Of a DNA stretch of 64,000 nucleotides, positions 1 to 64,000 are shown piece after piece. Source of the stretch: Methylobacterium sp. SyP6R (GTDB lineage: Bacteria; Pseudomonadota; Alphaproteobacteria; Rhizobiales; Beijerinckiaceae). The stretch lies in contig NZ_JAAQRC020000001.1 in NCBI RefSeq assembly GCF_019216885.1, positions 3,330,501 to 3,394,500 on the forward strand. Direction: 5' to 3'. Below the pieces are notes generated by a model, which made no database searches, had not been told where the DNA came from, and was given only the letters and a program-made list of their open reading frames with translations. The translations under genes were made by a program, and so were the position numbers. The first letter of the stretch is position 1; every line of letters starts with the position of its first letter.

Positions 1-387
1 GAACAGCACCGCGGCGATGCCGTCGAGCTCCGGATCGTCCAGGATCATCCGGGCGAAGACGCCCTCGGTGACGACCTCGATCCGGGTGCGGGCCGAGACC
101 TTGGAGCCGAGGCGGACCCGCAGGCCCACCGTCTCGCCGACCGCCTCCCCCAGGGTCGCGGCCATGCGCTCGGCGGCCGCCCGGGCGGCGAGGCGGCGCG
201 GTTCCAGGAGAATGATGCGGCGGTCGCCGCGCCAGGGCGCCTCCAGCAGGGCGAGCGGCACCCGGGTGGTCTTGCCGGCCCCCGGCGGCGCCACCAGCAC
301 CGCGTTGGGCCGGCCGGCGGGGTCCGAAAGGAGCGTCGCGAGGTCGCCGAGGACGGCATCGATCGGCAGGGAAGGGACGGAGCGCAT
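1..387 (-). CDS. hrpB: ATP-dependent RNA helicase HrpB, N-terminal part
   Basis: The reverse strand from the ATG at 387 reads as the first 129 residues of a DExH-box helicase of the HrpB family and runs off the left edge. It begins [13 protein letters not shown], followed by a Walker A loop [10 protein letters not shown] at about residues 33-42 and the segment [19 protein letters not shown], which is the conserved LEPRRLAAR block of HrpB/HrpA helicases. It is probably an NTP-driven RNA helicase of unclear cellular role. Only the first part of the first RecA-like domain is in the window. Family call is firm; substrate is not known. Confidence 0.88.
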
Positions 388-583
388 GGGCGCCGGGATG
401 GCGGAGCCCGCCGGGCGGCGCAAGCCCGGACCCGATGCGCCCCCGGCCGACCGACTCAGCCCGGCCGCGGGATCGGAGCCGAAAAGTTTCCCGAGGATTT
501 CTCGTGCCGCAGCGGAACCGGGTGCGAGACGAACGCTTGATGCACAGGTTGGCCGAGGGGGCCACCGTTCGGAGAATGCCTCG

Positions 584-880
584 ATGAAGTCCCTGACCCT
601 GGCCCTGGCGGCGAGCGTGCTGCTGGGCGGTCTCGCCCTGACCCCGGCCTCGGCCGCCGTGACCGGCCCCGCCTCGGCCGTGGCCGGGTCGGAATCGACC
701 GTCGAGCACGTCGCCATGCGCCGCCACTACCATTATCGCCACATGAAGCGGCACGACCGCCACATGCGCCGGCACATGCGCCGCAACCACATGCGGGCCG
801 GCGACCCGAACGCCCGCAACCCGTCGCGCCCGGGCTACCAGCAGCAGCTCGGCAACACCACCGGCGGCCCGCGCTATTGA
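584..880 (+). CDS. small secreted His/Met/Arg-rich protein
   Basis: A 98-residue protein starting [19 protein letters not shown], a clear Sec signal peptide with a likely cleavage after PASA near residue 24. The mature part is dominated by closely spaced His, Met and Arg ([18 protein letters not shown] near residues 53-70) and ends in a Gly/Pro/Gln-rich tail. No catalytic domain is visible. Short secreted proteins with such basic His-rich segments are common in Methylobacterium and relatives, but I know of no assigned function. The His/Met spacing would suit metal binding (copper or nickel), which is inference. A longer in-frame reading begins at 17 but overlaps hrpB in antisense and is rejected. 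Confidence 0.7.
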
Positions 881-1076
881 GCCCGATCGCGGGCGTGGCG
901 AACGCGCCCGCGACCCTGCGTCCCTTCGTCTTTCGGGTTACCCGGACATCATGTAGGGACGCAACTTGACGCTTGCGCGCGTGGCCGCGCCGGGCGAGGG
1001 GAGCCGGACCGGCCCCCTCGAACCGTGAGAGCCCGTCCGTGACCGCCTCCCTCCCGCCGCGCGGGACCGCCCGCCG

Positions 1077-1577
1077 ATGAGCCTCGCTTCCGTGAAGGCC
1101 GACCTCGCCGCCCGCGCGCCCGACCTCACCGTCCTGGAGACCGAGGCGAGTTCCGCCACCGTGGCGCTTGCGGCAGCGGCCCACGGCGTCGAGCCGGCCC
1201 GCATCGCCAAGACCCTGTCGCTGCGCCTCGGCGAGCGGGTGGTGCTGCTGGTGGCGCGGGGCGACGCCCGCCTCGACAACCGCAAGGCGAAGGCCGCGTT
1301 CGGGGTCAAGCCGCGGATGCTCGGGCCCGACGAGGTCGAGGCGATCACCGGGCACCCCGTCGGCGGGGTCTGCCCGTTCGGCCTCGCCACGCCGCTGCCG
1401 GTCTATTGCGACGTCAGCCTGAAGGCTTTCGACGAAGTGGTACCGGCGGCCGGCTCCCCCAACAGCGCCGTGCGGGTCACGCCGGAGCGCATGGCGGCGT
1501 TGACCGGGGCCGAATGGATCGATGTCTGCCAGCCGCCGGCCGAGGAGGGCGAGGCCGAGCCGGCACCGGAGGCCTGA
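1077..1577 (+). CDS. YbaK/EbsC-family aminoacyl-tRNA deacylase
   Basis: A 166-residue cytoplasmic protein of the YbaK/ProX editing family, which hydrolyses misacylated aminoacyl-tRNA (for example Cys-tRNA-Pro). Supporting segments are RIAKTLSLRLGERVVLLVARGD at about residues 42-63, LDNRKAKAAFG, and the hallmark ITGHPVGGVCPFG around residues 90-102. Length matches the family (150-170 residues). The C-terminal about 15 residues are an acidic Glu/Ala/Pro tail of no known role. It stands alone between a small secreted protein and a CorA-type transporter. The tRNA or amino-acid specificity cannot be told from sequence. Confidence 0.88.
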   Translation: MSLASVKADLAARAPDLTVLETEASSATVALAAAAHGVEPARIAKTLSLRLGERVVLLVARGDARLDNRKAKAAFGVKPRMLGPDEVEAITGHPVGGVCPFGLATPLPVYCDVSLKAFDEVVPAAGSPNSAVRVTPERMAALTGAEWIDVCQPPAEEGEAEPAPEA

Positions 1578-1723
1578 CGCCGGGTGAGAGCACCTTCGAG
1601 CGAAAACACGGACGGCTGTGGACCGGGCGTCATCGACAAGCGGGGCGCCCGTGACCTAGCTGTCACGGAGCCTTCAAGCGGCCGGGCCAGAAGGCCTCTC
1701 CCGCCCTCGCCAGAGACCGTCCC

Positions 1724-2719
1724 TTGATCTTCGTCCATCAGCCGAATGCCTGCGCCAGCACCGGTCAGCCGCTCCTCGAGCGGCGCCTGCTCGAGATGTC
1801 CGAGCCGATCCCGCCGGACGCGCTCTGGATCGACCTGATCGAGCCGACCCGCCAGGAGGACCACAAGGTCGAGGCGTTCCTCGGGATCTCGATCCCGACC
1901 CGGGAGGAGATGCAGGACATCGAGCCGTCCGAATTGCTCTACGTCGAGAACGGCGCCCGCTACATGACCGGGCGGCTCCTGTGCCGGGTCGATACCGACG
2001 ACGCGATGCTCACCGGCGTCACCTTCATCCTGCGCGACAACAAGCTCGCCACGGTGCGCTACGACGATCCGCAGGCGTTCCGGATGTTCGTCCACCGGGC
2101 GGCGCGGCCGGCCGGGGTGATGCTGGCCGGCGAGGCGATCCTGGCCGGGCTGATCGAGACCATCATCGACCGCGCCGCCGACGTGCTCCAGCTCCAGGGC
2201 GAGCGCATCGACCGGCTCTCGCGCCGGATCTTCGCCGAGCATTCCGATCCGAGTGCACGCAACGCCGAATTGCAGGACACCCTGCGGGCGCTCGGGCGCC
2301 ACAACGAGCTGCTGTCGCAGCAGCGCGAGAGCCTGGTCTCGGTCGAGCGCATCCTGCTCTCGCTCTCGGCAAGCTACCGGGCCAGCAAGGCCCCGCGCGA
2401 GGTCCGCGAGGAAATCCGCTCGACCCTGCGCGACCTCCAGTCGCTCGAGGAGCATGCGAGCTTCCTGTCGGGAAAGATCCAGTTCCTGCTCGACGCCACG
2501 CTCGGCCTCGTCAACCTCGAGCAGAACAACATCATCAAGCTGTTCTCGGTCATGGCGGTGGTGTTCATGCCGCCGACCCTGATCGCCTCGATGTACGGCA
2601 TGAACTTCAAGGTGATGCCGGAACTCGACTGGGGATTCGGCTACCCGATGGCGGTGGTGATGATGGTGGTGGCAGCCATCCTGCCCTATGCCTTCTTCCG
2701 CTGGAAACGCTGGCTGTAG
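1724..2719 (+). CDS. CorA-family magnesium/divalent cation transporter
   Basis: A 331-residue CorA-type channel protein, inner membrane, expected to take up Mg2+ or Co2+. The large soluble N-terminal domain is rich in helices (coiled-coil stretch about residues 150-260). Two transmembrane segments occupy about 271-289 and 300-325, with the YGMN signature loop at about 291-294. The C terminus is a short basic tail (FFRWKRWL). The start is probably the TTG at 1724 because the resulting MIFVHQ and the later WIDLIEPT fit the family N terminus; the first ATG (1796) would cut this off. A second, ZntB-like member lies at 59390-60436. Confidence 0.88.
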   Translation: MIFVHQPNACASTGQPLLERRLLEMSEPIPPDALWIDLIEPTRQEDHKVEAFLGISIPTREEMQDIEPSELLYVENGARYMTGRLLCRVDTDDAMLTGVTFILRDNKLATVRYDDPQAFRMFVHRAARPAGVMLAGEAILAGLIETIIDRAADVLQLQGERIDRLSRRIFAEHSDPSARNAELQDTLRALGRHNELLSQQRESLVSVERILLSLSASYRASKAPREVREEIRSTLRDLQSLEEHASFLSGKIQFLLDATLGLVNLEQNNIIKLFSVMAVVFMPPTLIASMYGMNFKVMPELDWGFGYPMAVVMMVVAAILPYAFFRWKRWL

Positions 2720-2730
2720 GGGGCACAGGG

Positions 2731-3459
2731 ATGTGCGGCCGCTTCTTCGCCACCTCCTCGCCCGACACATTTCGCGAGGCCTACGGCTACGACGACCGGC
2801 CGAACTTCCCGGCCCGCCACAACGTGGCGCCGACCCAGCCGGTGGCGGTGGTGACCTCCGAGCACGGGCGGCGGCGCTTCGTTCTGATGCGCTGGGGCTT
2901 TCTGCCGGCCTGGGTCAAGGACCCGGACGACTTCCCCCTCGTCATCAACGCCCGGATCGAGACCGCTTCCGAGAAGCCGAGCTTTCGCAATGCCCTGCGC
3001 TACCGGCGCTGCATCTTTCTGGCGGACGGCTTCTACGAGTGGCGCCGCGGCGGGCCCCGGGGCCAGGCGCCCTACGCCATCCGCCGCGCCGACGGCCGGC
3101 CGATGGCGCTCGCCGGCCTGTGGGAGACCTGGAGCAGCCGCGACGGCTCGGAGATCGACACCGCGGCGATCGTCACCTGCGGTGCCAACGGACTGCTCGC
3201 CGGCATCCACGAGCGCATGCCGGCGATCCTGTCGCCGGAGGGGGTGAATGCCTGGCTCGACATGCGGGACGTGGATGCCGGGCGGGCGGCCGCCCTGTGC
3301 CGCCCGGCGCCGGAGGAGTGGCTGGACTTGGCTCCCGCGAGCCGGCGGGTGAACGACGTACGCAACGACGGGGCGGAGCTGCTGCGGCTGGACGAGGATG
3401 AGCCGGTGGTGCCGAAGCCACTGGAGTCGAAGGTGGAGGCGCAGGGTCGATTATTTTGA
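2731..3459 (+). CDS. SRAP-domain protein (YedK/HMCES family)
   Basis: A 242-residue SOS-response-associated peptidase family protein, which in characterised members crosslinks to abasic sites in single-stranded DNA through the Cys exposed after Met removal. Seen here: MCGRF at the N terminus (Cys2), NVAPTQP near residue 31, the NARIET block, FYEW, and GIHERMP containing the catalytic His near residue 160. Start is the ATG at 2731, only 11 bases after the CorA-type gene, so the two may be cotranscribed. The C-terminal about 20 residues are charged and variable. It directly abuts the AT-rich islet, whose left edge begins just after the stop. Confidence 0.93.
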   Translation: MCGRFFATSSPDTFREAYGYDDRPNFPARHNVAPTQPVAVVTSEHGRRRFVLMRWGFLPAWVKDPDDFPLVINARIETASEKPSFRNALRYRRCIFLADGFYEWRRGGPRGQAPYAIRRADGRPMALAGLWETWSSRDGSEIDTAAIVTCGANGLLAGIHERMPAILSPEGVNAWLDMRDVDAGRAAALCRPAPEEWLDLAPASRRVNDVRNDGAELLRLDEDEPVVPKPLESKVEAQGRLF

Positions 3460-3494
3460 TGCATGTACTGTTACCGAAGGGGCGGATTTGGATA

Positions 3495-4499
3495 TCAAGT
3501 TTCTGGCATCTCAGGATGTGATGATTCAATGTGTTTTTGGTATTCAATTGCCAATAGTAATTTTTTTCCTGTATCTGTAAGTGTAAAATAGACCTCTGTG
3601 TGGGGCTTGCTAAATTCATGCTCCTGAACGTGGGTGATCCCTACCAATCCCCTGGAAGCATATTCTGCAAGAACATCAGATATTTCGATTCTCATGCCGG
3701 ATATTTCCAATTCCCCCGCCAGTCTTCTCTTAATATTCCATTCGGTGCTGCCTGTTGATAGTGCGCGACTAAGAATTAGAAATGTCTCCATCATAGAAAT
3801 TTCCGGTATTTCAAAATTATTGTCCTCGGTTTCTATGAATTCTGCCAATAACTTAGATTTTAAAGAATTAATATGAAATTGAATTTCTGCTGGTATCTTC
3901 AATGTTGTGTTTTCTCCCTCGTATCGATCAAGTTTCTCTTGTAATATGCGTTTTTCTTCTAATAGTCTAGACATCTCACTCAGCGCCAACGAAGTAGCAA
4001 CACTATCTGCCCTGACCCAGCCCGTCATGGGCCTCTCTCTGATAAGCTCAACTAGGCTCCCTATAACTTTTGTATTCAAGTCATCCACATTTCTCCAGTG
4101 TTTAACAAGTTTTTTCTCACACAAGCTTCTAAATTTATTTACCTTAGCAATTTTATCAAATTCTATTTTACTTTGAGGCCAGCTTTTTCTAGCGTCGGAG
4201 TGAAGTAAGAAAGAAATCGTGGGAATTTTATTTTTTATCGCAAATTCATACTCCATCTGGGTGTAACTTTTGCCTGTCTGACCTTCGGATCCATATCTTT
4301 CAGCCATTATTAGTACATAATAGTCAGACTCTAGTATTCGCCTCTTTATATAGCTCCACTGTGTTTCATCTCCAGCTTGAAATAACTCCATACCAATCGG
4401 AATATGGCCAAGATTTAATATTTGTTCGATCACCCCTCTTCGCTCATCTTGCAAATCAATAAATGTAGAACTTACGAAAACTTGATATTTTACATCCAT
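3495..4499 (-). CDS. DUF4062-domain protein, foreign AT-rich gene
   Basis: A 334-residue protein whose first about 150 residues match DUF4062: KYQVFVSSTFIDLQDERR at residues 4-21, IPIGMELFQAGDE, and SDYYVLIMAERYG, a pattern also seen in TIR-like signalling domains. Residues about 165-200 look like a coiled coil, and the C-terminal part (EISDVLAEYASRGLVGI, then YFTLTDTGKKLL) looks like a winged helix. DUF4062 often occurs fused to NACHT or other STAND modules in conflict systems; here no NTPase is attached. The gene is strikingly AT-rich and rich in AAA, ATA and TTA codons, unlike every neighbour, so recent transfer is likely. A role in defence is inference only. Confidence 0.8.
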   Translation of the reverse strand: MDVKYQVFVSSTFIDLQDERRGVIEQILNLGHIPIGMELFQAGDETQWSYIKRRILESDYYVLIMAERYGSEGQTGKSYTQMEYEFAIKNKIPTISFLLHSDARKSWPQSKIEFDKIAKVNKFRSLCEKKLVKHWRNVDDLNTKVIGSLVELIRERPMTGWVRADSVATSLALSEMSRLLEEKRILQEKLDRYEGENTTLKIPAEIQFHINSLKSKLLAEFIETEDNNFEIPEISMMETFLILSRALSTGSTEWNIKRRLAGELEISGMRIEISDVLAEYASRGLVGITHVQEHEFSKPHTEVYFTLTDTGKKLLLAIEYQKHIESSHPEMPET

Positions 4500-4586
4500 C
4501 TGGAGTGCTCATAATAATTCGATTTTGCTGTCATATTTGGTGGAGTTCTATGAAAAATTGCAAGAGAAATTTTATAGGGAAATAGT

Positions 4587-4617
4587 CGATCTCCGCCGCT
4601 ACCCAAGGCGGAGATCG
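4587..4617. terminator. perfect hairpin downstream of pheA
   Basis: An 11-bp perfect stem (4587-4597 with 4607-4617) with a 9-base loop lies 27 bases past the pheA stop at the right edge of the AT-rich islet. No clean U-run follows on the pheA strand, so this is a possible terminator or processing stem rather than a canonical terminator. Confidence 0.5.
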
Positions 4618-4643
4618 AGAATGCAGATTTTTAAAAAGATGGG

Positions 4644-5498
4644 TTACTCCGCCGGCGGCCGCGCGCTCTCCCGGAACGGATGGGCCGGATAGGTCCCGAT
4701 GATCCGGAACGCGTTCGAGAAATAGGCCAGCTCGTCGAGCGCACGGCGCAAGCCCGGTTCCTCCGGATGGCCGTCGACCTCGGCGTAGAACTGGGTCGCG
4801 GTGAACTGGCCCTCGACCATGTAGCTCTCCAGCTTGGTCATGTTGACGCCGTTCGTGGCGAAGCCACCGAGCGCCTTGTAGAGCGCGGCCGGGATGTTGC
4901 GCACCCGGAACATGAAGCTCGTCACCGTCGGGCCCGCATCCACCGGCGGCACCACCGGCTCGCGGGAGAGCACGACGAAGCGGGTGGTGTTGTGGGCCTC
5001 GTCCTCGACATCCTCCTCCAGGATGGAGAGACCGTAGATCTCGCCGGCGAGCCGCGGCGAGAGCGAGGCGCGCGAGCGGTCGCCGGCCTCCGACACCTGG
5101 CGGGCGGCGCCGGCGGTGTCGGGCGCGACGACCGCCTTGAGGCCGAGGCGCCGGATGATCTTGCGGCACTGGCCGAGCGCGTGGACGTGGCTGTGCACGG
5201 TGCGGATCTCCTCCAGCTTCACGCCCGGCAGGGCCATGAGCTGGAAGTGGATCGGCAGGAACTGCTCGCCGACGATGTGGAGGCCGGACGCGGGCAGCAT
5301 GTGGTGGATGTCGGCGACGCGGCCGGCGATCGAGTTCTCGATCGGGATCATGCCGAGCGCCGCCGCACCGTCCTGCACCGCCGTCAGCGCGTCCTCGAAG
5401 GTGGCGCAGGGCAGCGGCGTCCAGTCCGGATAGGCCTCCTGGATGATGATGTGCGAGTTGGCGCCGGGCTCGCCCTGGTAGGAGATGGTTCGGTTCAT
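4644..5498 (-). CDS. pheA: prephenate dehydratase
   Basis: A 284-residue monofunctional prephenate dehydratase, converting prephenate to phenylpyruvate in phenylalanine synthesis (cytoplasm). The catalytic half starts ISYQGEPGANSHI and includes GMIPIENSIAGRV and the NTTRFVVL block containing the conserved Thr-Arg-Phe (about residue 174). The C-terminal ACT domain (NIPAALYKALGGFATNGVN, then TKLESY) near residues 200-275 is the expected phenylalanine feedback site. No chorismate mutase domain is fused. It lies 19 bases downstream of kdsB on the same strand, so the two are likely one operon. Confidence 0.96.
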   Translation of the reverse strand: MNRTISYQGEPGANSHIIIQEAYPDWTPLPCATFEDALTAVQDGAAALGMIPIENSIAGRVADIHHMLPASGLHIVGEQFLPIHFQLMALPGVKLEEIRTVHSHVHALGQCRKIIRRLGLKAVVAPDTAGAARQVSEAGDRSRASLSPRLAGEIYGLSILEEDVEDEAHNTTRFVVLSREPVVPPVDAGPTVTSFMFRVRNIPAALYKALGGFATNGVNMTKLESYMVEGQFTATQFYAEVDGHPEEPGLRRALDELAYFSNAFRIIGTYPAHPFRESARPPAE

Positions 5499-5517
5499 CG
5501 CGGACGTGCTTTCGGGG

Positions 5518-6261
5518 TCAGTTCAGGCGCCGGGCGGCCAGGATGGCCCGGGCGCGTTCGAGATCGTGCGGCGTGTCGACGCCGAGCGGCACGTCGTCGA
5601 CCACCACGGCGTCGATCCGCATGCCGGCTTCCAGCGCGCGGAGCTGCTCGAGCTTCTCGCGCAGCTCGAGCGGGCTCGGCGGCAGGGATACGAAGCGCTC
5701 GAGCGCCCGGCGGCGATAGGCGTAGAGGCCGATATGATGCAGGAGCGGGCCGTCGCCGTACGGCGCCGTGGCGCGGGTGAAGTAGAGCGCCCGCAGCCGC
5801 TTCGGGCCGATCTCGGAGCCGACCAGCTTGACGACGCTGGGCTCCGTCCGCTCCTCGGGCCGGGTGATGACGGCACACAGCGTCGCGATGTCGACCGCAC
5901 GGTCGGAGAGCGGCACGACCGCGGCGGCGATCGCCGCCGGGTCGATGGTCGGCAGGTCGCCCTGCACGTTCACCACCACGTCGTGGCGCCCCTCCGGGTC
6001 GATCACCTCCAGGGCCTCGGCCAGACGATCGGAGCCGGACGGGTGGTCGGGCCGGGTCATCACCGCGAGGCCGCCCACGGCTTCCACCGCCTGCACGATC
6101 GCGGCCGTGTCGGTGCAGACCACCACCGGGCCGATGCCGGCCTCGATCGCCCGGCGCCAGACATGCACGATCATCGGCGCGCCGGCGATGTCGGCCAGCG
6201 GCTTTTCGGGCAGGCGGGTCGCCGCGAGGCGGGCGGGGATCAGGACGAGCGGATCGGACAT
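5518..6261 (-). CDS. kdsB: 3-deoxy-manno-octulosonate cytidylyltransferase
   Basis: A 247-residue CMP-KDO synthetase, activating KDO with CTP for lipopolysaccharide inner core assembly. Diagnostic segments are [19 protein letters not shown] at the N terminus, [15 protein letters not shown] near residue 70, VNVQGDLP near residue 98, and [10 protein letters not shown] near residue 175. Length fits the family (about 245-250). It precedes pheA with a 19-base gap; this kdsB-pheA pairing is common in related alphaproteobacteria. Confidence 0.95.
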
Positions 6262-6543
6262 GGGGGGATGATTCGGGGCCGTGCGGGATTTGCTCTGTGG
6301 ATGACGGATTCGTCCGGCAAGCCGCGGCTCTTAGCAGTGCCGGCCGGGCTTGTCATGGCGGGCGGGCGCCCGGGCACCGTGGCACGGTCCACACGCCGGC
6401 GCTCTGCGACGAACCGACGATGTTTAGAGCCATTGTCAACGGTGTCGCAGAACGGCTAAGCACCGGCGGACCTTCAGAGCGGCGTGGGGACGGGCCGCTT
6501 CTCGAATCGCCCCTGCTCACCGGAGCATCGGAGCTGCCGACAC

Positions 6544-7083
6544 ATGGATTCCTTCGAGCTTAACAAGATCGCCGGCGCAGTGCTCGGCGCCCTGCTCCTC
6601 GCGATAGGGACGGGGTTCCTGGCCGAGCTGATCTACAAGCCGAAGCCGGCGGGTGATCGCGGCTACGCGCTGCCCGCTGCCGAGGAGAACGCCGGCGCCG
6701 CGGCGCCCGCCGCCGCCAAGGAGGAGCCGCTGCCGGTCCGCCTCGCCAGCGCCGACGCCACCAAGGGCCAGGCCGCGGCCAAGAAGTGCATGGCCTGCCA
6801 CAGCTTCGAGAAGGGCGGCCCGAACAAGGTCGGCCCGGACCTGTACGGCGTCGTCGAGCGGCCGAAGGGCAGCCACGAAGGCTTCAATTACTCCGCCGCC
6901 ATGAAGGCGAAGGGCGGCAACTGGACCTACGAGGACTTGGACCACTTCATCCACGGGCCGAAGGCTTTCGTGCAGGGCACCATCATGGCCTTCGCCGGCG
7001 TGCCCTCGGGCGCCGAGCGGGCCGACATCCTGGCCTATCTGCGCACCCTCTCCGACAAGCCGGTCGATTTCCCGAAGCCCTGA
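6544..7083 (+). CDS. membrane-anchored class I cytochrome c (CycM-like)
   Basis: A 179-residue protein with an uncleaved N-terminal membrane anchor (residues 9-31), an Ala/Pro/Glu-rich linker (about 40-65) and a periplasmic cytochrome c domain. The haem site is CMACH with Cys82, Cys85 and His86; Met148 in the GTIMAFAG segment is the likely second axial ligand. The layout matches CycM/cytochrome c552, which shuttles electrons from the bc1 complex to cytochrome oxidase. The start MDSFELNKIAGAVLGA is typical of this family. It is a single-gene unit: two rho-independent terminators follow directly. Confidence 0.93.
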   Translation: MDSFELNKIAGAVLGALLLAIGTGFLAELIYKPKPAGDRGYALPAAEENAGAAAPAAAKEEPLPVRLASADATKGQAAAKKCMACHSFEKGGPNKVGPDLYGVVERPKGSHEGFNYSAAMKAKGGNWTYEDLDHFIHGPKAFVQGTIMAFAGVPSGAERADILAYLRTLSDKPVDFPKP

Positions 7084-7111
7084 GCGGCGTCGCGATCACC
7101 GCATGGGCACG

Positions 7112-7137
7112 AGGCCGGGCGATAGCCCGGCCTTTTT
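7112..7137 (+). terminator. rho-independent terminator of the cytochrome c gene
   Basis: A 9-bp perfect GC-rich stem (7112-7120 with 7125-7133), GATA tetraloop and a run of five T that starts within the stem's last base. It lies 29 bases after the cytochrome c stop. Confidence 0.92.
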
Positions 7138-7145
7138 CGTCTGTG

Positions 7146-7170
7146 GGCCCGTCGAGAGCCGGGCCTTTTT
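7146..7170 (+). terminator. second, tandem rho-independent terminator
   Basis: A 6-bp stem (7146-7151 with 7160-7165), 8-base loop and five T. It follows the first terminator by 8 bases, insulating the next operon. Confidence 0.75.
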
Positions 7171-7266
7171 GCGTGAGGGGCCCCTGCGCCGACGCGCCCG
7201 GGTTGGCGGAGCCGCCTCCCGCGACCTAGAACGGGGAGACCTTTTCCACATGGAGGATCGCCCCGC

Positions 7267-9177
7267 GTGATCGCACGCCCCCTCACTCGCCGCACCGCCC
7301 TCGCCCTCCTGAGCCTCGCCGGCCTGCCGGCCGGGGCTCGAGTGTCCCGCGCACAAGCGCAGGGAGCGCTTGCGGCAGGCGGCACCAACGGCGACGGCTG
7401 GCGCCACGGCCTGTCGCTCCTCGGCGAGCCGAAATACCCGGCGGGCTTCACGCATTTCGACTACGCGAACCCCGATGCCCCTAAGGGCGGGCTGGTGCGG
7501 TTCGGCTCGCAAGGCTCGTTCGACAATTTCAACATGATCGTCGCCGGGGTGAAGGGCGACCTCGAGAGCCAGATCCCGCTGATCTACGACACCTTGCTCG
7601 CCCAGGCGCAGGACGAGGCCTCGACCTATTACGGCCTCGTCGCCGACGGCGTGAAGCCGGCCGCGGATCTCGGCAGCGTCGCCTACCGCCTGCGGCCCGA
7701 GGCGCGCTGGCACGACGGCAAGCCGATCACGCCGGACGACGTGGTGTTCTCCTTCGACGTGCTGAAGGAGAACAGCCCGCAATACGCCGCCTATTACCAT
7801 AACGTGACCAAGGCCGAGGCGACCGGCCCGCACGAGGTGACCTTCACCTTCGCGGAGAAGGGCAACCGCGAATTGCCCCAGATCGTCGGCCAGCTGCCGG
7901 TGCTGCCCAAGCACTGGTGGCAGGGCAAGGACGCGAGCGGAAAGACTCGCAACCCGACCGAGACGACGCTGGAGATCCCGCTCGGCTCCGGGCCCTACCG
8001 GCTCGCCCGCTTCGATGCCGGCCGCACCGCGACCTACGAGCGGGTGCCGGATTACTGGGGCCGCGACTTAGCCGTGAACCGGGGCGCCAACAACTTCGAC
8101 ACCCAGCGCGCCGAGTATTTTCGCGATGCGACGGTGATGATCGAGGCGTTCAAGGCCGACCAGTTCGACTGGCGCACCGAGAACATCGCCCGCAACTGGG
8201 CCACCGCGTATGACGGCTTCCCGGCCGTGCGCGAGGGGCGGATCGTCAAGGAGGAATTTCCGCAGGCCGGCATGGGCATCATGCAGGCCTTCACCCTCAA
8301 CCTGCGGCGCAAGAAGTTTGCCGATGCGCGGGTGCGCCGGGCCTTCATTCTCGCCTTCGACTTCGAGGAGATGAACCGCACTCTGTTCTACGGGCTCTAC
8401 AAGCGGGTCGATTCGTACTTCTTCGGCACCGAATTGGCCTCGTCCGGCCTGCCGGAGGGGCGCGAGCGGGCGATCCTGGAGAGCGTCAAGGACAAGGTCC
8501 CGGCCTCCGTCTTCACCACCCCCTACAAGAACCCGGTCAACGGCAGCCCTGAGGCGGTGCGCGCCAATCTTCGCGAGGCGGTGCGCCTGTTCCAGGAGGC
8601 GGGCTACGAGATCCGCGGCAACCAGATGGTCGAGAAGGCGACCGGCCAGCCCTTCACGGTCGAGTTCCTGGGCTACGACAACTCGGCCGAGCGGGTGGTG
8701 CTGCCCTATCGCGCGGCGTTGGAGCGCGTCGGCCTCAAGGTGTCGTTGCGGGTGGTCGATCCGGCCCAGTACCAGAACCTCGTCCGCAGCTTCGACTTCG
8801 ACGCGCTGGCGCTCAACAGCTGGGCCGAATCGCTGTCGCCGGGCAACGAGCAGCGCGATTTCTGGGGCTCGGCCGCCGCCGACCGGCCGGGCTCGCGCAA
8901 CGTGGCGGGCATCAAGGATCCGGGCATCGACGCGCTCATCGACAAGGTGATCTATGCCGGCGACCGGGAGGAGCTGGTGGCGGCGACCCGGGCGCTCGAC
9001 CGGGTGCTGCTGGCCCACGATTTCGTGGTGCCGCAATGGTCCTCGCCGGTGTCGCGGACCCTGCGCTGGAACCGCTTCGCCCATCCGGCAGTGCTGCCGA
9101 AATTCGGCGCCTCGGGCTTCCCGACGACCTGGTGGTACGACCCCGCGCTCGCCGCCAAGACCGGGGCGGCGCGGTGA
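7267..9177 (+). CDS. family 5 extracellular solute-binding protein (YejA-like), copy 1
   Basis: A 636-residue periplasmic binding protein of the peptide/opine/microcin C (Yej) group, starting from GTG. The N terminus has a twin-arginine-like export signal (TRRTALALLSLAG, then a hydrophobic stretch, cleavage likely near AQA). The mature protein carries HGLSLLGEPKYPAGFTHFDY and PDAPKGGLVRFG, typical of YejA, and the family 5 segment RWHDGKPITPDDVVFSFD. Likely ligand is an oligopeptide or peptide-like compound. It overlaps the next gene by one base (TGATG) and forms an operon with it and the permease. Confidence 0.92.
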   Translation: MIARPLTRRTALALLSLAGLPAGARVSRAQAQGALAAGGTNGDGWRHGLSLLGEPKYPAGFTHFDYANPDAPKGGLVRFGSQGSFDNFNMIVAGVKGDLESQIPLIYDTLLAQAQDEASTYYGLVADGVKPAADLGSVAYRLRPEARWHDGKPITPDDVVFSFDVLKENSPQYAAYYHNVTKAEATGPHEVTFTFAEKGNRELPQIVGQLPVLPKHWWQGKDASGKTRNPTETTLEIPLGSGPYRLARFDAGRTATYERVPDYWGRDLAVNRGANNFDTQRAEYFRDATVMIEAFKADQFDWRTENIARNWATAYDGFPAVREGRIVKEEFPQAGMGIMQAFTLNLRRKKFADARVRRAFILAFDFEEMNRTLFYGLYKRVDSYFFGTELASSGLPEGRERAILESVKDKVPASVFTTPYKNPVNGSPEAVRANLREAVRLFQEAGYEIRGNQMVEKATGQPFTVEFLGYDNSAERVVLPYRAALERVGLKVSLRVVDPAQYQNLVRSFDFDALALNSWAESLSPGNEQRDFWGSAAADRPGSRNVAGIKDPGIDALIDKVIYAGDREELVAATRALDRVLLAHDFVVPQWSSPVSRTLRWNRFAHPAVLPKFGASGFPTTWWYDPALAAKTGAAR

Positions 9178-11018
9178 TGCGCCGGCGCAGCTTCCTGGCG
9201 GCGAGCGGGGCGGCCTTGCTGGCCGCCCGCCTCCCGGCCCGCGCGCAAACGCCCGAGCGCCACGGCCTGTCGAGCTTCGGCGACCTGAAATACCCGGCCG
9301 GCTTCCCGCGCTTCGACTACGTCGAGCCGCTGGCGCCGAAGGGCGGCACCTTCTCGGCGCAGCTCTCGACCACCACCGGCAACCAGGCCTTCGAGACCTT
9401 CAACACCCTCAACATCTACGTGCTGAAGGGCGATGGCGCCGCCGGCATGGACCTGACCTTCGACAGCCTGATGGTCCGGGCCCTCGACGAGCCGGATGCC
9501 GTCTACGGCCTCGTCGCCCGCAGCGTCTCGGTGAGCGACGACGGGTTGGCCTACCGTTTCAGTTTACGCCCGCAGGCGCGCTTCCACGACGGCTCGCGGC
9601 TCACCGCCCGCGACGTCGCCTTCTCGATCATGACGCTCAAGGAGAAGGGCCACCCCCAGATCGCCGCGGTGCTCCGCGACGTGGCGGGCGCCAGCCCGGA
9701 CGGCGACGACGCGGTGGTGGTGCGCTTCGCCCCCGGCCGCAGCCGCGACCTGCCGCTGATCGTCGCCGGCCTGCCGATCTTCTCGGAAGCCTATTACCGG
9801 GGCCGCGACTTCGAGGCCTCGACCCTGGAGCCGCCGCTCGGCTCCGGCGCCTACCGGGTCGCCCGGTTCGAGGTCGGCCGCTTCATCGCCTTCGAGCGCG
9901 TCGCCGATTACTGGGGCGCCGACCTGCCGGTCTCGATCGGCCAGAATAATTTCGGTGAAATCCGCTACGAGTATTTTCGCGATCGCGACGTGGCGTTCGA
10001 GGCGTTCAAGGCCGGCACCTTCACCTGGCGCGAGGAATTCACCTCCCGCGTCTGGGCCACCGGCTACGATTTTCCGGCCGCCCAGGAAGGCCGGGTCAAG
10101 CGCGAGACGGTGCCGGACCACACGCCGTCCGGCACGCAAGGCTGGTTCCTCAACACCCGCCGGGCTGTCTTCCGCGATTCCCGCATCCGCGAGGCGATCG
10201 GGCTCGCCTTCGACTTCGAGTGGTCGAACCAGAACCTGATGTACGGCGCCTACAGGCGCACCGCCTCGTTCTTCGAGAATTCCGACCTGAAGGCGGAGGG
10301 CATGCCGTCGCCGGAAGAGCTGGCGCTGCTCGAACCGTTCCAGGGGAAGGTCCCCGACGAGGTGTTCGGCGAGCCGGTCTCGCCGCCGCGCTCGGACGGG
10401 TCGGGCCAGGACCGGGCGCTCCTGCGCCGGGCCGACACCTTGCTGCGCCAGGCCGGCTGCACCCGCGACGGCGGGGTGATGAAGCTGCCGGACGGCCAGC
10501 CGCTCGCCTTCGAGTTCCTGGATTCCTCGCCGGTCTTCCAGCCGCTGTTGCAATCCTACATCAAGAACCTGAGCCTCATCGGCATCCGGGCGAGCTCGCG
10601 CCTCGTCGATGCGGCGCAGTACCAGGCGCGGCTCAAGGATTTCGACTTCGACGTGGTCTCGACCCGGTTCGGCGGCTCGGTCACCCCGGGCGCCGGCTTG
10701 CGCGAGGTCTATGGCAGCCGGGCCGCCAAGGTGCCGGGCTCGCAGAACCTCGCCGGCATCGAGAACCCGGCGGCCGACGCGATGCTCGACCGCATCGCCG
10801 ATGCCGCCTCCCGGGCCGACCTCACCACCGCCTGCCGGGCCCTCGACCGGGTGCTGCGCGCCGGCCGCTACTGGGTGCCGATGTGGTACGGCGCCCAGCA
10901 CCGCCTCGCGCTCTGGGACATGTACGGCCGCCCGCGCGACCTGCCCAAATACAGCCTCGGCACCCCCGCCCTGTGGTGGCACGATGCCGACAAGGCCCGA
11001 AAGATCGGACGGACCTGA
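9177..11018 (+). CDS. family 5 extracellular solute-binding protein (YejA-like), copy 2
   Basis: A 613-residue paralogue of the preceding protein, starting at the ATG that shares its first base with the upstream stop. It has a clear twin-arginine signal ([15 protein letters not shown], cleavage near ARA-QT). Shared family features are [29 protein letters not shown] and [17 protein letters not shown]. Two tandem YejA-type binding proteins ahead of one YejB permease suggest two ligand specificities served by one transporter. The closely similar domain layout indicates an old tandem duplication. Confidence 0.92.
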
Positions 11019-11022
11019 CCTG

Positions 11023-12129
11023 ATGGCCGCCTACCTCATCCGCCGCCTGCTCCTAATGATCCCGACGATCCTCGGGATCATGCTGATCTCCTTCACGATC
11101 GTGCAATTCGCCCCCGGCGGACCGGTCGAGCGGGTGCTGGCCCAGCTCCAGGGCCAGAACACCGCCATGTCCCGGATCACCGGCGGCGGCGGCGACCTCG
11201 CCGGGCGCGGCGGCACCTCCCAGGCCGGGGGAGGGGAATCGAATTCCCGCTACCGCGGCGCGCAAGGGCTCGATCCCGCCTTCATCAAGCGCCTGGAGCA
11301 GCAATTCGGCTTCGACAAGCCGGCCCCCGAGCGCTTCCTGAAGATGCTGTGGGATTATGCCCGCTTCGATTTCGGCAAGAGCTACTTTCGCGATGTCTCG
11401 GTGCTCCAGCTGATCCGCGAGAAGCTGCCGGTCTCGATCAGCTTAGGCCTGTGGATGACGCTGATCTCCTACGCGATCTCGATTCCGCTCGGCATCCGCA
11501 AGGCGGTGCGCGACGGCTCGCCCTTCGACGTCTGGACGTCGGGGGTCGTCATCGTCGGCTACGCGATTCCCGGCTTCCTGTTCGCGATCCTGCTGATCGT
11601 GCTGTTTGCCGGCGGCTCGTTCTGGCAGATCTTCCCGTTGCGCGGGCTGACCAGCGAGGGCTGGTCGCAATTCTCGCTCTGGCACAAGGTGACGGACTAC
11701 CTCTGGCACATCACGCTGCCGATCATCGCCATGGCGATCGGGGCGTTTGCCACCTCGACCCTGCTCACCAAGAACTCGTTCCTCGACGAGATCCGAAAGC
11801 AATACGTGCTGACCGCCCGGATGAAGGGCCTGTCCGAGCGCCAGGTGCTCTACGGCCACGTCTTCCGCAATGCGATGCTGATCGTGGTGGCGGGTTTTCC
11901 GGGCGCGTTCATCTCGGCGTTCTTCGCCGGATCGCTCTTGATCGAGACCATCTTCAGCCTCGATGGGCTCGGGCTCCTGTCGTTCGAATCGATCGTGAAC
12001 CGCGATTACCCGGTGGTGTTCGCCAACCTGTACATCTTCTCGCTGCTGGGCCTGGTGGTGAACCTGATCTCCGACCTGACCTATAGCTGGATCGATCCGA
12101 GGATCGATTTCGAGGCGCGGGCGGCTTAA
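11023..12129 (+). CDS. ABC transporter permease (YejB-like)
   Basis: A 368-residue inner-membrane permease, first of the two expected for a Yej/Opp-type importer. It starts [19 protein letters not shown] (first membrane helix) and has the long periplasmic insertion after it, here with a Gly/Ser-rich stretch near residues 48-75. Five further helices and the EAA-type coupling loop ([16 protein letters not shown], about residue 265) follow. It lies 4 bases after the second binding protein. The expected partner permease (YejE) and ATPase (YejF) do not follow; a long palindromic repeat and grpE come next. Confidence 0.92.
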
Positions 12130-12150
12130 GTCGGAGCACGCCCTCTTGAA

Positions 12151-12316
12151 CCCTCCCCCCTCTGCGGGGGAGGGTGCCCGGCGGAGCCGGGCGGGAGAGG
12201 GGACGACGTTTCCGGAAAAGACTGAACCGCGCTGACGGGCGCCATACTCGGCCCCGTCGCGCTACCCCTCTCCCGGCCTGCTCCGCAGGCCACCCTCCCC
12301 CGCAGAGGGGGGAGGG
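12151..12316. repeat. long palindromic extragenic repeat
   Basis: The outer arms 12151-12176 and 12291-12316 are a perfect 26-bp inverted repeat; the next about 26 bases inward on each side continue the pairing with several mismatches. The element is non-coding and fills most of the gap between the Yej permease gene and grpE. Similar C/G-run-rich sequence occurs at about 53970-54220. Confidence 0.85.
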
Positions 12317-12347
12317 GTCAGGCGTCGCACCCGTTAAAGGCGGCGCC

Positions 12348-12947
12348 TCAGCCTTCCGTCGGCTTCGCCTCGGCCTTCGGGCCGCCCTTGGCGACGCCGA
12401 CCAGCGCCGGGCGCAGGACGCGCTCGCCGATGACGTAGCCCGACTGCACCACCTGCACGACCGTGCCGGAGGTGACGTCGGGGTTGGGCACCTCGAACAT
12501 CGCCTGGTGCAGGTTGGGGTCGAAGCGCTGCCCGTGCGGCTCGACCCGCTTCACGCCGTGGCGCTCCAGGGTCTTGAGCAGGTCGCGCTCGGTCAGGTCG
12601 ATCCCGTCGACCAGCGCCTTGAAGGGGCCCTCGGCGCTCGCCCGCGCATCGGCCGGCACGCTCTCCAGCGCGCGGCGGATGTTGTCGGCGGCGTTGAGCA
12701 TGTCGCGGGCGAAGTTCGTCACCGCGTAGGTGCGGGCATCCGCCACCTCGCGCTCGGTGCGCCGGCGCAGGTTCTCCATGTCGGCCAGCGTGCGCAGGAG
12801 CTTGTCCTTGAGGTCGAGCTTCTCGGCCTCGAGGGTGGCGATCGTGTCGGCGGTCGCGGCCTCCGGCGCGGAGGCGGGAGCGCCCTCGGCAGCCGCGGGC
12901 TCATAAGCCCGCGCGGCGTTCTCCGTGTCGTTCGGCGTCATCGTCAT
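12348..12947 (-). CDS. grpE: nucleotide exchange factor GrpE
   Basis: A 199-residue GrpE, the ADP-release co-chaperone of DnaK. It begins with a low-complexity Ala/Glu/Pro tail, then the long dimerising helix ([20 protein letters not shown], about residues 45-64) and the conserved beta domain with [20 protein letters not shown] and [20 protein letters not shown] near the C terminus. I place the start at the ATG at 12947; a second ATG six bases downstream is equally possible. Reading further upstream to 13004 overlaps the glnD end and is less likely. dnaK is not in the window. Confidence 0.95.
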
Positions 12948-13000
12948 TCCGAAAAAGGGGTCGGGGAGTGACTCCGATATCAGGTGGGAGGCCGGCGAAA

Positions 13001-15838
13001 TCAAGCTTCGCCGGCGATGGGGGCCGACTGGTTGCGCTCGTCCTTAAGGGCCGCCTTGCTCCCGCCGCGGCGGCCCCGGTCACTGCGGGGCAGGTCGGCC
13101 TCGAACACCGCCATCACGGCCCGGCGGATCGTCGCCTGCCGGTCGGGCTGGGTCACCTTGGTGCCGGTGAGGTCGGTGACGTAGAACACGTCGACCGCCC
13201 GCTCGCCGAAGGTCGCGACGTGGGCCGAGGTGATGTTGAGGTTGAGCCGGCCGAGCGCCGAGGTGAGATCGAACAGGAGGCCCGGTCGGTCGAGGCCGGA
13301 GATCTCCAGAACCGTCTCGCGGGCCGAGAGCGCGTTGTCGATCGACAGGTCCGGGGCGACCTGGAAGGTGCGCGGCCGGTCCTTGACCGGGTGCTTGTCG
13401 GCGACGAGGTCGGCGATGCGGATCTCGCCCTTCAGCGCCCGCTCGATCGCCGTGGCGATGCGGCCGGTCCGGCGCAATTCGTCCTCGTCGCGCTCGAAGG
13501 CCCGCGACAGGGTGATGGTGTCGAGCACGAAGCCGTCGGCGGTGGTGAAGATCTGCGCGTCGACGATGTTGCCGCCCGACGCCGCGCAGGCGCCGGTGAG
13601 GATCGCGAGCAGCCGCGGATGGTCGGGCGAGTAGACGCAGAGCTCGGTGACGCCCCGCGACGGGTCGGTCTCGAAGGCAGTGGCGACGGTGTTGCCGGCC
13701 GCCGCCGCCGCCTTGATGAAATGGGCGTTCTTGAGCTGGCGCCCGGCATCGACCTTGAGCCAGTAATGCGGATAGTGCCGGGTGGCGTAGGCGTCGAACT
13801 CCTCCGCCGACCACTCCGTCAGTTGCTCGCGCAGGCGCATCTGGATCAGCCGGACGCGATCGGTGCGCGGGATCTCCGAGCGCCCGCCCGAGAGCACCAT
13901 CTCGGTCTCGTAGTAGAGGGTGCGCAGGAGCGTCGCCTTCCAGGCGGTCCAGGTGCCGGGGCCGACCGCCTTGATGTCCGCGATGGTGATGACCAGCAGC
14001 AGCTTCAGCCGCTCCAGGCTCTGCACCACGCCCGCGAAGGTCTCGATGGTCTTCGGATCCGAGAGGTCGCGGCTCTGCGCCGTCATCGACATCAGCAGGT
14101 GGTGCTCGACGAGCCAGGCGACTGTGCTGGTCTCGGCGGCATCCAGCCCGAAGCGCGGGCCGAGCTTGCGGGCCACCGCCGCACCGGCGATCGAATGGTC
14201 CTCCTTCCGGCCCTTGGCGATGTCGTGCAGGAACATCGCCACGTAGAGGGCGCGGCGGTTCTGGATCGTGCCGACGATGCGGTGGGCGAGCGGATGCTCG
14301 TCCTCCAGCTCCCCGGCCTCGATCTTCGCCAGCACCCCGAGCGAGCGGATCAGGTGCTCGTCCACCGTGAAGTGGTGGTACATGTTGAACTGCATCATCG
14401 CGACGATGCGGCCGAAATCCGGCACGAACCGCCCGAGCACCCCGGTCTCGTTCATGTGCCGCAGGACCGTCTCGGGGGCGTTCTGCGAGGTGAGCAGCGC
14501 GATGAACAGGCGGTTGGCTTCGGGATCGACCCGCACCATCGGGCCGATCAGGGCCAGCGACCGGGTCGCGAGCCGGCTGGCATCGGGATGGATCGCGAGG
14601 TCGTGCCGGTCGGAGAGCCAGAACAGCCGGATCAGGTTGACCGGATCGCGCTCGAAGGCGGCATCGTCGCGCACGTCCAGGCGGCCGGTATGGATGCGGA
14701 AATCGTCCGCCTCCAGGTCGGGCGCGCGGAAATGCTGCTTGAAGCGGCGCAGCCAGCGGTCGAGCACCGGCGGGCGCTTGGCGTGGCGCGCCTCCATCTC
14801 GGCGCAGACGATGGCGGTGAGGTCGCCGACATCCTTGGCGATCAGGAAATACGCCTTCATGAACCGCTCGACCGCGGCAAGGCCGCCGCGGGCACCGTAA
14901 TCCAGCCGCTCGGCGATGCGCGGCTGCAGGCCGAAGCCCAGCCGCTCCTCGGAGCGCCCCGTGACGAAGTGCATGTGGCAGCGCACCCGCCATAAAAACT
15001 CGTCGCAGCGCTCGAACAGGCGCAATTCATCGGGGGTGAACAGGCCGGCCTCGACGAGGTCGGCCGCCTCCTTGACCCGGAAGGTGTACTTGGCGATCCA
15101 GAACAGGGTGTTGAGATCGCGAAGACCCCCCTTGCCGTCCTTGACGTTGGGCTCGACGAGGTAGCGCGAGGCGCCGCTCTTCTGGACGCGGGCGTCGCGC
15201 TCCTTGAGCTTCGCCTCGACGAACTCGGCCGCCGTGCCCTGCACCACCTCGCGGTCGAAGCGGGTCTCCAGTTCCTCGAACAGCGCGCGGTCGCCGAACA
15301 GGAAGCGCGATTCGAGGAGGGCCGTGCGGATCGTCATGTCGCCGCGGCTCTCGCGCAGGCAATCGGCGACCGAGCGGGTGGCGTGACCGACCTTCAGCTT
15401 GAGGTCCCACAGGACGTAGAGCATCGCCTCGACGACGCTCTCGCTCCAGGCGGTCTGCTTGTAGGGCAGCAGGAACAGGAGATCGATGTCGGAGCCCGGC
15501 GCCAGCAGGCCGCGGCCGTAGCCGCCGGTCGCCACCACGGCGATCTGCTCGGCGGCGGTCGGGTTGTCGGAGCGGTAGAGGCGCTTGACCACCGCGTCGT
15601 AGATCGCCCGGATCACCGCATCCATCTGGGCGCAGATCAGCCCGGCGCAGGCATGGCCGTCGCGCTCGGCCATGAGCCGCCGCTCCGCCTCGGCGCGGCC
15701 GGCCTCGATGATGCGGCGCAATTCCGGCACCAGCCGCTCGCGCAGGCGCGTGGGGTCGCTCAGGGACTGGTCGATGCCGGCGAGCAGAGCTTTCAGGGCG
15801 GCGTTGGTGTCGGACGGGTCGATGACGGGTTCGGACAT
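13001..15838 (-). CDS. glnD: bifunctional [protein-PII] uridylyltransferase/uridylyl-removing enzyme
   Basis: A 945-residue GlnD, the glutamine sensor that uridylylates and deuridylylates PII proteins in nitrogen control. Domain order: nucleotidyltransferase with [19 protein letters not shown] near residues 115-135; linker; HD hydrolase with [12 protein letters not shown] in the middle; and two C-terminal ACT domains ([18 protein letters not shown] and [16 protein letters not shown]) that bind glutamine. The start is set at [12 protein letters not shown] (15838); the frame stays open to 16081 but that part is Arg-rich and non-homologous. It lies 53 bases upstream of grpE. Confidence 0.96.
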
Positions 15839-16092
15839 GGTAGCCGGGTTCGGGCCTGGAGCGGGGGGCGAGCGCGGCCGGGTCCCGTCGCGTCGATTCC
15901 TGTTTCGCATCACGGCAAGCGGAAAGCCAACGCTTCCGCGCCGCGCACAGGCTCCCACAGTACGACGCGTTCGGTCCGAAAGGCTGATCCGCTTCATCGG
16001 CCGGATCGTTTGACACTCCGAACGCCGCGCCCTAGCTATGGCGCCGATCCGCCCCGCCTGGAGTGACGGCGCGGTCGACAAGGGGAGAGACG

Positions 16093-17073
16093 ATGCGCAT
16101 CCATCGCCGCGCGCTCATCGGCGCCGCCCTCGGGACAATCGGCCTCGCCGCCGGTCCGGCCCTCGCGCAAGCCGCCAAGGAACCCGCGAAGGAAGTGCGC
16201 CTCGACTGGGCGACCTACAATCCCGTCAGCCTCGTCCTGAAGGACAAGGGCCTGCTCGAAAAGGCGCTCGCGCCCGAGGGCATCACGGTGCGCTGGGTCC
16301 AGTCGCTGGGCTCGAACAAGGCGCTCGAATTCCTCAATGCCGGCTCGATCGATTTCGGCTCGACCGCCGGCGCCGCGGCCCTGCTGGCGCGGATCAACGG
16401 CAATCCGATCAAGGCGGTCTACGCCACTTCGCGGCCCGAATGGACCGCCCTGGTGACGCGCCCCAACACCGGCATCACGGCGGTGAAGGACCTGAAGGGC
16501 CGCCGCATCGCCGTCACCCGCGGCACCGACCCGCACATCTTCCTGATCCGGTCCTTACGCGGCGCCGGCCTGACCGAGCGCGACGTGAAGCTGGTGCTGC
16601 TCCAGCATCCGGACGGCCGCACGGCTTTGGACCGCGGCGACGTCGATGCCTGGGCCGGGCTCGACCCGATCATGGCGGCGGCCGAGATCGAGAACGGCGA
16701 CGTGCTGTTCCACCGCGATCCCGCCGCCAATACCTGGGGCGTGCTCAACGTCCGCGAGGATTTCGCCAAGCAGAATCCCGACCTGACCCGCAAGGTGCTG
16801 GCCGCCTACGAGGAGGCGCGAAAACTCGCTCTCTCGGATCCGAAGGAACTGACCCGCATCCTCGTGGCGGCGACGAAGCTCCCCGAGCCGGTGGTGGCGC
16901 GCCAGCTCGAGCGCACCGACCTGTCGCAGCCGGTCATCGGCAAGCGCCAAACCGAGACGATCCTCGATGCCGGCACCGCCCTTCTCGATGCCGGGGTGAT
17001 CCCGGCCGGTACCGATGTCGGCGCGGCGGTCCAGGCCCTGATCGATCCACGCTTCGGCCCGGCGGCCCCGTAA
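16093..17073 (+). CDS. sulfonate/taurine-type ABC transporter substrate-binding protein (SsuA-like)
   Basis: A 326-residue periplasmic binding protein of the NitT/TauT class. It has an export signal MRIHRRALIGAALGTIGLA with cleavage near ALAQ, then VRLDWATYNPVSLVLKDKG and SLGSNKALEFLNAGSIDFG, typical of SsuA-like proteins binding alkanesulfonates. The start at 16093 is supported by a good ribosome site (AGGGGAGAG, about 5 bases upstream). It is the first gene of an importer with the permease at 17079 and the ATPase at 18149. The exact ligand is uncertain. Confidence 0.9.
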   Translation: MRIHRRALIGAALGTIGLAAGPALAQAAKEPAKEVRLDWATYNPVSLVLKDKGLLEKALAPEGITVRWVQSLGSNKALEFLNAGSIDFGSTAGAAALLARINGNPIKAVYATSRPEWTALVTRPNTGITAVKDLKGRRIAVTRGTDPHIFLIRSLRGAGLTERDVKLVLLQHPDGRTALDRGDVDAWAGLDPIMAAAEIENGDVLFHRDPAANTWGVLNVREDFAKQNPDLTRKVLAAYEEARKLALSDPKELTRILVAATKLPEPVVARQLERTDLSQPVIGKRQTETILDAGTALLDAGVIPAGTDVGAAVQALIDPRFGPAAP

Positions 17074-17078
17074 CGGCG

Positions 17079-17909
17079 ATGGAGGCGAGTTCGCTGCCCC
17101 TCGCGGCCGCGCCGGCCGGTCCCGCGCGCCGATCCTTTCGCTTGCCCGGCGGCCGGATGCTCACCGGGCTCGTCCTGCCGCTGGTGCTGGCCCTCGGTTG
17201 GGAAGCGGCGGTGCGGGCGGGGCTGGCGCAGGGACGGCTGGTGCCGCCGCCGAGCCGGGTGCTGGCCACGCTGTGGGGCCTGGCCGAGAGCGGCGAACTC
17301 TGGACCCACGTGCTCGCGAGTCTCACCCGGGTCGCGGCAGGCTTCGGCTTCGGTGCCGTCGCGGGGATCGTGGTCGGGGCACTCACCGGCACCTTGCCGC
17401 TCGTCCGGCGCCTGATCGATCCGAGCCTCCAGGCGCTCAGAGCGATCCCCTCCATCGCCTGGGTGCCGCTGTTCATCCTGTGGTTCGGCATCTTCGAGGC
17501 CTCGAAGATCACCCTCATCGCGGTCGGCGTGTTCTTCCCGGTCTATCTCGGGGTGGCGGGCGCCATCGCGGGGGTCGACCGCAAGCTCGTCGAGGTCGGC
17601 CGGGTTTTTCGGCTCTCGCGTCTCGCGCTGGCCCGGCGGATCCTGCTGCCGGCGGTCCTTCCGGCGACCCTGGTGGCGCTCCGCACGGGTTTGGGGCTCG
17701 GCTTCATGTTCGTGGCGGCGGCCGAGCTGCTCGGCGCCTCGGAGGGCCTCGGCTACCTCCTCCTCGACGGCCAGCAGCTCGGCAAGCCGGACCAGATCGT
17801 CGCGGCGATCCTGGCCTTCGCCGCCCTCGGCAAGCTGTGCGATGCGGCGCTCGTCGGGCTGACCGCGCCGCTCGCCCGCTGGCAGGACACCGCGCGGGAC
17901 GCGCTCTGA
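17079..17909 (+). CDS. ABC transporter permease (SsuC/TauC-like)
   Basis: A 276-residue inner-membrane permease of the nitrate/sulfonate/taurine group, about six helices. Characteristic are LVPPPSRVLATLWGL after the first helix, SLQALRAIPSIAWVPLFILW in the middle and the coupling loop with ARRILLPAVLPATLVALRTG near residue 185. It starts 5 bases after the binding-protein stop. About 240 bases with a palindromic repeat separate it from the ATPase gene, an unusual gap inside such an operon. Confidence 0.92.
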   Translation: MEASSLPLAAAPAGPARRSFRLPGGRMLTGLVLPLVLALGWEAAVRAGLAQGRLVPPPSRVLATLWGLAESGELWTHVLASLTRVAAGFGFGAVAGIVVGALTGTLPLVRRLIDPSLQALRAIPSIAWVPLFILWFGIFEASKITLIAVGVFFPVYLGVAGAIAGVDRKLVEVGRVFRLSRLALARRILLPAVLPATLVALRTGLGLGFMFVAAAELLGASEGLGYLLLDGQQLGKPDQIVAAILAFAALGKLCDAALVGLTAPLARWQDTARDAL

Positions 17910-17962
17910 TAGGCTGATGACGAGAGACTGTCCGCCGTGATCGACCCGTTCACTCCCACCCA

Positions 17963-18093
17963 CGACCTCATCCTGAGGTGCTGCGCAGCAGCCTCGAAGG
18001 AGGGCTCCAGTGCGCGCAGAGACTTCTGGAGCCCTCCTTCGAGGCTCCTGTCAGTCTGCGATCTACGATCGCCAGCATCTCAGGATGAGGTCG
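17963..18093. repeat. palindromic extragenic repeat, copy A
   Basis: The outer 21-bp arms 17963-17983 and 18073-18093 pair with one mismatch; an inner pair of about 19 bp (CTCGAAGGAGGGCTCCAG and its complement) forms a second stem. The left arm recurs exactly at 27586-27606. It lies within the sulfonate-type transport operon between permease and ATPase genes. Confidence 0.88.
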
Positions 18094-18148
18094 CGAATGG
18101 GAGAGACGAGGTCCTCGTGATGCCGCCGCCGCAGACCACGCAGGCGCC

Positions 18149-18931
18149 ATGCTGATCCTCGATCGCCTGTCGAAGACCTATGCCGACGGCACGCGGGCCC
18201 TCGCCGACCTCTCGCTCGAGGTCCGGGCCGGCGAGATCGTGGCGCTGATCGGCGGCTCGGGCTGCGGCAAGACCACCTTGCTGCGCCTGATCGCCGGGCT
18301 CGACCGGGCGAGCGCCGGCCGGATCAGCCTGGACGGCGAGGCGATCACGGCGCCGCATCCGGGCGTCGGCATCGTGTTCCAGGAGCCGAGGCTCCTGCCC
18401 TGGCTCAGCGTCGCCGACAACGTCGCCTTCGGCCTCGCCGACTTGGCGAAGGCCGAGCGCCGGACCCGTGTCGCCCACGCCCTGGAGCGCGTCGGCCTCG
18501 CCGAGCATGCCGGGCGCTGGCCCCGCGACCTGTCGGGAGGCCAGCAACAGCGCGTCGCGATCGCCCGCGCCTTCGTCGCCGCCCCGAAGGTGCTGCTCCT
18601 CGACGAACCCTTCTCGGCTCTCGATGCCCTGACCCGGGCCGGACTGCATCGCCACCTTCTGGCGCTCTGGGAGGAGAGCCGGCCGACCGTGCTCCTCGTC
18701 ACCCACGACGTCGCCGAGGCGGTGGCGCTCGCCGACCGGGCCGTGGTCCTGCGCCCGAAGCCCGGCCGGATCGACGACACGATCCCGCTCCCCTTGAGCC
18801 GCCCGCGCCAGCCTTCGGCGCCGGGCAGCGAGGCTGCTGCCCGCACGATCCTGGCGAGCCTCGACCGCTCCTTGCGCCCGGAAGGCGAGCCCGACCGCGC
18901 GAGGCCGGATGCCGCCGCGATGTGGTGGTGA
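18149..18931 (+). CDS. ABC transporter ATP-binding protein (SsuB/TauB-like)
   Basis: A 260-residue ATPase that should energise the importer upstream. Walker A is GGSGCGKTTL near residue 34, the Q-loop follows in VFQEPRLLPWL, the signature is LSGGQQQRVAIARAF near 130, and Walker B is VLLLDEPFSALD near 151, followed by the switch His in TVLLVTHDVAEAV. All catalytic elements are intact. The C-terminal about 40 residues are not conserved. The gene starts 56 bases after a palindromic repeat, so it may have its own promoter or be read through from ssuC. Confidence 0.93.
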   Translation: MLILDRLSKTYADGTRALADLSLEVRAGEIVALIGGSGCGKTTLLRLIAGLDRASAGRISLDGEAITAPHPGVGIVFQEPRLLPWLSVADNVAFGLADLAKAERRTRVAHALERVGLAEHAGRWPRDLSGGQQQRVAIARAFVAAPKVLLLDEPFSALDALTRAGLHRHLLALWEESRPTVLLVTHDVAEAVALADRAVVLRPKPGRIDDTIPLPLSRPRQPSAPGSEAAARTILASLDRSLRPEGEPDRARPDAAAMWW

Positions 18932-18955
18932 GATCGCCGCCGCCGATGCCGCCGG

Positions 18956-19855
18956 TCAGGGCTTCGACGCCGCGCGCGGGCCCGCCGGCCTGATCGGCAG
19001 CGCCCGTTCCAGCAGTCCGTCGCCGAACAGGTCGCGAAACCCCAGATGCGGCATGTGGGCGTAGCCGATATGGCAACGGCACTGGGCGAGCGGGCAGGGG
19101 CGCGGCGCCAGGACGGCGTCGAAATCCGGGTCGTAGAGGTTGCCGATCCGGGTCTTGACGCTGTGGCAGCGGCGGACCTCGCCGTCGCCGTCGACGCTGA
19201 TGACGCTCTCGCCGGTGGCGCAGGCCCGGCCGCGGCTGCGGATGCCGGCCCGGTTGATGCCAAACAGCGGGTCGATCGCCTGGAGGAGCGCCAGGTCGTC
19301 CTCGGCGTAATGGTTCGGGCCCTCGTCCCGATAGGCATTGATCCAGAGATAGATCTCGGGGCGCAAGGCCGCGCGGAGCGCCGTGATGCTTGGCAAGTGC
19401 TCGCGCTTGCCCACCACTCCGACGCTGTAGCTGACGCCGCGCTCGTCGAGGGCGGCGCAGCGGGCAAGGAAGCGGTCGAGGGAGGTCTCGCCCGGGTGGA
19501 AGGTGCACCAGAACGCGATGCGCGAAGGCTCGCAGGCATCGAGCCAGCCGGTCGGCCAGGACAGGTTGGTCTGCGCGGCGACCCGGCGCACCTGCGGCAT
19601 CCGGCTCAACTCGGCCATCGCCCGCCGGTAGGCGGGGCGGATCAGGGCCTCGCCCCAGGGCGTGAACAGGATGCCGAGGCTGCGCCGCGCCTGCCCGCCC
19701 ACCCAGTCGACGAAGCGGGCGAGCTGCCGGGCGTCCCGCCGCAGGGTCTCGCGGCTGTCGCGCCGCTTGGCGAAGGGACAGTAGGGGCAGGCGTAGTTGC
19801 AGCTCGCGAGCGGGCCCCGGTACAGGATGTCGAGGTGACGGCTCACGGCGTTCAC
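18956..19855 (-). CDS. STM4011-family radical SAM protein
   Basis: A 299-residue radical SAM enzyme with the cluster motif CNYACPYC (Cys19, Cys23, Cys26), starting at a GTG that overlaps the upstream stop by 4 bases. The C-terminal third holds further cysteines (RGRACATGE, RRCHS, PCPLAQCRCHIGY), suggesting an auxiliary iron-sulfur cluster as in SPASM or twitch proteins that act on peptides or proteins. The match to the family named after Salmonella STM4011 rests on gene order and motifs recognised by eye. Substrate and product are unknown. It is the last gene of a seven-gene co-directed cluster. Confidence 0.85.
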   Translation of the reverse strand: MNAVSRHLDILYRGPLASCNYACPYCPFAKRRDSRETLRRDARQLARFVDWVGGQARRSLGILFTPWGEALIRPAYRRAMAELSRMPQVRRVAAQTNLSWPTGWLDACEPSRIAFWCTFHPGETSLDRFLARCAALDERGVSYSVGVVGKREHLPSITALRAALRPEIYLWINAYRDEGPNHYAEDDLALLQAIDPLFGINRAGIRSRGRACATGESVISVDGDGEVRRCHSVKTRIGNLYDPDFDAVLAPRPCPLAQCRCHIGYAHMPHLGFRDLFGDGLLERALPIRPAGPRAASKP

Positions 19856-21183
19856 CGGAGCGCGAAGGCGCGCATCCGCTCGCGCGTGCCCGCGGCCTGG
19901 AGCCGGGGGCCGATCGCGTCCGAGCGTTCGAGGCCCGCTTCGGTGAGGGTGAGGGTACCGCCATCGAGCGTGGCGAGACCCGCCTCGACGAGGCTCGCCA
20001 GTTCCGGCAGGTCGTCGAGGAGCGCCGTGCCGAACCGCCCGGCATAGGCAAGCAGGGACAGGCCGGCCGACTGGAGCAGGTGCATCAGCACGAAGCGGCG
20101 GCGCCGATCCTCGTCGTCGAGCCGGGCGCCGTAATCGGCCCGTCCATGCCGGACGGCATCGCGGGCGACGTAATCGGCGACGATCTCGGCGATGCCGGCC
20201 TGGCCCACCGCGTAGGGCGTCGAGTAGTGCAGGGCGGCGGTGTAGGAGCGCGCGCCGGCCCCGAGCCCCACCATGCCGTCGCGGGCGCAATCGTAGGCGG
20301 GGCCCCAGGTCGCCTCGGGCCCGCGCCGGAACATCCGCATCGAGACCTGGGCGTAGCCGGCAGCGCGGAGCCGGTCGCGGGCGGCGCGGTAGATCGCCAG
20401 GCGGCGCACGTCCCAGGCGCCGTCGCCCTCGACGGCGCCGTCGCGCCGGCCGAGCCCGGTCAGCGGCCGGACGTAGAGGGGATAGAGGAACAGTTCCTCC
20501 GGCTCCCAGGCCAGCGCGGCCTCGACCGAGTCGAGGAAGCGCGCGGGCGTCTGCCCGGCGGCGCCGTAGATCAGGTCGATGTTGAGCACCGGGATGCGTG
20601 CGTCGCGGATCGCCCGGAGCGCGGCCTCGACGGCGTCGCGCGATTGCGGCCGGCCCATCGCCCGGGTCTCGTCGCCGCGGAACGATTCGACCCCGATGCT
20701 GACGCGCTCGACGCCGTGCGCCCGCAGCACGGCGAGGCGGTCCGGCGTGGTCGTGCCGGGCGCGGTCTCGACCGAGGTCGGGATCAGGGTCGGCGAGGCC
20801 GCGAAGGTCGTCCGCAGGTCGTAAAACAGACGGTCGAGGTCGGACGGATCGAGGAAGGTCGGGGTGCCGCCGCCGATCGCCATCCGGGCGACCTGGAGGG
20901 TGCCGAGCTGATCGGCGACCGTCTCGGCCTGGAGCCGCAGGGCATCGAGATAGGGTCCGACACGTCCCTCGCCCCGGGTCAGGGTGAACAGATTGCAGAA
21001 GCCGCAGCGCATCGGGCAGAACGGGATGTGGACGTAGAGGAACAGTCCGGTCTTCGGCTCCTCCGCCCACACCTCGCGCAGGGGCACCGGCCGGGTCAGC
21101 GGCCGGTAGGCGGTCTTGTGCGGATAGGCATATTGGTAACCGCCATAGACCGGCCCGGCGAGGATCGCCGCCGCGTGGCTCAT
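19852..21183 (-). CDS. STM4012-family radical SAM protein (HemN/HemW-like)
   Basis: A 443-residue radical SAM protein resembling the coproporphyrinogen dehydrogenase (HemN/HemW) group. The cluster motif is CPMRCGFC (Cys56, Cys60, Cys63), preceded by LFLYVHIPF, and IGGGTPTFLDPSDL follows near residue 100. The C-terminal part carries a HemN-like helical region. In this family it is not thought to be the haem enzyme itself: gene context is always the STM4011-4015 set. It overlaps both neighbours by 4 bases (ATGA with the hydrolase gene, GTGA with the STM4011-type gene), implying translational coupling. Confidence 0.88.
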   Translation of the reverse strand: MSHAAAILAGPVYGGYQYAYPHKTAYRPLTRPVPLREVWAEEPKTGLFLYVHIPFCPMRCGFCNLFTLTRGEGRVGPYLDALRLQAETVADQLGTLQVARMAIGGGTPTFLDPSDLDRLFYDLRTTFAASPTLIPTSVETAPGTTTPDRLAVLRAHGVERVSIGVESFRGDETRAMGRPQSRDAVEAALRAIRDARIPVLNIDLIYGAAGQTPARFLDSVEAALAWEPEELFLYPLYVRPLTGLGRRDGAVEGDGAWDVRRLAIYRAARDRLRAAGYAQVSMRMFRRGPEATWGPAYDCARDGMVGLGAGARSYTAALHYSTPYAVGQAGIAEIVADYVARDAVRHGRADYGARLDDEDRRRRFVLMHLLQSAGLSLLAYAGRFGTALLDDLPELASLVEAGLATLDGGTLTLTEAGLERSDAIGPRLQAAGTRERMRAFALR

Positions 21184-21986
21184 CGCATGCCCTCCAGGAT
21201 GAATTCGGCGTAGGGCACGTCCCAGACCGACGGATGGGCGAGGCGGTGCCCGTGATAGCCGTCCTCGCCGAAGGCGGTGCCGTGATCCGCGCAGACGATG
21301 CAGAGGGCGGGAGCCCGCCGCCCGAGGGCCGCGAAGAGTGCGCCCAGGGCGCCGTCGGCATGGGCGAGGGCGGCCTCTTGCGTCTCGGGGCTCTCCCGTC
21401 TCGCCCCGGGCCGGTAGTGGCGGGTCGGGGCGTGGGTCGCCGAGACGTTGACGAACAGGAACAGGCGCCGCTCCGGGGGCAGGGCCGCGATCCGCTCGAC
21501 CGCGAGGCCGACCTGCGCGCCGGTCGAGTCGCGCGCCTGCACGCCGAAGCCGGGACGCCAGTGGCTTTCCAAGAACAGGCCCGGCAGCACGCGTCCCAGG
21601 GCCGTCCGCTGGTTGAAGAAGCCGACGCCGCCGATGCAGAGCGTGTGGTAGCCGCGCCCGGCAAGCCCCGAGACGATGTCGGGCGCGTCGAACACGGCGG
21701 TGTCCGGCCCGGTGGTACGGCTGCCCTCGAAGGCCAGCGCGAACAGGCGCGGATGGGGCCCAGGTGCGGCGGGCGTCGGCAGGAAGCCGGCGAGGATCGC
21801 CTGGTGGGCGGCGTAGGTGAAGCTGCCCGGCGCATGGCGGCGCTCCCAGGCCCCGCCGGGCAGGAGGCGCGCGAGGTTCGGCGTCCGGCCCGCCGCGAGC
21901 GCGGCCTCCGCCACGTCGTAGCGGAGCGAATCGAGTGTCACGAGCAGGATGTCGTGCGTGCCCACAAGGTCGGCGGCCCGGATCAC
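21180..21986 (-). CDS. STM4013/SEN3800-family hydrolase
   Basis: A 268-residue protein of the alkaline phosphatase/sulfatase/phosphoglycerol-transferase superfamily, from a GTG start overlapping the upstream stop. The N-terminal metal-site strand reads ILLVTLDSLRYDVAE (about residues 13-27) and the C-terminal metal site is CADHGTAFGEDGYHGHR (about 233-249), so the metal ligands look intact. No signal peptide or membrane segment is seen, so it is probably cytoplasmic, unlike many relatives. It could remove or transfer a phospho or sulfo group; the substrate is not known. Confidence 0.85.
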   Translation of the reverse strand: MIRAADLVGTHDILLVTLDSLRYDVAEAALAAGRTPNLARLLPGGAWERRHAPGSFTYAAHQAILAGFLPTPAAPGPHPRLFALAFEGSRTTGPDTAVFDAPDIVSGLAGRGYHTLCIGGVGFFNQRTALGRVLPGLFLESHWRPGFGVQARDSTGAQVGLAVERIAALPPERRLFLFVNVSATHAPTRHYRPGARRESPETQEAALAHADGALGALFAALGRRAPALCIVCADHGTAFGEDGYHGHRLAHPSVWDVPYAEFILEGMR

Positions 21987-23125
21987 GCGGCAAGCCCCAG
22001 CGAGCGGCGCCCGGCGATCCAGGCGGGCAGGCACGCGACCTGCCAGCCATAGGGGTCGTGCCCCGCGAAGGCGACGCGGCGGATCAGGTCGCCGAAGGCG
22101 TTCGCCTCGAAGAAGACGTGACGGCGCAAGCCCACCGTGAGCGCGACGTCGAAGGCGACGTGGAGATTGCCGGGAAGACGAGCGGCGAAGCGGCGGCAAT
22201 CCGCCAGCATCGCCTCCCAGGCGGCGGGCGGGGCGAGCGCCCGCAACACCTCCGCATCGGCCCGGCGCCCGCCGAGATCGAGGTTGGTGATCGGCCCGTC
22301 GGCGAGGCGCAGGACGATGTGGGCCGGCTCGCCCGCCACCACCAGCACCCGCAGGTCGCACGGGCGCCCGCCGATCGCCGCCTTGGGCACCCATCGCTCG
22401 ACATGCGTGTCCTGCGCCAGGATCGCGTCGACGAGGGCGACGGCTTGCGGCCCGCGCAGGCGCCGCAGCCGGTGGGTGTGGTGCAGCGTGCCGTCGCCGG
22501 GCGCGTGCTCGGCGCAGGAGAGCGCCACGATGTCGTTGCCGGCGACCGCGAGCGCGACGATGCCCGCCGCCCCCGAGCCGTAGCGCGGCTTGACGAAGAC
22601 CCGGGAGAGCCCGGCCGCCCGCATCGCCGCGCGCAAGGCCTCGAAATCGTCCACCGGCGGCAGCGCCCGCGGCACCGGCAGCCCCGCCGCCCGCATGGCG
22701 TCGTGGCAGGCGCGCTTGTCGTAGAGCAGGGCGACCGCGGCGGCGTCGTGGGTCATGGCGACCCCGGGCGGCAGGATCCGCCGGGCGAGGCGAATCGCCG
22801 CCGCCAGCCCGCTCTGCACGGCGTGGTCGGGACGCAGCCGCGTGCCTGCATCGCTCCCCGCTTCTTCGTCGGCGCCGGCGAGGCGCAGGAGCGCCCGGCG
22901 GATGCGCAGGCTCCCTCCGGGGGATTCGAGGCGCAGGACACCGCATCCCTCCGGGAAAAGGCCGGCGAGCCGGTCCGGCGCCTCGGCGAAGCGGGCATAG
23001 TCGAGGACGTGGGCGGGCGGCAGCCCGGCCCGGACCAGGGCGGCGTTGAACCCCTCCGCGCGCTCGCCATCCCCTTCCCCGAGGATGACGGAGGGCGCGA
23101 GCGGGGAGCCGGCGGGAACCGTCAT
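21983..23125 (-). CDS. STM4014-family protein (ATP-grasp-like)
   Basis: A 380-residue protein with ATP-grasp features: FVKPRYGSGAAGIVALA in the middle (nucleotide-binding Lys and small-residue loop) and HVFFEANAFGDLIRRVAF near the C terminus, where the Glu and Asn would be metal ligands. ATP-grasp enzymes usually join a carboxylate to an amine or thiol through an acyl-phosphate. The first about 120 residues are a variable domain. Overlaps of 4 bases with both neighbours tie it into the operon. No known substrate. Confidence 0.82.
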   Translation of the reverse strand: MTVPAGSPLAPSVILGEGDGERAEGFNAALVRAGLPPAHVLDYARFAEAPDRLAGLFPEGCGVLRLESPGGSLRIRRALLRLAGADEEAGSDAGTRLRPDHAVQSGLAAAIRLARRILPPGVAMTHDAAAVALLYDKRACHDAMRAAGLPVPRALPPVDDFEALRAAMRAAGLSRVFVKPRYGSGAAGIVALAVAGNDIVALSCAEHAPGDGTLHHTHRLRRLRGPQAVALVDAILAQDTHVERWVPKAAIGGRPCDLRVLVVAGEPAHIVLRLADGPITNLDLGGRRADAEVLRALAPPAAWEAMLADCRRFAARLPGNLHVAFDVALTVGLRRHVFFEANAFGDLIRRVAFAGHDPYGWQVACLPAWIAGRRSLGLAA

Positions 23126-24048
23126 TCCGAGACGGCGATGCTGCGGTAGATCGTGCCGCCGTATTCCTCCTCCTCCTGCCGGTCGGAGAGATCGACCGCC
23201 GGCCCGAGCGTCTCGAGCCGCCCTGTCGTGGGGTCGGTGAGGAAGTGGTGGTGCAGGTCGAGCCGGGACAGGCGCGCGACCGCGGGCGAGGCCAGCAGCG
23301 CCTCGGCGCCCCGGTCGGTGAGGTTGCCGAGCGACAGATCGAGGGTGGTGATCCGCTCCAGCAAAGGCGCCTGGGCGAGCGCGACGGCGAGGTCGTCGGC
23401 ATAGGCGCAGTCGCGTAACGCCAGGGTTTCGAGCTTCGGGAACAGCCGGCCGGCGAAGAGGTCGGCGAAGTCGTCCGGCGTGGTGTCGCCGCCGTATTCC
23501 TCGGTGCCGAGCCAGAGTTCGAGGTGGCGCAGTTCCGGCGCCCCGGCGGCAAGCGCGTCCCGCACCGCCCGGCGCGGCAGCCCGCCCGATTCGAGGATCA
23601 GGGCCGTCAGGTGCGGCGCCTCGAACCGGCCGAGGGCCAGGTCGGTGCCGCCGCGCACCTGCAGGTGCTCCAGGTTCGGGAAGGCGGGCCAGAGCGCCGA
23701 CAGGTCGCTCTGGTTGATCCAGGAGATCTCGTTCTCCTCCGAGACGATGTCGCCGAGGAAGAGCGCGCGCAGGTTGGGGACGCGCTCGGCATAGGTCACC
23801 AGCGCCTCGACGACCTCCTGGGACGAGCCTTGCGAGTCATCGCCCTGCCAGTAGCCGATGACGATGGCGTCGGTCGCCTCGATTCCGGGGAGACCTGCGT
23901 AACTCGCGAGCAGCATCGGGACGCTGTCCTCGGAGTCGTACTCGATGCGGAAGCGCGGCACGGCGCGGGCGACGTCCCACGCCTCGGTCCCGCTCTGGAA
24001 GTCCTCGACCGGCTTGCCGAAGAAGGTGGTCAGGTTCTCGTAGGGCAT
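23122..24048 (-). CDS. STM4015-family leucine-rich-repeat protein
   Basis: A 308-residue protein starting MPYENLTTFFGKPVEDF, with leucine-rich-repeat-like units from about residue 90 onward (PNLRALFLGDI, PNLEHLQVRGG, PHLTALILESG, PELRHLELWLG, PKLETLALRDC, ERITTLDLSLG). The tail after the repeats is acidic and Tyr/Gly-containing (EEEEYGGTIYRS) and ends IAVSE. No catalytic residues are evident, so it may be a scaffold or the protein acted on by the enzymes encoded downstream. It overlaps the ATP-grasp-like gene by 4 bases. Confidence 0.85.
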   Translation of the reverse strand: MPYENLTTFFGKPVEDFQSGTEAWDVARAVPRFRIEYDSEDSVPMLLASYAGLPGIEATDAIVIGYWQGDDSQGSSQEVVEALVTYAERVPNLRALFLGDIVSEENEISWINQSDLSALWPAFPNLEHLQVRGGTDLALGRFEAPHLTALILESGGLPRRAVRDALAAGAPELRHLELWLGTEEYGGDTTPDDFADLFAGRLFPKLETLALRDCAYADDLAVALAQAPLLERITTLDLSLGNLTDRGAEALLASPAVARLSRLDLHHHFLTDPTTGRLETLGPAVDLSDRQEEEEYGGTIYRSIAVSE

Positions 24049-24102
24049 GGTCCCGGCTCCTCGGGCACGATGTCAGGCAAAGGGGCGAGCGAGGTCGGGG
24101 GC

Positions 24103-25110
24103 TCAGGTCTCGACCAGCGGCGCGTAGTCGGCCGGGTCGTCGAAGCCCGCCGTCCAGGCCACGGCCTGGTGGCAGGTGGTCATGGTCGGCGGGACGCGCA
24201 GGAAGTAGCGCCGCTCGGTCGAGGGGCAGCCGACCGAGACGCAGACCAGGGGCTCGTCGTTCTCGAGCGTCACGCGCAGGAGCCGGCGCTCGCCGCCCGG
24301 GTCGTGGTCGGCATCGAGTTCCTCGGCCGCGGCCGCCGCCATGAAGGCCTCGAAGCCGAAGCGCTCCAGCATCACCCGCCGCCGCTCGGCGTTGCGCTCG
24401 GCCAGGATCTCGCCGATCCCGAGTTCGTGCGGCCGGAAGGCGATGCGGGCATCGACCGGCACGCCGCGCCAGCGCAGGCCGACCCCGTCGAGATGGGCCG
24501 GGAGCGCCGTGAGGCCCGAGCCGGCGACGTCGATCCACGAGGTGACGCGAAACCCTTCCGGGACGCGGTCGATCCGGCCGCAGCCGGCGATGTCGAGTTG
24601 CGCGACCGTTCCGCGCTCGGGCAGGGCGTCGATGAGCGCGCAGTCCCGCAGGTCGAGCCGGCCGCCGCGCAGGGCGAGATCGCCGGGCAGCCGGGCGAGC
24701 GCGGTGCAGCCCGCGAGATCGAGGAAGGCCGGCGACAGGCCGGGCGGCAGGCGCTCCAGGGCGAGGCAGTCGCGCAGGTCGACGATGCCGGCGCGCAAAT
24801 CCGCCGGCAGGGCCGTCAGCCGGTGGCAGCCGCGAGCCGAGAGCCGGTAATCGATGCGCACGCCGTCGGCGATGCGCGCGATCGCCCCGCCATCGAGCAC
24901 CATCTCGCGGCAGCGAAGTGCGCCGCCGATCTCCTCGATCCGGCTCTCGGGCGCCAGGATCCGGTGGCAGACGAGGCCGTCCGGCAGGGTCCGGGCGGCC
25001 TCGTTGCGCGGCATGTCGAGCCGGTCGAGCGGGGCGGCGGCCTCCAGCGGGCCAAGGGTCTCGTTCGGGCGCAGCACGCGCCGGGTGGCGGAGGGCGGTC
25101 GGCGGCTCAC
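24103..25110 (-). CDS. repeat protein with DUF6745-like C-terminal domain
   Basis: A 335-residue protein from a GTG start. Residues about 60-210 form short irregular repeats of the LDLRDC / LDLAGC type (IVDLRDCLALERLP, FLDLAGCTALARLP, RLDLRDCALIDALP), suggesting a solenoid similar to the LRR neighbour. The C-terminal part (VTLENDEPLVCVSVGCP, then RRYFLRVPPTMTTCHQAVAW) resembles DUF6745, a tentative match from memory. It starts 6 bases after the small upstream gene and 54 bases before the LRR gene on the same strand, so it appears to be part of the same operon. Function unknown. Confidence 0.75.
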   Translation of the reverse strand: MSRRPPSATRRVLRPNETLGPLEAAAPLDRLDMPRNEAARTLPDGLVCHRILAPESRIEEIGGALRCREMVLDGGAIARIADGVRIDYRLSARGCHRLTALPADLRAGIVDLRDCLALERLPPGLSPAFLDLAGCTALARLPGDLALRGGRLDLRDCALIDALPERGTVAQLDIAGCGRIDRVPEGFRVTSWIDVAGSGLTALPAHLDGVGLRWRGVPVDARIAFRPHELGIGEILAERNAERRRVMLERFGFEAFMAAAAAEELDADHDPGGERRLLRVTLENDEPLVCVSVGCPSTERRYFLRVPPTMTTCHQAVAWTAGFDDPADYAPLVET

Positions 25111-25116
25111 CGGCTT

Positions 25117-25413
25117 TCAGTCCTGCACGGTCACGATGCGCTCGGGCGTGTATTCGCGCTGCCGCCAGACCCGGTAGACGCCGCGCGCCAGCGTGATCGT
25201 GCCGTGCTCGTCGTGGACGACGCGGGCTCGCTCCGCCTGCACGTCGAGGTAGAAGCAGTTCTCGCCGGCGAACAGGGCGGCGGGATCGGCGACCCGGTGG
25301 CTGTGGCCGGTGATCTCGCCATGGGCGAGCACGGTGTGCGGCAGCGGCCGCTCGGCGGCCTCCTGCGGCAGCGCCGGAATTTCCTGGATGAAGATATCAC
25401 CCTGTCGCCACAT
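25117..25413 (-). CDS. small conserved protein with RQGD motif
   Basis: A 98-residue protein, first gene of the seven-gene cluster. It begins MWRQGDIFIQEIPALP and has VLAHGEITGHSHRV in the middle (residues about 28-41) and GVYRVWRQREYTPERIV near the end, the appearance of a small all-beta protein. Similar short proteins with an RQGD start and a GE(I/V)TGH(S/A)H core occur widely beside DUF6745-type proteins, by my recollection, without assigned function. No signal peptide. Start is the ATG at 25413. Confidence 0.72.
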   Translation of the reverse strand: MWRQGDIFIQEIPALPQEAAERPLPHTVLAHGEITGHSHRVADPAALFAGENCFYLDVQAERARVVHDEHGTITLARGVYRVWRQREYTPERIVTVQD

Positions 25414-25743
25414 GGCTGACTCCGCTGGTTGTCGAGAGCAGCGGCCGGCGATGGCGGCGGCTGTTCCTTATCCGGCTGATGATCGCAGGTGCGCGTTCGG
25501 TGAGGAGAAAGCCCCGATCGTCGAGGCCGTCGGAAATATTATTTGCCCGGAACGGTAGCCCGAGGGTCGACTTCCGGTCAACCATCATCGCGCGATGCGC
25601 GCAAGCGGCAGGTCATGCGACCGCAGCGCGAATGCCTGTCGCGCCCTTGCCGTCCCGCGCCGAGCTTGCGGCGGGCGGCTGCCGGGCGGACATACGGGAG
25701 GCACCGGGCGGGGCGCGCCGCTGCCCGATCGAGGAGAGGTGTG
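25414..25743. other. divergent intergenic region
   Basis: About 330 bases separate the seven-gene cluster (leftward) from the CoA-transferase gene (rightward). The middle (near 25525-25560) is locally AT-rich and probably holds a promoter. Short reading frames here lack coding character and no RNA gene or palindrome was recognised. A ribosome site (GAGGAGAGGTG) precedes the CoA-transferase ATG. Confidence 0.5.
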
Positions 25744-26976
25744 ATGCTGTTCAACCCCGACGACCTGCCGCTCGCCGGCATCCGCGTGCTCGACCTGTCG
25801 CGGGTGCTCGCCGGACCCTGGTGCGCGCAGGTGCTGGGCGATCTTGGCGCCGACGTCATCAAGGTCGAGCATCCCGAGCGCGGCGACGACACCCGCGACT
25901 GGGGCCTGAGGACCGGCGCGACCAACACCTCGTATTTCGACAGCGTGAACCGCAACAAGCGATCGATCGGCGTCGACCTCGCCGACCCGGACGGTCTCGC
26001 CCTGGTGCGGGACCTGGCCCGGCAGGCCGACGTGGTGGTGCAGAACTTCAAGACCGGCGGCGCCGACCGGCTCGGCCTCGGCTACGCGGCGCTCGCGGCC
26101 GAGAACCCGCGGCTGATCTACTGCTCGGTCTCGGGCTACCCCGCCGACGGGCCGGAAGCCGCGCGGCCGGGCTACGACCTCGTGGTGCAGGGCGAGGCGG
26201 GGCTGATGTCGCTCAACGGCGAGGCCGGGCGCCCGCCGCTCAAGTTCGGCATCGCGGCGGTCGACCTGTTCACCGGCCAATACGCCGCGCAGGCCGTGCT
26301 CGCCGCCCTGTTCCAGCGCGAGCGCACCGGGCGGGGCCGCCTGGTGGAACTCGCCCTGTTCGATTGCGGGCTGGCGATGACCTCGTATTACGGCCTCGAG
26401 ACGATGGTACGGGGGCACGATGCCGACCGCTTCGGCAACGCGCATCCGTCGATCGTGCCCTACGGCGTGTTCGAGACCGGCGATGGGCCGATCGTGCTGA
26501 CGGTGGGCAACAATGCGCAGTACCGCCGCTTCTGCGAGCAGGTGCTGGAGCGGCCCGACCTCGTCACCGATCCGCGTTTCGCCACCAATCTCGACCGTTC
26601 GAAGAACCGCGCCGTCTTCGTGCCGTTGATGGAGGCGGAGCTGGGCAAGCGGAGCCGGGCCGATCTCCTCGCCCGGCTCGCCGCCGCCGGCATCCCCTGC
26701 GGCGAGGTGCTGGGCCTGCACGAGGCGCTGACCTCGGAGCGGGCGCGGCGGGCCGGCCTCCTCCAGCCCCAGGGCGGGGAGGCGATCGCCGAGGCGCATG
26801 TCCTGGTGCCGCCCTACCGGCTCGACGGCCGCCGCCTGCCGGTGCGCCGCATGCCGCCGGCCCTCGGCGGCGCGGACGGCGAGATCCGCGAGAGCCTGGC
26901 CGCCGGCGAGGGGGGCGAATCGATCGGGGGAGTCCGCTCCCGTGGGCCCTGGCCGGCGACCGGCGCGGGATGCTAA
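25744..26976 (+). CDS. CaiB/BaiF-family (class III) CoA-transferase
   Basis: A 410-residue class III CoA-transferase, moving CoA between carboxylic acids through an aspartyl-CoA intermediate. Seen: LAGIRVLDLSRVLAGPWCAQ at the N terminus, LGDLGADVIKVEHPERGDD, VVQNFKTGGADRLGLGY, and VELALFDCGLAM where the Asp after LF is the likely catalytic residue (about 198). The start at 25744 has a strong ribosome site. The last about 40 residues are Gly/Arg-rich and not conserved. The substrate pair cannot be predicted. Followed 31 bases later by an OsmC gene, probably cotranscribed. Confidence 0.92.
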   Translation: MLFNPDDLPLAGIRVLDLSRVLAGPWCAQVLGDLGADVIKVEHPERGDDTRDWGLRTGATNTSYFDSVNRNKRSIGVDLADPDGLALVRDLARQADVVVQNFKTGGADRLGLGYAALAAENPRLIYCSVSGYPADGPEAARPGYDLVVQGEAGLMSLNGEAGRPPLKFGIAAVDLFTGQYAAQAVLAALFQRERTGRGRLVELALFDCGLAMTSYYGLETMVRGHDADRFGNAHPSIVPYGVFETGDGPIVLTVGNNAQYRRFCEQVLERPDLVTDPRFATNLDRSKNRAVFVPLMEAELGKRSRADLLARLAAAGIPCGEVLGLHEALTSERARRAGLLQPQGGEAIAEAHVLVPPYRLDGRRLPVRRMPPALGGADGEIRESLAAGEGGESIGGVRSRGPWPATGAGC

Positions 26977-27007
26977 GCCGTTCGCCCATAAACAGGGAGG
27001 ATACCCG

Positions 27008-27517
27008 ATGGACGCCACCGAACTGCGCTCGCTCCAGGCCCCGATCAAGGACCGCTACCGCGGCGATCCGGAGGCGGCCGTCGTCACCCTGACGGCGCAA
27101 GGCTCGCTCGATGACGGCGGCATCGCCTGCAAGGTCGAGACCGGCCGGGCGCTGGCGGTAGCGGGCCTGCATCCGGCGAGCGGCGGATCGGGCGCCGAGC
27201 TCTGCTCCGGCGACATGCTCCTCGAAGCGCTGGTGGCCTGCGCCGGCGTGACCCTGAAGGCGGTGGCGACCGCCCTGGAGATCCCGTTGCGCAAGGGGCT
27301 GGTCAAGGCCGAGGGCGACCTCGATTTCCGCGGCACGCTCGGCGTCGACAAGGGGGCACCGGTGGGCTTCCGGGCGATCCGGCTCAGCTTCGAGGTCGAT
27401 TCGGACGCGCCGCAGGAGAAGCTCGATCAACTGCTCAAGCTCACCGAGCGCTACTGCGTGGTGTTCCAGACCATCAACCAGAAGCCGCAACTGGACGTGG
27501 TGATGACGCGGGGGTGA
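27008..27517 (+). CDS. OsmC-family protein
   Basis: A 169-residue OsmC-like protein. The family hallmark is LCSGDMLLEALVACAGVTLKA, split here as LCSGDMLLEALVACAG (about residues 65-80), containing one of the two expected cysteines; the second Cys is in the TERYCVVFQTI segment near residue 148. Such proteins reduce organic hydroperoxides or act on small thiol-reactive compounds in the cytoplasm. It follows the CoA-transferase gene in the same direction with a GGGAGG ribosome site. Confidence 0.9.
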   Translation: MDATELRSLQAPIKDRYRGDPEAAVVTLTAQGSLDDGGIACKVETGRALAVAGLHPASGGSGAELCSGDMLLEALVACAGVTLKAVATALEIPLRKGLVKAEGDLDFRGTLGVDKGAPVGFRAIRLSFEVDSDAPQEKLDQLLKLTERYCVVFQTINQKPQLDVVMTRG

Positions 27518-27585
27518 GGGGAGAGCCCGGAGGGGGAGCCGAGCCAGGATGCCCGCTCTCGAGCAGCTCTGTTCCATCCCATCCG

Positions 27586-27606
27586 CGACCTCATCCTGAG
27601 GTGCTG
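27586..27606. repeat. palindromic extragenic repeat, copy B (arm)
   Basis: This 21-bp block is identical to the left arm of the palindromic repeat at 17963-18093. The following sequence to about 27680 is a diverged form of the same element. Confidence 0.85.
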
Positions 27607-27678
27607 GCGATCGAAGATCGCATTCGAACGGAGTGAGCCTCGAATGAGGGCTCCGGGGATCTGAGCGATTATTGGAGC

Positions 27679-27725
27679 CATCCTCCGATGCCAGTCGATT
27701 TTCAATCGACTGGCATCGGAGGATG
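27679..27725. repeat. perfect 22-bp hairpin between convergent genes
   Basis: Arms 27679-27700 and 27704-27725 are exactly complementary with a 3-base loop. It lies between the convergent OsmC and M23 peptidase genes and could stop transcription from either side, although it lacks a T-run. Confidence 0.85.
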
Positions 27726-27770
27726 AGGGCGAGGTCTGGACAGAGAGGCTCGATACATCGAACCGCACCC

Positions 27771-29837
27771 TCAGCGCATCGCCTCGCGCTGCGCCAGTGT
27801 CGTCGGTGCGCCCGATTTCTGGATCAGCCCGTCGATCTGGTCGCGCTGGCGGCGGAACTCGGCGAGGAGCCGTCCGTCGAGCTCGCGGCCGCGCGGCACG
27901 CGGATCTTCATCGGGTCGACGAAGTGGCCGTTGATGATCACCTCGTAATGGAGGTGCGCGCCGGTCGAGAGGCCGGTCGAGCCGACATAGCCGATGATCT
28001 GGCCCTGGCGCGCCTTGGCGCCGGCGCTGACGCCGCGGCCGAACCGCGACATGTGGTTGTAGGTGGTGACGTAGCCGTTGGCGTGCTGGATCTCGACCCG
28101 GCGGCCGTAGCCCGAATCCCACTCCGCCTTGATGATCGTGCCGTTGCCGGCGGCGAAGATCGGGGTGCCGATCCGGATCGACCAGTCGACGCCGGTATGC
28201 AGCTTGGCGTAGCCGAGCACCGGGTGCCGGCGATAGCCGAAGCCGGAGCTCATGTTGCCGTCGGCGACCGGTTTGCGGATCAGGAACTTCTTGAGCGACC
28301 GCCCGGCCTCGTCGAGATAGTCGACGCTGCCGTCGTCGGGCGACTGGAAGCGGTAGATCCGCCGCGATTCGCCGCCGAGATTGAGGGCCGCGAACAGGAT
28401 GTCGGGCCGCTCCGCCGAGCCGCCGGATTCCTCGTCGTAGGTATAGAACAATTCGATCCCGTCGCCGGTGGCGACGCGGCGCTGGAAATCGACATCGTAG
28501 CCGAAGATCCGCACCAGGTCCTCGACGGTGGAGCGCGGCAGGTCGTGGCGCGCGGCGGTCTCGTACAGGCTGGCATAGAGGCGCGCGCCGGTGCCGCCGT
28601 CCTCGTCGTCCTCGGCCTCGGGCTTGGCGGCCGGCTTCTGCGCGGCGCCCTCCGGCACCGGCGGGGCCACCGACACGAAGGCGCCGCGGTCGTTCATGGC
28701 GGCGATCGCCTCGACGCCGGATTCGCCGTAGAGGATCACCCGGGTCAGCTGGCGCGGATCGCCGGCCCGGGGCCCGGGGCCGACCTGGAGCCGCATCTGC
28801 TGGCCCTCGCCGACCGCGCCGGAGCGGACCCGGGTGCCCAAAGCCGCCAGGATCGGGCGGATCTGCTCGTCGAGGCCGCCATTGGCCTTCAGCACGCCTT
28901 CAAGAGTCTCGCCGCGCTTGATCGCGACGTCGCGATCCTCGACCAGCGGCGCGTCGCGCTCGCGCTCCATCTTGGCGAGGTCCGTGACGTTCTCGCGCAT
29001 CACCCGGACCTCGATCGACTTGAACGGGCCGGACGCGCCGCCGAAATCGCCGCCGCCGTCGAGGCCCGGCAGCGTCGCCATGCTGCGCAGGGTGCGCGAC
29101 AGCATCAGCTGGGGGGCGATCGGGAGCGCCGCGCGCCGCCCGGCCTCGGCGGCGAGGCGCCGCTCCTCCTCGATCTGCGCCGCCACGTCCTCGTCCGAGA
29201 GGGCAGGGGAACCGGTCGGCACCGCGAGGTCGCCGAGATCGCGCTTGACCACCGATACCTCGGCATCCGGCGCGTCCGCGTTCGTCGCGGCCTGCGCCTC
29301 CGGGGCGCGGTCGTTGCCCGGATCGGCGAAGAAGCGCATCGGATCGAAGGCTGGAATGTCGGTCGCCGCCATCCCGGCGGTGGCCGAGAGCGCGGTGGCG
29401 ATCCGCACGAAGGGCCGGACCTTGATGATCTCGCGCTCGCCGGCCCTCAAGGTCACCGGGGCCTTGAAGCTCTGCTTGGCGAGCGCCACCATCGGGTTGC
29501 GCACCAACCGGTCGCCCTTGCGGGCGAGGTTGGTGCCGCCCTCGCTGGCGACCGGGCGGGGCGCCACGGTCACGGCCTGCGGCAGCTCCGCGAAGGTGAT
29601 CTCGCCCTGCAGCGAGACCCAGATCGCGGAGCCGATCAGGCCGGCGCCGGTCATGCCGGTGAGAACGCAGGCCGTGAGCCAGCGGAGATTCACGTCGCGC
29701 CGGTCGGAACGGGGCGAGGCGGCGCCCGAGAGGTCGAGCGGCGGTTCGCGGCCCGGATCGGCGGACCGGCCGCGGGGCGCCTGCTGGGATCCGACCGGGT
29801 CGAGCCGCGCGCGCTTCACCGTCTCTCCTTCGCTCAT
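27771..29837 (-). CDS. M23-family metallopeptidase (murein endopeptidase)
   Basis: A protein of about 688 residues, membrane-anchored by a single helix near the N terminus (LRWLTACVLTGMTGAGLIGS), with a long periplasmic region and a C-terminal M23/LytM domain. The zinc site is intact: KLHTGVDW (His and Asp) and GAHLHYEV (HxH), about 100 and 60 residues from the end. It probably cleaves peptidoglycan cross-bridges during growth or division (MepM-like). I prefer the ATG at 29837 (MSEGETVKRARL); ATGs at 29912 and 29960 are alternatives. Confidence 0.88.
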   Translation of the reverse strand: MSEGETVKRARLDPVGSQQAPRGRSADPGREPPLDLSGAASPRSDRRDVNLRWLTACVLTGMTGAGLIGSAIWVSLQGEITFAELPQAVTVAPRPVASEGGTNLARKGDRLVRNPMVALAKQSFKAPVTLRAGEREIIKVRPFVRIATALSATAGMAATDIPAFDPMRFFADPGNDRAPEAQAATNADAPDAEVSVVKRDLGDLAVPTGSPALSDEDVAAQIEEERRLAAEAGRRAALPIAPQLMLSRTLRSMATLPGLDGGGDFGGASGPFKSIEVRVMRENVTDLAKMERERDAPLVEDRDVAIKRGETLEGVLKANGGLDEQIRPILAALGTRVRSGAVGEGQQMRLQVGPGPRAGDPRQLTRVILYGESGVEAIAAMNDRGAFVSVAPPVPEGAAQKPAAKPEAEDDEDGGTGARLYASLYETAARHDLPRSTVEDLVRIFGYDVDFQRRVATGDGIELFYTYDEESGGSAERPDILFAALNLGGESRRIYRFQSPDDGSVDYLDEAGRSLKKFLIRKPVADGNMSSGFGYRRHPVLGYAKLHTGVDWSIRIGTPIFAAGNGTIIKAEWDSGYGRRVEIQHANGYVTTYNHMSRFGRGVSAGAKARQGQIIGYVGSTGLSTGAHLHYEVIINGHFVDPMKIRVPRGRELDGRLLAEFRRQRDQIDGLIQKSGAPTTLAQREAMR

Positions 29838-30192
29838 CCGTTCCGGCGCCGCCGCGGACGAGCCACGACGGCGGAAGGACGCTTCGGTACGCTTCCGCAG
29901 CGCCGCGACCATGCGTGGCCCAGGCAGGGAAATCAACGGCGGGCGGGAGGCGGTCCCCAACCGGCGTCACGCTCCGATGCGGTCCTTGTGCGAGGCTGTC
30001 TCTCCGGTGCCAGCATGTCAGGATTGAGGCGTCGGGATCGGGGCGCGCGGCGCCGTCCCCGGCCCGGCCCGTTTTGCCGCAGATCGTGTCCCATGGCCGC
30101 CGCCGCGGCCCGGACCAGTTTCGTTCACGCCCCGGCTTGCGGTACGATTCCTGCACGACGGTTTCGCCACCCCGCTCCGGGAGTTCTCCATC

Positions 30193-30777
30193 ATGCGTCG
30201 TCACGCCGGCCTCGCCGCCGCCCTGCTGCTCCTCTCCTCCCAGGCCGCCCTGGCGCATCCGGGCCACGGCGACGCCGCCGGGCTCGCGCAGGGCTTCGCC
30301 CACCCTTTGAGCGGGGCGGACCACCTGCTCGCCATGGTGGCGGTCGGCCTGCTGGCGGCGGCGCGGGGCGGGCGGGCCCTCTGGGCGGTGCCGCTGGCCT
30401 TCCTCGGCATGATGGCGGTCGGCGGGGCGCTCGGCGCCGCCGGGATCGCGCTGCCCTTCGTCGAGGCCGGGATCGGCCTGTCGGTGGTCGCCTTCGGCCT
30501 CGCGGCGGTGTTCGGCGCCGGCCTGCCGCTGGCGGCGGCGCTCGCCCTCGTCGGGGCCTTCGCGGTGTTCCACGGCCATGCCCACGGCGCCGAGATGCCC
30601 GAGAGCGCCTCCGGCCTCGCCTACGGACTCGGCTTCCTCGCCGCGAGCGCGCTGCTGCACCTCGCCGGGATCGGCCTCGGGCTCGCCGCCGGCCGCGTCG
30701 CGCAAGGGCGCGCGTTGCCCTTCGCGGGGGCCGCGGTCGCGGTGGCGGGCGTGGCGGTGCTGGCCGGCGGCGTCTGA
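30193..30777 (+). CDS. HupE/UreJ-family membrane protein
   Basis: A 194-residue inner-membrane protein with a signal peptide and five to six helices. The N-terminal HPGHG right after the signal peptide and HPLSGADHLLAMVAVGLLAA (residues about 37-56) are the metal-binding motifs of HupE/UreJ nickel permeases, as is the HGHAHG motif near residue 127. Expected role is nickel (possibly cobalt) uptake. No hydrogenase or urease gene is nearby, so its link to a nickel enzyme is unknown. Confidence 0.9.
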   Translation: MRRHAGLAAALLLLSSQAALAHPGHGDAAGLAQGFAHPLSGADHLLAMVAVGLLAAARGGRALWAVPLAFLGMMAVGGALGAAGIALPFVEAGIGLSVVAFGLAAVFGAGLPLAAALALVGAFAVFHGHAHGAEMPESASGLAYGLGFLAASALLHLAGIGLGLAAGRVAQGRALPFAGAAVAVAGVAVLAGGV

Positions 30778-30828
30778 CGGACCGGACGGCCGGGGATCGA
30801 CGACCGGGGGGGCACGCGGCGGCCCCGG

Positions 30829-31659
30829 TCAGCCCGGATTGACCGCGGTCGCGAGCCAGCAGGCCGCGCCGAGGCTCACCGGGCGCTCCGCCGGCATCGC
30901 CCGCCGCAAGGCCGCCACGGCCCGCTCGTGTAAGGCCGGATCCTCGATCTCGCGCAGGAGCCCGGCGATCGGCCCGACGGTGGCGGAGAAGCGCGCGGCT
31001 TCCTCCGCGTCGGCCCCGATCGCCACCGGATGGTCGATGGGTGCGACCGCGGCGCTCGCGAAGCCCACCTCTCCCAAAAGCGCGACCAGCGCGTCCCCGT
31101 CCGCGAACCGGAACGGCCCCGGGCTTCCCGGCGGCGACGGAGCCGGCTCGGGCACCACGCTCAGCACCGCGCCGCGCGGCACGCTCACCCAGGGATTCTC
31201 GGACAGCGCACGCCAGCACAGGATCGCGAGGCGCCCGCCCGGCCGCAGGGCCCGCCGGATATTGGCAAAAGCCGCGCGCGACTCCTCGAAGAACATCACA
31301 CCGAACCGTGACAGCGCGACGTCGTGTTCCGGTGCGAAGGGATGTGTCTGGGCGTCGGCCTCGATCCAGGTGATCGCCGCGCCGGTGGCCGGCCGGGAGC
31401 GGGCCCGGGCCAGCATCGGCCGGGACACGTCCACCGCCGTCACGGCCCCGCCGGGCCCCGTGCGCGCCGCCGCCAGGAGGGCGGTCTCGCCGCAGCCGCA
31501 GCCGATATCGAGCACCCGCTCGCCGGGCGCCAAGCCCGCGCCGTCGAGCAGGGAAGCGGTCAGGGGCGAAAAGACCCGGTCGAGCTCCGCCTGCATGTCG
31601 GCCCAGCGGGTGCCGACATCGCCGTTCCAGTACTCGGCCTGGGTGATCGGCTCCGGCAT
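30829..31659 (-). CDS. class I SAM-dependent methyltransferase
   Basis: A 276-residue methyltransferase of the UbiE/type 11 group. The SAM site is VLDIGCGCGETALLAA (about residues 49-64), then AVDVSRPMLARAR and FGVMFFEE. The N terminus PITQAEYWNGDVGTRWADMQ is common in uncharacterised members. Start is placed at the ATG at 31659; a more upstream ATG (31683) adds eight mostly basic residues. Target molecule unknown; it stands alone. Confidence 0.85.
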   Translation of the reverse strand: MPEPITQAEYWNGDVGTRWADMQAELDRVFSPLTASLLDGAGLAPGERVLDIGCGCGETALLAAARTGPGGAVTAVDVSRPMLARARSRPATGAAITWIEADAQTHPFAPEHDVALSRFGVMFFEESRAAFANIRRALRPGGRLAILCWRALSENPWVSVPRGAVLSVVPEPAPSPPGSPGPFRFADGDALVALLGEVGFASAAVAPIDHPVAIGADAEEAARFSATVGPIAGLLREIEDPALHERAVAALRRAMPAERPVSLGAACWLATAVNPG

Positions 31660-31749
31660 CGGCGGAAACCCTCGTCGTCTCATGGCCGTTCCGCCGACGC
31701 TACACCGGCGCGAGGGGAGAGGCGAGGCCGGATAGCCTCGGGCCGTCGA

Positions 31750-32226
31750 TCAGGTCGTTTTCCTGGGCCGCCCGCGCCGCCCGGATGGGGCGGGGGCGCC
31801 CTCGCCGCCCTCGGCTCCGCGCAGGCGGCGGCGGCCGAGCCCGCTGTTCTTGGCGAGTTCCGAGCGCTGCGAGGCGTAAGTCGCCGCGACCATCGGGTAG
31901 TCGCGCGGCAGGCCCCATTTCTCGCGGTATTGCTCGGGCGTGAGGCCGCGGCCGGCGAGGTGGCGCTTGAGCGTCTTGTAGGGCTTGCCGTCCTCGAGGC
32001 TGATGATGTGGTCCGGCGTCACCGTCCGGCGGATCGGGATCGGCGGCTCGGGCTTCGGCGGCTCGGGCGGAGGCGGCGCCATCAGCTGGGTCAGGGTGGT
32101 GTGGATGGCGCCGATCATCGGCGGCAATTCGTTCGGCGGCACCGCATTGTTGGACACGTAAGCCGTGATGATCGCGGCACACAAATCGACGACGCGGTCA
32201 CCAGAGCCATTCTCTTCGACGTTCAT
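31750..32226 (-). CDS. MucR/Ros-family transcriptional regulator
   Basis: A 158-residue regulator of the Ros/MucR family, global regulators of surface polysaccharide, motility and host interaction in alphaproteobacteria. The N-terminal oligomerisation part (VVDLCAAIITAYVSNNAV) and the DNA-binding part (TLKRHLAGRGLTPEQYREKW, YPMVAATYASQRSELAK) are clear. The usual Cys in the I-C-LEDGK element is Ser here (HIISLEDGKPYKTLKRH), so the classical zinc site looks incomplete. A basic AT-hook-like tail (GRRGRPRK) ends the protein. The about 200 bases upstream are AT-richer and likely hold an autoregulated promoter. Confidence 0.92.
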   Translation of the reverse strand: MNVEENGSGDRVVDLCAAIITAYVSNNAVPPNELPPMIGAIHTTLTQLMAPPPPEPPKPEPPIPIRRTVTPDHIISLEDGKPYKTLKRHLAGRGLTPEQYREKWGLPRDYPMVAATYASQRSELAKNSGLGRRRLRGAEGGEGAPAPSGRRGRPRKTT

Positions 32227-32429
32227 CGCCCCACCCCGTCTGCATTCGCGATAAAGAATGCATGACAACGGTCAAACGTCAAACAGACTGCGCGGCCATG
32301 GAGGTTAATCCTGTGGACGTAACCGTTCTTCATCAGTCAACCGCGATGCACGGCCACTAACTTATGTTTACGGATGAGGCTACGCTCTTCGATGTAGGAC
32401 GCCGGGACGGAACGACCGGCGGGGCCGCG

Positions 32430-35400
32430 TCACGCCACGGTCGGGCACGGCCGAAACCGCGCGAAGCGTTGCGCGAGGACCGGCAGGACCGAGAGATTGA
32501 GGAGCGTCGAGCTGGCGAGCCCGCCGAGGATGACGATCGCCATCGGCCCCTCGATCTCGCGGCCGGGCTCGCCGGCGCCGAGCGCCAGGGGCAGGAGGCC
32601 GAGGCCGGTGACGAGCGAGGTCATCAGGATCGGCACCAGGCGGTCGGCGGCACCCTCGATCGCGGTCGCCCTGCTCCAGGGCCGCCCCTCGACCAGCACG
32701 AGGTGCTCGTAATGGGCGATCATCATGATGGTGTTGCGCAGCGAGATGCCGAACAGCGTCACGAAGCCGACGATGACGCCGAGGGAGACGAGGCCGCCGG
32801 TCGCGGCGACCGCCAGCACCCCGCCGACGATGGCGAAGGGCAGGTTGACGAGGATCAGCATCAGGTTGGCGACGGACCCGGTGACGACGGCCAGCAGCAG
32901 CAGGATCCCGAGCCCGGCGAGGCCGGCATAGAGCGCGAGATCGCGGCGGGCCTGGGCCTGCGCTTCGCCTGCACCGCCGATGCCGACATAGACGCCCGGC
33001 GGCAGCGTCACGTCCCGGTCGATCTTGCGCTTCACCGCCTCGGTGAACGAGGCGATGTCCCGGCCCTCGACGTTGACCGTCACCACCCGCACCCGCTGCG
33101 CCCCGTGATGCGCGATGGCGTAGCGCCCCATCGTCTCGTAGACGTCGGCGATCTGCGCCAGGCGGATGGTGCTGCCGCCGGGCGTGCGCAGGGGCAGGTC
33201 GCCGAGGCTCGACAACCGCGAGCGGGCGGCAGGAGCGAGGACGACCACGACGTTGAAGACCGCGTTGCCTTCGTAGGACTGGCCGACCGTGTCGCCCTGG
33301 AAGGCGGTGCGGGCGAGTTCCAGCACCTCGACCGCGTCGAGGCCCCAGTGGCGCAGGTCGGCGGAGCGCAAGGCGATGGTGATCTGCGGCAGGCCGGCGG
33401 GTGAGCGGAGCTGGATGTCGGCGGCTCCCCGGACCTCGGCGAGTTCCCGCGCCACGTCCCGGGCCGCCGCCTCGATCCGGTCGAGATCCGCCCCGTAGAC
33501 GCCGACCACCACAGGCGCCGTGAAGCCCGACACCACCTCCTCGATGCGCTCGGTGAGGAAGGTCTTGAGCGAGAAGGTCGCGCCGGGAGTGGCCGCCATC
33601 AGCGCGCGGATTCCCGCCTCGGCCCGCTCCTGGGCCTCGCCGTCGAGGCCGGGCGCGAGGTCGATGTGGATCTCGCTCTCATGCGTCCCGCCGAGATCGT
33701 AGCCGGCTTCGGCCCGGCCGACCTGCTGGGCCACGGCCCGCACCCCGGGGACCGCCTTGAGGCCGGCCGTGACGCGGCCGCCGAGCCGCAGGGTCTCCTG
33801 CAGGGAGGTGCCGGGCGCGGTCGCCATGTGGAGGATGAAGTGCCCCTCCTTGAGGTCGGGCAGGAAGGCCCCGCCGAAGGACGGCACCGGGACCGCGCTG
33901 CCTGCGACCACGAGCAGGCTCACCAGGCCGACGAGGACGGGGTGCCGCGACAGGCGCTCGAGCAGCCGGACGTAGACCCCTCGCACCGCCCGGGTGACCG
34001 GCGGCTCCCGGGCCGGCAGGTCTTTTCGTCCGGCCAGCAGCAGGCGCGCGAGCGCCGGCGTGAGCGTGAGCGCCACGACCAGCGAGGCCAGCACCGCCAG
34101 GATGTAGGCCAGCGCCAGGGGGCCGAACAGGCGGCCGGGCACGCCCGAGAGCGCCAGCACCGGCAGGAAGACCAGCAGCACCGCGAAGGTCGCGTAGGCG
34201 ACCGAGACCCGGACCTCCAGGATGGCCTCGATCACCACCCGGGCCTCCGGCCGGGGAACCGCGCGGCGCCGGTTCTCCCGCAGGCGGCGCATCGCGTTCT
34301 CGACGCCGATCACCGCATCGTCGACGACCTCGCCGATGGCGATCGCGAGGCCGCCGAGCGTCATGGTGTTGAGGCTCTGGCCGAACGCCCCGAGCACCAG
34401 GACGGCGCCGATGAGCGAGAGCGGGATCGCCGTCGCGCTGATCAGCGCGGTGCGCCAGTCGAACAGGAAGACCGCCAGCACCACGACGACGAGGATGCCG
34501 CCGAGCGCCAGGGCCTGCAATACGTGGCCGGTGGCCTGCGCGACGAACTCGGCCGGGCGGAAGAGGTCGTTGCGTAAGGTGATCCCGTCCTTCGTGAGGC
34601 CGGGCTGCAGCTCGGCGAGCGCCGCCTCGACGCCGGCCGCGACCTCGACGGTGTTGGTGCCGACCTGCGCGCCGATCATCATCAGGACGCCCGGCTTGCC
34701 GTCGACGAGCGCGCCGCTGATCGCCGGTTCCGGACCGGCGGCCACGTCGGCGACGTCGCCCAGCACCACGCTCGCGCCGCCCTCGTTGATCAGCACCGTG
34801 CGTGCCACCGCCGCCGGGGTCACCGCCTGCCCCTCGGTCTGCAGGGTGATGCGCTGGTTCACCGTGTCGATGAAGCCGGCCCCGCGGATGCCCGTCGCCC
34901 GGCGGCCGGCGGCGAGCACGTCGTTGAGGCCGAGGCGGAAGCGGATCAGGTCCTGCGGCCGGACCTGGATGCGGATCGACCGGACGTCGCCGCCATAGAC
35001 CAGCACCTCGCCCACCCCCGGCGCCGCGAGGAGCCGCAGGCGAACCCGCCAATCCGCCACCGTTCGCAGCTCCATGAGCGAGCGGGTCTCGGAGGTGAGG
35101 CCGGCGAGCAGGATCGCGCTCGTCGAGGAGGTCAGCGCCGTCATCGCAGGCGCCGCCACGCCCTGGGGCAGACGGCCGGCGAGCCCGGCCAGGCGCTCGC
35201 CGACGAGCTGGCGTGCCCGGTAGATGTCGCTGCCCTGCCGGAAGGTCGCGACCACCACCGAGATCCCCTGGATCGAGTTCGACCGCAGGGTGGCAAGCCC
35301 GGGCAGGCCGTTGACGGCGCCCTCGACGGGCTGGGTGACCAGCACCTCGACCTGCTCCGGGTTGAGGCCGGGTGCCTCGGTCTGCACCGTAACGCTGGGC

Positions 35401-35588
35401 GGGGCGAATTCCGGGAAAACGTCGTACTTGGCCGCGCTCAAAGAGAGGAGGCCGTAGGCGACGAGCGCGAGCGCGAGGGCGACGACGATCCCCGGCCGGC
35501 GCACGGCGAAGGCCACCAGGGCGGCCTGAAGGCCTGCGGGCTTACCGGCCGGCGGCAGCTCGGTCGGGGTCGGATCGGGGGTGGTCAC
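32430..35588 (-). CDS. CzcA/CusA-type RND efflux permease
   Basis: A 1052-residue inner-membrane RND proton antiporter of the heavy-metal group, from a GTG start. Landmarks: first helix after VRRPGIVVALALALVAYG, AAKYDVFPEFAPPSVTVQTEAP split as YDVFPEFAPPSVTVQ, and the proton-relay segment GEVVDDAVIGVENAMRRLRE around residue 410. The C-terminal helices include GISLRNTIMMIAHYEH. Full family length and about twelve helices. It starts 14 bases after the adaptor gene stop; no outer-membrane channel gene is next to it. The exported metal is not predictable. Confidence 0.92.
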   Translation of the reverse strand: MTTPDPTPTELPPAGKPAGLQAALVAFAVRRPGIVVALALALVAYGLLSLSAAKYDVFPEFAPPSVTVQTEAPGLNPEQVEVLVTQPVEGAVNGLPGLATLRSNSIQGISVVVATFRQGSDIYRARQLVGERLAGLAGRLPQGVAAPAMTALTSSTSAILLAGLTSETRSLMELRTVADWRVRLRLLAAPGVGEVLVYGGDVRSIRIQVRPQDLIRFRLGLNDVLAAGRRATGIRGAGFIDTVNQRITLQTEGQAVTPAAVARTVLINEGGASVVLGDVADVAAGPEPAISGALVDGKPGVLMMIGAQVGTNTVEVAAGVEAALAELQPGLTKDGITLRNDLFRPAEFVAQATGHVLQALALGGILVVVVLAVFLFDWRTALISATAIPLSLIGAVLVLGAFGQSLNTMTLGGLAIAIGEVVDDAVIGVENAMRRLRENRRRAVPRPEARVVIEAILEVRVSVAYATFAVLLVFLPVLALSGVPGRLFGPLALAYILAVLASLVVALTLTPALARLLLAGRKDLPAREPPVTRAVRGVYVRLLERLSRHPVLVGLVSLLVVAGSAVPVPSFGGAFLPDLKEGHFILHMATAPGTSLQETLRLGGRVTAGLKAVPGVRAVAQQVGRAEAGYDLGGTHESEIHIDLAPGLDGEAQERAEAGIRALMAATPGATFSLKTFLTERIEEVVSGFTAPVVVGVYGADLDRIEAAARDVARELAEVRGAADIQLRSPAGLPQITIALRSADLRHWGLDAVEVLELARTAFQGDTVGQSYEGNAVFNVVVVLAPAARSRLSSLGDLPLRTPGGSTIRLAQIADVYETMGRYAIAHHGAQRVRVVTVNVEGRDIASFTEAVKRKIDRDVTLPPGVYVGIGGAGEAQAQARRDLALYAGLAGLGILLLLAVVTGSVANLMLILVNLPFAIVGGVLAVAATGGLVSLGVIVGFVTLFGISLRNTIMMIAHYEHLVLVEGRPWSRATAIEGAADRLVPILMTSLVTGLGLLPLALGAGEPGREIEGPMAIVILGGLASSTLLNLSVLPVLAQRFARFRPCPTVA

Positions 35589-35602
35589 GCGGGGGCTGCT
35601 TT

Positions 35603-36613
35603 TTAATCGTCGTCGGTGTCGCCGGAGGCCTGGACCTGGCCCCTCAGCTCCTCGCTGAGCACCGCCTGCGGCCCGGTCACCACGATGTCCGCCTCCGGTC
35701 CGAGATCGTCGACCACGTAGCGGTCGGCGGAGATCGGCGCGTCGGCTTTGAGCGGATGCCGGGCGAAGGTGTCGGCGCCGACGCCGCGATAGATCCAGGC
35801 GCCGCCCTGCCAGTGGATCACCGCGCTTTCCGGCACCGCGATCCCGACGCTCTCCCGCGGCGAGGTGAGGAAGGCCTGCACGCTCATGCCCGGCAGGAGG
35901 CCGGCCTCGCCGGCGACGAGGTAATAGTAGCCGACGCCCTGGATGCGCTGGTCGGTCCGGGTCGCCGGCGAGACGAAATGCAGGGTCACCCGCTCGCTCT
36001 GGGGCGGCACTTCGGCGGAGGCCGTGGCCGGGGGCGGCTTCATGGCCTCGCCGGAGGGAAGCGTCACCTGCACCAGGAGGTCCGCCCGCTCGATCAACCG
36101 GGTGACGAGGGGGGACCGCTCGACGATCGCCCGGCCCAGCACCGGCCCCCATTCCTGCTGCGCGGTGGCGGCGAGGGTCCGCAGCTGCGATTCGGCGGCC
36201 GCGACCGCCGCCTCGTCGGTGTGCACGCTGCCCTCGACCGTCTCCAGCTGCGCGCCGGCGACGACCTTGGGGCCGAGGCTGCGCGCCCGGCGCAGGGCGC
36301 CGGCGGAGACCTCTGCCCGGGCCCTGGCGGTGCGCAAGGAGGCGACCGCCCCCGCATAGCTGTTGGTCAGATCGGTGATGCGGGCGGGATCGAGGACGCT
36401 GCCATAGGCCAGGATCTCGATCCTGTGCGGCTGCGCGGCGAGACGGTCCGTCACGACGCCGATGCGGGCGCGCTCCTCGGCGGTCAGCCGTACGGCGACG
36501 CGGCCGCTCTCCGGCAGGAATCGGGTCCGCCCCTGGCCCGGCGCCGGTCCGGCCATGGCGGCGCAGGCGCACAGCACCAGCCCCGCGGACAGCACTGCCC
36601 GCCGCATCATCAC
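35603..36613 (-). CDS. RND efflux periplasmic adaptor (HlyD/CzcB-like)
   Basis: A 336-residue membrane-fusion protein with signal peptide MMMRRAVLSAGLVLCACAAMAG. It has a short lipoyl-less front, an Ala/Arg-rich helical hairpin (about residues 85-150) and the barrel segments YYYLVAGEAGLLPGMSVQAF and VGIAVPESAVIHWQGGAWIY typical of CzcB/CusB-type adaptors. It is the first gene of the RND pump operon and is transcribed divergently from the SqrR/BigR-like regulator. Start could also be the third Met (36607). Confidence 0.82.
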   Translation of the reverse strand: MMMRRAVLSAGLVLCACAAMAGPAPGQGRTRFLPESGRVAVRLTAEERARIGVVTDRLAAQPHRIEILAYGSVLDPARITDLTNSYAGAVASLRTARARAEVSAGALRRARSLGPKVVAGAQLETVEGSVHTDEAAVAAAESQLRTLAATAQQEWGPVLGRAIVERSPLVTRLIERADLLVQVTLPSGEAMKPPPATASAEVPPQSERVTLHFVSPATRTDQRIQGVGYYYLVAGEAGLLPGMSVQAFLTSPRESVGIAVPESAVIHWQGGAWIYRGVGADTFARHPLKADAPISADRYVVDDLGPEADIVVTGPQAVLSEELRGQVQASGDTDDD

Positions 36614-36808
36614 GCCTCCCCCATGCCCGTCCGCCCTCGCGCGGAAAGCCGCTTTTGCAACGCCGCTTCTGCCCGGCTTTGCGCGAGCGGTCCACCCGAG
36701 GGGGAGAGCTCTCGACGCGCCCGCGGGCCGGCCGCCGCGGGACGGGGCGGCGACATCCTATTAGGATCGCCTCATCGAGCGGGGCCTGATGGTCCGGGAG
36801 ACGAACCG

Positions 36809-37132
36809 ATGGATGCCGCGACGCCGACCGACCTGACGCGTCTCCAGGACAAGGCCGCCGAGGCGGCGCACCTGCTCCGCCTCCTCGCCAACGAGAAGCG
36901 GTTGCTCATCCTGTGCCTGCTGATCGCCCGCGGCGAGATGGACGTGACGAGCCTTGCCAAGGAGGTCGCGCTGAGCCAGTCGGCCCTGTCGCAGCACCTC
37001 GCCAGGCTCCGCGAGGACGGGTTGGTCGCGTTTCGCCGCGAGAGCCAGACCCTGTATTACCGGCTGGAGGATCCCCGAGCCGCCCGGGTGCTGGCGACCC
37101 TCAAGGACATCTTCTGTCCCGGCCTCGGCTGA
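36809..37132 (+). CDS. ArsR-family repressor, SqrR/BigR-like
   Basis: A 107-residue winged-helix repressor. HTH segment VALSQSALSQHLARLREDGL near residues 54-73. Two cysteines, one in RLLILCLLIARG (about residue 36) and one near the end (LKDIFCPGLG, about 103), are placed like the pair that forms a tetrasulfide bond in the persulfide sensors SqrR and BigR. The two genes that follow are YeeE/YedE-type sulfur-transport proteins, in line with a sulfide/persulfide regulon, and a perfect inverted repeat lies in front of them. Confidence 0.88.
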   Translation: MDAATPTDLTRLQDKAAEAAHLLRLLANEKRLLILCLLIARGEMDVTSLAKEVALSQSALSQHLARLREDGLVAFRRESQTLYYRLEDPRAARVLATLKDIFCPGLG

Positions 37133-37161
37133 CCGGGCCGTGCCGGGCGGACGTCTCCGTC

Positions 37162-37192
37162 TTGACGGTACATTAGACTTATCTAATTTAAT
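37162..37192 (+). promoter_or_regulatory. putative promoter with repressor operator
   Basis: TTGACG (37162-37167) is a good -35 element and TTTAAT (37187-37192) a fair -10 at 19-base spacing. Between and overlapping them, ATTAGA at 37172-37177 and TCTAAT at 37182-37187 form a perfect 6-bp inverted repeat around CTTA. An AT-rich palindrome between -35 and -10 is what an ArsR-type repressor would bind to block transcription of the downstream YeeE/YedE genes. Confidence 0.65.
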
Positions 37193-37283
37193 ATCGTCTC
37201 GTTCGAGGTGACGATGGGCCATCGGCCCCGCGGGCCAGGCGGTGCCCGTCGTTTCGACCCCGCGGCGATTCGGAGCGATCACC

Positions 37284-37706
37284 ATGGACGGCTTCACGCC
37301 CCTCGGCGCGACCCTCGGCGGGGTCATGATCGGTGCGTCCGCCTCCCTGTTGCTGGTCCTCAACGGACGCATCGCCGGCATCAGCGGCATTCTCGGCGGG
37401 CTCATGGCCGCGCCCTCGCGCGACACCGGCTGGCGGGCCGGCTTCCTCGCGGGTCTCGTCCTGGCACCGCTCGCCTACGGCCTCGTCGCGAGCCTGCCCA
37501 CGGTGACGGTCGGCGCCTCGTTGCCGCTCCTGGCGCTCGCGGGCCTGCTGGTCGGGTTCGGGGCGCGCCTCGGCTCCGGCTGCACCAGCGGCCACGGCGT
37601 CTGCGGCCTCGCCCGCCTGTCACCCCGCTCGATGGTCGCGACCGGCACCTTCATGGCCGTCGCCATCCTGACCGTCCTCGTCACGCGCCACCTCGCCGGG
37701 GCGTGA
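37284..37706 (+). CDS. YeeE/YedE-family sulfur-transport protein, first half
   Basis: A 140-residue membrane protein with four helices. Its motif [23 protein letters not shown], split as [18 protein letters not shown] (about residues 99-116), has the two cysteines typical of YeeE/YedE and PmpA-type transporters of sulfur-containing ions such as thiosulfate. Start is the ATG at 37284. Together with the next gene it forms the two-subunit version of the transporter, downstream of a SqrR/BigR-like repressor. Confidence 0.9.
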
Positions 37707-37709
37707 GCC

Positions 37710-38156
37710 ATGGCCCAGACCGTCTCCGCCTTCGCCGTCGGCCTCCTGTTCGGCCTCGGCCTCCTCGTCTCCGGGATGAGCGACCCGGCCAAGGTCCTGG
37801 CCTTCCTCGATCTGGCCGGTCACTGGGACCCGAGCCTCGCCCTGGTGATGGCGGGGGCCGTCGCGGTCTCGGCCCTGGGCTTCGCGATCGCGCAACGCTG
37901 CGGCCGGCCGGTGCTGGCATCCCGGCTGGAGATCCCGACCCGGCGCGACCTCGACCCGCGCCTCGTCGCCGGTGCGGCGATCTTCGGTCTCGGCTGGGGC
38001 CTCGCCGGCCTGTGCCCCGGGCCCGCGCTCACGCTCCTGACGATCGTGCCGGCCCAGGCCGCGACCTTCGTAGCCGCCATGGTCGTCGGCATCCTGCTGG
38101 TCCGTCTGGTACCTTCCGCGACAGCGACGCCGTCCGAGCCCGGAACCGACGCGTGA
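37710..38156 (+). CDS. YeeE/YedE-family sulfur-transport protein, second half (PmpB-like)
   Basis: A 148-residue four-helix membrane protein with [20 protein letters not shown] near the start and [19 protein letters not shown] near residue 105, the conserved Cys-Pro-Gly-Pro segment of DUF6691/PmpB-type proteins. It follows the first half by 3 bases. In known systems the pair sits with persulfide dioxygenase or SQR genes under BigR control; those are not in this window. Confidence 0.9.
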
Positions 38157-38278
38157 TACGACTTCCGGAAGATCGCTTCCTGAAGTCGTATCGCAAGCCC
38201 GCGACGGTGAAGCTTCGCCTCACACGCCTGAGCGAAGCCGATTTCCGCATCGCGAAGCGAGTGTCGGAAATCGTATGA
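38154..38278. repeat. dispersed inverted-repeat element, copy 1
   Basis: A 125-base non-coding element bounded by near-perfect inverted ends (TGATACGACTTCCG and its approximate complement). An inverted, diverged copy is at 53651-53758. Shared blocks include the CGCTTCGCGATGCGGAAA core and CTTCGCTCAGGCG. It begins at the stop codon of the preceding gene. Confidence 0.85.
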
Positions 38279-38326
38279 CGCAGGGCCTGCGGGCGGCCCG
38301 CAGGACGAGGGGCGGGCCCGGACGGG

Positions 38327-38340
38327 TTGCGCTGGATCAA
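38327..38340. promoter_or_regulatory. FixK/FNR-type box upstream of P-type ATPase
   Basis: TTGCGCTGGATCAA, the reverse complement of TTGATCCAGCGCAA, fits the FixK2-type consensus TTG(A/C)-N6-(T/G)CAA. It lies 69 bases before the ATG at 38409. Confidence 0.75.
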
Positions 38341-38408
38341 GGCAGGGACCGGCCGTACGCCCAGAGTGGCCGCACCGGCCGCGGGGCGCCGGAGGCGGAG
38401 ACCGGCCG

Positions 38409-41078
38409 ATGCTGCGGGACGACGTGCGATCCTGGACCGCGCAGCGGGTCGGCGCGTCCACCGGCTCCAAAAACCGCCCCGGCACCTCCTCCGAGACCCG
38501 TCCGCCGGAGCTCCGGTTTCCCGGACCCGGCCCGTCCGGATTACCGGGTCCGGCGCCGATGTTCTGGACCCTCACGCCCGAGGCGTTGGGCGCCCGCCTC
38601 GCCTGCGGCCCGGACGGGCTGACGGTCGCGGAGGCGGGGCGACGCCTGGAGCGCCACGGGCCGAACCGCGACGCGGAAGCCCGGGTCGACGGTGCGGCGC
38701 GGGCGGTGCTGCGCCGGATGGGCGAGCCGCTCGCCCTCATCCTGACGGCGGCCGGCCTCGTCACCGTCCTCACCGGGGACTGGGCCGGCGGGGCGATCAT
38801 CATCGCCATCCTGATGCTGTCGATCGGCCTCGACACGATCCAGGAAGGCCAGGCCTTGAGGGCGGCCGAGGCCCTGCGGCGCAGCGTGGCGCTCAAGGCG
38901 GAGGTCCGGCGCGACGGCGCCTTCCGCGTCGTCCCGGTCGACGAGGTGGTGCCCGGGGACGTGATCCGCGTCCGGGCGGGGGACATCGTGCCGGCGGACG
39001 CCCTGGTGCTGGCGAGCTTCGGCCTCACCGCCGGGCAGGCCGCGCTCACCGGCGAGCCCTATCCGGTCGAGAAGCGGCCGGGGCTGGTCGCGGCGACGAG
39101 CCCGGCCGAGGCCGTGAACGCGCTGTTTCGCGGCTCCGTGGCGCAGAGCGGCGAGGCGATCGCCCTCGTGGCCGCGACCGGCCGCGACACGCTGTTCGGT
39201 GCCGCCGCCGCCTCCCTGTCGGAGGAGGCGGAGCCGTCGCCGTTCCAGCGCGACCTGCGCGACCTCGGCCTCCTGATCGCCCGCCTGACCCTCGTGCTGG
39301 TCGTCGGGGTCATCGCCGTGCGCGTCGCCTTCGGGCGGCCGGTCGTCGAGTCGATGCTCTTCGCCGTGGCGCTGGCGGTCGGCCTGACGCCCGAATTGCT
39401 GCCGATGATCACCACCGTGACCCTCGCCCGGGGGGCGCTGCGGATGGCGCGGCGCAAGGTCATCGTGAAGCGCCTCGCCGGCATCCACGATCTCGGCGAG
39501 ATGACGGTCCTGTGCACCGACAAGACCGGCACCCTGACCTCGGCCGAGATCACCCTGGCAAAGAGCCTCGACCCGGCGGGCGCCACTGCGGCCCGGCCGG
39601 CCCGGCTCGGCGCCGTGGCGGCGGCGCTCGGCGGCGACCGCGGGCCGCTCGACGCGGCGCTCACCGACGCCAGCCCGCAGGCGGCGACCGGCTGGCGGCT
39701 GGTCGGCCAGCGCCCCTTCGACTACGCGGAGCGGGTCGGATCGGTCCTGGCCGAGGGGCCGGAGGGGCGCCTCCTGATCGTCAAGGGCGCGCCGGAGGCC
39801 GTGCTCGCCCGCTGCAAAGCCCGGCGCGACGGCGAGGGGATCGGCGCGCTCGGCGAGCCGGAGCGCGCAGGCATCCTCGCCCGGGTCCACGGGCTCGCGG
39901 AGGAGGGCCTGCGCAGCATCGCGGTCGCATCCGGCACGGGCAGCGAGACCGCTCTCGTCTTCGAGGGACTCTGCGCCTTCGCCGACCCGCCGAAACCCGG
40001 CGCGGCCGCGGCGCTCGCGGCGCTCGCCGCCGCGGGCGTGCGGGTCAAGATCCTGTCGGGCGACGATCCCGTCATGGTGCGCCGCCTCGCCGGGCTCGTC
40101 GGGCTCGCCGCCGACCGGGTGCTGTCGGGGCCGGAGGTGGCGGGCCTGAGCGACGAGGCGCTCGCCGTCCAGGTGCGCGCGGTCGACGTCTACGGGCGGC
40201 TCAGCCCCGACCAGAAGGTCCGCATCGTCCGGGCGCTCCAGGCGGGCGGCGAGGTGGTCGGGTTCCTGGGCGACGGGATCAACGACGCGCCCGGCCTGCG
40301 GCACGCCGATATCGGCCTGTCGGTCGCGGGCGCCAGCGGCGTCGCGCAGGAGGCTGCCGACATGATCCTGCTCGCCCCGGACCTCGCCGTCGCGGCGGAT
40401 GGCGTCGCCGAGGGGCGGCGGACCTCGGTCAACATCCTGAAGTACATCCGCATGGGGGCGAGCTCGAACTTCGGCAACATGCTGTCGATGGCGCTCGCGG
40501 CGGCGTTCCTGCCGTTCCTGCCGATGCTGCCGATGCAGATCCTGCTCAACAACCTGCTCTACGACCTGTCGGAACTCGGCATCCCGTTCGACCGCGTCGA
40601 GCCCGACGGCACGGCGCATCCGCAGGCCTGGGACCGGGGCGCGCTCCTGCGCTTCGCCGCCGTGATGGGCCCGCTGTCGTCGCTGTTCGACGGCCTCACC
40701 TTCGGCGTGCTGCTCCTCGGCTTCGGGGCGGGCCCGGAGGTGTTCCGCACCGCCTGGTTCCTGGAATCGATGGCGACGCAGATCCTGGTGATCGTCGTCA
40801 TCCGCACCCATGGGCGGCCGTGGCGCGACCGGCCGGGCGCGGCGCTCGCGGCCTCCTCGCTGGCAGCCCTGACGGTCGCCCTGGCGCTGCCGTTCACGCC
40901 GCTCGCGGGCTGGCTCGGGTTCACGGCGCCGCCTCCGGCGATCCTCGCCGCGGTCGCGGCGATCACGGCGGCCTATCTGGCGGCGGCCGAGGCGGTGAAG
41001 CCATGGGCGATGGGACGGTGGGCGATGGGGCGGTGGGCGATGGGGCGGTCTTGCGCCTCCGCCGATCCCCGCGCCTGA
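38409..41078 (+). CDS. P-type ATPase, magnesium-translocating (MgtA-like, P3B)
   Basis: An 889-residue cation pump. Seen: TGEPYPVEK (actuator TGE), helix 4 motif GLTPELLPMI matching MgtA-type pumps, phosphorylation motif CTDKTGTLT, nucleotide-domain KGAPEAVLARC and hinge GDGINDAPGLRHADIGLSV. No heavy-metal domain or CPx motif. The ATG at 38409 has a ribosome-site-like GGAGGCGGAG about 8 bases upstream and fits the FixK-type box position; the ATG at 38559 (839 residues) also fits homology. The C terminus has a 5-residue repeat WAMGR encoded by a 15-base tandem. Followed 18 bases later by the kinase fusion gene. Confidence 0.88.
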   Translation: MLRDDVRSWTAQRVGASTGSKNRPGTSSETRPPELRFPGPGPSGLPGPAPMFWTLTPEALGARLACGPDGLTVAEAGRRLERHGPNRDAEARVDGAARAVLRRMGEPLALILTAAGLVTVLTGDWAGGAIIIAILMLSIGLDTIQEGQALRAAEALRRSVALKAEVRRDGAFRVVPVDEVVPGDVIRVRAGDIVPADALVLASFGLTAGQAALTGEPYPVEKRPGLVAATSPAEAVNALFRGSVAQSGEAIALVAATGRDTLFGAAAASLSEEAEPSPFQRDLRDLGLLIARLTLVLVVGVIAVRVAFGRPVVESMLFAVALAVGLTPELLPMITTVTLARGALRMARRKVIVKRLAGIHDLGEMTVLCTDKTGTLTSAEITLAKSLDPAGATAARPARLGAVAAALGGDRGPLDAALTDASPQAATGWRLVGQRPFDYAERVGSVLAEGPEGRLLIVKGAPEAVLARCKARRDGEGIGALGEPERAGILARVHGLAEEGLRSIAVASGTGSETALVFEGLCAFADPPKPGAAAALAALAAAGVRVKILSGDDPVMVRRLAGLVGLAADRVLSGPEVAGLSDEALAVQVRAVDVYGRLSPDQKVRIVRALQAGGEVVGFLGDGINDAPGLRHADIGLSVAGASGVAQEAADMILLAPDLAVAADGVAEGRRTSVNILKYIRMGASSNFGNMLSMALAAAFLPFLPMLPMQILLNNLLYDLSELGIPFDRVEPDGTAHPQAWDRGALLRFAAVMGPLSSLFDGLTFGVLLLGFGAGPEVFRTAWFLESMATQILVIVVIRTHGRPWRDRPGAALAASSLAALTVALALPFTPLAGWLGFTAPPPAILAAVAAITAAYLAAAEAVKPWAMGRWAMGRWAMGRSCASADPRA
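41004..41048 (+). repeat. 15-bp tandem repeat, three units, inside the pump gene
   Basis: Three successive 15-base units (the first differs at one base) encode WAMGR three times at the C terminus of the P-type ATPase. Confidence 0.92.
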
Positions 41079-41096
41079 CGAGACGGGAGGAGACCG

Positions 41097-42689
41097 ATGC
41101 CGGCAGGCCCGCAGATCGAGACCCTGGACTTCCTGACCCACCGGCTCGCGGGGGAAGGGCCCCTCGAGCGGATCGACACCCACGCCTCGGTCGTCCTCAT
41201 GGCCGGCGACCAGGTGCTGAAGCTGAAACGGGCGGTGCGCTTTCCCTTCCTCGACTTCTCGACCCCCCGGCGCCGGCTCGCCGCGTGCCGGGCCGAGATC
41301 GCCGCCAATGCCCGTGCGGCGCGGCTCTATCGCGGCGTGCACCGGATCACCCGCGGCACGGAGGGCGGCCTCGCCCTCGACGGGCCCGGCCCCCTCGTGG
41401 ACGCCGTGGTGGCGATGCGGCGCTTCCCGCAGGACAACCTGTTCGACCGCATGGTGCAGGACGGGCGCCTCACCCCGGCGCTGGTGACCGACCTCGCCCG
41501 GCGCCTCGCCGCGCTCCATGCCGAGGCGCCGGCGTCCAAGGCGGGCGGCGCAGCCGCGATGGCCGATCTCGTCGCGCTCGGCGACCGCAGCCTGCGGGCC
41601 TGCGGCCTCGTCCCCGACCGGGAGGTGGATGCGCTGACGGACCTTTTTCGGAGGCGGCTCGCCCGCCACGCCGACCGGCTCGACGCGCGGCGCCGGGAGG
41701 GGAAGGTCCGGCGCTGCCACGGCGACCTGACCTTGCGCAACATCTGCCTGTTCGAGGGCGTGCCGACGCCGTTCGATGCCCTCGAATTCGACGAGCGCCT
41801 CGCCACGATCGACGTGCTCTACGACCTCGCCTTCGTGGTGATGGACCTGTGGCATCGCGGCCGGCCCGACCTCGCGAACCTGCTGCTCAATCGCTACCTC
41901 GACGAGACCGACGACGCGCCGGATGCCGGCCTGATGCCGTTCCTGATGGCCGTGCGCGCGGTGATCCGCGCCCATGTGACCATGAGCCAAGCGACGGCGA
42001 GCCAGGCGACCGCGAGCGAAGCGACGGCGAGTGAGACGGCCGCGACGGCTGCCCGCCGCGAGGCGCGGGCCTATCTCGCCCTGGCGCGGGATCTCCTCGC
42101 CGAGCGGCCGGCCGGCCTGGTGGCGGTCGGCGGCTTGAGCGGGTCCGGCAAGTCGACGCTCGCGGCGGCCCTGGCGCCCGGGCTCGGTGCGCCCCCGGGC
42201 GCCCGGATCGTGAGCAGCGACCGTACCCGCAAGCGCCTGCACGGGGTCGTGCCGCTCACCCGCCTGCCGCCGGGCGCCTACGCGGCCTCGGTCTCCGAGC
42301 AGGTCTACGCGACGATGCGGGACGAGGCCGCCCGGGTCCTGGCGGGGGGGACCTCGGTGGTGCTCGACGCGGTGTTCGACCGGCCTGCCGAGCGGGAGGC
42401 GGCTGCCGGTTTGGCGGCCTCGTGCGGGGTGACGTTCCGGGGTCTCTGGCTCGAGGCCCCGCTCGCCACCCTGACGGCGCGCGTCGCGGCCCGGCGCAAC
42501 GACCCGTCCGACGCCACGCCCGCCATCCTGGCCGCCCAGGCCCGGCGCGATTGCGGCACGATCACCTGGCGCCGCCTCGATGCGGGGCTGGCGCCGGAGA
42601 GGCTGGCCGGCGACGTGCTGCTTGCCGAAAACCTCGCCGGGGCGGCGGAGCCCGCCGTGCGCGCGGCCCTCGGTCGTGCGTCGGCATGA
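41097..42689 (+). CDS. fusion of phosphotransferase-like domain and P-loop kinase
   Basis: A 530-residue protein. The N-terminal about 290 residues resemble aminoglycoside/choline-kinase-type phosphotransferases (CHGDLTLRNICL at about 205-216, where HGD and N would be catalytic, and FDALEFDERLATIDVLYDLA). After a linker with four SQATA-like repeats comes a P-loop kinase (VAVGGLSGSGKSTLAAALA, about residues 342-360; IVSSDRTRK). This two-domain family (COG2187 with COG0645) often accompanies universal stress and P-type ATPase genes in alphaproteobacteria. Substrate unknown. It follows the MgtA-like gene by 18 bases, so likely one transcript under the FixK-type box. Confidence 0.85.
   Translation: MPAGPQIETLDFLTHRLAGEGPLERIDTHASVVLMAGDQVLKLKRAVRFPFLDFSTPRRRLAACRAEIAANARAARLYRGVHRITRGTEGGLALDGPGPLVDAVVAMRRFPQDNLFDRMVQDGRLTPALVTDLARRLAALHAEAPASKAGGAAAMADLVALGDRSLRACGLVPDREVDALTDLFRRRLARHADRLDARRREGKVRRCHGDLTLRNICLFEGVPTPFDALEFDERLATIDVLYDLAFVVMDLWHRGRPDLANLLLNRYLDETDDAPDAGLMPFLMAVRAVIRAHVTMSQATASQATASEATASETAATAARREARAYLALARDLLAERPAGLVAVGGLSGSGKSTLAAALAPGLGAPPGARIVSSDRTRKRLHGVVPLTRLPPGAYAASVSEQVYATMRDEAARVLAGGTSVVLDAVFDRPAEREAAAGLAASCGVTFRGLWLEAPLATLTARVAARRNDPSDATPAILAAQARRDCGTITWRRLDAGLAPERLAGDVLLAENLAGAAEPAVRAALGRASA
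41985..42044 (+). repeat. 15-bp tandem repeat, four units, in interdomain linker
   Basis: Four imperfect 15-base units encode SQATA, SQATA, SEATA and SETAA in the linker between the two domains of the kinase fusion. Confidence 0.88.
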
Positions 42690-42745
42690 CGGGACGCCGG
42701 GGAGCGCAGTCAGGCGACCGACGCCCTACAAGGGTCGGCCGGCGA

Positions 42746-43924
42746 TCACCGCATCCGCCAGAGCGCCCCGATCAGGCCGAGATTGACCAGGGCGAGGGCG
42801 AGCAGCCACCACCAGAGCGGGCCCGCGCCGGCCTGGACGAGCAGGACCGCGCCGGCCGGCGGCGCCAGGGCCTGGGCGATCAGCCCGGGCCGTGCCAGGC
42901 GGCCGACCAGCAGCGGGTAGCGCTCCGGGCCGAACAGGGCCAGCGGCACCGTCCCCCGGGCGATCGAAGAGATGCCGTTGCCGCCGCCGTAGAGCACCAG
43001 CCAGACCCCCAGGCCGGGCACGTCCGCGGCGAGCAGGGCGAGGCCGAGCGCCACGAGGCCGAAGGCCGCGATCAGCGTCCAGAGCGGGTGGTGGCGGCCC
43101 TTGAACGCCATCTCGACGATCCGCGCGCCGACCTGGGCCGGCCCGATCAGCGCCCCGTAGGACACCGCCGAGGCGAGCGCGACGCCGCGCGCCTGCAGCA
43201 GGGTGACGAGGTGGACCGAGACCAGGGACATGATCGCTCCGCCGAGCACCAGCACCCCGGCGAACAGCCGGAATGCCCGCCGCTCGCGTGCCGAGAGCGG
43301 GCCGGCCGCCGCCGCGCGGGTCTCCGCCGTCGCCGGCAGCGCGGGGGTGGACGGGATGAACCCCAGTACCAGCGGCAGCGTGACCAGGAGATGCAGGCCG
43401 GCATAGGCCAGGCAGGCGCCCCGCCAGCCGATCTGCGCGACGAGGAGCGCCGAGAGCGGCCAGCAGACGGTGCTGGCGAACCCGCCCCAGAGGGTCAGCG
43501 CGGTGATCGCCGGCCGGGCCGCCGCGCCGTAGAGCCGGCCGAGGGTGGCGAAGGCCGGGTCGTACAGGCCGCAGGCCATGCCGAGGCCGAGGAGCAGCCA
43601 GCCGGCCAGGAAGACCGGCAGGACCGGCGCGACCGCCAGGGTGGCGAGGCCGGCCGCGAGGAACAGGGCCGCCGCGGCGAGGACCGGCCGGCCGCCACGG
43701 CGCTGGATGACCGCGCCGACATGCGGCGATGCGGCAGCGGCGACCAGGAGGCCGAGGGTCAGGCCGCCGACGATCCCGGCGAGCGGCCATCCGGTCCCGT
43801 CCGCGACCGGCCCGGCGAGGATCGCCGGCAGGTAGAACGACGAGCCCCAGGCCAGGATCTCGACGATGCCGAGGGCCGAGATGACGGTCAGGCGGCCCGG
43901 CGCACCACCGGGCTCAGGCCTCAC
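42746..43924 (-). CDS. MFS transporter of the arsenic operon
   Basis: A 392-residue major facilitator with about twelve helices, starting MRPEPGGAPGRLTVISALG. The inter-helix 2-3 loop GAVIQRRGGRPVL is the family motif A. It overlaps the end of acr3 by 11 bases and is the last gene of the arsR-arsC-acr3 operon. By position it may export an arsenical or arsenic-linked metabolite; MFS genes of several types occur in ars operons. No closer assignment is possible from sequence alone. Confidence 0.85.
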   Translation of the reverse strand: MRPEPGGAPGRLTVISALGIVEILAWGSSFYLPAILAGPVADGTGWPLAGIVGGLTLGLLVAAAASPHVGAVIQRRGGRPVLAAAALFLAAGLATLAVAPVLPVFLAGWLLLGLGMACGLYDPAFATLGRLYGAAARPAITALTLWGGFASTVCWPLSALLVAQIGWRGACLAYAGLHLLVTLPLVLGFIPSTPALPATAETRAAAAGPLSARERRAFRLFAGVLVLGGAIMSLVSVHLVTLLQARGVALASAVSYGALIGPAQVGARIVEMAFKGRHHPLWTLIAAFGLVALGLALLAADVPGLGVWLVLYGGGNGISSIARGTVPLALFGPERYPLLVGRLARPGLIAQALAPPAGAVLLVQAGAGPLWWWLLALALVNLGLIGALWRMR

Positions 43925-44981
43925 GGGAGGCCGGCGCGAGCGCCGCGTTCCTCTGCGCCGCGCCTCGCTCGTACCAGCCCCGGCTGCGGTTCACGATCCA
44001 CACCACCGACAGCATCACCGGGACCTCGATCAGCACGCCGACCACCGTGGCGAGGGCCGCGCCCGAGTCGAAGCCGAACAGGCTGATCGCGGCGGCCACC
44101 GCCAGCTCGAAGAAGTTCGAGGCCCCGATCAGCGCCGAGGGTCCGGCGACGCAATGCTGCTCCCCGGCCCAGCGGTTGAGCAGGTAGGCGAGCCCCGCAT
44201 TGAAGTAGACCTGGATCAGGATCGGCACCGCCAGCAGGGCGATGACGAGCGGCTGGGCCAGGATCTGCTCGCCCTGGAAGCCGAACAGCAGCACCAGCGT
44301 GGCGAGGAGCGCGGCGAGCGAGACCGGGCCGAGGGCGCGCAGCAGCCGGTCGAGGGCCGCCTGCCCGCCGGAGGCCAGCAGGCTGCGTCGCAGGACCTGC
44401 GCCACGATCACCGGCACGACGATGTAGAGCACCACCGAGAGCACCAGCGTGCTCCACGGCACGGTGATCGAGGACAGGCCGAGCAGCAGGCCGACGATGG
44501 GGGCGAAGGCCACCACCATGATGCTGTCGTTGAGCGCGACCTGCGACAGGGTGAAATGCGGCTCGCCGCGGGTGAGGTTCGACCAGACGAACACCATCGC
44601 GGTGCAGGGCGCGGCGGCCAGGATGATGAGGCCGGCGATGTAGCTGGGGATCTGGTCCGCCGGCAGGTAGGGCTTGAACAGGACGCCCACGAACAGCCAG
44701 CCGAGCAGCGCCATCGAGAACGGCTTGACCGCCCAGTTCACCAGGAGGGTGACGCCGATCCCGCGCCAGTGCCGGCCGACCTGGCCCAGCGCAGCGAAGT
44801 CGATCTTGAGCAGCATCGGGACGACCATGAGCCAGATCAGCACCGCCACCGGCAGGTTGACCCTGGCGATCTCGGCCGCGCCGACGAGGTGGAAGAACCC
44901 CGGCACGACGTGGCCGAGCGCGATGCCGGCGACGATGCAGAGGGCGACCCAGAGGGTCAGGTAGCGTTCGAAGGTGCTCAT
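43914..44981 (-). CDS. ACR3-family arsenite efflux transporter
   Basis: A 355-residue arsenite exporter of the ACR3 (not ArsB) type, ten helices. Key features are NLPVAVLIWLMVVPMLLKID near residue 42, ILAAAPCTAMVFVWSNLTRG with the essential Cys (about residue 126), and GPSALIGASNFFELAVAAA near residue 285. It starts 28 bases after the ArsC-ArsN2 fusion gene and overlaps the MFS gene, all in one operon led by arsR. Confidence 0.95.
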   Translation of the reverse strand: MSTFERYLTLWVALCIVAGIALGHVVPGFFHLVGAAEIARVNLPVAVLIWLMVVPMLLKIDFAALGQVGRHWRGIGVTLLVNWAVKPFSMALLGWLFVGVLFKPYLPADQIPSYIAGLIILAAAPCTAMVFVWSNLTRGEPHFTLSQVALNDSIMVVAFAPIVGLLLGLSSITVPWSTLVLSVVLYIVVPVIVAQVLRRSLLASGGQAALDRLLRALGPVSLAALLATLVLLFGFQGEQILAQPLVIALLAVPILIQVYFNAGLAYLLNRWAGEQHCVAGPSALIGASNFFELAVAAAISLFGFDSGAALATVVGVLIEVPVMLSVVWIVNRSRGWYERGAAQRNAALAPASREA

Positions 44982-45009
44982 GGTTCGATGAGGGTCCCGG
45001 GCCGGGCTT

Positions 45010-45846
45010 TCAGAGGGTGATGGGCTTGGTCAGCAGCGTGGCCGAGGCCGGGCACAATCCGGCCGCCTGGCGCGTGTTCCGGATCGTGGCCGGGGCCGAT
45101 GCACGGTCGCAGGCGGCAAAGCCAAGCCGTTCGAAGAAGGCGCGGGCCTCGGGGGCGCCGGTCAGCGCGTAAGCCTGGCGCGCGCCCCGATCGGAGGCTC
45201 GCCGCATCAGCAGCGCCGCCAGGTTGCGCCCATGACCCCGGCCGTGGAGGCGCGGCAGCACGGCCAGCGAGCGCAGCAGCACGTCCGGGCCGTAGGGCTC
45301 GAACCCGCCCCAGCCGACGCCGTGACCGTCCAGCGTGGTATAGCGGAAGAACGTGCGGCCGGGATCGGCCAGGTCGGCCGTCGGCAGGCCCGCCGCCGCC
45401 AGAGCCGCCGCCAGGTCCGGGCTGTCGCCCGTGATCGGGAGGTCTCGGAGAAAGGGGGTGCCGTCGTCGCGGGTCGCGGTCGTCTCGGCGAGACCGTCCG
45501 GCAGGAGATCCAGCACCACGTCGGACGGGCGGCAGAGCTTCGCACCCTTGTCCGTCACCACGATGGGCCGATTGAGGAGGATCGGGTGTGCCTGGATCGC
45601 GGCGTGCAGCGCATCGTCGGACATGGCGGAATCGCCCAGCCCGAGGGCCGCATAGGGCGTCCCCCGCTCGCGCAGGACCGCGCGGACCGGCATGCCCATA
45701 CGGTCGAGCAGAGCGACGAGATCCGGCGTGGAGGGCGGAGTGCTCAGGTATTCGATCACCGCCGGCTCGATACCGCAGGCCCGCAGGAGCTTGAGGGTGC
45801 TGCGCGAGGTGCCGCAACCCGGGTTGTGGTAGAGGGTGACGGTCAT
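45010..45846 (-). CDS. arsenate reductase ArsC fused to ArsN2-type acetyltransferase
   Basis: A 278-residue two-domain protein. Residues 1-140 are a glutaredoxin-dependent arsenate reductase with the HX3CX3R motif HNPGCGTSR (His7, Cys11, Arg15) and LLNRPIVVTDKGAKLCRP. Residues about 145-265 are a GNAT acetyltransferase of the ArsN2 type with RTFFRYTTLDGHGVGWG, a VLPRLHGRGHGRNLAALL acetyl-CoA loop and ARAFFERLGFAA. The start shares ATGA with the arsR stop. Covalent fusion of the two functions couples arsenate reduction with a modification step, whose substrate in ArsN2 proteins is not settled. Confidence 0.9.
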   Translation of the reverse strand: MTVTLYHNPGCGTSRSTLKLLRACGIEPAVIEYLSTPPSTPDLVALLDRMGMPVRAVLRERGTPYAALGLGDSAMSDDALHAAIQAHPILLNRPIVVTDKGAKLCRPSDVVLDLLPDGLAETTATRDDGTPFLRDLPITGDSPDLAAALAAAGLPTADLADPGRTFFRYTTLDGHGVGWGGFEPYGPDVLLRSLAVLPRLHGRGHGRNLAALLMRRASDRGARQAYALTGAPEARAFFERLGFAACDRASAPATIRNTRQAAGLCPASATLLTKPITL

Positions 45847-46199
45847 GCACGGGTCTCCTCGCCCTCCGGGCAGCAGGCGGTCAGCGCGGCGACCGCCGGT
45901 GTGCAGACCTCCGGCCGGCCCTGGCAGCAATCCTTCATCAGGAAGGCGATCAGGCCGGACAGGGCCGGATAGGCGGCGCTGTAGATGATCGAGCGCCCGT
46001 CCCGCCGCGAGGCGACGAGGCCGGCCTGCTCCAGCTCCTTCAGGTGAAACGAGACGGTGGAGGGCGGAGCCGCCACCCCGCCCGCGAGGGTGCCGGCCGC
46101 CACGCCCTCGGGGCCGGCCGTCACCAGGTGGCGCAGGAGGCGCAGGCGGGTGTCCTGCGACAGGGCCGCGAAGGCCTGGAGGGCTTGACGCTCGTCCAC
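45843..46199 (-). CDS. arsR: ArsR-family arsenic-responsive repressor
   Basis: A 118-residue winged-helix repressor starting from GTG. The HTH includes PPSTVSFHLKELEQAGLVAS and is followed by RRDGRSIIYSA. Cysteines near the C terminus (MKDCCQGRPEVC and ALTACCPEG) are the likely As(III) ligands, as in the type of ArsR with C-terminal vicinal cysteines. Its ATG-side control region overlaps the GAAACGT inverted repeat. It is the first gene of the ars operon and overlaps the next by 4 bases. Confidence 0.92.
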   Translation of the reverse strand: MDERQALQAFAALSQDTRLRLLRHLVTAGPEGVAAGTLAGGVAAPPSTVSFHLKELEQAGLVASRRDGRSIIYSAAYPALSGLIAFLMKDCCQGRPEVCTPAVAALTACCPEGEETRA

Positions 46200-46229
46200 G
46201 TTTCTACAATCCTGGAAATATCGAAACGT
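46198..46229. promoter_or_regulatory. ArsR operator between divergent genes
   Basis: ACGTTTC at 46198-46204 and GAAACGT at 46223-46229 form a perfect 7-bp inverted repeat with an AT-rich centre (TACAATCCTGGAAATATC). It spans the arsR start and lies 13 bases before the divergent gene, so ArsR probably represses both. Confidence 0.75.
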
Positions 46230-46241
46230 GGGGTAGCACCG

Positions 46242-46769
46242 ATGCTGGACGTTGCCAAGATGGACGCGACCTTGCCGACGCCGCCGGCTACCGAGGACAT
46301 TCCCCTCGGCGCCTTGCTGGCCGCCTGCGACGCCGAGCCGGCCGCGCCCCTGGTCTTCTCGTACGAGGGCCGGACGATCCGCCCCGGCTACCACGTCACC
46401 GAGGTGAAGGCCGGGCAGTTCGCCGCCCTCGATTGCGGCGGCAACCCGGAATCCTGGTCGGAGATCTTCGTGCAGCTCTGGGACGTGACCGACGGCGACC
46501 GCACGCACATGAAGGCGGGCAAGTTCGCGGCGATCATCCGCAAGGTCTCGGAGCATGTCGGCCTGGATCTCGGCGCGCGCCTGACCTTCGAGGTCAGCGA
46601 CGGCGTCGCCCCGATGCAGCTCCACGCCGCCGCCCGCCCGCGTCCGGCGGACGGGTCGCTCACCGTCGCCTTGGCGCCCCGCGCGGCGAGCTGCAAGCCG
46701 CGCGACCGCTGGCTCGAGGAGCAGAAGGCGGGCGCCTGCTGCAATGCCGGGCAGCCCTGTTGCGGCTGA
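46242..46769 (+). CDS. DUF6428-like protein of ars operon
   Basis: A 175-residue protein divergent from arsR. It contains PLVFSYEGRTIRPGYHVTEV and SWSEIFVQLWDV, the pattern of DUF6428 proteins that are found next to arsenic genes, as I recall. A Cys-rich C-terminal tail (ACCNAGQPCCG) could bind arsenite or another thiophilic metal. No catalytic motif or signal peptide. The start at 46242 lies just past the ArsR operator, so control by arsenic is likely. Function unknown. Confidence 0.8.
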   Translation: MLDVAKMDATLPTPPATEDIPLGALLAACDAEPAAPLVFSYEGRTIRPGYHVTEVKAGQFAALDCGGNPESWSEIFVQLWDVTDGDRTHMKAGKFAAIIRKVSEHVGLDLGARLTFEVSDGVAPMQLHAAARPRPADGSLTVALAPRAASCKPRDRWLEEQKAGACCNAGQPCCG

Positions 46770-46854
46770 ACCGACGGCGCGGCCGGTGAGGCCGGGTCGA
46801 TCGCGGCACGCCGAGAGCCCGTTCGCGTCGGCTGACCGCCGTGAAACCCTTGAT

Positions 46855-46994
46855 GTCGTCCCGGGGCCGCGCAGCGGAACCCGGGATCCATAACCGTTGA
46901 CGATGCAGGATGAAGCGGAACGTCGACCGCCATGTTCTTCGGCGTCAGCGGCTCTGGATCCCGGGCTCTCGTCTTCGACGAGACCCGGGATGAC
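46855..46994. repeat. dispersed inverted-repeat element (third type)
   Basis: A non-coding element of about 140 bases with nested inverted repeats: outer GTC(G)TCCCGGG with CCCGGGATGAC, and inner CCCGGGATCC with GGATCCCGGG, lying between the DUF6428-like gene and the CBS gene. Similar elements are frequent in Methylobacterium-type genomes, from memory. Confidence 0.75.
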
Positions 46995-47034
46995 GCGGAG
47001 GGTGTCAATACTGACGATTTGATAAAGAAATCTC

Positions 47035-47760
47035 TCACAGCATGATCGGATCCGCGCCCCAATAGGCGACGAAGGTGTGGTCGCGCACGGCGACGACGCC
47101 CGGGATACCCTCCGCCGCGGTCACCAGGCCGCGGGCCTCGGCCTCGTTCGTCACCGCGCCCCAGAGATGCACGACCCCGTCGAGCACCGTGACGTTGCCC
47201 TCGGCCTTGTCGGTCCAGGGCTGGCGGGCGAGCTCGGCCAGCAGCATGTCGCGGATGCGCCGGTCGGAGAGGGCCTGGTCGGTGCCGGCTGCGGGCGCGG
47301 CCGGGACCAGGGTCGCGAGGGCCCGCACGAGGTCGCCGCGGGTCACGATCCCGACGATTCGCTCGCTCCCGTCGGGCCGCGCCTCGACGATCGGCACGCG
47401 GCGGATGTGCCGGCGCTCCATCAGCTCGACGATCTCGTGCAGCGGCGTCTCGGGCGCGGCCGTGACCACGGAGCGCGCCATCACGTCCCGGGCCAGCCGG
47501 CCGTGGGCGCCCCGGTAGGCGTTCGCCAGGGTCTCGATCGACGCGAAGGCGTCGAGCCAGCGGTTGCGCCGCCGCTCGGTGCCGAGTTCCTCGCGGTGGA
47601 GCAGGTCGGCCTCGCTCACGATCCCGACGAGGCGCCCGTCATCGTCCGTCACCGGGACGGCGCCGAACCGCTTCTCGACGAGCAGCCGGACGATCGCCCC
47701 CAGCGGCGTCTCGGGCGTCACCGTGACGACGTCGCGGTGCATGATATCGCGTGCCAGCAT
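47035..47760 (-). CDS. CBS-domain protein with C-terminal BON domain
   Basis: A 241-residue cytoplasmic protein. Two CBS motifs: MLARDIMHRDVVTVTPETPL with VGIVSEADLLHR (residues 1-55) and LARDVMARSVVTAAPETPL with IVGIVTRGDLVRA (about 88-145). A BON domain follows (GNVTVLDGVVHLWGAVTNEA, then GIPGVVAVRDH). Such proteins bind adenine nucleotides and act as energy sensors. A FixK-type box lies 58 bases upstream of the start, so low-oxygen induction is likely. Confidence 0.92.
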   Translation of the reverse strand: MLARDIMHRDVVTVTPETPLGAIVRLLVEKRFGAVPVTDDDGRLVGIVSEADLLHREELGTERRRNRWLDAFASIETLANAYRGAHGRLARDVMARSVVTAAPETPLHEIVELMERRHIRRVPIVEARPDGSERIVGIVTRGDLVRALATLVPAAPAAGTDQALSDRRIRDMLLAELARQPWTDKAEGNVTVLDGVVHLWGAVTNEAEARGLVTAAEGIPGVVAVRDHTFVAYWGADPIML

Positions 47761-47817
47761 GGCATCCCTCCCGTTTGGGTCATGCGGCGATCCTGCGGCC
47801 GGCGGCGAGGGCCGGCT

Positions 47818-47831
47818 TTGATCCTGCTCAA
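47818..47831. promoter_or_regulatory. FixK/FNR-type box for the CBS gene
   Basis: TTGATCCTGCTCAA, 58 bases before the CBS gene start (reverse direction). Fits TTGA-N6-TCAA. Confidence 0.78.
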
Positions 47832-47864
47832 ACGTCGGCGGTCCCCGGGCCCCGGGCCCGGCGC

Positions 47865-47878
47865 TTGATCCAGCGCAA
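47865..47878. promoter_or_regulatory. FixK/FNR-type box for the P1B ATPase gene
   Basis: TTGATCCAGCGCAA, 61 bases before the ATPase ATG at 47939. Identical to three other copies in the island. Confidence 0.82.
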
Positions 47879-47938
47879 GGCCCGGCGGCCGACTTCGGCG
47901 CGTGTCTGAGAGGCAACGCGAGGGAGGCGAGGGCGGTC

Positions 47939-49873
47939 ATGGAGCGGTCACCTGCGGAGAGAGATGCATCCGGGACGATCCCGGCCGGATGGATGCTCGC
48001 CCTGCGCGGCGGGCTCGTGGCGCTGCCGCTTCTCGGGCTCGGCGCCGGTTTCGCGGCGCAGGGTCTCGGCCATCCGGAGGCCGCCGCCCTGGCCTGGAGC
48101 CTCGCCACCCTGGCGGTGCTCGCCGTGCTGCTGGTCCAGGTGGCGACGAGCCTCGCCCGGGGGGATGTCGGGCTCGACCTCGTCGCGCTCCTGTCGATGG
48201 GCGGCGCGCTCGCCCTGTCGCAGCCGCTCGCCGGCGCCGTCATCGCGCTGATGTATGCCGGCGGCCAGTCGCTGGAGGCCTATGCGGCCGGACGGGCGGG
48301 CCGGGCGATGACGGCGCTGATCGCGCGCCAGCCGCGTACCGCCCTGCGGGAGGAGACCGGGGCGGAGGGCGTCCGGGTGCACGAGGTGCCGCTCTCGGCG
48401 CTGGCCCCGGGCGACCGCATCCTCGTGCGGGCCGGCGACGTCCTGCCGGTGGACGGGCGCGTCGCCGCGGGCCGCGCCGTCCTCGACCTGTCGAGCCTCA
48501 CCGGCGAGTCGCTGCCCGCGTCCTTCGCGGCAGGAACCGCCGTGCTCAGCGGCAGCCTCAATGTCGGCCAGGCTTTCACGCTCCTGGCCGAGCGGCGGGC
48601 GGAGGAGAGCACCTATGCGGGCATCGTGCGCCTCGTCGAGGCGGCGCGGGCCGCCAAGGCGCCGATGGCGCGGCTCGCCGACCGCTACGGCCTCGTCTTC
48701 CTCGTCGTCACGCTCGTCCTCGCAGGCGGCGCCTGGGCCGCCGCGGGCGATCCCCTGCGGGCGCTCGCCGTGCTGGTGGTGGCGACGCCCTGCCCGCTGA
48801 TCCTGGCGGTGCCGGTCGCCCTGGTCTCCGGCCTGTCGCGCGCGGCGCGGCGCGGCATCCTCGTCAAGGGCGGCGGGGCCCTGGAGACCCTGGCCAAGGT
48901 GGAGATCCTCGTCGTCGACAAGACCGGCACCCTGACCCACGGCCGGGCGCGCCTGAAATCGGTCGCGGCGCTGCCGCCCTTCGGCGAGGAGGAGGCCCTG
49001 CACTTGGCGGCGTCCCTCGACCAGGCCTCGGCCCACCCGATCGCCCGGGCGCTCGTCGAGGCGGCGAAGGCGCGCGGCCTGCGCCTTGCCTCCCCGTCGG
49101 CGGTGACCGAGGTCCCGGGCGACGGCGTGATCGGGCTCGTGGAGGGGCGGCGCGTGAGCGCGGGCGGGCCGCGCCTGATGCGCGCGCAGGGAATCGCCTT
49201 TCCGTCGCAGCAGACAGGGGGGGACCCGGCGGGGCGGGACGCCGCGGCCACGATCCTGGTGGCGGTCGACGGCCGGCCGGCCGCGATCCTGTCCTTCGCC
49301 GATCCGCTGCGCCGCGACGGTGCCGCCATCCTGGCCGCCCTGCGGGAGTGCGGAATCGCCCGGATCGTGCTCGCGACCGGGGACCGGCGCGCCGTGGCGG
49401 AAGCGCTCACCGCGGGCCTGCCGATCGACGCGGTGGCGGCCGATCTCGACCCGGCGGACAAGACGCAGGTCGTCGTCGCCGAGCGGCTGCGCGGGGCGGT
49501 GATGATGGTGGGCGACGGGATCAACGATGCGCCCGCCCTGGCGGCGGCGGATCTCGGGGTGGCGCTGGGCGCCCGGGGTGCCGCCGCGGCGGCGGAGGCC
49601 GCCGACGTGGTCCTGCTCGTCGACAGCCTGGCGCCGCTGCCGGAGGCCATCCGCATCGCCAGGAAGGCCCGTACCATCGCCCTCCAGAGCGTGCTCGCCG
49701 GGCTCGGGCTCTCGCTCGCCGGAATGGTCGCGGCCGCCCTCGGCGCGCTCACGCCGGTGCAGGGCGCCCTGGTGCAGGAGGCCATCGACGTCGCCGTCAT
49801 CCTGAACGCGATGCGGGCCCTGTCGGGGCCCGGCGCCGATCAGGGCGCGGACACGGGCCCGCCGGCGGCGTGA
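47939..49873 (+). CDS. heavy-metal translocating P-type ATPase (P1B)
   Basis: A 644-residue metal pump. No N-terminal Cys-rich metal-binding domain is present. Seen: LTGESLPAS (actuator), membrane motif ATPCPLILAVPVALVSGLS (Cys-Pro-Cys variant is CPL here: TPCPL), VDKTGTLTHG phosphorylation site, hinge GDGINDAPALAAADLGVAL. The TPCPL motif with few helices at the front resembles Zn/Co/Cd-type pumps of alphaproteobacterial stress islands. Substrate metal is uncertain. A FixK-type box lies 61 bases upstream. Confidence 0.92.
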   Translation: MERSPAERDASGTIPAGWMLALRGGLVALPLLGLGAGFAAQGLGHPEAAALAWSLATLAVLAVLLVQVATSLARGDVGLDLVALLSMGGALALSQPLAGAVIALMYAGGQSLEAYAAGRAGRAMTALIARQPRTALREETGAEGVRVHEVPLSALAPGDRILVRAGDVLPVDGRVAAGRAVLDLSSLTGESLPASFAAGTAVLSGSLNVGQAFTLLAERRAEESTYAGIVRLVEAARAAKAPMARLADRYGLVFLVVTLVLAGGAWAAAGDPLRALAVLVVATPCPLILAVPVALVSGLSRAARRGILVKGGGALETLAKVEILVVDKTGTLTHGRARLKSVAALPPFGEEEALHLAASLDQASAHPIARALVEAAKARGLRLASPSAVTEVPGDGVIGLVEGRRVSAGGPRLMRAQGIAFPSQQTGGDPAGRDAAATILVAVDGRPAAILSFADPLRRDGAAILAALRECGIARIVLATGDRRAVAEALTAGLPIDAVAADLDPADKTQVVVAERLRGAVMMVGDGINDAPALAAADLGVALGARGAAAAAEAADVVLLVDSLAPLPEAIRIARKARTIALQSVLAGLGLSLAGMVAAALGALTPVQGALVQEAIDVAVILNAMRALSGPGADQGADTGPPAA

Positions 49874-49955
49874 CGCCGATGCCCCGGGGCGCCCGGCGCC
49901 CATTCGGCGGGCCCGTCTTGAAAGCAGATCCCGGTGGCGGACGCGCGGCTGCGCC

Positions 49956-50165
49956 TCACTCGACGAAGGTCCAGCCGGATTTGAGGGCGCGCAAATCCTC
50001 CGCGTCGAACGGCTCGAGGTCTTCCGTCGCGACCGGCGAGATCGGGATCTCGTCGTCGGGTCGCGGCGGCGCCGGGACGATTGCAGGCCTGAGCGTCTGC
50101 CGGATGGCCTTGCGCCGGCGCGCGGTCCGGAGCGCGTCGGTCCTCGTCGGTCGATGCCGCATCAT
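49956..50165 (-). CDS. small hypothetical protein, 69 residues
   Basis: A short reading frame of MMRHRPTRTDALRTARRRK type, with an Arg-rich first half and an acidic second half ending LRALKSGWTFVE. It lies 14 bases downstream of the universal stress gene in the same direction, with a GGGGAGGC ribosome-site-like sequence upstream. No known family recognised. It is probably cotranscribed with usp under the same FixK-type box. Confidence 0.55.
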   Translation of the reverse strand: MMRHRPTRTDALRTARRRKAIRQTLRPAIVPAPPRPDDEIPISPVATEDLEPFDAEDLRALKSGWTFVE

Positions 50166-50179
50166 GACGAGCCTCCCCT

Positions 50180-51040
50180 TCAATGAGCGAGAAACAGCGG
50201 GACCGGTGCGTCGAGCAGGAACGCGCGGGTCACGCCGCCGAAGACGAATTCCCGCGTGCGGGAATGCCGGTAGGCTCCCATCACGATCAGGTCGGCCCGC
50301 ACCTGCTCGGCGTGGCCGCGCAGCGTGTCGGCGGTGCCGCCCACCTGCGGCAGGTCGGTGACCGTGACGGCGACGCCGTGCCGCGCGAGGTGGCGGGCGA
50401 AGTCGGCTCCCGGCACGGTCGTGAGCAGGTCGTCGGGATCGCCGACCGTGACGAGCTCGACGGCCTCGGCGGCGCGCAGGAGCGGCAGGGCGTCGTTGGC
50501 GGCGCGGGCGGCCTGCAGGCTGCCGTCCCAGGCCACGACGATCCGCCTCCCGGCGAAGGCCGGATGCGTGCGCGGCACCGCGATCACCGGACGGCCGCTC
50601 GCCATCAGCGCCGTCTCGATCGTCTCGCGCGACAGGATCTCGCTGCGCGGATCGAGATCGAGAACGGTCAGGTCGTGCAGGCGCGCCTCGGCGGCCAGCC
50701 GATGCACCACCTCCGGATAGGGCAGGCGCGGCGTCTCCCAGGTGCAGGTCAGGCCGGCCTGCGCCGCCGCGCCGGCCGCATTCTCCGCGAAGGCGCGGGC
50801 CAGGGCGTCGAGGCGGCGGTCGACGGCCGTGACGCCGTCGTCGGAGGGACCGGCGAGCCACGAATCGGTGCCGACGAGGCACCAGGAGGAGGACTGGATC
50901 GTCACGTGGGCGCTCGCCGCCTCCGCCAGCGAGAGCCCGTACCCGATCGCCGGGGAGACCGGATGATCCTCGTCCTCCACGATCGTGCCGATGAGGAGGT
51001 CGCGGAGACCGGCGAGCGGGGATGAAGCATGCGTCGACAT
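50180..51040 (-). CDS. universal stress protein (two UspA domains)
   Basis: A 286-residue tandem UspA-domain protein. The first half (residues 10-140) is degenerate; the second carries RRIVVAWDGSLQAARAANDA and the nucleotide-binding end MGAYRHSRTREFVFGGVTRAFL, here given in part as MGAYRHSRTREFVFGG. The gene starts 58 bases from a FixK-type box in the divergent region with the Crp/Fnr regulator. Expected role is survival under oxygen or energy limitation. Confidence 0.9.
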   Translation of the reverse strand: MSTHASSPLAGLRDLLIGTIVEDEDHPVSPAIGYGLSLAEAASAHVTIQSSSWCLVGTDSWLAGPSDDGVTAVDRRLDALARAFAENAAGAAAQAGLTCTWETPRLPYPEVVHRLAAEARLHDLTVLDLDPRSEILSRETIETALMASGRPVIAVPRTHPAFAGRRIVVAWDGSLQAARAANDALPLLRAAEAVELVTVGDPDDLLTTVPGADFARHLARHGVAVTVTDLPQVGGTADTLRGHAEQVRADLIVMGAYRHSRTREFVFGGVTRAFLLDAPVPLFLAH

Positions 51041-51097
51041 GGATCGCCTCCGGTGGGAGCCGGAGACGAGGCTTCCTCCCTACGAGGCCGGTCGGCT

Positions 51098-51111
51098 TTG
51101 ATCCAGCGCAA
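51098..51111. promoter_or_regulatory. FixK/FNR-type box for the usp gene
   Basis: TTGATCCAGCGCAA, 58 bases upstream of the usp start; also 156 bases from the Crp/Fnr regulator ATG on the other side. Confidence 0.82.
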
Positions 51112-51266
51112 CTGGTACCGGCCTCAAAGCCGCGACATCCGTCCGGCGACGAGGCCGCGCCTCCGTAAATGTCCTTAAGCAGACACACTTACGCGGCCGA
51201 CCGGAATTTCCGCGTGACCACGATCCGGACATTCTCATCCGCGTCGAAGGGATGAGGAGTGCACCG

Positions 51267-51959
51267 ATGTCGCCGGAGATGGCCCTGCCCCCTGTCTCAC
51301 GCCCGGTCGTGAGCCCCCGCGCCCGAGCCACGGGCCGCGACGGCGCCGGCCTCTTCGCCGGCTGCCCGGACCTCATCGGCACGCCCTCCGCCTATGCCCG
51401 CGAGGAAGAGATCTTCGGCGAGGGCGAGGAGGCGGAGAGCGTCTACCGGGTGGTGCAGGGCGCGGTCCGCACCCACAAGGTGCTGAGCGACGGCCGGCGC
51501 CAGATCACCGGCTTCCACCTGCCCGGCGACCTGTTCGGCTTCGACCAGGGCGAGACCCACCGGCACACCGCCGAGGCCCTGTCCGGGACCCGGGTCCTGA
51601 CCTTCAAGCGGCGGCAGATCGAGCGGGTCGCCGCCGACCGGGCCGAGGTCGCCTGCCAGCTCTGGAGCCTGGCGGCCCGGGCCCTGCGCCACGCCCAGGA
51701 CCACATGCTGCTGCTCGGGCGGCGCTCGGCGGTCGAGCGCGTCGCCGCCTTCCTGCTCGACGTCGATGCGCGGCTCGGCGGCACCGGCACCTTCGACCTG
51801 CCGATGACGCGGCGCGACATCGCCGACTATCTCGGCCTGACCATCGAGACCGTGTCGCGCACGATCTCGCAGCTCGAAGGCGAGGGGGCGCTCCTGCGCA
51901 CCGGCGGCCGGCAGGTCAGCCTGCGCCGCGGACGGATGCACCGCCTCGTCGAGGATTGA
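51267..51959 (+). CDS. Crp/Fnr-family regulator (FixK-like)
   Basis: A 230-residue regulator. The cNMP-like beta-barrel is seen as EEIFGEGEEAESVYRVVQG and FHLPGDLFGFDQGETH (residues about 45-100) and the DNA-binding helices as MTRRDIADYLGLTIETVSRT (about 183-202), a match to the FixK recognition-helix pattern. No N-terminal Cys cluster for an FNR iron-sulfur centre is present. I place the start at the ATG at 51267, with AGGAG at 51255-51259; the ATG at 51252 is an alternative. It is a plausible activator for the FixK-type boxes around it. Confidence 0.92.
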   Translation: MSPEMALPPVSRPVVSPRARATGRDGAGLFAGCPDLIGTPSAYAREEEIFGEGEEAESVYRVVQGAVRTHKVLSDGRRQITGFHLPGDLFGFDQGETHRHTAEALSGTRVLTFKRRQIERVAADRAEVACQLWSLAARALRHAQDHMLLLGRRSAVERVAAFLLDVDARLGGTGTFDLPMTRRDIADYLGLTIETVSRTISQLEGEGALLRTGGRQVSLRRGRMHRLVED

Positions 51960-52002
51960 GCAGCCCAGCCGGCCCACCGATGAAGCGAGAGGGGAGGTCG
52001 TC

Positions 52003-52347
52003 ATGACGACGTTCGACGAACGCGAGCAGGCCTTCGAGCGCCGGTTCGTGCACGAGGAGGACCGGCGTTTCCAGGAGCGCACCCGGCGCAACCGGCTCCT
52101 GGCGCGCTGGGCCGGCGAGCGGATGGCGCTCGATCCCGACGCGGCCTCGCGCTTCACCGACGCCTTCGTGGGGGAGACCGTGCCCCTCGACGACGAGGCG
52201 GTCCTGGCGCGCCTCGTGGTGGACCTGGCGGCGGCGGGGGCCGACGAGCCGGTCTCCGTGCTGCGCCGGGAGATGCAGCGTTGTGCCGGTCTCGCCCGGG
52301 CCGAGAGCCGCGTCGGCCTTGCGCTGGATCAAGGCTCGTCGGCGTGA
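52003..52347 (+). CDS. DUF1476 protein, ATPase inhibitor zeta-subunit family
   Basis: A 114-residue protein beginning MTTFDEREQAFERRFVHEE, the signature of the alphaproteobacterial zeta subunit that inhibits F1-ATPase hydrolysis by inserting its N terminus. The four-helix layout continues with RNRLLARWAGERM and ends with VSVLRREMQRCAG. It is likely a paralogue, as the canonical zeta gene usually sits elsewhere; this cannot be checked here. Ribosome site GGGGAGG is 8 bases upstream. Linked to the FixK-like regulator and BON gene, it could spare ATP during hypoxia. Confidence 0.85.
   Translation: MTTFDEREQAFERRFVHEEDRRFQERTRRNRLLARWAGERMALDPDAASRFTDAFVGETVPLDDEAVLARLVVDLAAAGADEPVSVLRREMQRCAGLARAESRVGLALDQGSSA
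52319..52332. promoter_or_regulatory. FixK/FNR-type box for the BON-domain gene
   Basis: TTGCGCTGGATCAA, the complement of TTGATCCAGCGCAA, within the last codons of the DUF1476 gene and 76 bases before the BON gene ATG. Confidence 0.75.
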
Positions 52348-52407
52348 CCCGCCGAAAGTCCCCCGCTGGAGTCTCGCCGTTCCGCCGAGACATGCAGGAG
52401 CGCCGTC

Positions 52408-53058
52408 ATGACCGACAAGGATCTGCGCCGCGACGTCCTCGACGAGCTCGACTTCGATCCCAGCCTCGATGCGGCCGAGATCGGCGTCGCCGTCGCGGAG
52501 GGCGTCGTCACCCTGACCGGCCATGTCGGCAGCTACGCCGAGCAGGTCGCGGCGGAGCGCGCCGTGCGCCGGGTGAAGGGCGTGCGCGCCATCGCCCAGG
52601 AGATCGAGGTCCGCTTCCCGCAGGCCAAGAAGGTGATGGACGACCAGATCGCCGCCCGGGCGCTCGCCATCATCGACTGGTCGGTCCACCTGCCGAAGGA
52701 CGCGATCCAGGTCCGCGTCGCCAAGGGCTGGATCACCCTGACCGGATCCGTGCCCTGGCAGTACCAGATGGCGGGGGCGGAAGCCGCGGTGCGCAAGCTG
52801 TCCGGCGTCGTCGGGGTGTCGAACCTCATCGAGGTCCGGCCCGAGGTCCGGCCGAGCGCGGTCCGGAGCAAGATCCTGGAGGCCTTCCGGCGCCACGCCC
52901 TGCTCGATGCCGATGCGATCACGATCCGGGTCGAGGGCGACCGGGTCACCCTGGAGGGCGCCGTCTCGTCGCTGGCCGAGCGCGACGCCGCCGAGCGGGC
53001 CGCCTGGTCGGTCCCGGGCGTGCGCGCGGTCGAGGACCGGACCGTGGCCCTGACGTGA
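52408..53058 (+). CDS. triple BON-domain protein (OsmY-like)
   Basis: A 216-residue protein with three BON domains: EIGVAVAEGVVTLTGHVGSY (about residues 23-42), IQVRVAKGWITLTGSVPWQY (about 97-116) and ITIRVEGDRVTLEGAVSSLA (about 170-189). No signal peptide is visible, so unlike OsmY it may be cytoplasmic. Ribosome site AGGAG at 9 bases. A FixK-type box is 76 bases upstream. The conserved hypothetical gene at 53069 follows in 10 bases. Confidence 0.92.
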   Translation: MTDKDLRRDVLDELDFDPSLDAAEIGVAVAEGVVTLTGHVGSYAEQVAAERAVRRVKGVRAIAQEIEVRFPQAKKVMDDQIAARALAIIDWSVHLPKDAIQVRVAKGWITLTGSVPWQYQMAGAEAAVRKLSGVVGVSNLIEVRPEVRPSAVRSKILEAFRRHALLDADAITIRVEGDRVTLEGAVSSLAERDAAERAAWSVPGVRAVEDRTVALT

Positions 53059-53068
53059 GGAGACGACC

Positions 53069-53536
53069 ATGGCGCATGGAACGCACAGTCCCGGGCATGA
53101 TCGCGGCCATGCCGCGGCCGGGCCGGGCCCGTCGGCGGAGCTGCACCGCGTGACCCTGACGTTGGCGCGCTGCCCCGAGCATCCCGAGGGCAGCGCGGGG
53201 CGCGGCTACGATCTCGTCGCGCCGCTCCGGCCGGACGGGCACCTCGATGCCGGACTCTGGCGCGCGTCCCGCGACCATTGCCGCGTGCGCCGCTTCTGGA
53301 CCGGCGAGCCCGACCGCCACGGCCGCCTCGTGCACCGGGCCGGCGGGGAGGGCGGGGCGACCTGGCTCATCGACTACGACGACCGCACGACAGACGACGA
53401 CGAACCCGGCTACCGTCTCGGAACGCATGCCTTCGTGGTCGGCGAGTACGTCTCGATCCGCGACGCCGGCAGCGGCGACTTCCATACCTTCATGGTCGCG
53501 TACGTGAGCGAGGTCACGCCGGACCGGGAGCCGTGA
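53069..53536 (+). CDS. conserved hypothetical protein, 155 residues
   Basis: A soluble protein with a His/Gly-rich start (MAHGTHSPGHDRGHAAAG), a core with DLVAPLRPDGHLDAGLWRAS and CRVRRFWTGEPDRHGRLVHR, and WLIDYDDRTTDDDEPGYRLG later. Similar proteins occur in stress islands of alphaproteobacteria, but I know of no function. Good ribosome site (GAGGAG) and a 10-base gap to the BON gene suggest it is in the same FixK-dependent transcript. Confidence 0.75.
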   Translation: MAHGTHSPGHDRGHAAAGPGPSAELHRVTLTLARCPEHPEGSAGRGYDLVAPLRPDGHLDAGLWRASRDHCRVRRFWTGEPDRHGRLVHRAGGEGGATWLIDYDDRTTDDDEPGYRLGTHAFVVGEYVSIRDAGSGDFHTFMVAYVSEVTPDREP

Positions 53537-53650
53537 TCGTCCGGGGTTCGGCAACGAGACTTTCGATTCTTCGCGACTCGTCGTGCCCTGCGGTGATCAC
53601 GCGGCAGGGGTACGGTCGGTTCCGGACTTGGACTTTCCCGACGGCCTGCG

Positions 53651-53758
53651 TGATACGGTTTCCGGATTGATCGCTTCGCGATGCGGAAACCGGCTTCGCT
53701 CAGGCGCCGCGCGGGCTGGCGATACGGCTTACGGAAGGAATCTTCCGGAAGCGGTCTC
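53651..53758. repeat. dispersed inverted-repeat element, copy 2
   Basis: Inverted, diverged copy of the element at 38154-38278. It has the same TGATACG start and CTTCGCTCAGGCG core. The right end touches the stop codon of the short frame 53757-53873. Confidence 0.82.
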
Positions 53759-53873
53759 AGGAGGAGGAGCGCTTGTCGTAGGCGTCGGCGCCGTGGCGCG
53801 CGACGCTCTTGGCGATCTGCCGGCGATCGAGTCCTCCCAGCCGCTGAACGAAGCGGGTCTCGTCGGGACGCAT
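53757..53873 (-). CDS. possible 38-residue protein or gene remnant
   Basis: The short frame MRPDETRFVQRLGGLDRRQ... continues IAKSVARHGADAYDKRSSS. Its composition looks coding, unlike the surrounding repeats, but no family was recognised. It may be a small protein or the C-terminal remnant of a decayed gene. Confidence 0.35.
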   Translation of the reverse strand: MRPDETRFVQRLGGLDRRQIAKSVARHGADAYDKRSSS

Positions 53874-54245
53874 GTCCTGCCCGGATGCTCGGGTCTCGAC
53901 AGCCGGACGCCTCCCGGAGCACCTCCGGCGTGGCAGGGCATGCATCCAGACCAAAAAGTTTCTCCGGACAGCCCTGCGCCCGCGGGGAGAGGGCTGTGTC
54001 TCCGTTCGGACGACGCAGCAAGCGGAGGCGCGGCCGGAGCGAGGGTGAGGGGGTCTCGATGCGTGAGGCTCCTGCGGCAACACCTCCTCACCCCGCCCTC
54101 CCGGCTCCCTGAGCCCCTTCGGAGATCAGGCCTCTTCCCGCCCGCGGGGAGGAGAGGGGATTTCCCGCGCCATTCTTTTTTCCCGGACAGCCCTGCCGCA
54201 GAGGGGGAGGGTTCGGGCGCGCATCTCCCGACCATGCGAGACCCC
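53874..54245. other. non-coding stretch with GC-rich palindromic repeats
   Basis: Nothing gene-like was recognised. Several short palindromes are present, for example AGCCCT with AGGGCT near 53974-53998 and a G/C-run-rich pair near 54120-54220, related in style to the repeat at 12151-12316. A short T-run lies at about 54175-54180. Confidence 0.5.
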
Positions 54246-55085
54246 TCACAGTTCCGGATTCGTCGGCTCCGTCCGCCGCGCCACCACCGTGTAGCAGAGC
54301 CGCTTCTGTCCGAGCAGCGTCTGGCGGTGATAGGTCACCGTCGATTCGCCGAAACCCAGGATCGCCAGGAGTTCCTGCATCGTGGTCGGGGCGATGGTCC
54401 ACCAGGCATCGAAGCGGATCCGCTGGTCGCTGCGGGGCAGGAGGAAAAGCGGCAGGCCGATGCTGCGCGGCAGGAAGCGCAGGAATTGCAGCGACTTCGG
54501 CAGCATCTCGGTCACCACCACGGTCTCGCGGGTGAGCCGCAGGGCGCCGTGGAGGGCCCGGAACGGATCGCGCAGGCGTGCCAGCGCGTTGCCGAGCACC
54601 GCGATGTCGACCGGGCCGATCGCCTCCGGCACGCCATAGAGCGAGCCGCCGGCCCGCCGCGCCCGCGAGCCGAGGGCGGCATGCGAGAACCAGAACGCGT
54701 TCTCGAATCGCCGCAGATGGTTGCGGATCTCCGGCGCGATCACGGCGCGCTCGAAATCCGGGTAGGGCACCATCTCCCAGCAGGCTTCGCCGGCGAAGTC
54801 GTAGGACACCACCTCGGCGCCGCGCGCCTCCATGGCGAAGCCGAGGAAACCGCTGGTGGCGCCGAAATCGAGCACGCGCTTGCCCGCCACCGCGACGTGG
54901 CCGAGGGACGCGTCGAGCCCGGCCCGCAAGTCCCAGGCTCCCGCCATGGTGCCGTGCCCGGGCAGGTCGATGGTGTGGTTGAAGGTGCAGGCCGCCGGGT
55001 CGTCGACGGCGCGCGACCGCAAGAACGGTCCATCAATGGACGGCCCATCGATCTCAGGGTGAGCGGTCGGGTCCGCCATCGTCAT
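54246..55085 (-). CDS. SAM-dependent methyltransferase (DUF1698/CmoB-like fold)
   Basis: A 279-residue methyltransferase with SAM motif VLDFGATSGFLGFAMEARGA (about residues 69-88) and VVSYDFAGEACWEMVPYPDF. The N-terminal part (FNHTIDLPGHGTMAGAWDLR) resembles proteins related to tRNA-wobble-uridine carboxymethyltransferases, though the target here is uncertain. The start may be 55085 or the ATG at 55079. It lies 48 bases downstream of the GFA gene in the same direction. Confidence 0.8.
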   Translation of the reverse strand: MTMADPTAHPEIDGPSIDGPFLRSRAVDDPAACTFNHTIDLPGHGTMAGAWDLRAGLDASLGHVAVAGKRVLDFGATSGFLGFAMEARGAEVVSYDFAGEACWEMVPYPDFERAVIAPEIRNHLRRFENAFWFSHAALGSRARRAGGSLYGVPEAIGPVDIAVLGNALARLRDPFRALHGALRLTRETVVVTEMLPKSLQFLRFLPRSIGLPLFLLPRSDQRIRFDAWWTIAPTTMQELLAILGFGESTVTYHRQTLLGQKRLCYTVVARRTEPTNPEL

Positions 55086-55133
55086 GCGGGCATCGTCTCG
55101 TGCGGCGGGGGTTGAGCTGGGTGAGCGGGGCGG

Positions 55134-55526
55134 TCAGGATCCGCGCGCCCGCGGATAGGCCGGCAGCCCGGGCGGCAGGGCGACCCAGGACAGGCGGCGG
55201 GAGACCCAGACGTGGTCGCGCGGCGGGAACCGCTCGGGATCGTCGAGGCTCGCCAGCGTCAGGTCGATCTCGTCGGGCAAGGCGTCGGCCCGGTAGGCGA
55301 GCGGCGTGCCGCAGGACGGGCAGAAGCCGCGCTCCGCCCGCGGGCTCGAGCGGAACCAGGCCGGGTCCGCGGTGAAGCGGCAGGCCTCCCGCCTGACGGT
55401 CAGCCAGCCGACCATCGGCGCGCCGGTGGCGCCGCGGCAATCCTCGCAGTGGCAGACCGTGAGGTTCCAGGGCTCCCCGTCGGCCTCGAATCGCACGGCG
55501 CCGCAGCGACATCCTCCTGAGATCAT
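55134..55526 (-). CDS. GFA-family (glutathione-dependent formaldehyde-activating type) protein
   Basis: A 130-residue zinc protein: GGCRCGAVRFEADG at the N terminus (two Cys), CHCEDCRGATGAP near residue 25, and CPSCGTPLAYR near residue 71, giving the full Cys set of the GFA/CENP-V family. Role in formaldehyde detoxification is described for Gfa but not general for the family. It overlaps the MATE gene stop by 4 bases. Confidence 0.9.
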   Translation of the reverse strand: MISGGCRCGAVRFEADGEPWNLTVCHCEDCRGATGAPMVGWLTVRREACRFTADPAWFRSSPRAERGFCPSCGTPLAYRADALPDEIDLTLASLDDPERFPPRDHVWVSRRLSWVALPPGLPAYPRARGS

Positions 55527-56896
55527 CGCGTCGCCTCCGTCAGCGGGCCGACCCGCGGCTGCGGGAACGCGGCCGTCGCGAGCCGCGGATACAGCAGCGC
55601 CTGGCCGAGGCCGCGGGCGGCCAGGAAGGTCAGCATGGCGAGCCAGAGCCCGGTATTGCCGAGGTCCCGCGTCGCCGCCAGCATCGCGGCATCGACCGCG
55701 AGCGCCGCCAGCATCAGATTGCGCATCGCCCGGGTCCAGGTCGCCCCGATATAGATGCCGTCGAACGCGAAGGCGGCCGCCGCCGCGAGCGGCGTCAGGG
55801 CGGCGAAGACGAGGTAGTCGCGCGCGAAGGCCCGCACCTCCGGGGCGCTGGTGACCGCATCGATGAACGGCCCGCCGAGGCTGAGGAAGAGCCCCGAGAC
55901 CGCCAGCGCGAAGCCGAGGCACCAGCCGAGGGAGAGCCGCACCGCGCCCCGGAAGGCGCCCTCGTCGCGGGCGCCGAGCGCCTGGCCGCACAGCACCTCC
56001 GCGGCCGTGGCGAAGCCGTCGAGGAAGAAGCTGCCGATCAGGAAGAGGTTCTGGAGGACCGCATTGGCCGCCAGCGTCACGTCGCCGGCCCTGGCGCCGA
56101 GCCCGGTGAACAGGGCGAGCGCGGTGATGAGCGCGAGCGTGCGCACCATCACGTCGCCGTTGACCGAGAGCATCCGGGTGAGGCCGGTCCGCTCCAAGAT
56201 CTCGGGCAGGGGTACCCGCCAGGGCCGCGAGCCGAGGCGGTGCAGCACCAGGAGCCCCAAAGCCGTGCCGGCCACCTCCGCCAGCAAAGTCGCGAGGGCC
56301 GCCCCGGCGACGCCGGCCCCGAGGCCGAGGACGAACAGGAGGGTGAGCGCGACGTTGACGGCGTTGATCGCCACCTGGAGGGCGAGGCCGAGATCGGTGC
56401 GGCCGCGCCCCAGGGTCGAGCCGAGGATGGCGTAGTTCGCCAGCGTGAAAGGCGCGCACCAGATCCGTATGCCGACATAGCCGGCGAGCGCCGCGTTCAC
56501 CGCCGGGCTCGCGCCGAACAGCCGGAGCGAGGCCGCCCCGAGCGGGCCTTGCAGCACCACCATGGCGAGGCCGACCGCCAGTGCCACCGCGAGCGCCCGG
56601 GCAAGCGTCCGGTCGATCTCGAGGCCGTCGCCGGCCCCGGCCGCCTGCGCGGTGAGGCCGGCGGTGGCCATGCGCAGCGCCCCGAAGGTCCAGAACAGGT
56701 AGTCGAAGACCACCGCCCCGAGGGCGAGAGCCCCGAGGAGCGCCGCGTCGCCGAGCCGCCCCACTGCCGCCGTCCCGACGAGCCCGAGGAGCGGCGTCGT
56801 GACGTTGGCGAGCGTCATCGGCACGGCGAGCGCGAGGATGCGCCGGTGCGTCACCTCGGGACTCGCGCCGGGGCGTTGCGGGGCGGCGGGATGCAT
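55523..56896 (-). CDS. MATE-family efflux transporter (DinF-like)
   Basis: A 457-residue multidrug/toxin antiporter with twelve helices, starting near HRRILALAVPMTLANVTTPL. Characteristic are LVGTAAVGRLGD, GALRMATAGLTAQAAGAGDG and FFLDGFATAAEVLCGQALGA, the last typical of DinF-type members. It is translationally coupled to the GFA gene (ATGA) and follows the DUF6460-type gene by 6 bases, an apparent three-gene operon. Substrate unknown. Confidence 0.92.
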   Translation of the reverse strand: MHPAAPQRPGASPEVTHRRILALAVPMTLANVTTPLLGLVGTAAVGRLGDAALLGALALGAVVFDYLFWTFGALRMATAGLTAQAAGAGDGLEIDRTLARALAVALAVGLAMVVLQGPLGAASLRLFGASPAVNAALAGYVGIRIWCAPFTLANYAILGSTLGRGRTDLGLALQVAINAVNVALTLLFVLGLGAGVAGAALATLLAEVAGTALGLLVLHRLGSRPWRVPLPEILERTGLTRMLSVNGDVMVRTLALITALALFTGLGARAGDVTLAANAVLQNLFLIGSFFLDGFATAAEVLCGQALGARDEGAFRGAVRLSLGWCLGFALAVSGLFLSLGGPFIDAVTSAPEVRAFARDYLVFAALTPLAAAAAFAFDGIYIGATWTRAMRNLMLAALAVDAAMLAATRDLGNTGLWLAMLTFLAARGLGQALLYPRLATAAFPQPRVGPLTEATR

Positions 56897-56902
56897 CGCG
56901 AC

Positions 56903-57274
56903 TCAGCGGCTGCGGGCGAAGACGCGCGAGAGGAACCACAGCGGCACCACCACGACGGCCCCGGCGATGAACCAGCGGCCGGCATCGTGGAAGGTGTCGA
57001 AGCCGAGCGCGATCAGCGAGTGGATCGTCTCGTAGGCCTGGGCGAAGAGCAGGCCGGGCGTCACCCCCATCATCGCCATGCCGGCGCCGACGAGAAGCGA
57101 CAGGAACACCAGCCGCACCAGCACCGCCCCCGGCGAGCCGCCGAGGAAGCGGTTCAGGTTCGACCGCCGGTCGTCCCGGTAGCCCGGATCGTAGCCGCCG
57201 GGGCCCTGGCCGAACGGCTCCTGGCCGTGCGGTGCCTGCCCGCCGAAGGGGCGGTGAAATCTCTGCTCGCTCAT
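56903..57274 (-). CDS. DUF6460-type membrane protein
   Basis: A 123-residue protein with a Gly/Pro/Gln-rich, Arg-containing N-terminal tail (residues 1-37) and the conserved NRFLGGSPGAVLVRLVFLSL (about 41-60), a helix pair that marks the DUF6460 family of Hyphomicrobiales (from memory). Two to three helices. It leads the MATE-GFA operon. No function known. Confidence 0.75.
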   Translation of the reverse strand: MSEQRFHRPFGGQAPHGQEPFGQGPGGYDPGYRDDRRSNLNRFLGGSPGAVLVRLVFLSLLVGAGMAMMGVTPGLLFAQAYETIHSLIALGFDTFHDAGRWFIAGAVVVVPLWFLSRVFARSR

Positions 57275-57523
57275 GCGTCCTCGCGACCCTGCCGTTGCGG
57301 AATCCGGTATCCGAACGTTGCGGGATTGTCACATCCCTGACGAAACCCGGCGCGGCCCGGCGCATTGCACCGTTTGGCAATCCGGACCTGAGATGGCAAC
57401 CTTCGCGGAATAACCCAAGATGTCCGCCGTACCATTCGGGCAGGATGGTGACCCGCCCGCAACCCCGAGACGCTCCGCCGCCCCGCGCCGGCGGCGCAGC
57501 GCCGCGAGATTGATACCCCCAGC

Positions 57524-58474
57524 ATGATCGACCACGCGATCTTCGACCCGGCGAAAGCCGATCCCGACGCCGAGCGCCTGAACCGGGAGATCATCGCCGC
57601 CCAGGCGAAGGCGCCGGACCCCTGGTCCATGCCGGTGGCGGAGGTGCGCGAACGCCGCCGGCGCGGCAGCCTGGCCTATCCGGCGATGCCGCACAGCCCC
57701 CGGGCCGAGACGATCACGATTCCCGGGCCCGGCGGGCCGCTGGCGCTCCGGGTGATCCGGCCGCAGCGGAAGGCTCGGGGCGCCTACCTGCACATCCATT
57801 CCGGCGGCTGGGTCTGGGGCGGCGCCGACGAGCAGGACCCCTGGCTCGAGCGCATCGCCGAGCGCTGCGGCTTCGTCTGCGTCTCGGTGGAGTACCGGCT
57901 GGCGCCGGAATACCCCTATCCGGCCCCGATCGACGATTGCGAGGCGGCGGCGCTCTGGCTCTACCACGAGGGCCGCAAGCTGTTCGGGGTCGAGGCGCTG
58001 ACCATCGGCGGCGAATCGGTCGGCGCGCATCTGAGCGTGATGACGCTGCTGCGCCTGCGCGACCGCCACCGGCTGCCCAAGGCGTTCCGGGGCGCCAATC
58101 TGTTTTCCGGCCTCTACGACCTCGGCGTCACCGCCAGCGCCCGCAACTGGGGCGAGGAGCGCCTGGTCCTCAACTCCACCGACATACGCCGCTTCGCCGA
58201 CGGCTTCGTGCCCGAGGGCGTCGCCCGGCGCTCGCCCGACGTGTCGCCGCTCTACGCCGACCTCGCCGGCCTGCCGCCGGCCCTGTTCTCGGTCGGCACC
58301 CGCGATCCGCTCCTCGACGACACCCTGTTCATGTCGATGCGCTGGGCCGCGGCCAACAACGGCGGCTACACCTCGGTCTATACCGGGGGCTGCCACGTCT
58401 TCATCCGCTACGAGCTGGCCATGACCCAGCGGGCCCTGGAGCTGATCGAGCGCTTCCTGATGGCCCTGGCGTAG
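57524..58474 (+). CDS. alpha/beta hydrolase (hormone-sensitive lipase type)
   Basis: A 316-residue hydrolase of the HSL/GDXG group. The oxyanion segment is IHSGGWVWGG (about residues 90-99, HSGG instead of HGGG), the nucleophile elbow is IGGESVGAHL (Ser near 165), Asp is in GTRDPLLDD and His in GGCHVFIRY. A complete Ser-Asp-His triad is thus present. It likely cleaves a short-chain ester. The EamA gene follows in 5 bases. Confidence 0.9.
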   Translation: MIDHAIFDPAKADPDAERLNREIIAAQAKAPDPWSMPVAEVRERRRRGSLAYPAMPHSPRAETITIPGPGGPLALRVIRPQRKARGAYLHIHSGGWVWGGADEQDPWLERIAERCGFVCVSVEYRLAPEYPYPAPIDDCEAAALWLYHEGRKLFGVEALTIGGESVGAHLSVMTLLRLRDRHRLPKAFRGANLFSGLYDLGVTASARNWGEERLVLNSTDIRRFADGFVPEGVARRSPDVSPLYADLAGLPPALFSVGTRDPLLDDTLFMSMRWAAANNGGYTSVYTGGCHVFIRYELAMTQRALELIERFLMALA

Positions 58475-58479
58475 GGGCG

Positions 58480-59385
58480 GTGAAACACGGCCATTCGGCC
58501 GCGGCCGCCTACGCGCTGCTCGCCTTCGCGACGTTCCTCTGGGCCGGCAACGCGGTGGCGAGCAAGGTCGCGGTGGGCCTCGTCTCGCCGCAGGCCCTCG
58601 TGGCGTTGCGCTGGTCGATCGCGCTCACCGCCATCGCGCTGGTCGCCGGGCGCGAGACCTGGGCGCATCGGCGCGCCCTCCTGGCGCATTGGCCGATGAT
58701 CCTGCTGATGGGGGGCGTCGGCTATACCGGCTTCAACGCCCTGACCTACGAGGCGGGCGCGCTGACGAGCGCCGTCAACCTGTCGCTGATCGAGGGCACC
58801 ATCCCGGTCCTGGTGCTGCTCCTCAACTTCCTCGTCCGCGGCGTCGCGGTACGGCCCGGCCAGATCGTCGGCTCGGTCGTCACGCTGGCCGGCGTGGTGC
58901 TGGTGGCGAGCCACGGCGACCTCGCGCGGCTGCGCGCCCTCGACTTCAATCGCGGCGACCTCCTGGTGCTGCTCGCCTGCCTGTTCTACGCCGGCTACAC
59001 CGTCGCCCTCCCGTCGCGGCCGGCGGTGCCCGGCCTCGCCTTCTTCGCCGCCATGGCGATCGCCGCCTGGGCGACCTCGATGCCGCTGCTGATCGGCGAG
59101 TGGGCGGCCGGCCGGATCCTGTGGCCCGGTGCCGCCGGCTGGGCGCTGATCGCCTTCACGGCGCTCGGGCCATCGCTGGTGGCGCAGCTCGCTTACATGC
59201 GCGGGGTCGAGACGATCGGGCCCAACCGCGCCGGCCTGTTCAACAACCTCGTCCCGGTCTTCGGGGCGATCCTGGCAGTCGGGCTGGTGGGCGAATCCTT
59301 CGGCCTCGTCGAGGCCGCAGCCCTCGCCCTGGTGCTCGGCGGGATCGCGGTGGCGGAGCTGTCAGGGCGCCGCAAGGCGGCCTGA
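58480..59385 (+). CDS. EamA/DMT-family transporter
   Basis: A 301-residue inner-membrane protein with ten helices in two EamA repeats, starting from GTG (VKHGHSAAAAYALLA). Repeat landmarks are FATFLWAGNAVASKVAVG and SLIEGTIPVLVLLLNFLV in the first half, FTALGPSLVAQLAYMRGVE in the second. Export of an amino acid or metabolite is the usual role. It starts 5 bases after the hydrolase gene, suggesting a shared transcript. Confidence 0.92.
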   Translation: MKHGHSAAAAYALLAFATFLWAGNAVASKVAVGLVSPQALVALRWSIALTAIALVAGRETWAHRRALLAHWPMILLMGGVGYTGFNALTYEAGALTSAVNLSLIEGTIPVLVLLLNFLVRGVAVRPGQIVGSVVTLAGVVLVASHGDLARLRALDFNRGDLLVLLACLFYAGYTVALPSRPAVPGLAFFAAMAIAAWATSMPLLIGEWAAGRILWPGAAGWALIAFTALGPSLVAQLAYMRGVETIGPNRAGLFNNLVPVFGAILAVGLVGESFGLVEAAALALVLGGIAVAELSGRRKAA

Positions 59386-59389
59386 GCGA

Positions 59390-60436
59390 TCACCCCTTCT
59401 GCCCGCCGAGCCCGAGGCGGCGGATCAGCAGGAAGGCCGCCGCCGCCGACATCACGGCGACCAGAATCGCGACCGTCGAGCCGTCCTCCCACTCGGCCAG
59501 CGGCAGGCCCTTGGTGTTCATGCCGAACAGGCCGGTGACCAGGGTCGGGGGCAGGAACAGGGCGGTGAGGATCGACAGGGTGTGGAGCTGGCGGTTCGAC
59601 TGGCGGGCGAGCAGCCCCGACAGCTCCTCCTGCAGCAGCCGGCTGCGCTCGGCCAGCACCACCATGTCGCGATCCAGCGCGTCGAGGCGCTGGGCGATGC
59701 GGGCGGCCGCCTCCAGGGTCTCGTCGGCCAAGTCCTCGCCATCGTCCTCCAGGCGGTGGAACACCGCCCGCAGGCCGTTGAGCTGGCGGTGCAGCCGCAC
59801 GGCGTCGCGGCGGATCGGCCCGAGCTGGCGGGTCTCGTCGCGGATGCGCTCGTCGAGGATGTGGTCCTCGATCCCGTCGAGGCGCTCGGACAAGGTCGCG
59901 CCCCGGGCACCGATCGCCGCCGCGACCCGGCCGATCAGCGTTTCCAGAAGCGCCACCGGTCCGGGCAACGCCCTGCCCTCGGCGATCGCCTCGCGCACCG
60001 CGTCGGGCCCGACGATCGGGTGCCGGCGCCCGCTGACGAGGTAGTTCGGTCCGAGCACGAAGTGCAGCCGCCCGGCGGCGTCGGGCAGGCGCTCCGGCGC
60101 GGCGGATGCCTCCGCGTCGCGAGTCAGGTCGGCGTCGCGGGTGAGGTCGGCGATGACGCCGCCGACCTGGCCGTCCTCGATCGTGACCCGTTGGTGGGGA
60201 TCGCTGGCGAAGGCCGCCGCCGCGAGGTCCGGCGGGCCGAGGCGCCCCTCCGCCATCAGGGCCGGCACCCGCGCGTCGTTGAGGTTGACGTGGAGCCAGA
60301 CGAAGCCTTCGCCGAAGCGGCCGAGGGCCGGGATCTCCTCGCCGGGTCCGACCAACCGTCCGTTTCCCGTCGCGTCGAACCGCATCGCCCAGATCAGGCC
60401 CGGAAGGGCGGGTTCGTCGCTGAGGAGGGGCGGCAT
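59390..60436 (-). CDS. ZntB-like (CorA-family) cation transporter
   Basis: A 348-residue protein with a long soluble N terminus and two C-terminal helices. The GMN motif occurs in TGLFGMNTKGLPLAEW (about residues 305-320), typical of ZntB-type transporters, which are known to carry zinc. A 6-residue duplication DLTRDA occurs near residue 105. Start is placed at MPPLLSDE (60436); 60457 is an alternative. Together with the CorA gene at 1724 it gives two members in this window. Confidence 0.9.
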   Translation of the reverse strand: MPPLLSDEPALPGLIWAMRFDATGNGRLVGPGEEIPALGRFGEGFVWLHVNLNDARVPALMAEGRLGPPDLAAAAFASDPHQRVTIEDGQVGGVIADLTRDADLTRDAEASAAPERLPDAAGRLHFVLGPNYLVSGRRHPIVGPDAVREAIAEGRALPGPVALLETLIGRVAAAIGARGATLSERLDGIEDHILDERIRDETRQLGPIRRDAVRLHRQLNGLRAVFHRLEDDGEDLADETLEAAARIAQRLDALDRDMVVLAERSRLLQEELSGLLARQSNRQLHTLSILTALFLPPTLVTGLFGMNTKGLPLAEWEDGSTVAILVAVMSAAAAFLLIRRLGLGGQKG

Positions 60437-60537
60437 CGGGCGTCCTTGTCGTCCCACCCATCTGAAGGGGAACGACCGGGACGCCGCCGCACCCGGCCAC
60501 CGTCGCTAGGGGCCGGGCGCGACGGTTCGATGACGGC

Positions 60538-62406
60538 TCAAGCCTCCATCGCCTCAAGCTCCGCGATCATGCCCTCGATCATCGACAGGCCGATCTGCCA
60601 GAAGGCCGGGTCGCGGGCGTCCAACCCGAACGGCGCCAGCAATTCGCCATAGGGCTGGCTGCCGCCGGCCGCGAGCAGCGCGAAGTAGCGCTCGACGAAG
60701 GCCTGTTCCGCAACGGAGTCGCCGCTCGCCCGCTGGTAGACGCCGTAGAGCGAGTTCACCAGGCAGTCGCCGAAGGCGTAGGCGTAGACGTAGAACGGCG
60801 AGTGGATGAAGTGCGGGATATAGGCCCAGTACGGCTCGTAGCCCTCGTCGAGCCGAATCGCCGGCCCGAGGCTCTCCGCCTGCACCGACATCCACAGGGC
60901 GTTGATCGTGTCGGCGGTCAGCTCACCCTCGCGGCGAGCGAGGTGGACCTTGCGCTCGAAGGCGTAGAACGCGATCTGGCGCACCACCGTGTTGATCATG
61001 TCCTCGACCTTGGCGGCGAGCATCGCCCGGCGCTGTACCGGCTCGGTGGTCGCTTCCAGCACGCGGCGGAAGGTCAGCATCTCGCCGAACACGCTGGCGG
61101 TCTCGGCGAGCGTCAGCGGCGTCGGCGCCATCAGCGCCCCGTTATGGCCAGCCAGCACCTGGTGCACGCCGTGGCCCAATTCGTGGGCGAGCGTCATCAC
61201 GTCCCGCGGCTTGCCTTGGTAGTTGACGAGCACGAACGGGTGGGCCGAGGGCACGGTCGGGTGCGCGAAGGCGCCCGGCGCCTTGCCGGGCCGCACCGGC
61301 GCGTCGATCCAGCCGCCGTCGAAGAAGCGCCGGGCGATCTCGGCCATCTTCGGCGAGAAGGCGCCGTAGGCCGACAGAACGGTCTCGCGCGCCTCGGCCC
61401 AGGGAATCGTGCGCTGCTCGACCTTCGGCAGCGGCGCGTTGCGGTCCCAGTAGGCGAGATCGTCACGCCCGAACCACCGCGCCTTCAGCTTGTAGTAGCG
61501 GTGCGACAGGCGCGGATAGGCCGCCTGAACGGCGGCGACCAGGGCCTCGACGGTATCACGCTCGACCCGGTTGGCGAGGTGGCGGGCATCCGACACGTCG
61601 GTGAAGCCGCGCCAGCGGTCGGAGATCTCCTTGTCCTTGGCGAGCGTGTTGGTGATGAGCGTGAACACCCGCAGGTTCGACCGGAACACGGTGCTTAGCG
61701 CGCCGGCCGCGTCCCGGCGCACGGTCTCGTCCGGGTCCTGGAGCTTGTTGAGGGTCGGCTCCAGCGTCAGCTCCTCGCCGCGCAGGGGGAAGCGCAAGGA
61801 CGCGATGGTCTCGTCGAACAGCCGGTTCCAGGCGGCGCGCCCGGTCACCGACTTCTCGAGGAAGAGCTTCTCGGCCTCGTCGCTCAGCTGGTGCGGCTTC
61901 TCGCGGCGGATGTCCTCGAGCCAGGGGCGGTAGCGGGCGAGGGGCGGATGGGCGGCCGCCGCGTCGATCAGGGCATCCTCGACCCGGTTGAGCTCGAGGG
62001 TGAAGAACAGGAGGTCGCTCGATGCCGCGGTCAGGCGCTCCTGGGTGTCACCGTAGAACTTGGCGCGGGCCGGATCGGTGGTGTCGCCGGAATAGACGAG
62101 GCCGGCATAGGACATCAGCCGGCCGAGCCGGTCCTCGATCGCCTCGTAGGCCGCGACCGCGGTGCCGAGCCGGTCGGAGGCGTCCTCGCCGGCGACGAGG
62201 TCCCGGACACGGCCGCGATAGCTCTCGGCGAAGCCCCGGCACTCGGCCTCGGCGCGGTCGAGGTCGGCGGCGAAGGCCGGGTCGTCGAGGCCGGCATAGA
62301 GGTCCGACAGGTCCCATTCCGGCAGCGGCCCGAGATCGACGGCGCGGGCCGTGGCCTTCGCGGTGCTCAGGGCGCTGTCCGACGGCGCGGCGGCACTCAG
62401 CGGCAT
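60538..62406 (-). CDS. pepF: M3-family oligoendopeptidase F
   Basis: A 622-residue cytoplasmic zinc peptidase that trims short peptides. The zinc motif is LAHELGHGVHQVL (HExxH, about two thirds through) with a downstream Glu in LTLAETASVFGEM. The helical N-terminal half (about 1-330) matches PepF. The frame is open to 62472, but MPLSAAAPSDSALS at 62406 is the likely start. The ending (EGMIAELEAMEA) is ordinary. It is a single-gene unit. Confidence 0.92.
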   Translation of the reverse strand: MPLSAAAPSDSALSTAKATARAVDLGPLPEWDLSDLYAGLDDPAFAADLDRAEAECRGFAESYRGRVRDLVAGEDASDRLGTAVAAYEAIEDRLGRLMSYAGLVYSGDTTDPARAKFYGDTQERLTAASSDLLFFTLELNRVEDALIDAAAAHPPLARYRPWLEDIRREKPHQLSDEAEKLFLEKSVTGRAAWNRLFDETIASLRFPLRGEELTLEPTLNKLQDPDETVRRDAAGALSTVFRSNLRVFTLITNTLAKDKEISDRWRGFTDVSDARHLANRVERDTVEALVAAVQAAYPRLSHRYYKLKARWFGRDDLAYWDRNAPLPKVEQRTIPWAEARETVLSAYGAFSPKMAEIARRFFDGGWIDAPVRPGKAPGAFAHPTVPSAHPFVLVNYQGKPRDVMTLAHELGHGVHQVLAGHNGALMAPTPLTLAETASVFGEMLTFRRVLEATTEPVQRRAMLAAKVEDMINTVVRQIAFYAFERKVHLARREGELTADTINALWMSVQAESLGPAIRLDEGYEPYWAYIPHFIHSPFYVYAYAFGDCLVNSLYGVYQRASGDSVAEQAFVERYFALLAAGGSQPYGELLAPFGLDARDPAFWQIGLSMIEGMIAELEAMEA

Positions 62407-62688
62407 GGACGATGTTCCTCTCGGGGAAAAGCGGTGAGGGGGACATATCGGCCCCGAGGGCCCCGCGATCAACCGAGCCGGCCACGATTGCCGCGCAAGG
62501 CCTCCCTGTGTCTCCCGACCGGGAACCTCTCGTTGGCGTTAAGAGCGACTTTACGGTTGTGACGCAGCATACGGCTCGAAACGAAACAGCCGCGTGATTC
62601 GCGGATGGCTCGCTCGAGGCAGGCCTCCGGACACGGCAAGGCTTTGCGGGCGGCGCTTCACGGCGCCGGTCCCGCCTGAGGAGAACAG

Positions 62689-64000
<1,312 letters not shown>

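Follow-up and report, generated by a model that had tools for sequence, protein, structure and literature searches.

The STM4011-STM4015 gene cluster of Methylobacterium sp. SyP6R: a conserved five-gene unit and a candidate protein-tail modification system

Gene content of the locus

Within the analysed window, a stretch of 64,000 nucleotides from the genome of Methylobacterium sp. SyP6R, the minus-strand block at 18956-25413 contains seven co-directed genes according to the ORF calls. The last five are chained by 4-base overlaps at 23122-23125, 21983-21986, 21180-21183 and 19852-19855, and the two upstream genes are separated from the next gene by gaps of 54 and 6 bases. This layout had already been described in a sequence-only reading of the DNA, and the ORF coordinates bear out the shared direction, the four overlaps and both gaps. 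The genes and features are as follows.

25117-25413, minus strand: 98-aa WRQGD protein (ORF call); optional partner of DUF6745
24103-25110, minus strand: DUF6745 protein with LRR-like repeats, 335 aa (DUF6745 model match); optional partner
23122-24048, minus strand: STM4015 family leucine-rich-repeat (LRR) protein, 308 aa (NCBIfam); proposed scaffold or substrate
23125-23145, minus strand: C-terminal tail of STM4015, RSIAVSE, residues 302-308, with near-invariant Glu308 (alignments); proposed site of action
23146-23196, minus strand: acidic linker of STM4015 preceding the tail, approximately residues 285-301, poorly conserved (alignment)
21983-23125, minus strand: STM4014 family ATP-grasp ligase, 380 aa, with invariant ATP-grasp-type residues (NCBIfam, predicted structure, alignment)
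21180-21986, minus strand: STM4013 family protein of sulfatase/phosphoethanolamine-transferase fold, 268 aa, GTG start (NCBIfam, predicted structure)
21816-21818, minus strand: codon of invariant Thr57 of STM4013, at the presumed sulfatase nucleophile position (alignment; position from comparison with the sulfatase motif)
19852-21183, minus strand: STM4012 family HemN-like radical SAM protein with a HemN C-terminal domain, 443 aa (NCBIfam, Pfam)
18956-19855, minus strand: radical SAM protein of the STM4011 family, with additional SPASM-like cysteines, 299 aa, GTG start (NCBIfam, alignment)

The family identities proposed earlier for the last five genes are confirmed, as all five score above their curated NCBIfam cut-offs (STM4015, 309.9 against 275; STM4014, 282.9 against 175; STM4013, 392.2 against 250; STM4012, 535.4 against 380; STM4011, 384.9 against 200). 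The radical SAM motifs CNYACPYC and CPMRCGFC, which the same reading had pointed out, are both found in the sequence. In the domain model search, the DUF6745 gene scores 83.3 against a cut-off of 27. The 98-aa protein has no model match in NCBIfam, Pfam or PADLOC at the limits used; its invariant residues H37, H39, H67, E69 and H70 suggest a putative metal site.

Conservation of the five-gene unit

To follow the cluster across genomes, genome contigs were scanned with an STM4015 alignment. The scan yielded at least 579 coding relatives, of which the best 80 loci were retained and used to build per-gene profiles. In a first tally, which included many short contigs and counted weak matches, STM4014 was found at 74 of the 80 loci, STM4013 at 64, STM4012 at 62 (its weak matches inflated by an artefact of the stop-to-stop frame profiles), STM4011 at 59, DUF6745 at 34 and the 98-aa protein at 28. 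All five core genes exceed 100 bits at 56 of the 80 loci, where the lowest best match of any core gene is 290 bits. Where STM4015 is flanked by approximately 9 kb or more in both directions, 31 of 35 loci carry all five genes, the four exceptions being L023 and L077 (from one MAG), L037 and L081. Two further loci, L033 and L056, also lack the STM4013-STM4012-STM4011 trio in the 10 kb downstream, and their contigs stop just upstream.

The one-strand order STM4015-STM4014-STM4013-STM4012-STM4011 is found in 33 loci. In eight others the trio as a whole has the opposite orientation, with STM4015 and STM4014 still paired, and in one it has moved. The pairing of STM4015 with STM4014 is not universal: the genome of L083 has its STM4014 on another contig, and two MAGs (that of L023 and L077, and that of L029) have no STM4014 above the cut-off. 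Judged by record titles, the full set occurs in Pseudomonadota, Chloroflexota, Cyanobacteria, Planctomycetota, Verrucomicrobiota, Bacteroidota, Myxococcota and Actinomycetota, as well as on Deinococcota and Bacillota plasmids and on one Lokiarchaeota MAG contig, which is possibly misbinned. The distribution spans about ten phyla, and several clusters are plasmid-borne.

STM4015, STM4014, STM4013, STM4011 and DUF6745 were further followed through 195 genomes of Planctomycetota, the phylum of Limnoglobus. STM4013 and STM4014 are above the cut-off in an identical set of six genomes, and within this set STM4011 and STM4015 each pass it in five genomes, with a partial match in the remaining one. 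Outside the six, sub-cut-off matches comprise STM4013-like sequences in G323 and G327, an STM4014-like sequence in G316 and, in many genomes, short matches of LRRs to STM4015. In G343, partial matches to STM4014, STM4015 and STM4011 lie within approximately 1 kb of each other, and these remnants look as if a cluster were decaying jointly. Moreover, once near-identical loci had been removed, the pairwise distances of the five core proteins proved to be correlated (rho 0.31-0.61, Mantel p 0.002 for all ten pairs).

The five genes form a real, conserved system. The sequence-only reading was to be refuted if the genes lay apart in most genomes; both in the 80 loci and, for the genes followed there, in the 195 Planctomycetota genomes, they are mostly together. 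That unrelated genes merely travel together by horizontal transfer might be read from the patchy spread, with several clusters on plasmids and only 1 of 299 Pseudomonadota genomes above the STM4015 cut-off, namely Methylobacterium sp. SyP6R itself, whose genome has one STM4015 match. However, the gene order common to several phyla, the restriction to the same six of 195 genomes, the joint remnants in G343 and the correlated distances across all ten core pairs make this explanation scarcely credible.

The two upstream genes behave differently. The 98-aa protein is always accompanied by DUF6745 (28 of 28 cases among the 80 loci), and the distances of the two are correlated with each other at 0.62 and with those of the core proteins at 0.17-0.45 (p 0.002 to 0.144). 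DUF6745 is present in 4 of the 195 Planctomycetota genomes, only two of which are among the six bearing the cluster, and is therefore regarded as accessory. The unit thus consists of five core genes plus an optional DUF6745/98-aa pair: the seven co-directed genes reported earlier are there, but the conserved unit is smaller by the two upstream ones.

Other contexts were considered and rejected. The neighbouring NMT1-type ABC transporter, GlnD and CoA transferase genes are not counted as parts of the system, because the genes flanking the cluster are not the same in M. currus, Salmonella and others. As for anti-phage defence, the only PADLOC match among the seven proteins is a weak one to STM4012 (17.7 bits, E 0.0003). 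Phage cargo was dismissed after a viral-contig scan with STM4013, which gave 3 loci with no other core gene except one STM4012 match. This match (L099, 114 bits) lies in a frame overlapping STM4013 and is taken as an artefact, since the profiles were built from stop-to-stop frames.

The STM4015 tail and the cluster enzymes

In an alignment of 45 STM4015 proteins, the last residue, Glu308, is invariant and R302 and V306 are nearly so. The overall tail consensus, behind an acidic linker of low conservation, is R-[YF]-[VI]-A-V-[SG]-E-COOH. A larger set of 215 sequences was assembled from 95 closed frames of the loci and 120 sequences listed among 1352 search matches, and was reduced to 208 by dropping sequences shorter than 200 aa and those that repeated the final 60 residues of another. 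C-terminal Glu is present in 205 of these 208 copies; the three others belong to three Herpetosiphon species, each being the leading copy in a tandem array of four. Positions -7 to -1 (R, Y/F, I/V, A, V, S/G, E) carry 2.2-3.6 bits each, and linker positions -25 to -9 carry 0.3-1.7 bits (n=208). Where the last repeat motif was found, it lies 39 residues from the C-terminus in 105 of 182 copies and 34 to 54 residues in the rest, indicating that the linker varies mainly in sequence.

The terminal Glu was also seen in a set reached through STM4013 and hence not selected by STM4015. Here, 16 of 26 matching plasmid records were taken, and 13 of them contained STM4015 in 18 copies, all ending in Glu; two Salmonella records in this set are nearly identical, and the first set also contains the M. 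currus protein. The tail is absent from one distant LRR protein, a single example (L003, 27 bits), whose surroundings contain none of the other core genes. Other proteins with the same tail were sought in six genomes with a degenerate pattern. Of its 7 matches, four are STM4015 genes and three are chance-like, one ending in TGG instead of a stop and two having no convincing coding frame; this search was weak, as a reversed control gave 6 matches and known copies in G303, G305 and G307 were missed.

It is this conserved C-terminal tail that leads us to think that the repeat protein is acted on. The earlier proposal of an undescribed modification-type system centred on the repeat protein holds to the extent that the genes are conserved, co-occur and include an STM4015 with a conserved tail, although not in its seven-gene form. 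Tail variation covaries most with STM4011, more than with STM4014; a coevolution test for a tail ligase did not single out STM4014. The tail may thus also be something that the radical enzyme recognises or alters, or may serve as a docking tag.

Structures were predicted for STM4014 and STM4013, and a family missing from the structure-match lists was not counted as excluded. The predicted STM4014 structure shows an ATP-grasp fold closest to ArgX/LysX (including ArgX-LysW), tied with RimK, while the first-ranked Foldseek match is the graspetide ligase PsnB; the score against the archaeal LysX model is 18.2 against 275.6. The ATP-grasp-type residues are invariant in the family alignment. Judging from the predicted structure, the nearest solved relatives of STM4014 are enzymes that join amino acids to a C-terminal glutamate. 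RimK, for instance, is described as adding glutamates to ribosomal protein S6 (PMC4431377).

The predicted fold of STM4013 is that of sulfatases and phosphoethanolamine transferases (EptA/EptC/MCR-1). Compared with these enzymes, STM4013 is smaller (268 aa) and has no membrane domain, and it differs from sulfatases in the residue at the nucleophile position, which we take from the sulfatase motif to be Thr57. This residue is Thr in 40 of 40 aligned sequences, where a formylglycine sulfatase would have Cys or Ser. Relatives of STM4013 are also found in the absence of the other core genes, for instance on a Streptomyces plasmid, next to a lasso peptide B2 protein and a NUDIX hydrolase, and STM4013 chemistry is therefore not tied to STM4015.

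STM4011 has a CX3CX2C motif plus five further invariant cysteines, scores 14.6 bits against 21.5 for Pfam SPASM, and has members that weakly match several peptide-maturase models of radical SAM/SPASM RiPP maturation. That chemistry acts on a short precursor peptide, whereas the substrate here would be the tail of a full-size repeat protein. STM4012 aligns with HemN across most of its length and with NocN across the core. It lies far below the curated cut-offs of both the coproporphyrinogen oxidase HemN (129.9 against 324.95) and the heme chaperone HemW (124.5 against 205.4).

The STM4011 profile has an anaerobic sulfatase-maturating enzyme as its best, though weak, PDB match (E 0.0018), which together with the sulfatase fold of STM4013 would fit a scheme in which STM4011 matures STM4013 and the latter is the working enzyme. 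We consider this highly unlikely given the invariant Thr, because formylglycine is made from Cys or Ser and phosphoethanolamine transferases of this fold use an unmodified Thr.

Proposed tail chemistry and its alternatives

Three features point to chemistry at the end of STM4015: a last residue that hardly varies, behind a linker of low conservation; the pairing of this protein with a ligase whose closest solved relatives act on C-terminal glutamates; and co-inherited radical SAM enzymes. We give a little less than even credence to a five-gene protein-tail modification system in which STM4014 would ligate a unit to Glu308 of STM4015 and the other enzymes would elaborate it. What is observed is the cluster, its co-occurrence, the tail, the predicted folds and the conserved active-site residues; ligation at the C-terminal Glu, the partners, the order of steps and the final product are what we infer. 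More specifically, STM4015 would be the LRR scaffold; its acidic linker would hold out a short tail, in which the C-terminal Glu has to be present and free. Using ATP, STM4014 would activate the Glu carboxylate and attach a unit that carries an amine, in the manner of LysX/ArgX acting on LysW and of RimK acting on S6. The SPASM-like STM4011 and the HemN-like STM4012 may then use radical chemistry to alter either the tail or the unit mounted on it, and STM4013 may transfer or remove a phosphoryl or sulfuryl group via Thr57. The product would be retained on the LRR protein or freed later by some hydrolase; retention is favoured, as no recurrent peptidase was recognised in the cluster. The weakest link of this tail-modification reading is the step from predicted fold to reaction.

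If right, the proposed first step would work like that of LysX or RimK. LysW has an acidic end and a C-terminal Glu, and its ligases LysX/ArgX have the ATP-grasp fold predicted for STM4014; the free C-terminal Glu of the partner is matched by STM4015 (205/208 and 18/18 copies). LysW is a small carrier, whereas the tailed partner here is a 308-aa LRR protein, and for this reason the cluster is not classed within the LysW system. Among the recurrent neighbours at the 80 loci, no LysJ/K/Y/Z-type genes were recognised by eye beside the STM4015 cluster, which instead has two radical SAM enzymes and a sulfatase-fold enzyme. RimK, a structural match to STM4014, is likewise an ATP-grasp ligase acting at a protein C-terminus, but the STM cluster has a dedicated LRR partner and further modifying enzymes.

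A somewhat unlikely but serious competitor is that the tail is a docking tag only, PDZ-like with its free C-terminal Glu, and that the enzymes make a diffusible small molecule while STM4015 is never modified. The conservation of tail positions beyond Glu (R, Y/F, V), as recognition would need, and the strongest covariation lying with STM4011 and not the ligase agree with docking; the action of the best structural neighbours of STM4014 on C-terminal glutamates, and the persistence of the STM4015-STM4014 pair in the eight loci with the other three genes inverted, argue against it. Less probable still is a LysW-like carrier, which shares the ligation step with our preferred scheme and differs in the fate of the product: a metabolite would be built on Glu308 and released, and STM4015 recycled. 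Its top structural precedents are ArgX-LysW and LysX, and a phosphorylated metabolite would fit the HAD phosphatases present in 13 of the 80 loci (ten between STM4014 and STM4013) and the Cof-type HAD adjoining both Salmonella clusters seen. However, no recurrent peptidase was recognised among the neighbour ORFs of at least 80 aa at the 80 loci, where the seven groups found in at least four loci were, by eye, HAD, ABC ATPase, protein kinases, nucleotidyltransferase, dehydrogenase and two without assignment. A graspetide-like crosslink, in which STM4014 would link acidic linker side chains to a nucleophile of the tail or linker, has PsnB as first Foldseek match and the acidic linker in its favour. 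Graspetides have a conserved core nucleophile and acid, yet the STM4015 tail has no conserved Ser, Thr or Lys (position -2 is S in 123, G in 49, A in 20 and T in 11 of the 208 copies), and such a crosslink is very improbable.

Extending the tail-modification reading, we tentatively suggest, with less assurance than for the reading itself, that the C-terminal Glu of the LRR protein is a handle for a ligase-mounted unit, which the radical SAM pair and the phospho/sulfo-transferase-fold enzyme would develop into a signal or group that remains bound to the protein, in bacteria of many phyla and perhaps an Asgard archaeon. Our searches of the open-licence literature available to us found no functional paper on STM4011-STM4015, two papers that name any of the five loci, each in a table, and none that names DUF6745. 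The system and the STM4015 tail appear undescribed in that literature, with the families known as names only. Five families known by Salmonella locus numbers can now be treated as a single system, for which a candidate substrate can be named and both the site, one C-terminal residue, and the first reaction can be predicted, and the cassette suggests an undescribed way to build onto the very end of a protein. If true, carrier-protein biosynthesis and radical SAM peptide maturation would be joined in a new way, and a function would be provided for an LRR family whose closest solved structure is PDB 2RA8, a Bacteroides WGR-LRR relative. In B. finegoldii, a relative whose start is the same as that of 2RA8 adjoins STM4014 and STM4011.

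The 98-residue protein and the cluster surroundings

The 98-residue protein encoded at 25117-25413 on the minus strand carries the motifs GHxH and HxEH, both of which are invariant across the 18 sequences compared, as is a QREY motif close to the C-terminal end. Among the NCBIfam, Pfam and PADLOC models searched, none covered this protein at the limits used. The genes flanking the cluster in the window are unlike those that flank it in relatives.

Genes flanking the cluster and genes with a GIDE match
Window 13001-18931 and 25543-29960: GlnD uridylyltransferase, NMT1-type ABC transporter, CoA-transferase III, OsmC protein and M23 peptidase
L032 11970-13355 (Myxococcales): gene with a GIDE Pfam match
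L051 7614-8774 (Myxococcales): gene with a GIDE Pfam match

In the two Myxococcales clusters, the gene matching GIDE (E3 ubiquitin ligase) lies between STM4014 and STM4013, and an additional STM4015 is found close to STM4012.

STM4013 relatives on plasmids

On a Kitasatospora plasmid (L116), an STM4013 relative is present and the other core genes are absent within 6 kb around it. The solitary STM4013 relative on a Streptomyces albidoflavus plasmid (L087 7572-9922) lies beside genes for a NUDIX hydrolase and for a lasso peptide biosynthesis B2 protein. For the Bacteroides finegoldii plasmid (L118), the STM4013 match covers a short stretch only, the search for STM4012 gave no match, and the annotation names STM4015, STM4014 and STM4011.

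Fused and tandem STM4015 proteins

Two STM4015 search matches are fusions that retain the conserved tail, namely P0066 (529 residues; LON substrate-binding domain, tail ending in RFVAVGE) and P0064 (WGR domain); P0099 is listed as a WGR fusion. Three Herpetosiphon loci (L010, L011 and L012; about 6.7-10.8 kb) hold STM4015 in four tandem copies. The terminal glutamate has been lost from the first copy in all three species and is retained in the remaining three copies of each locus.
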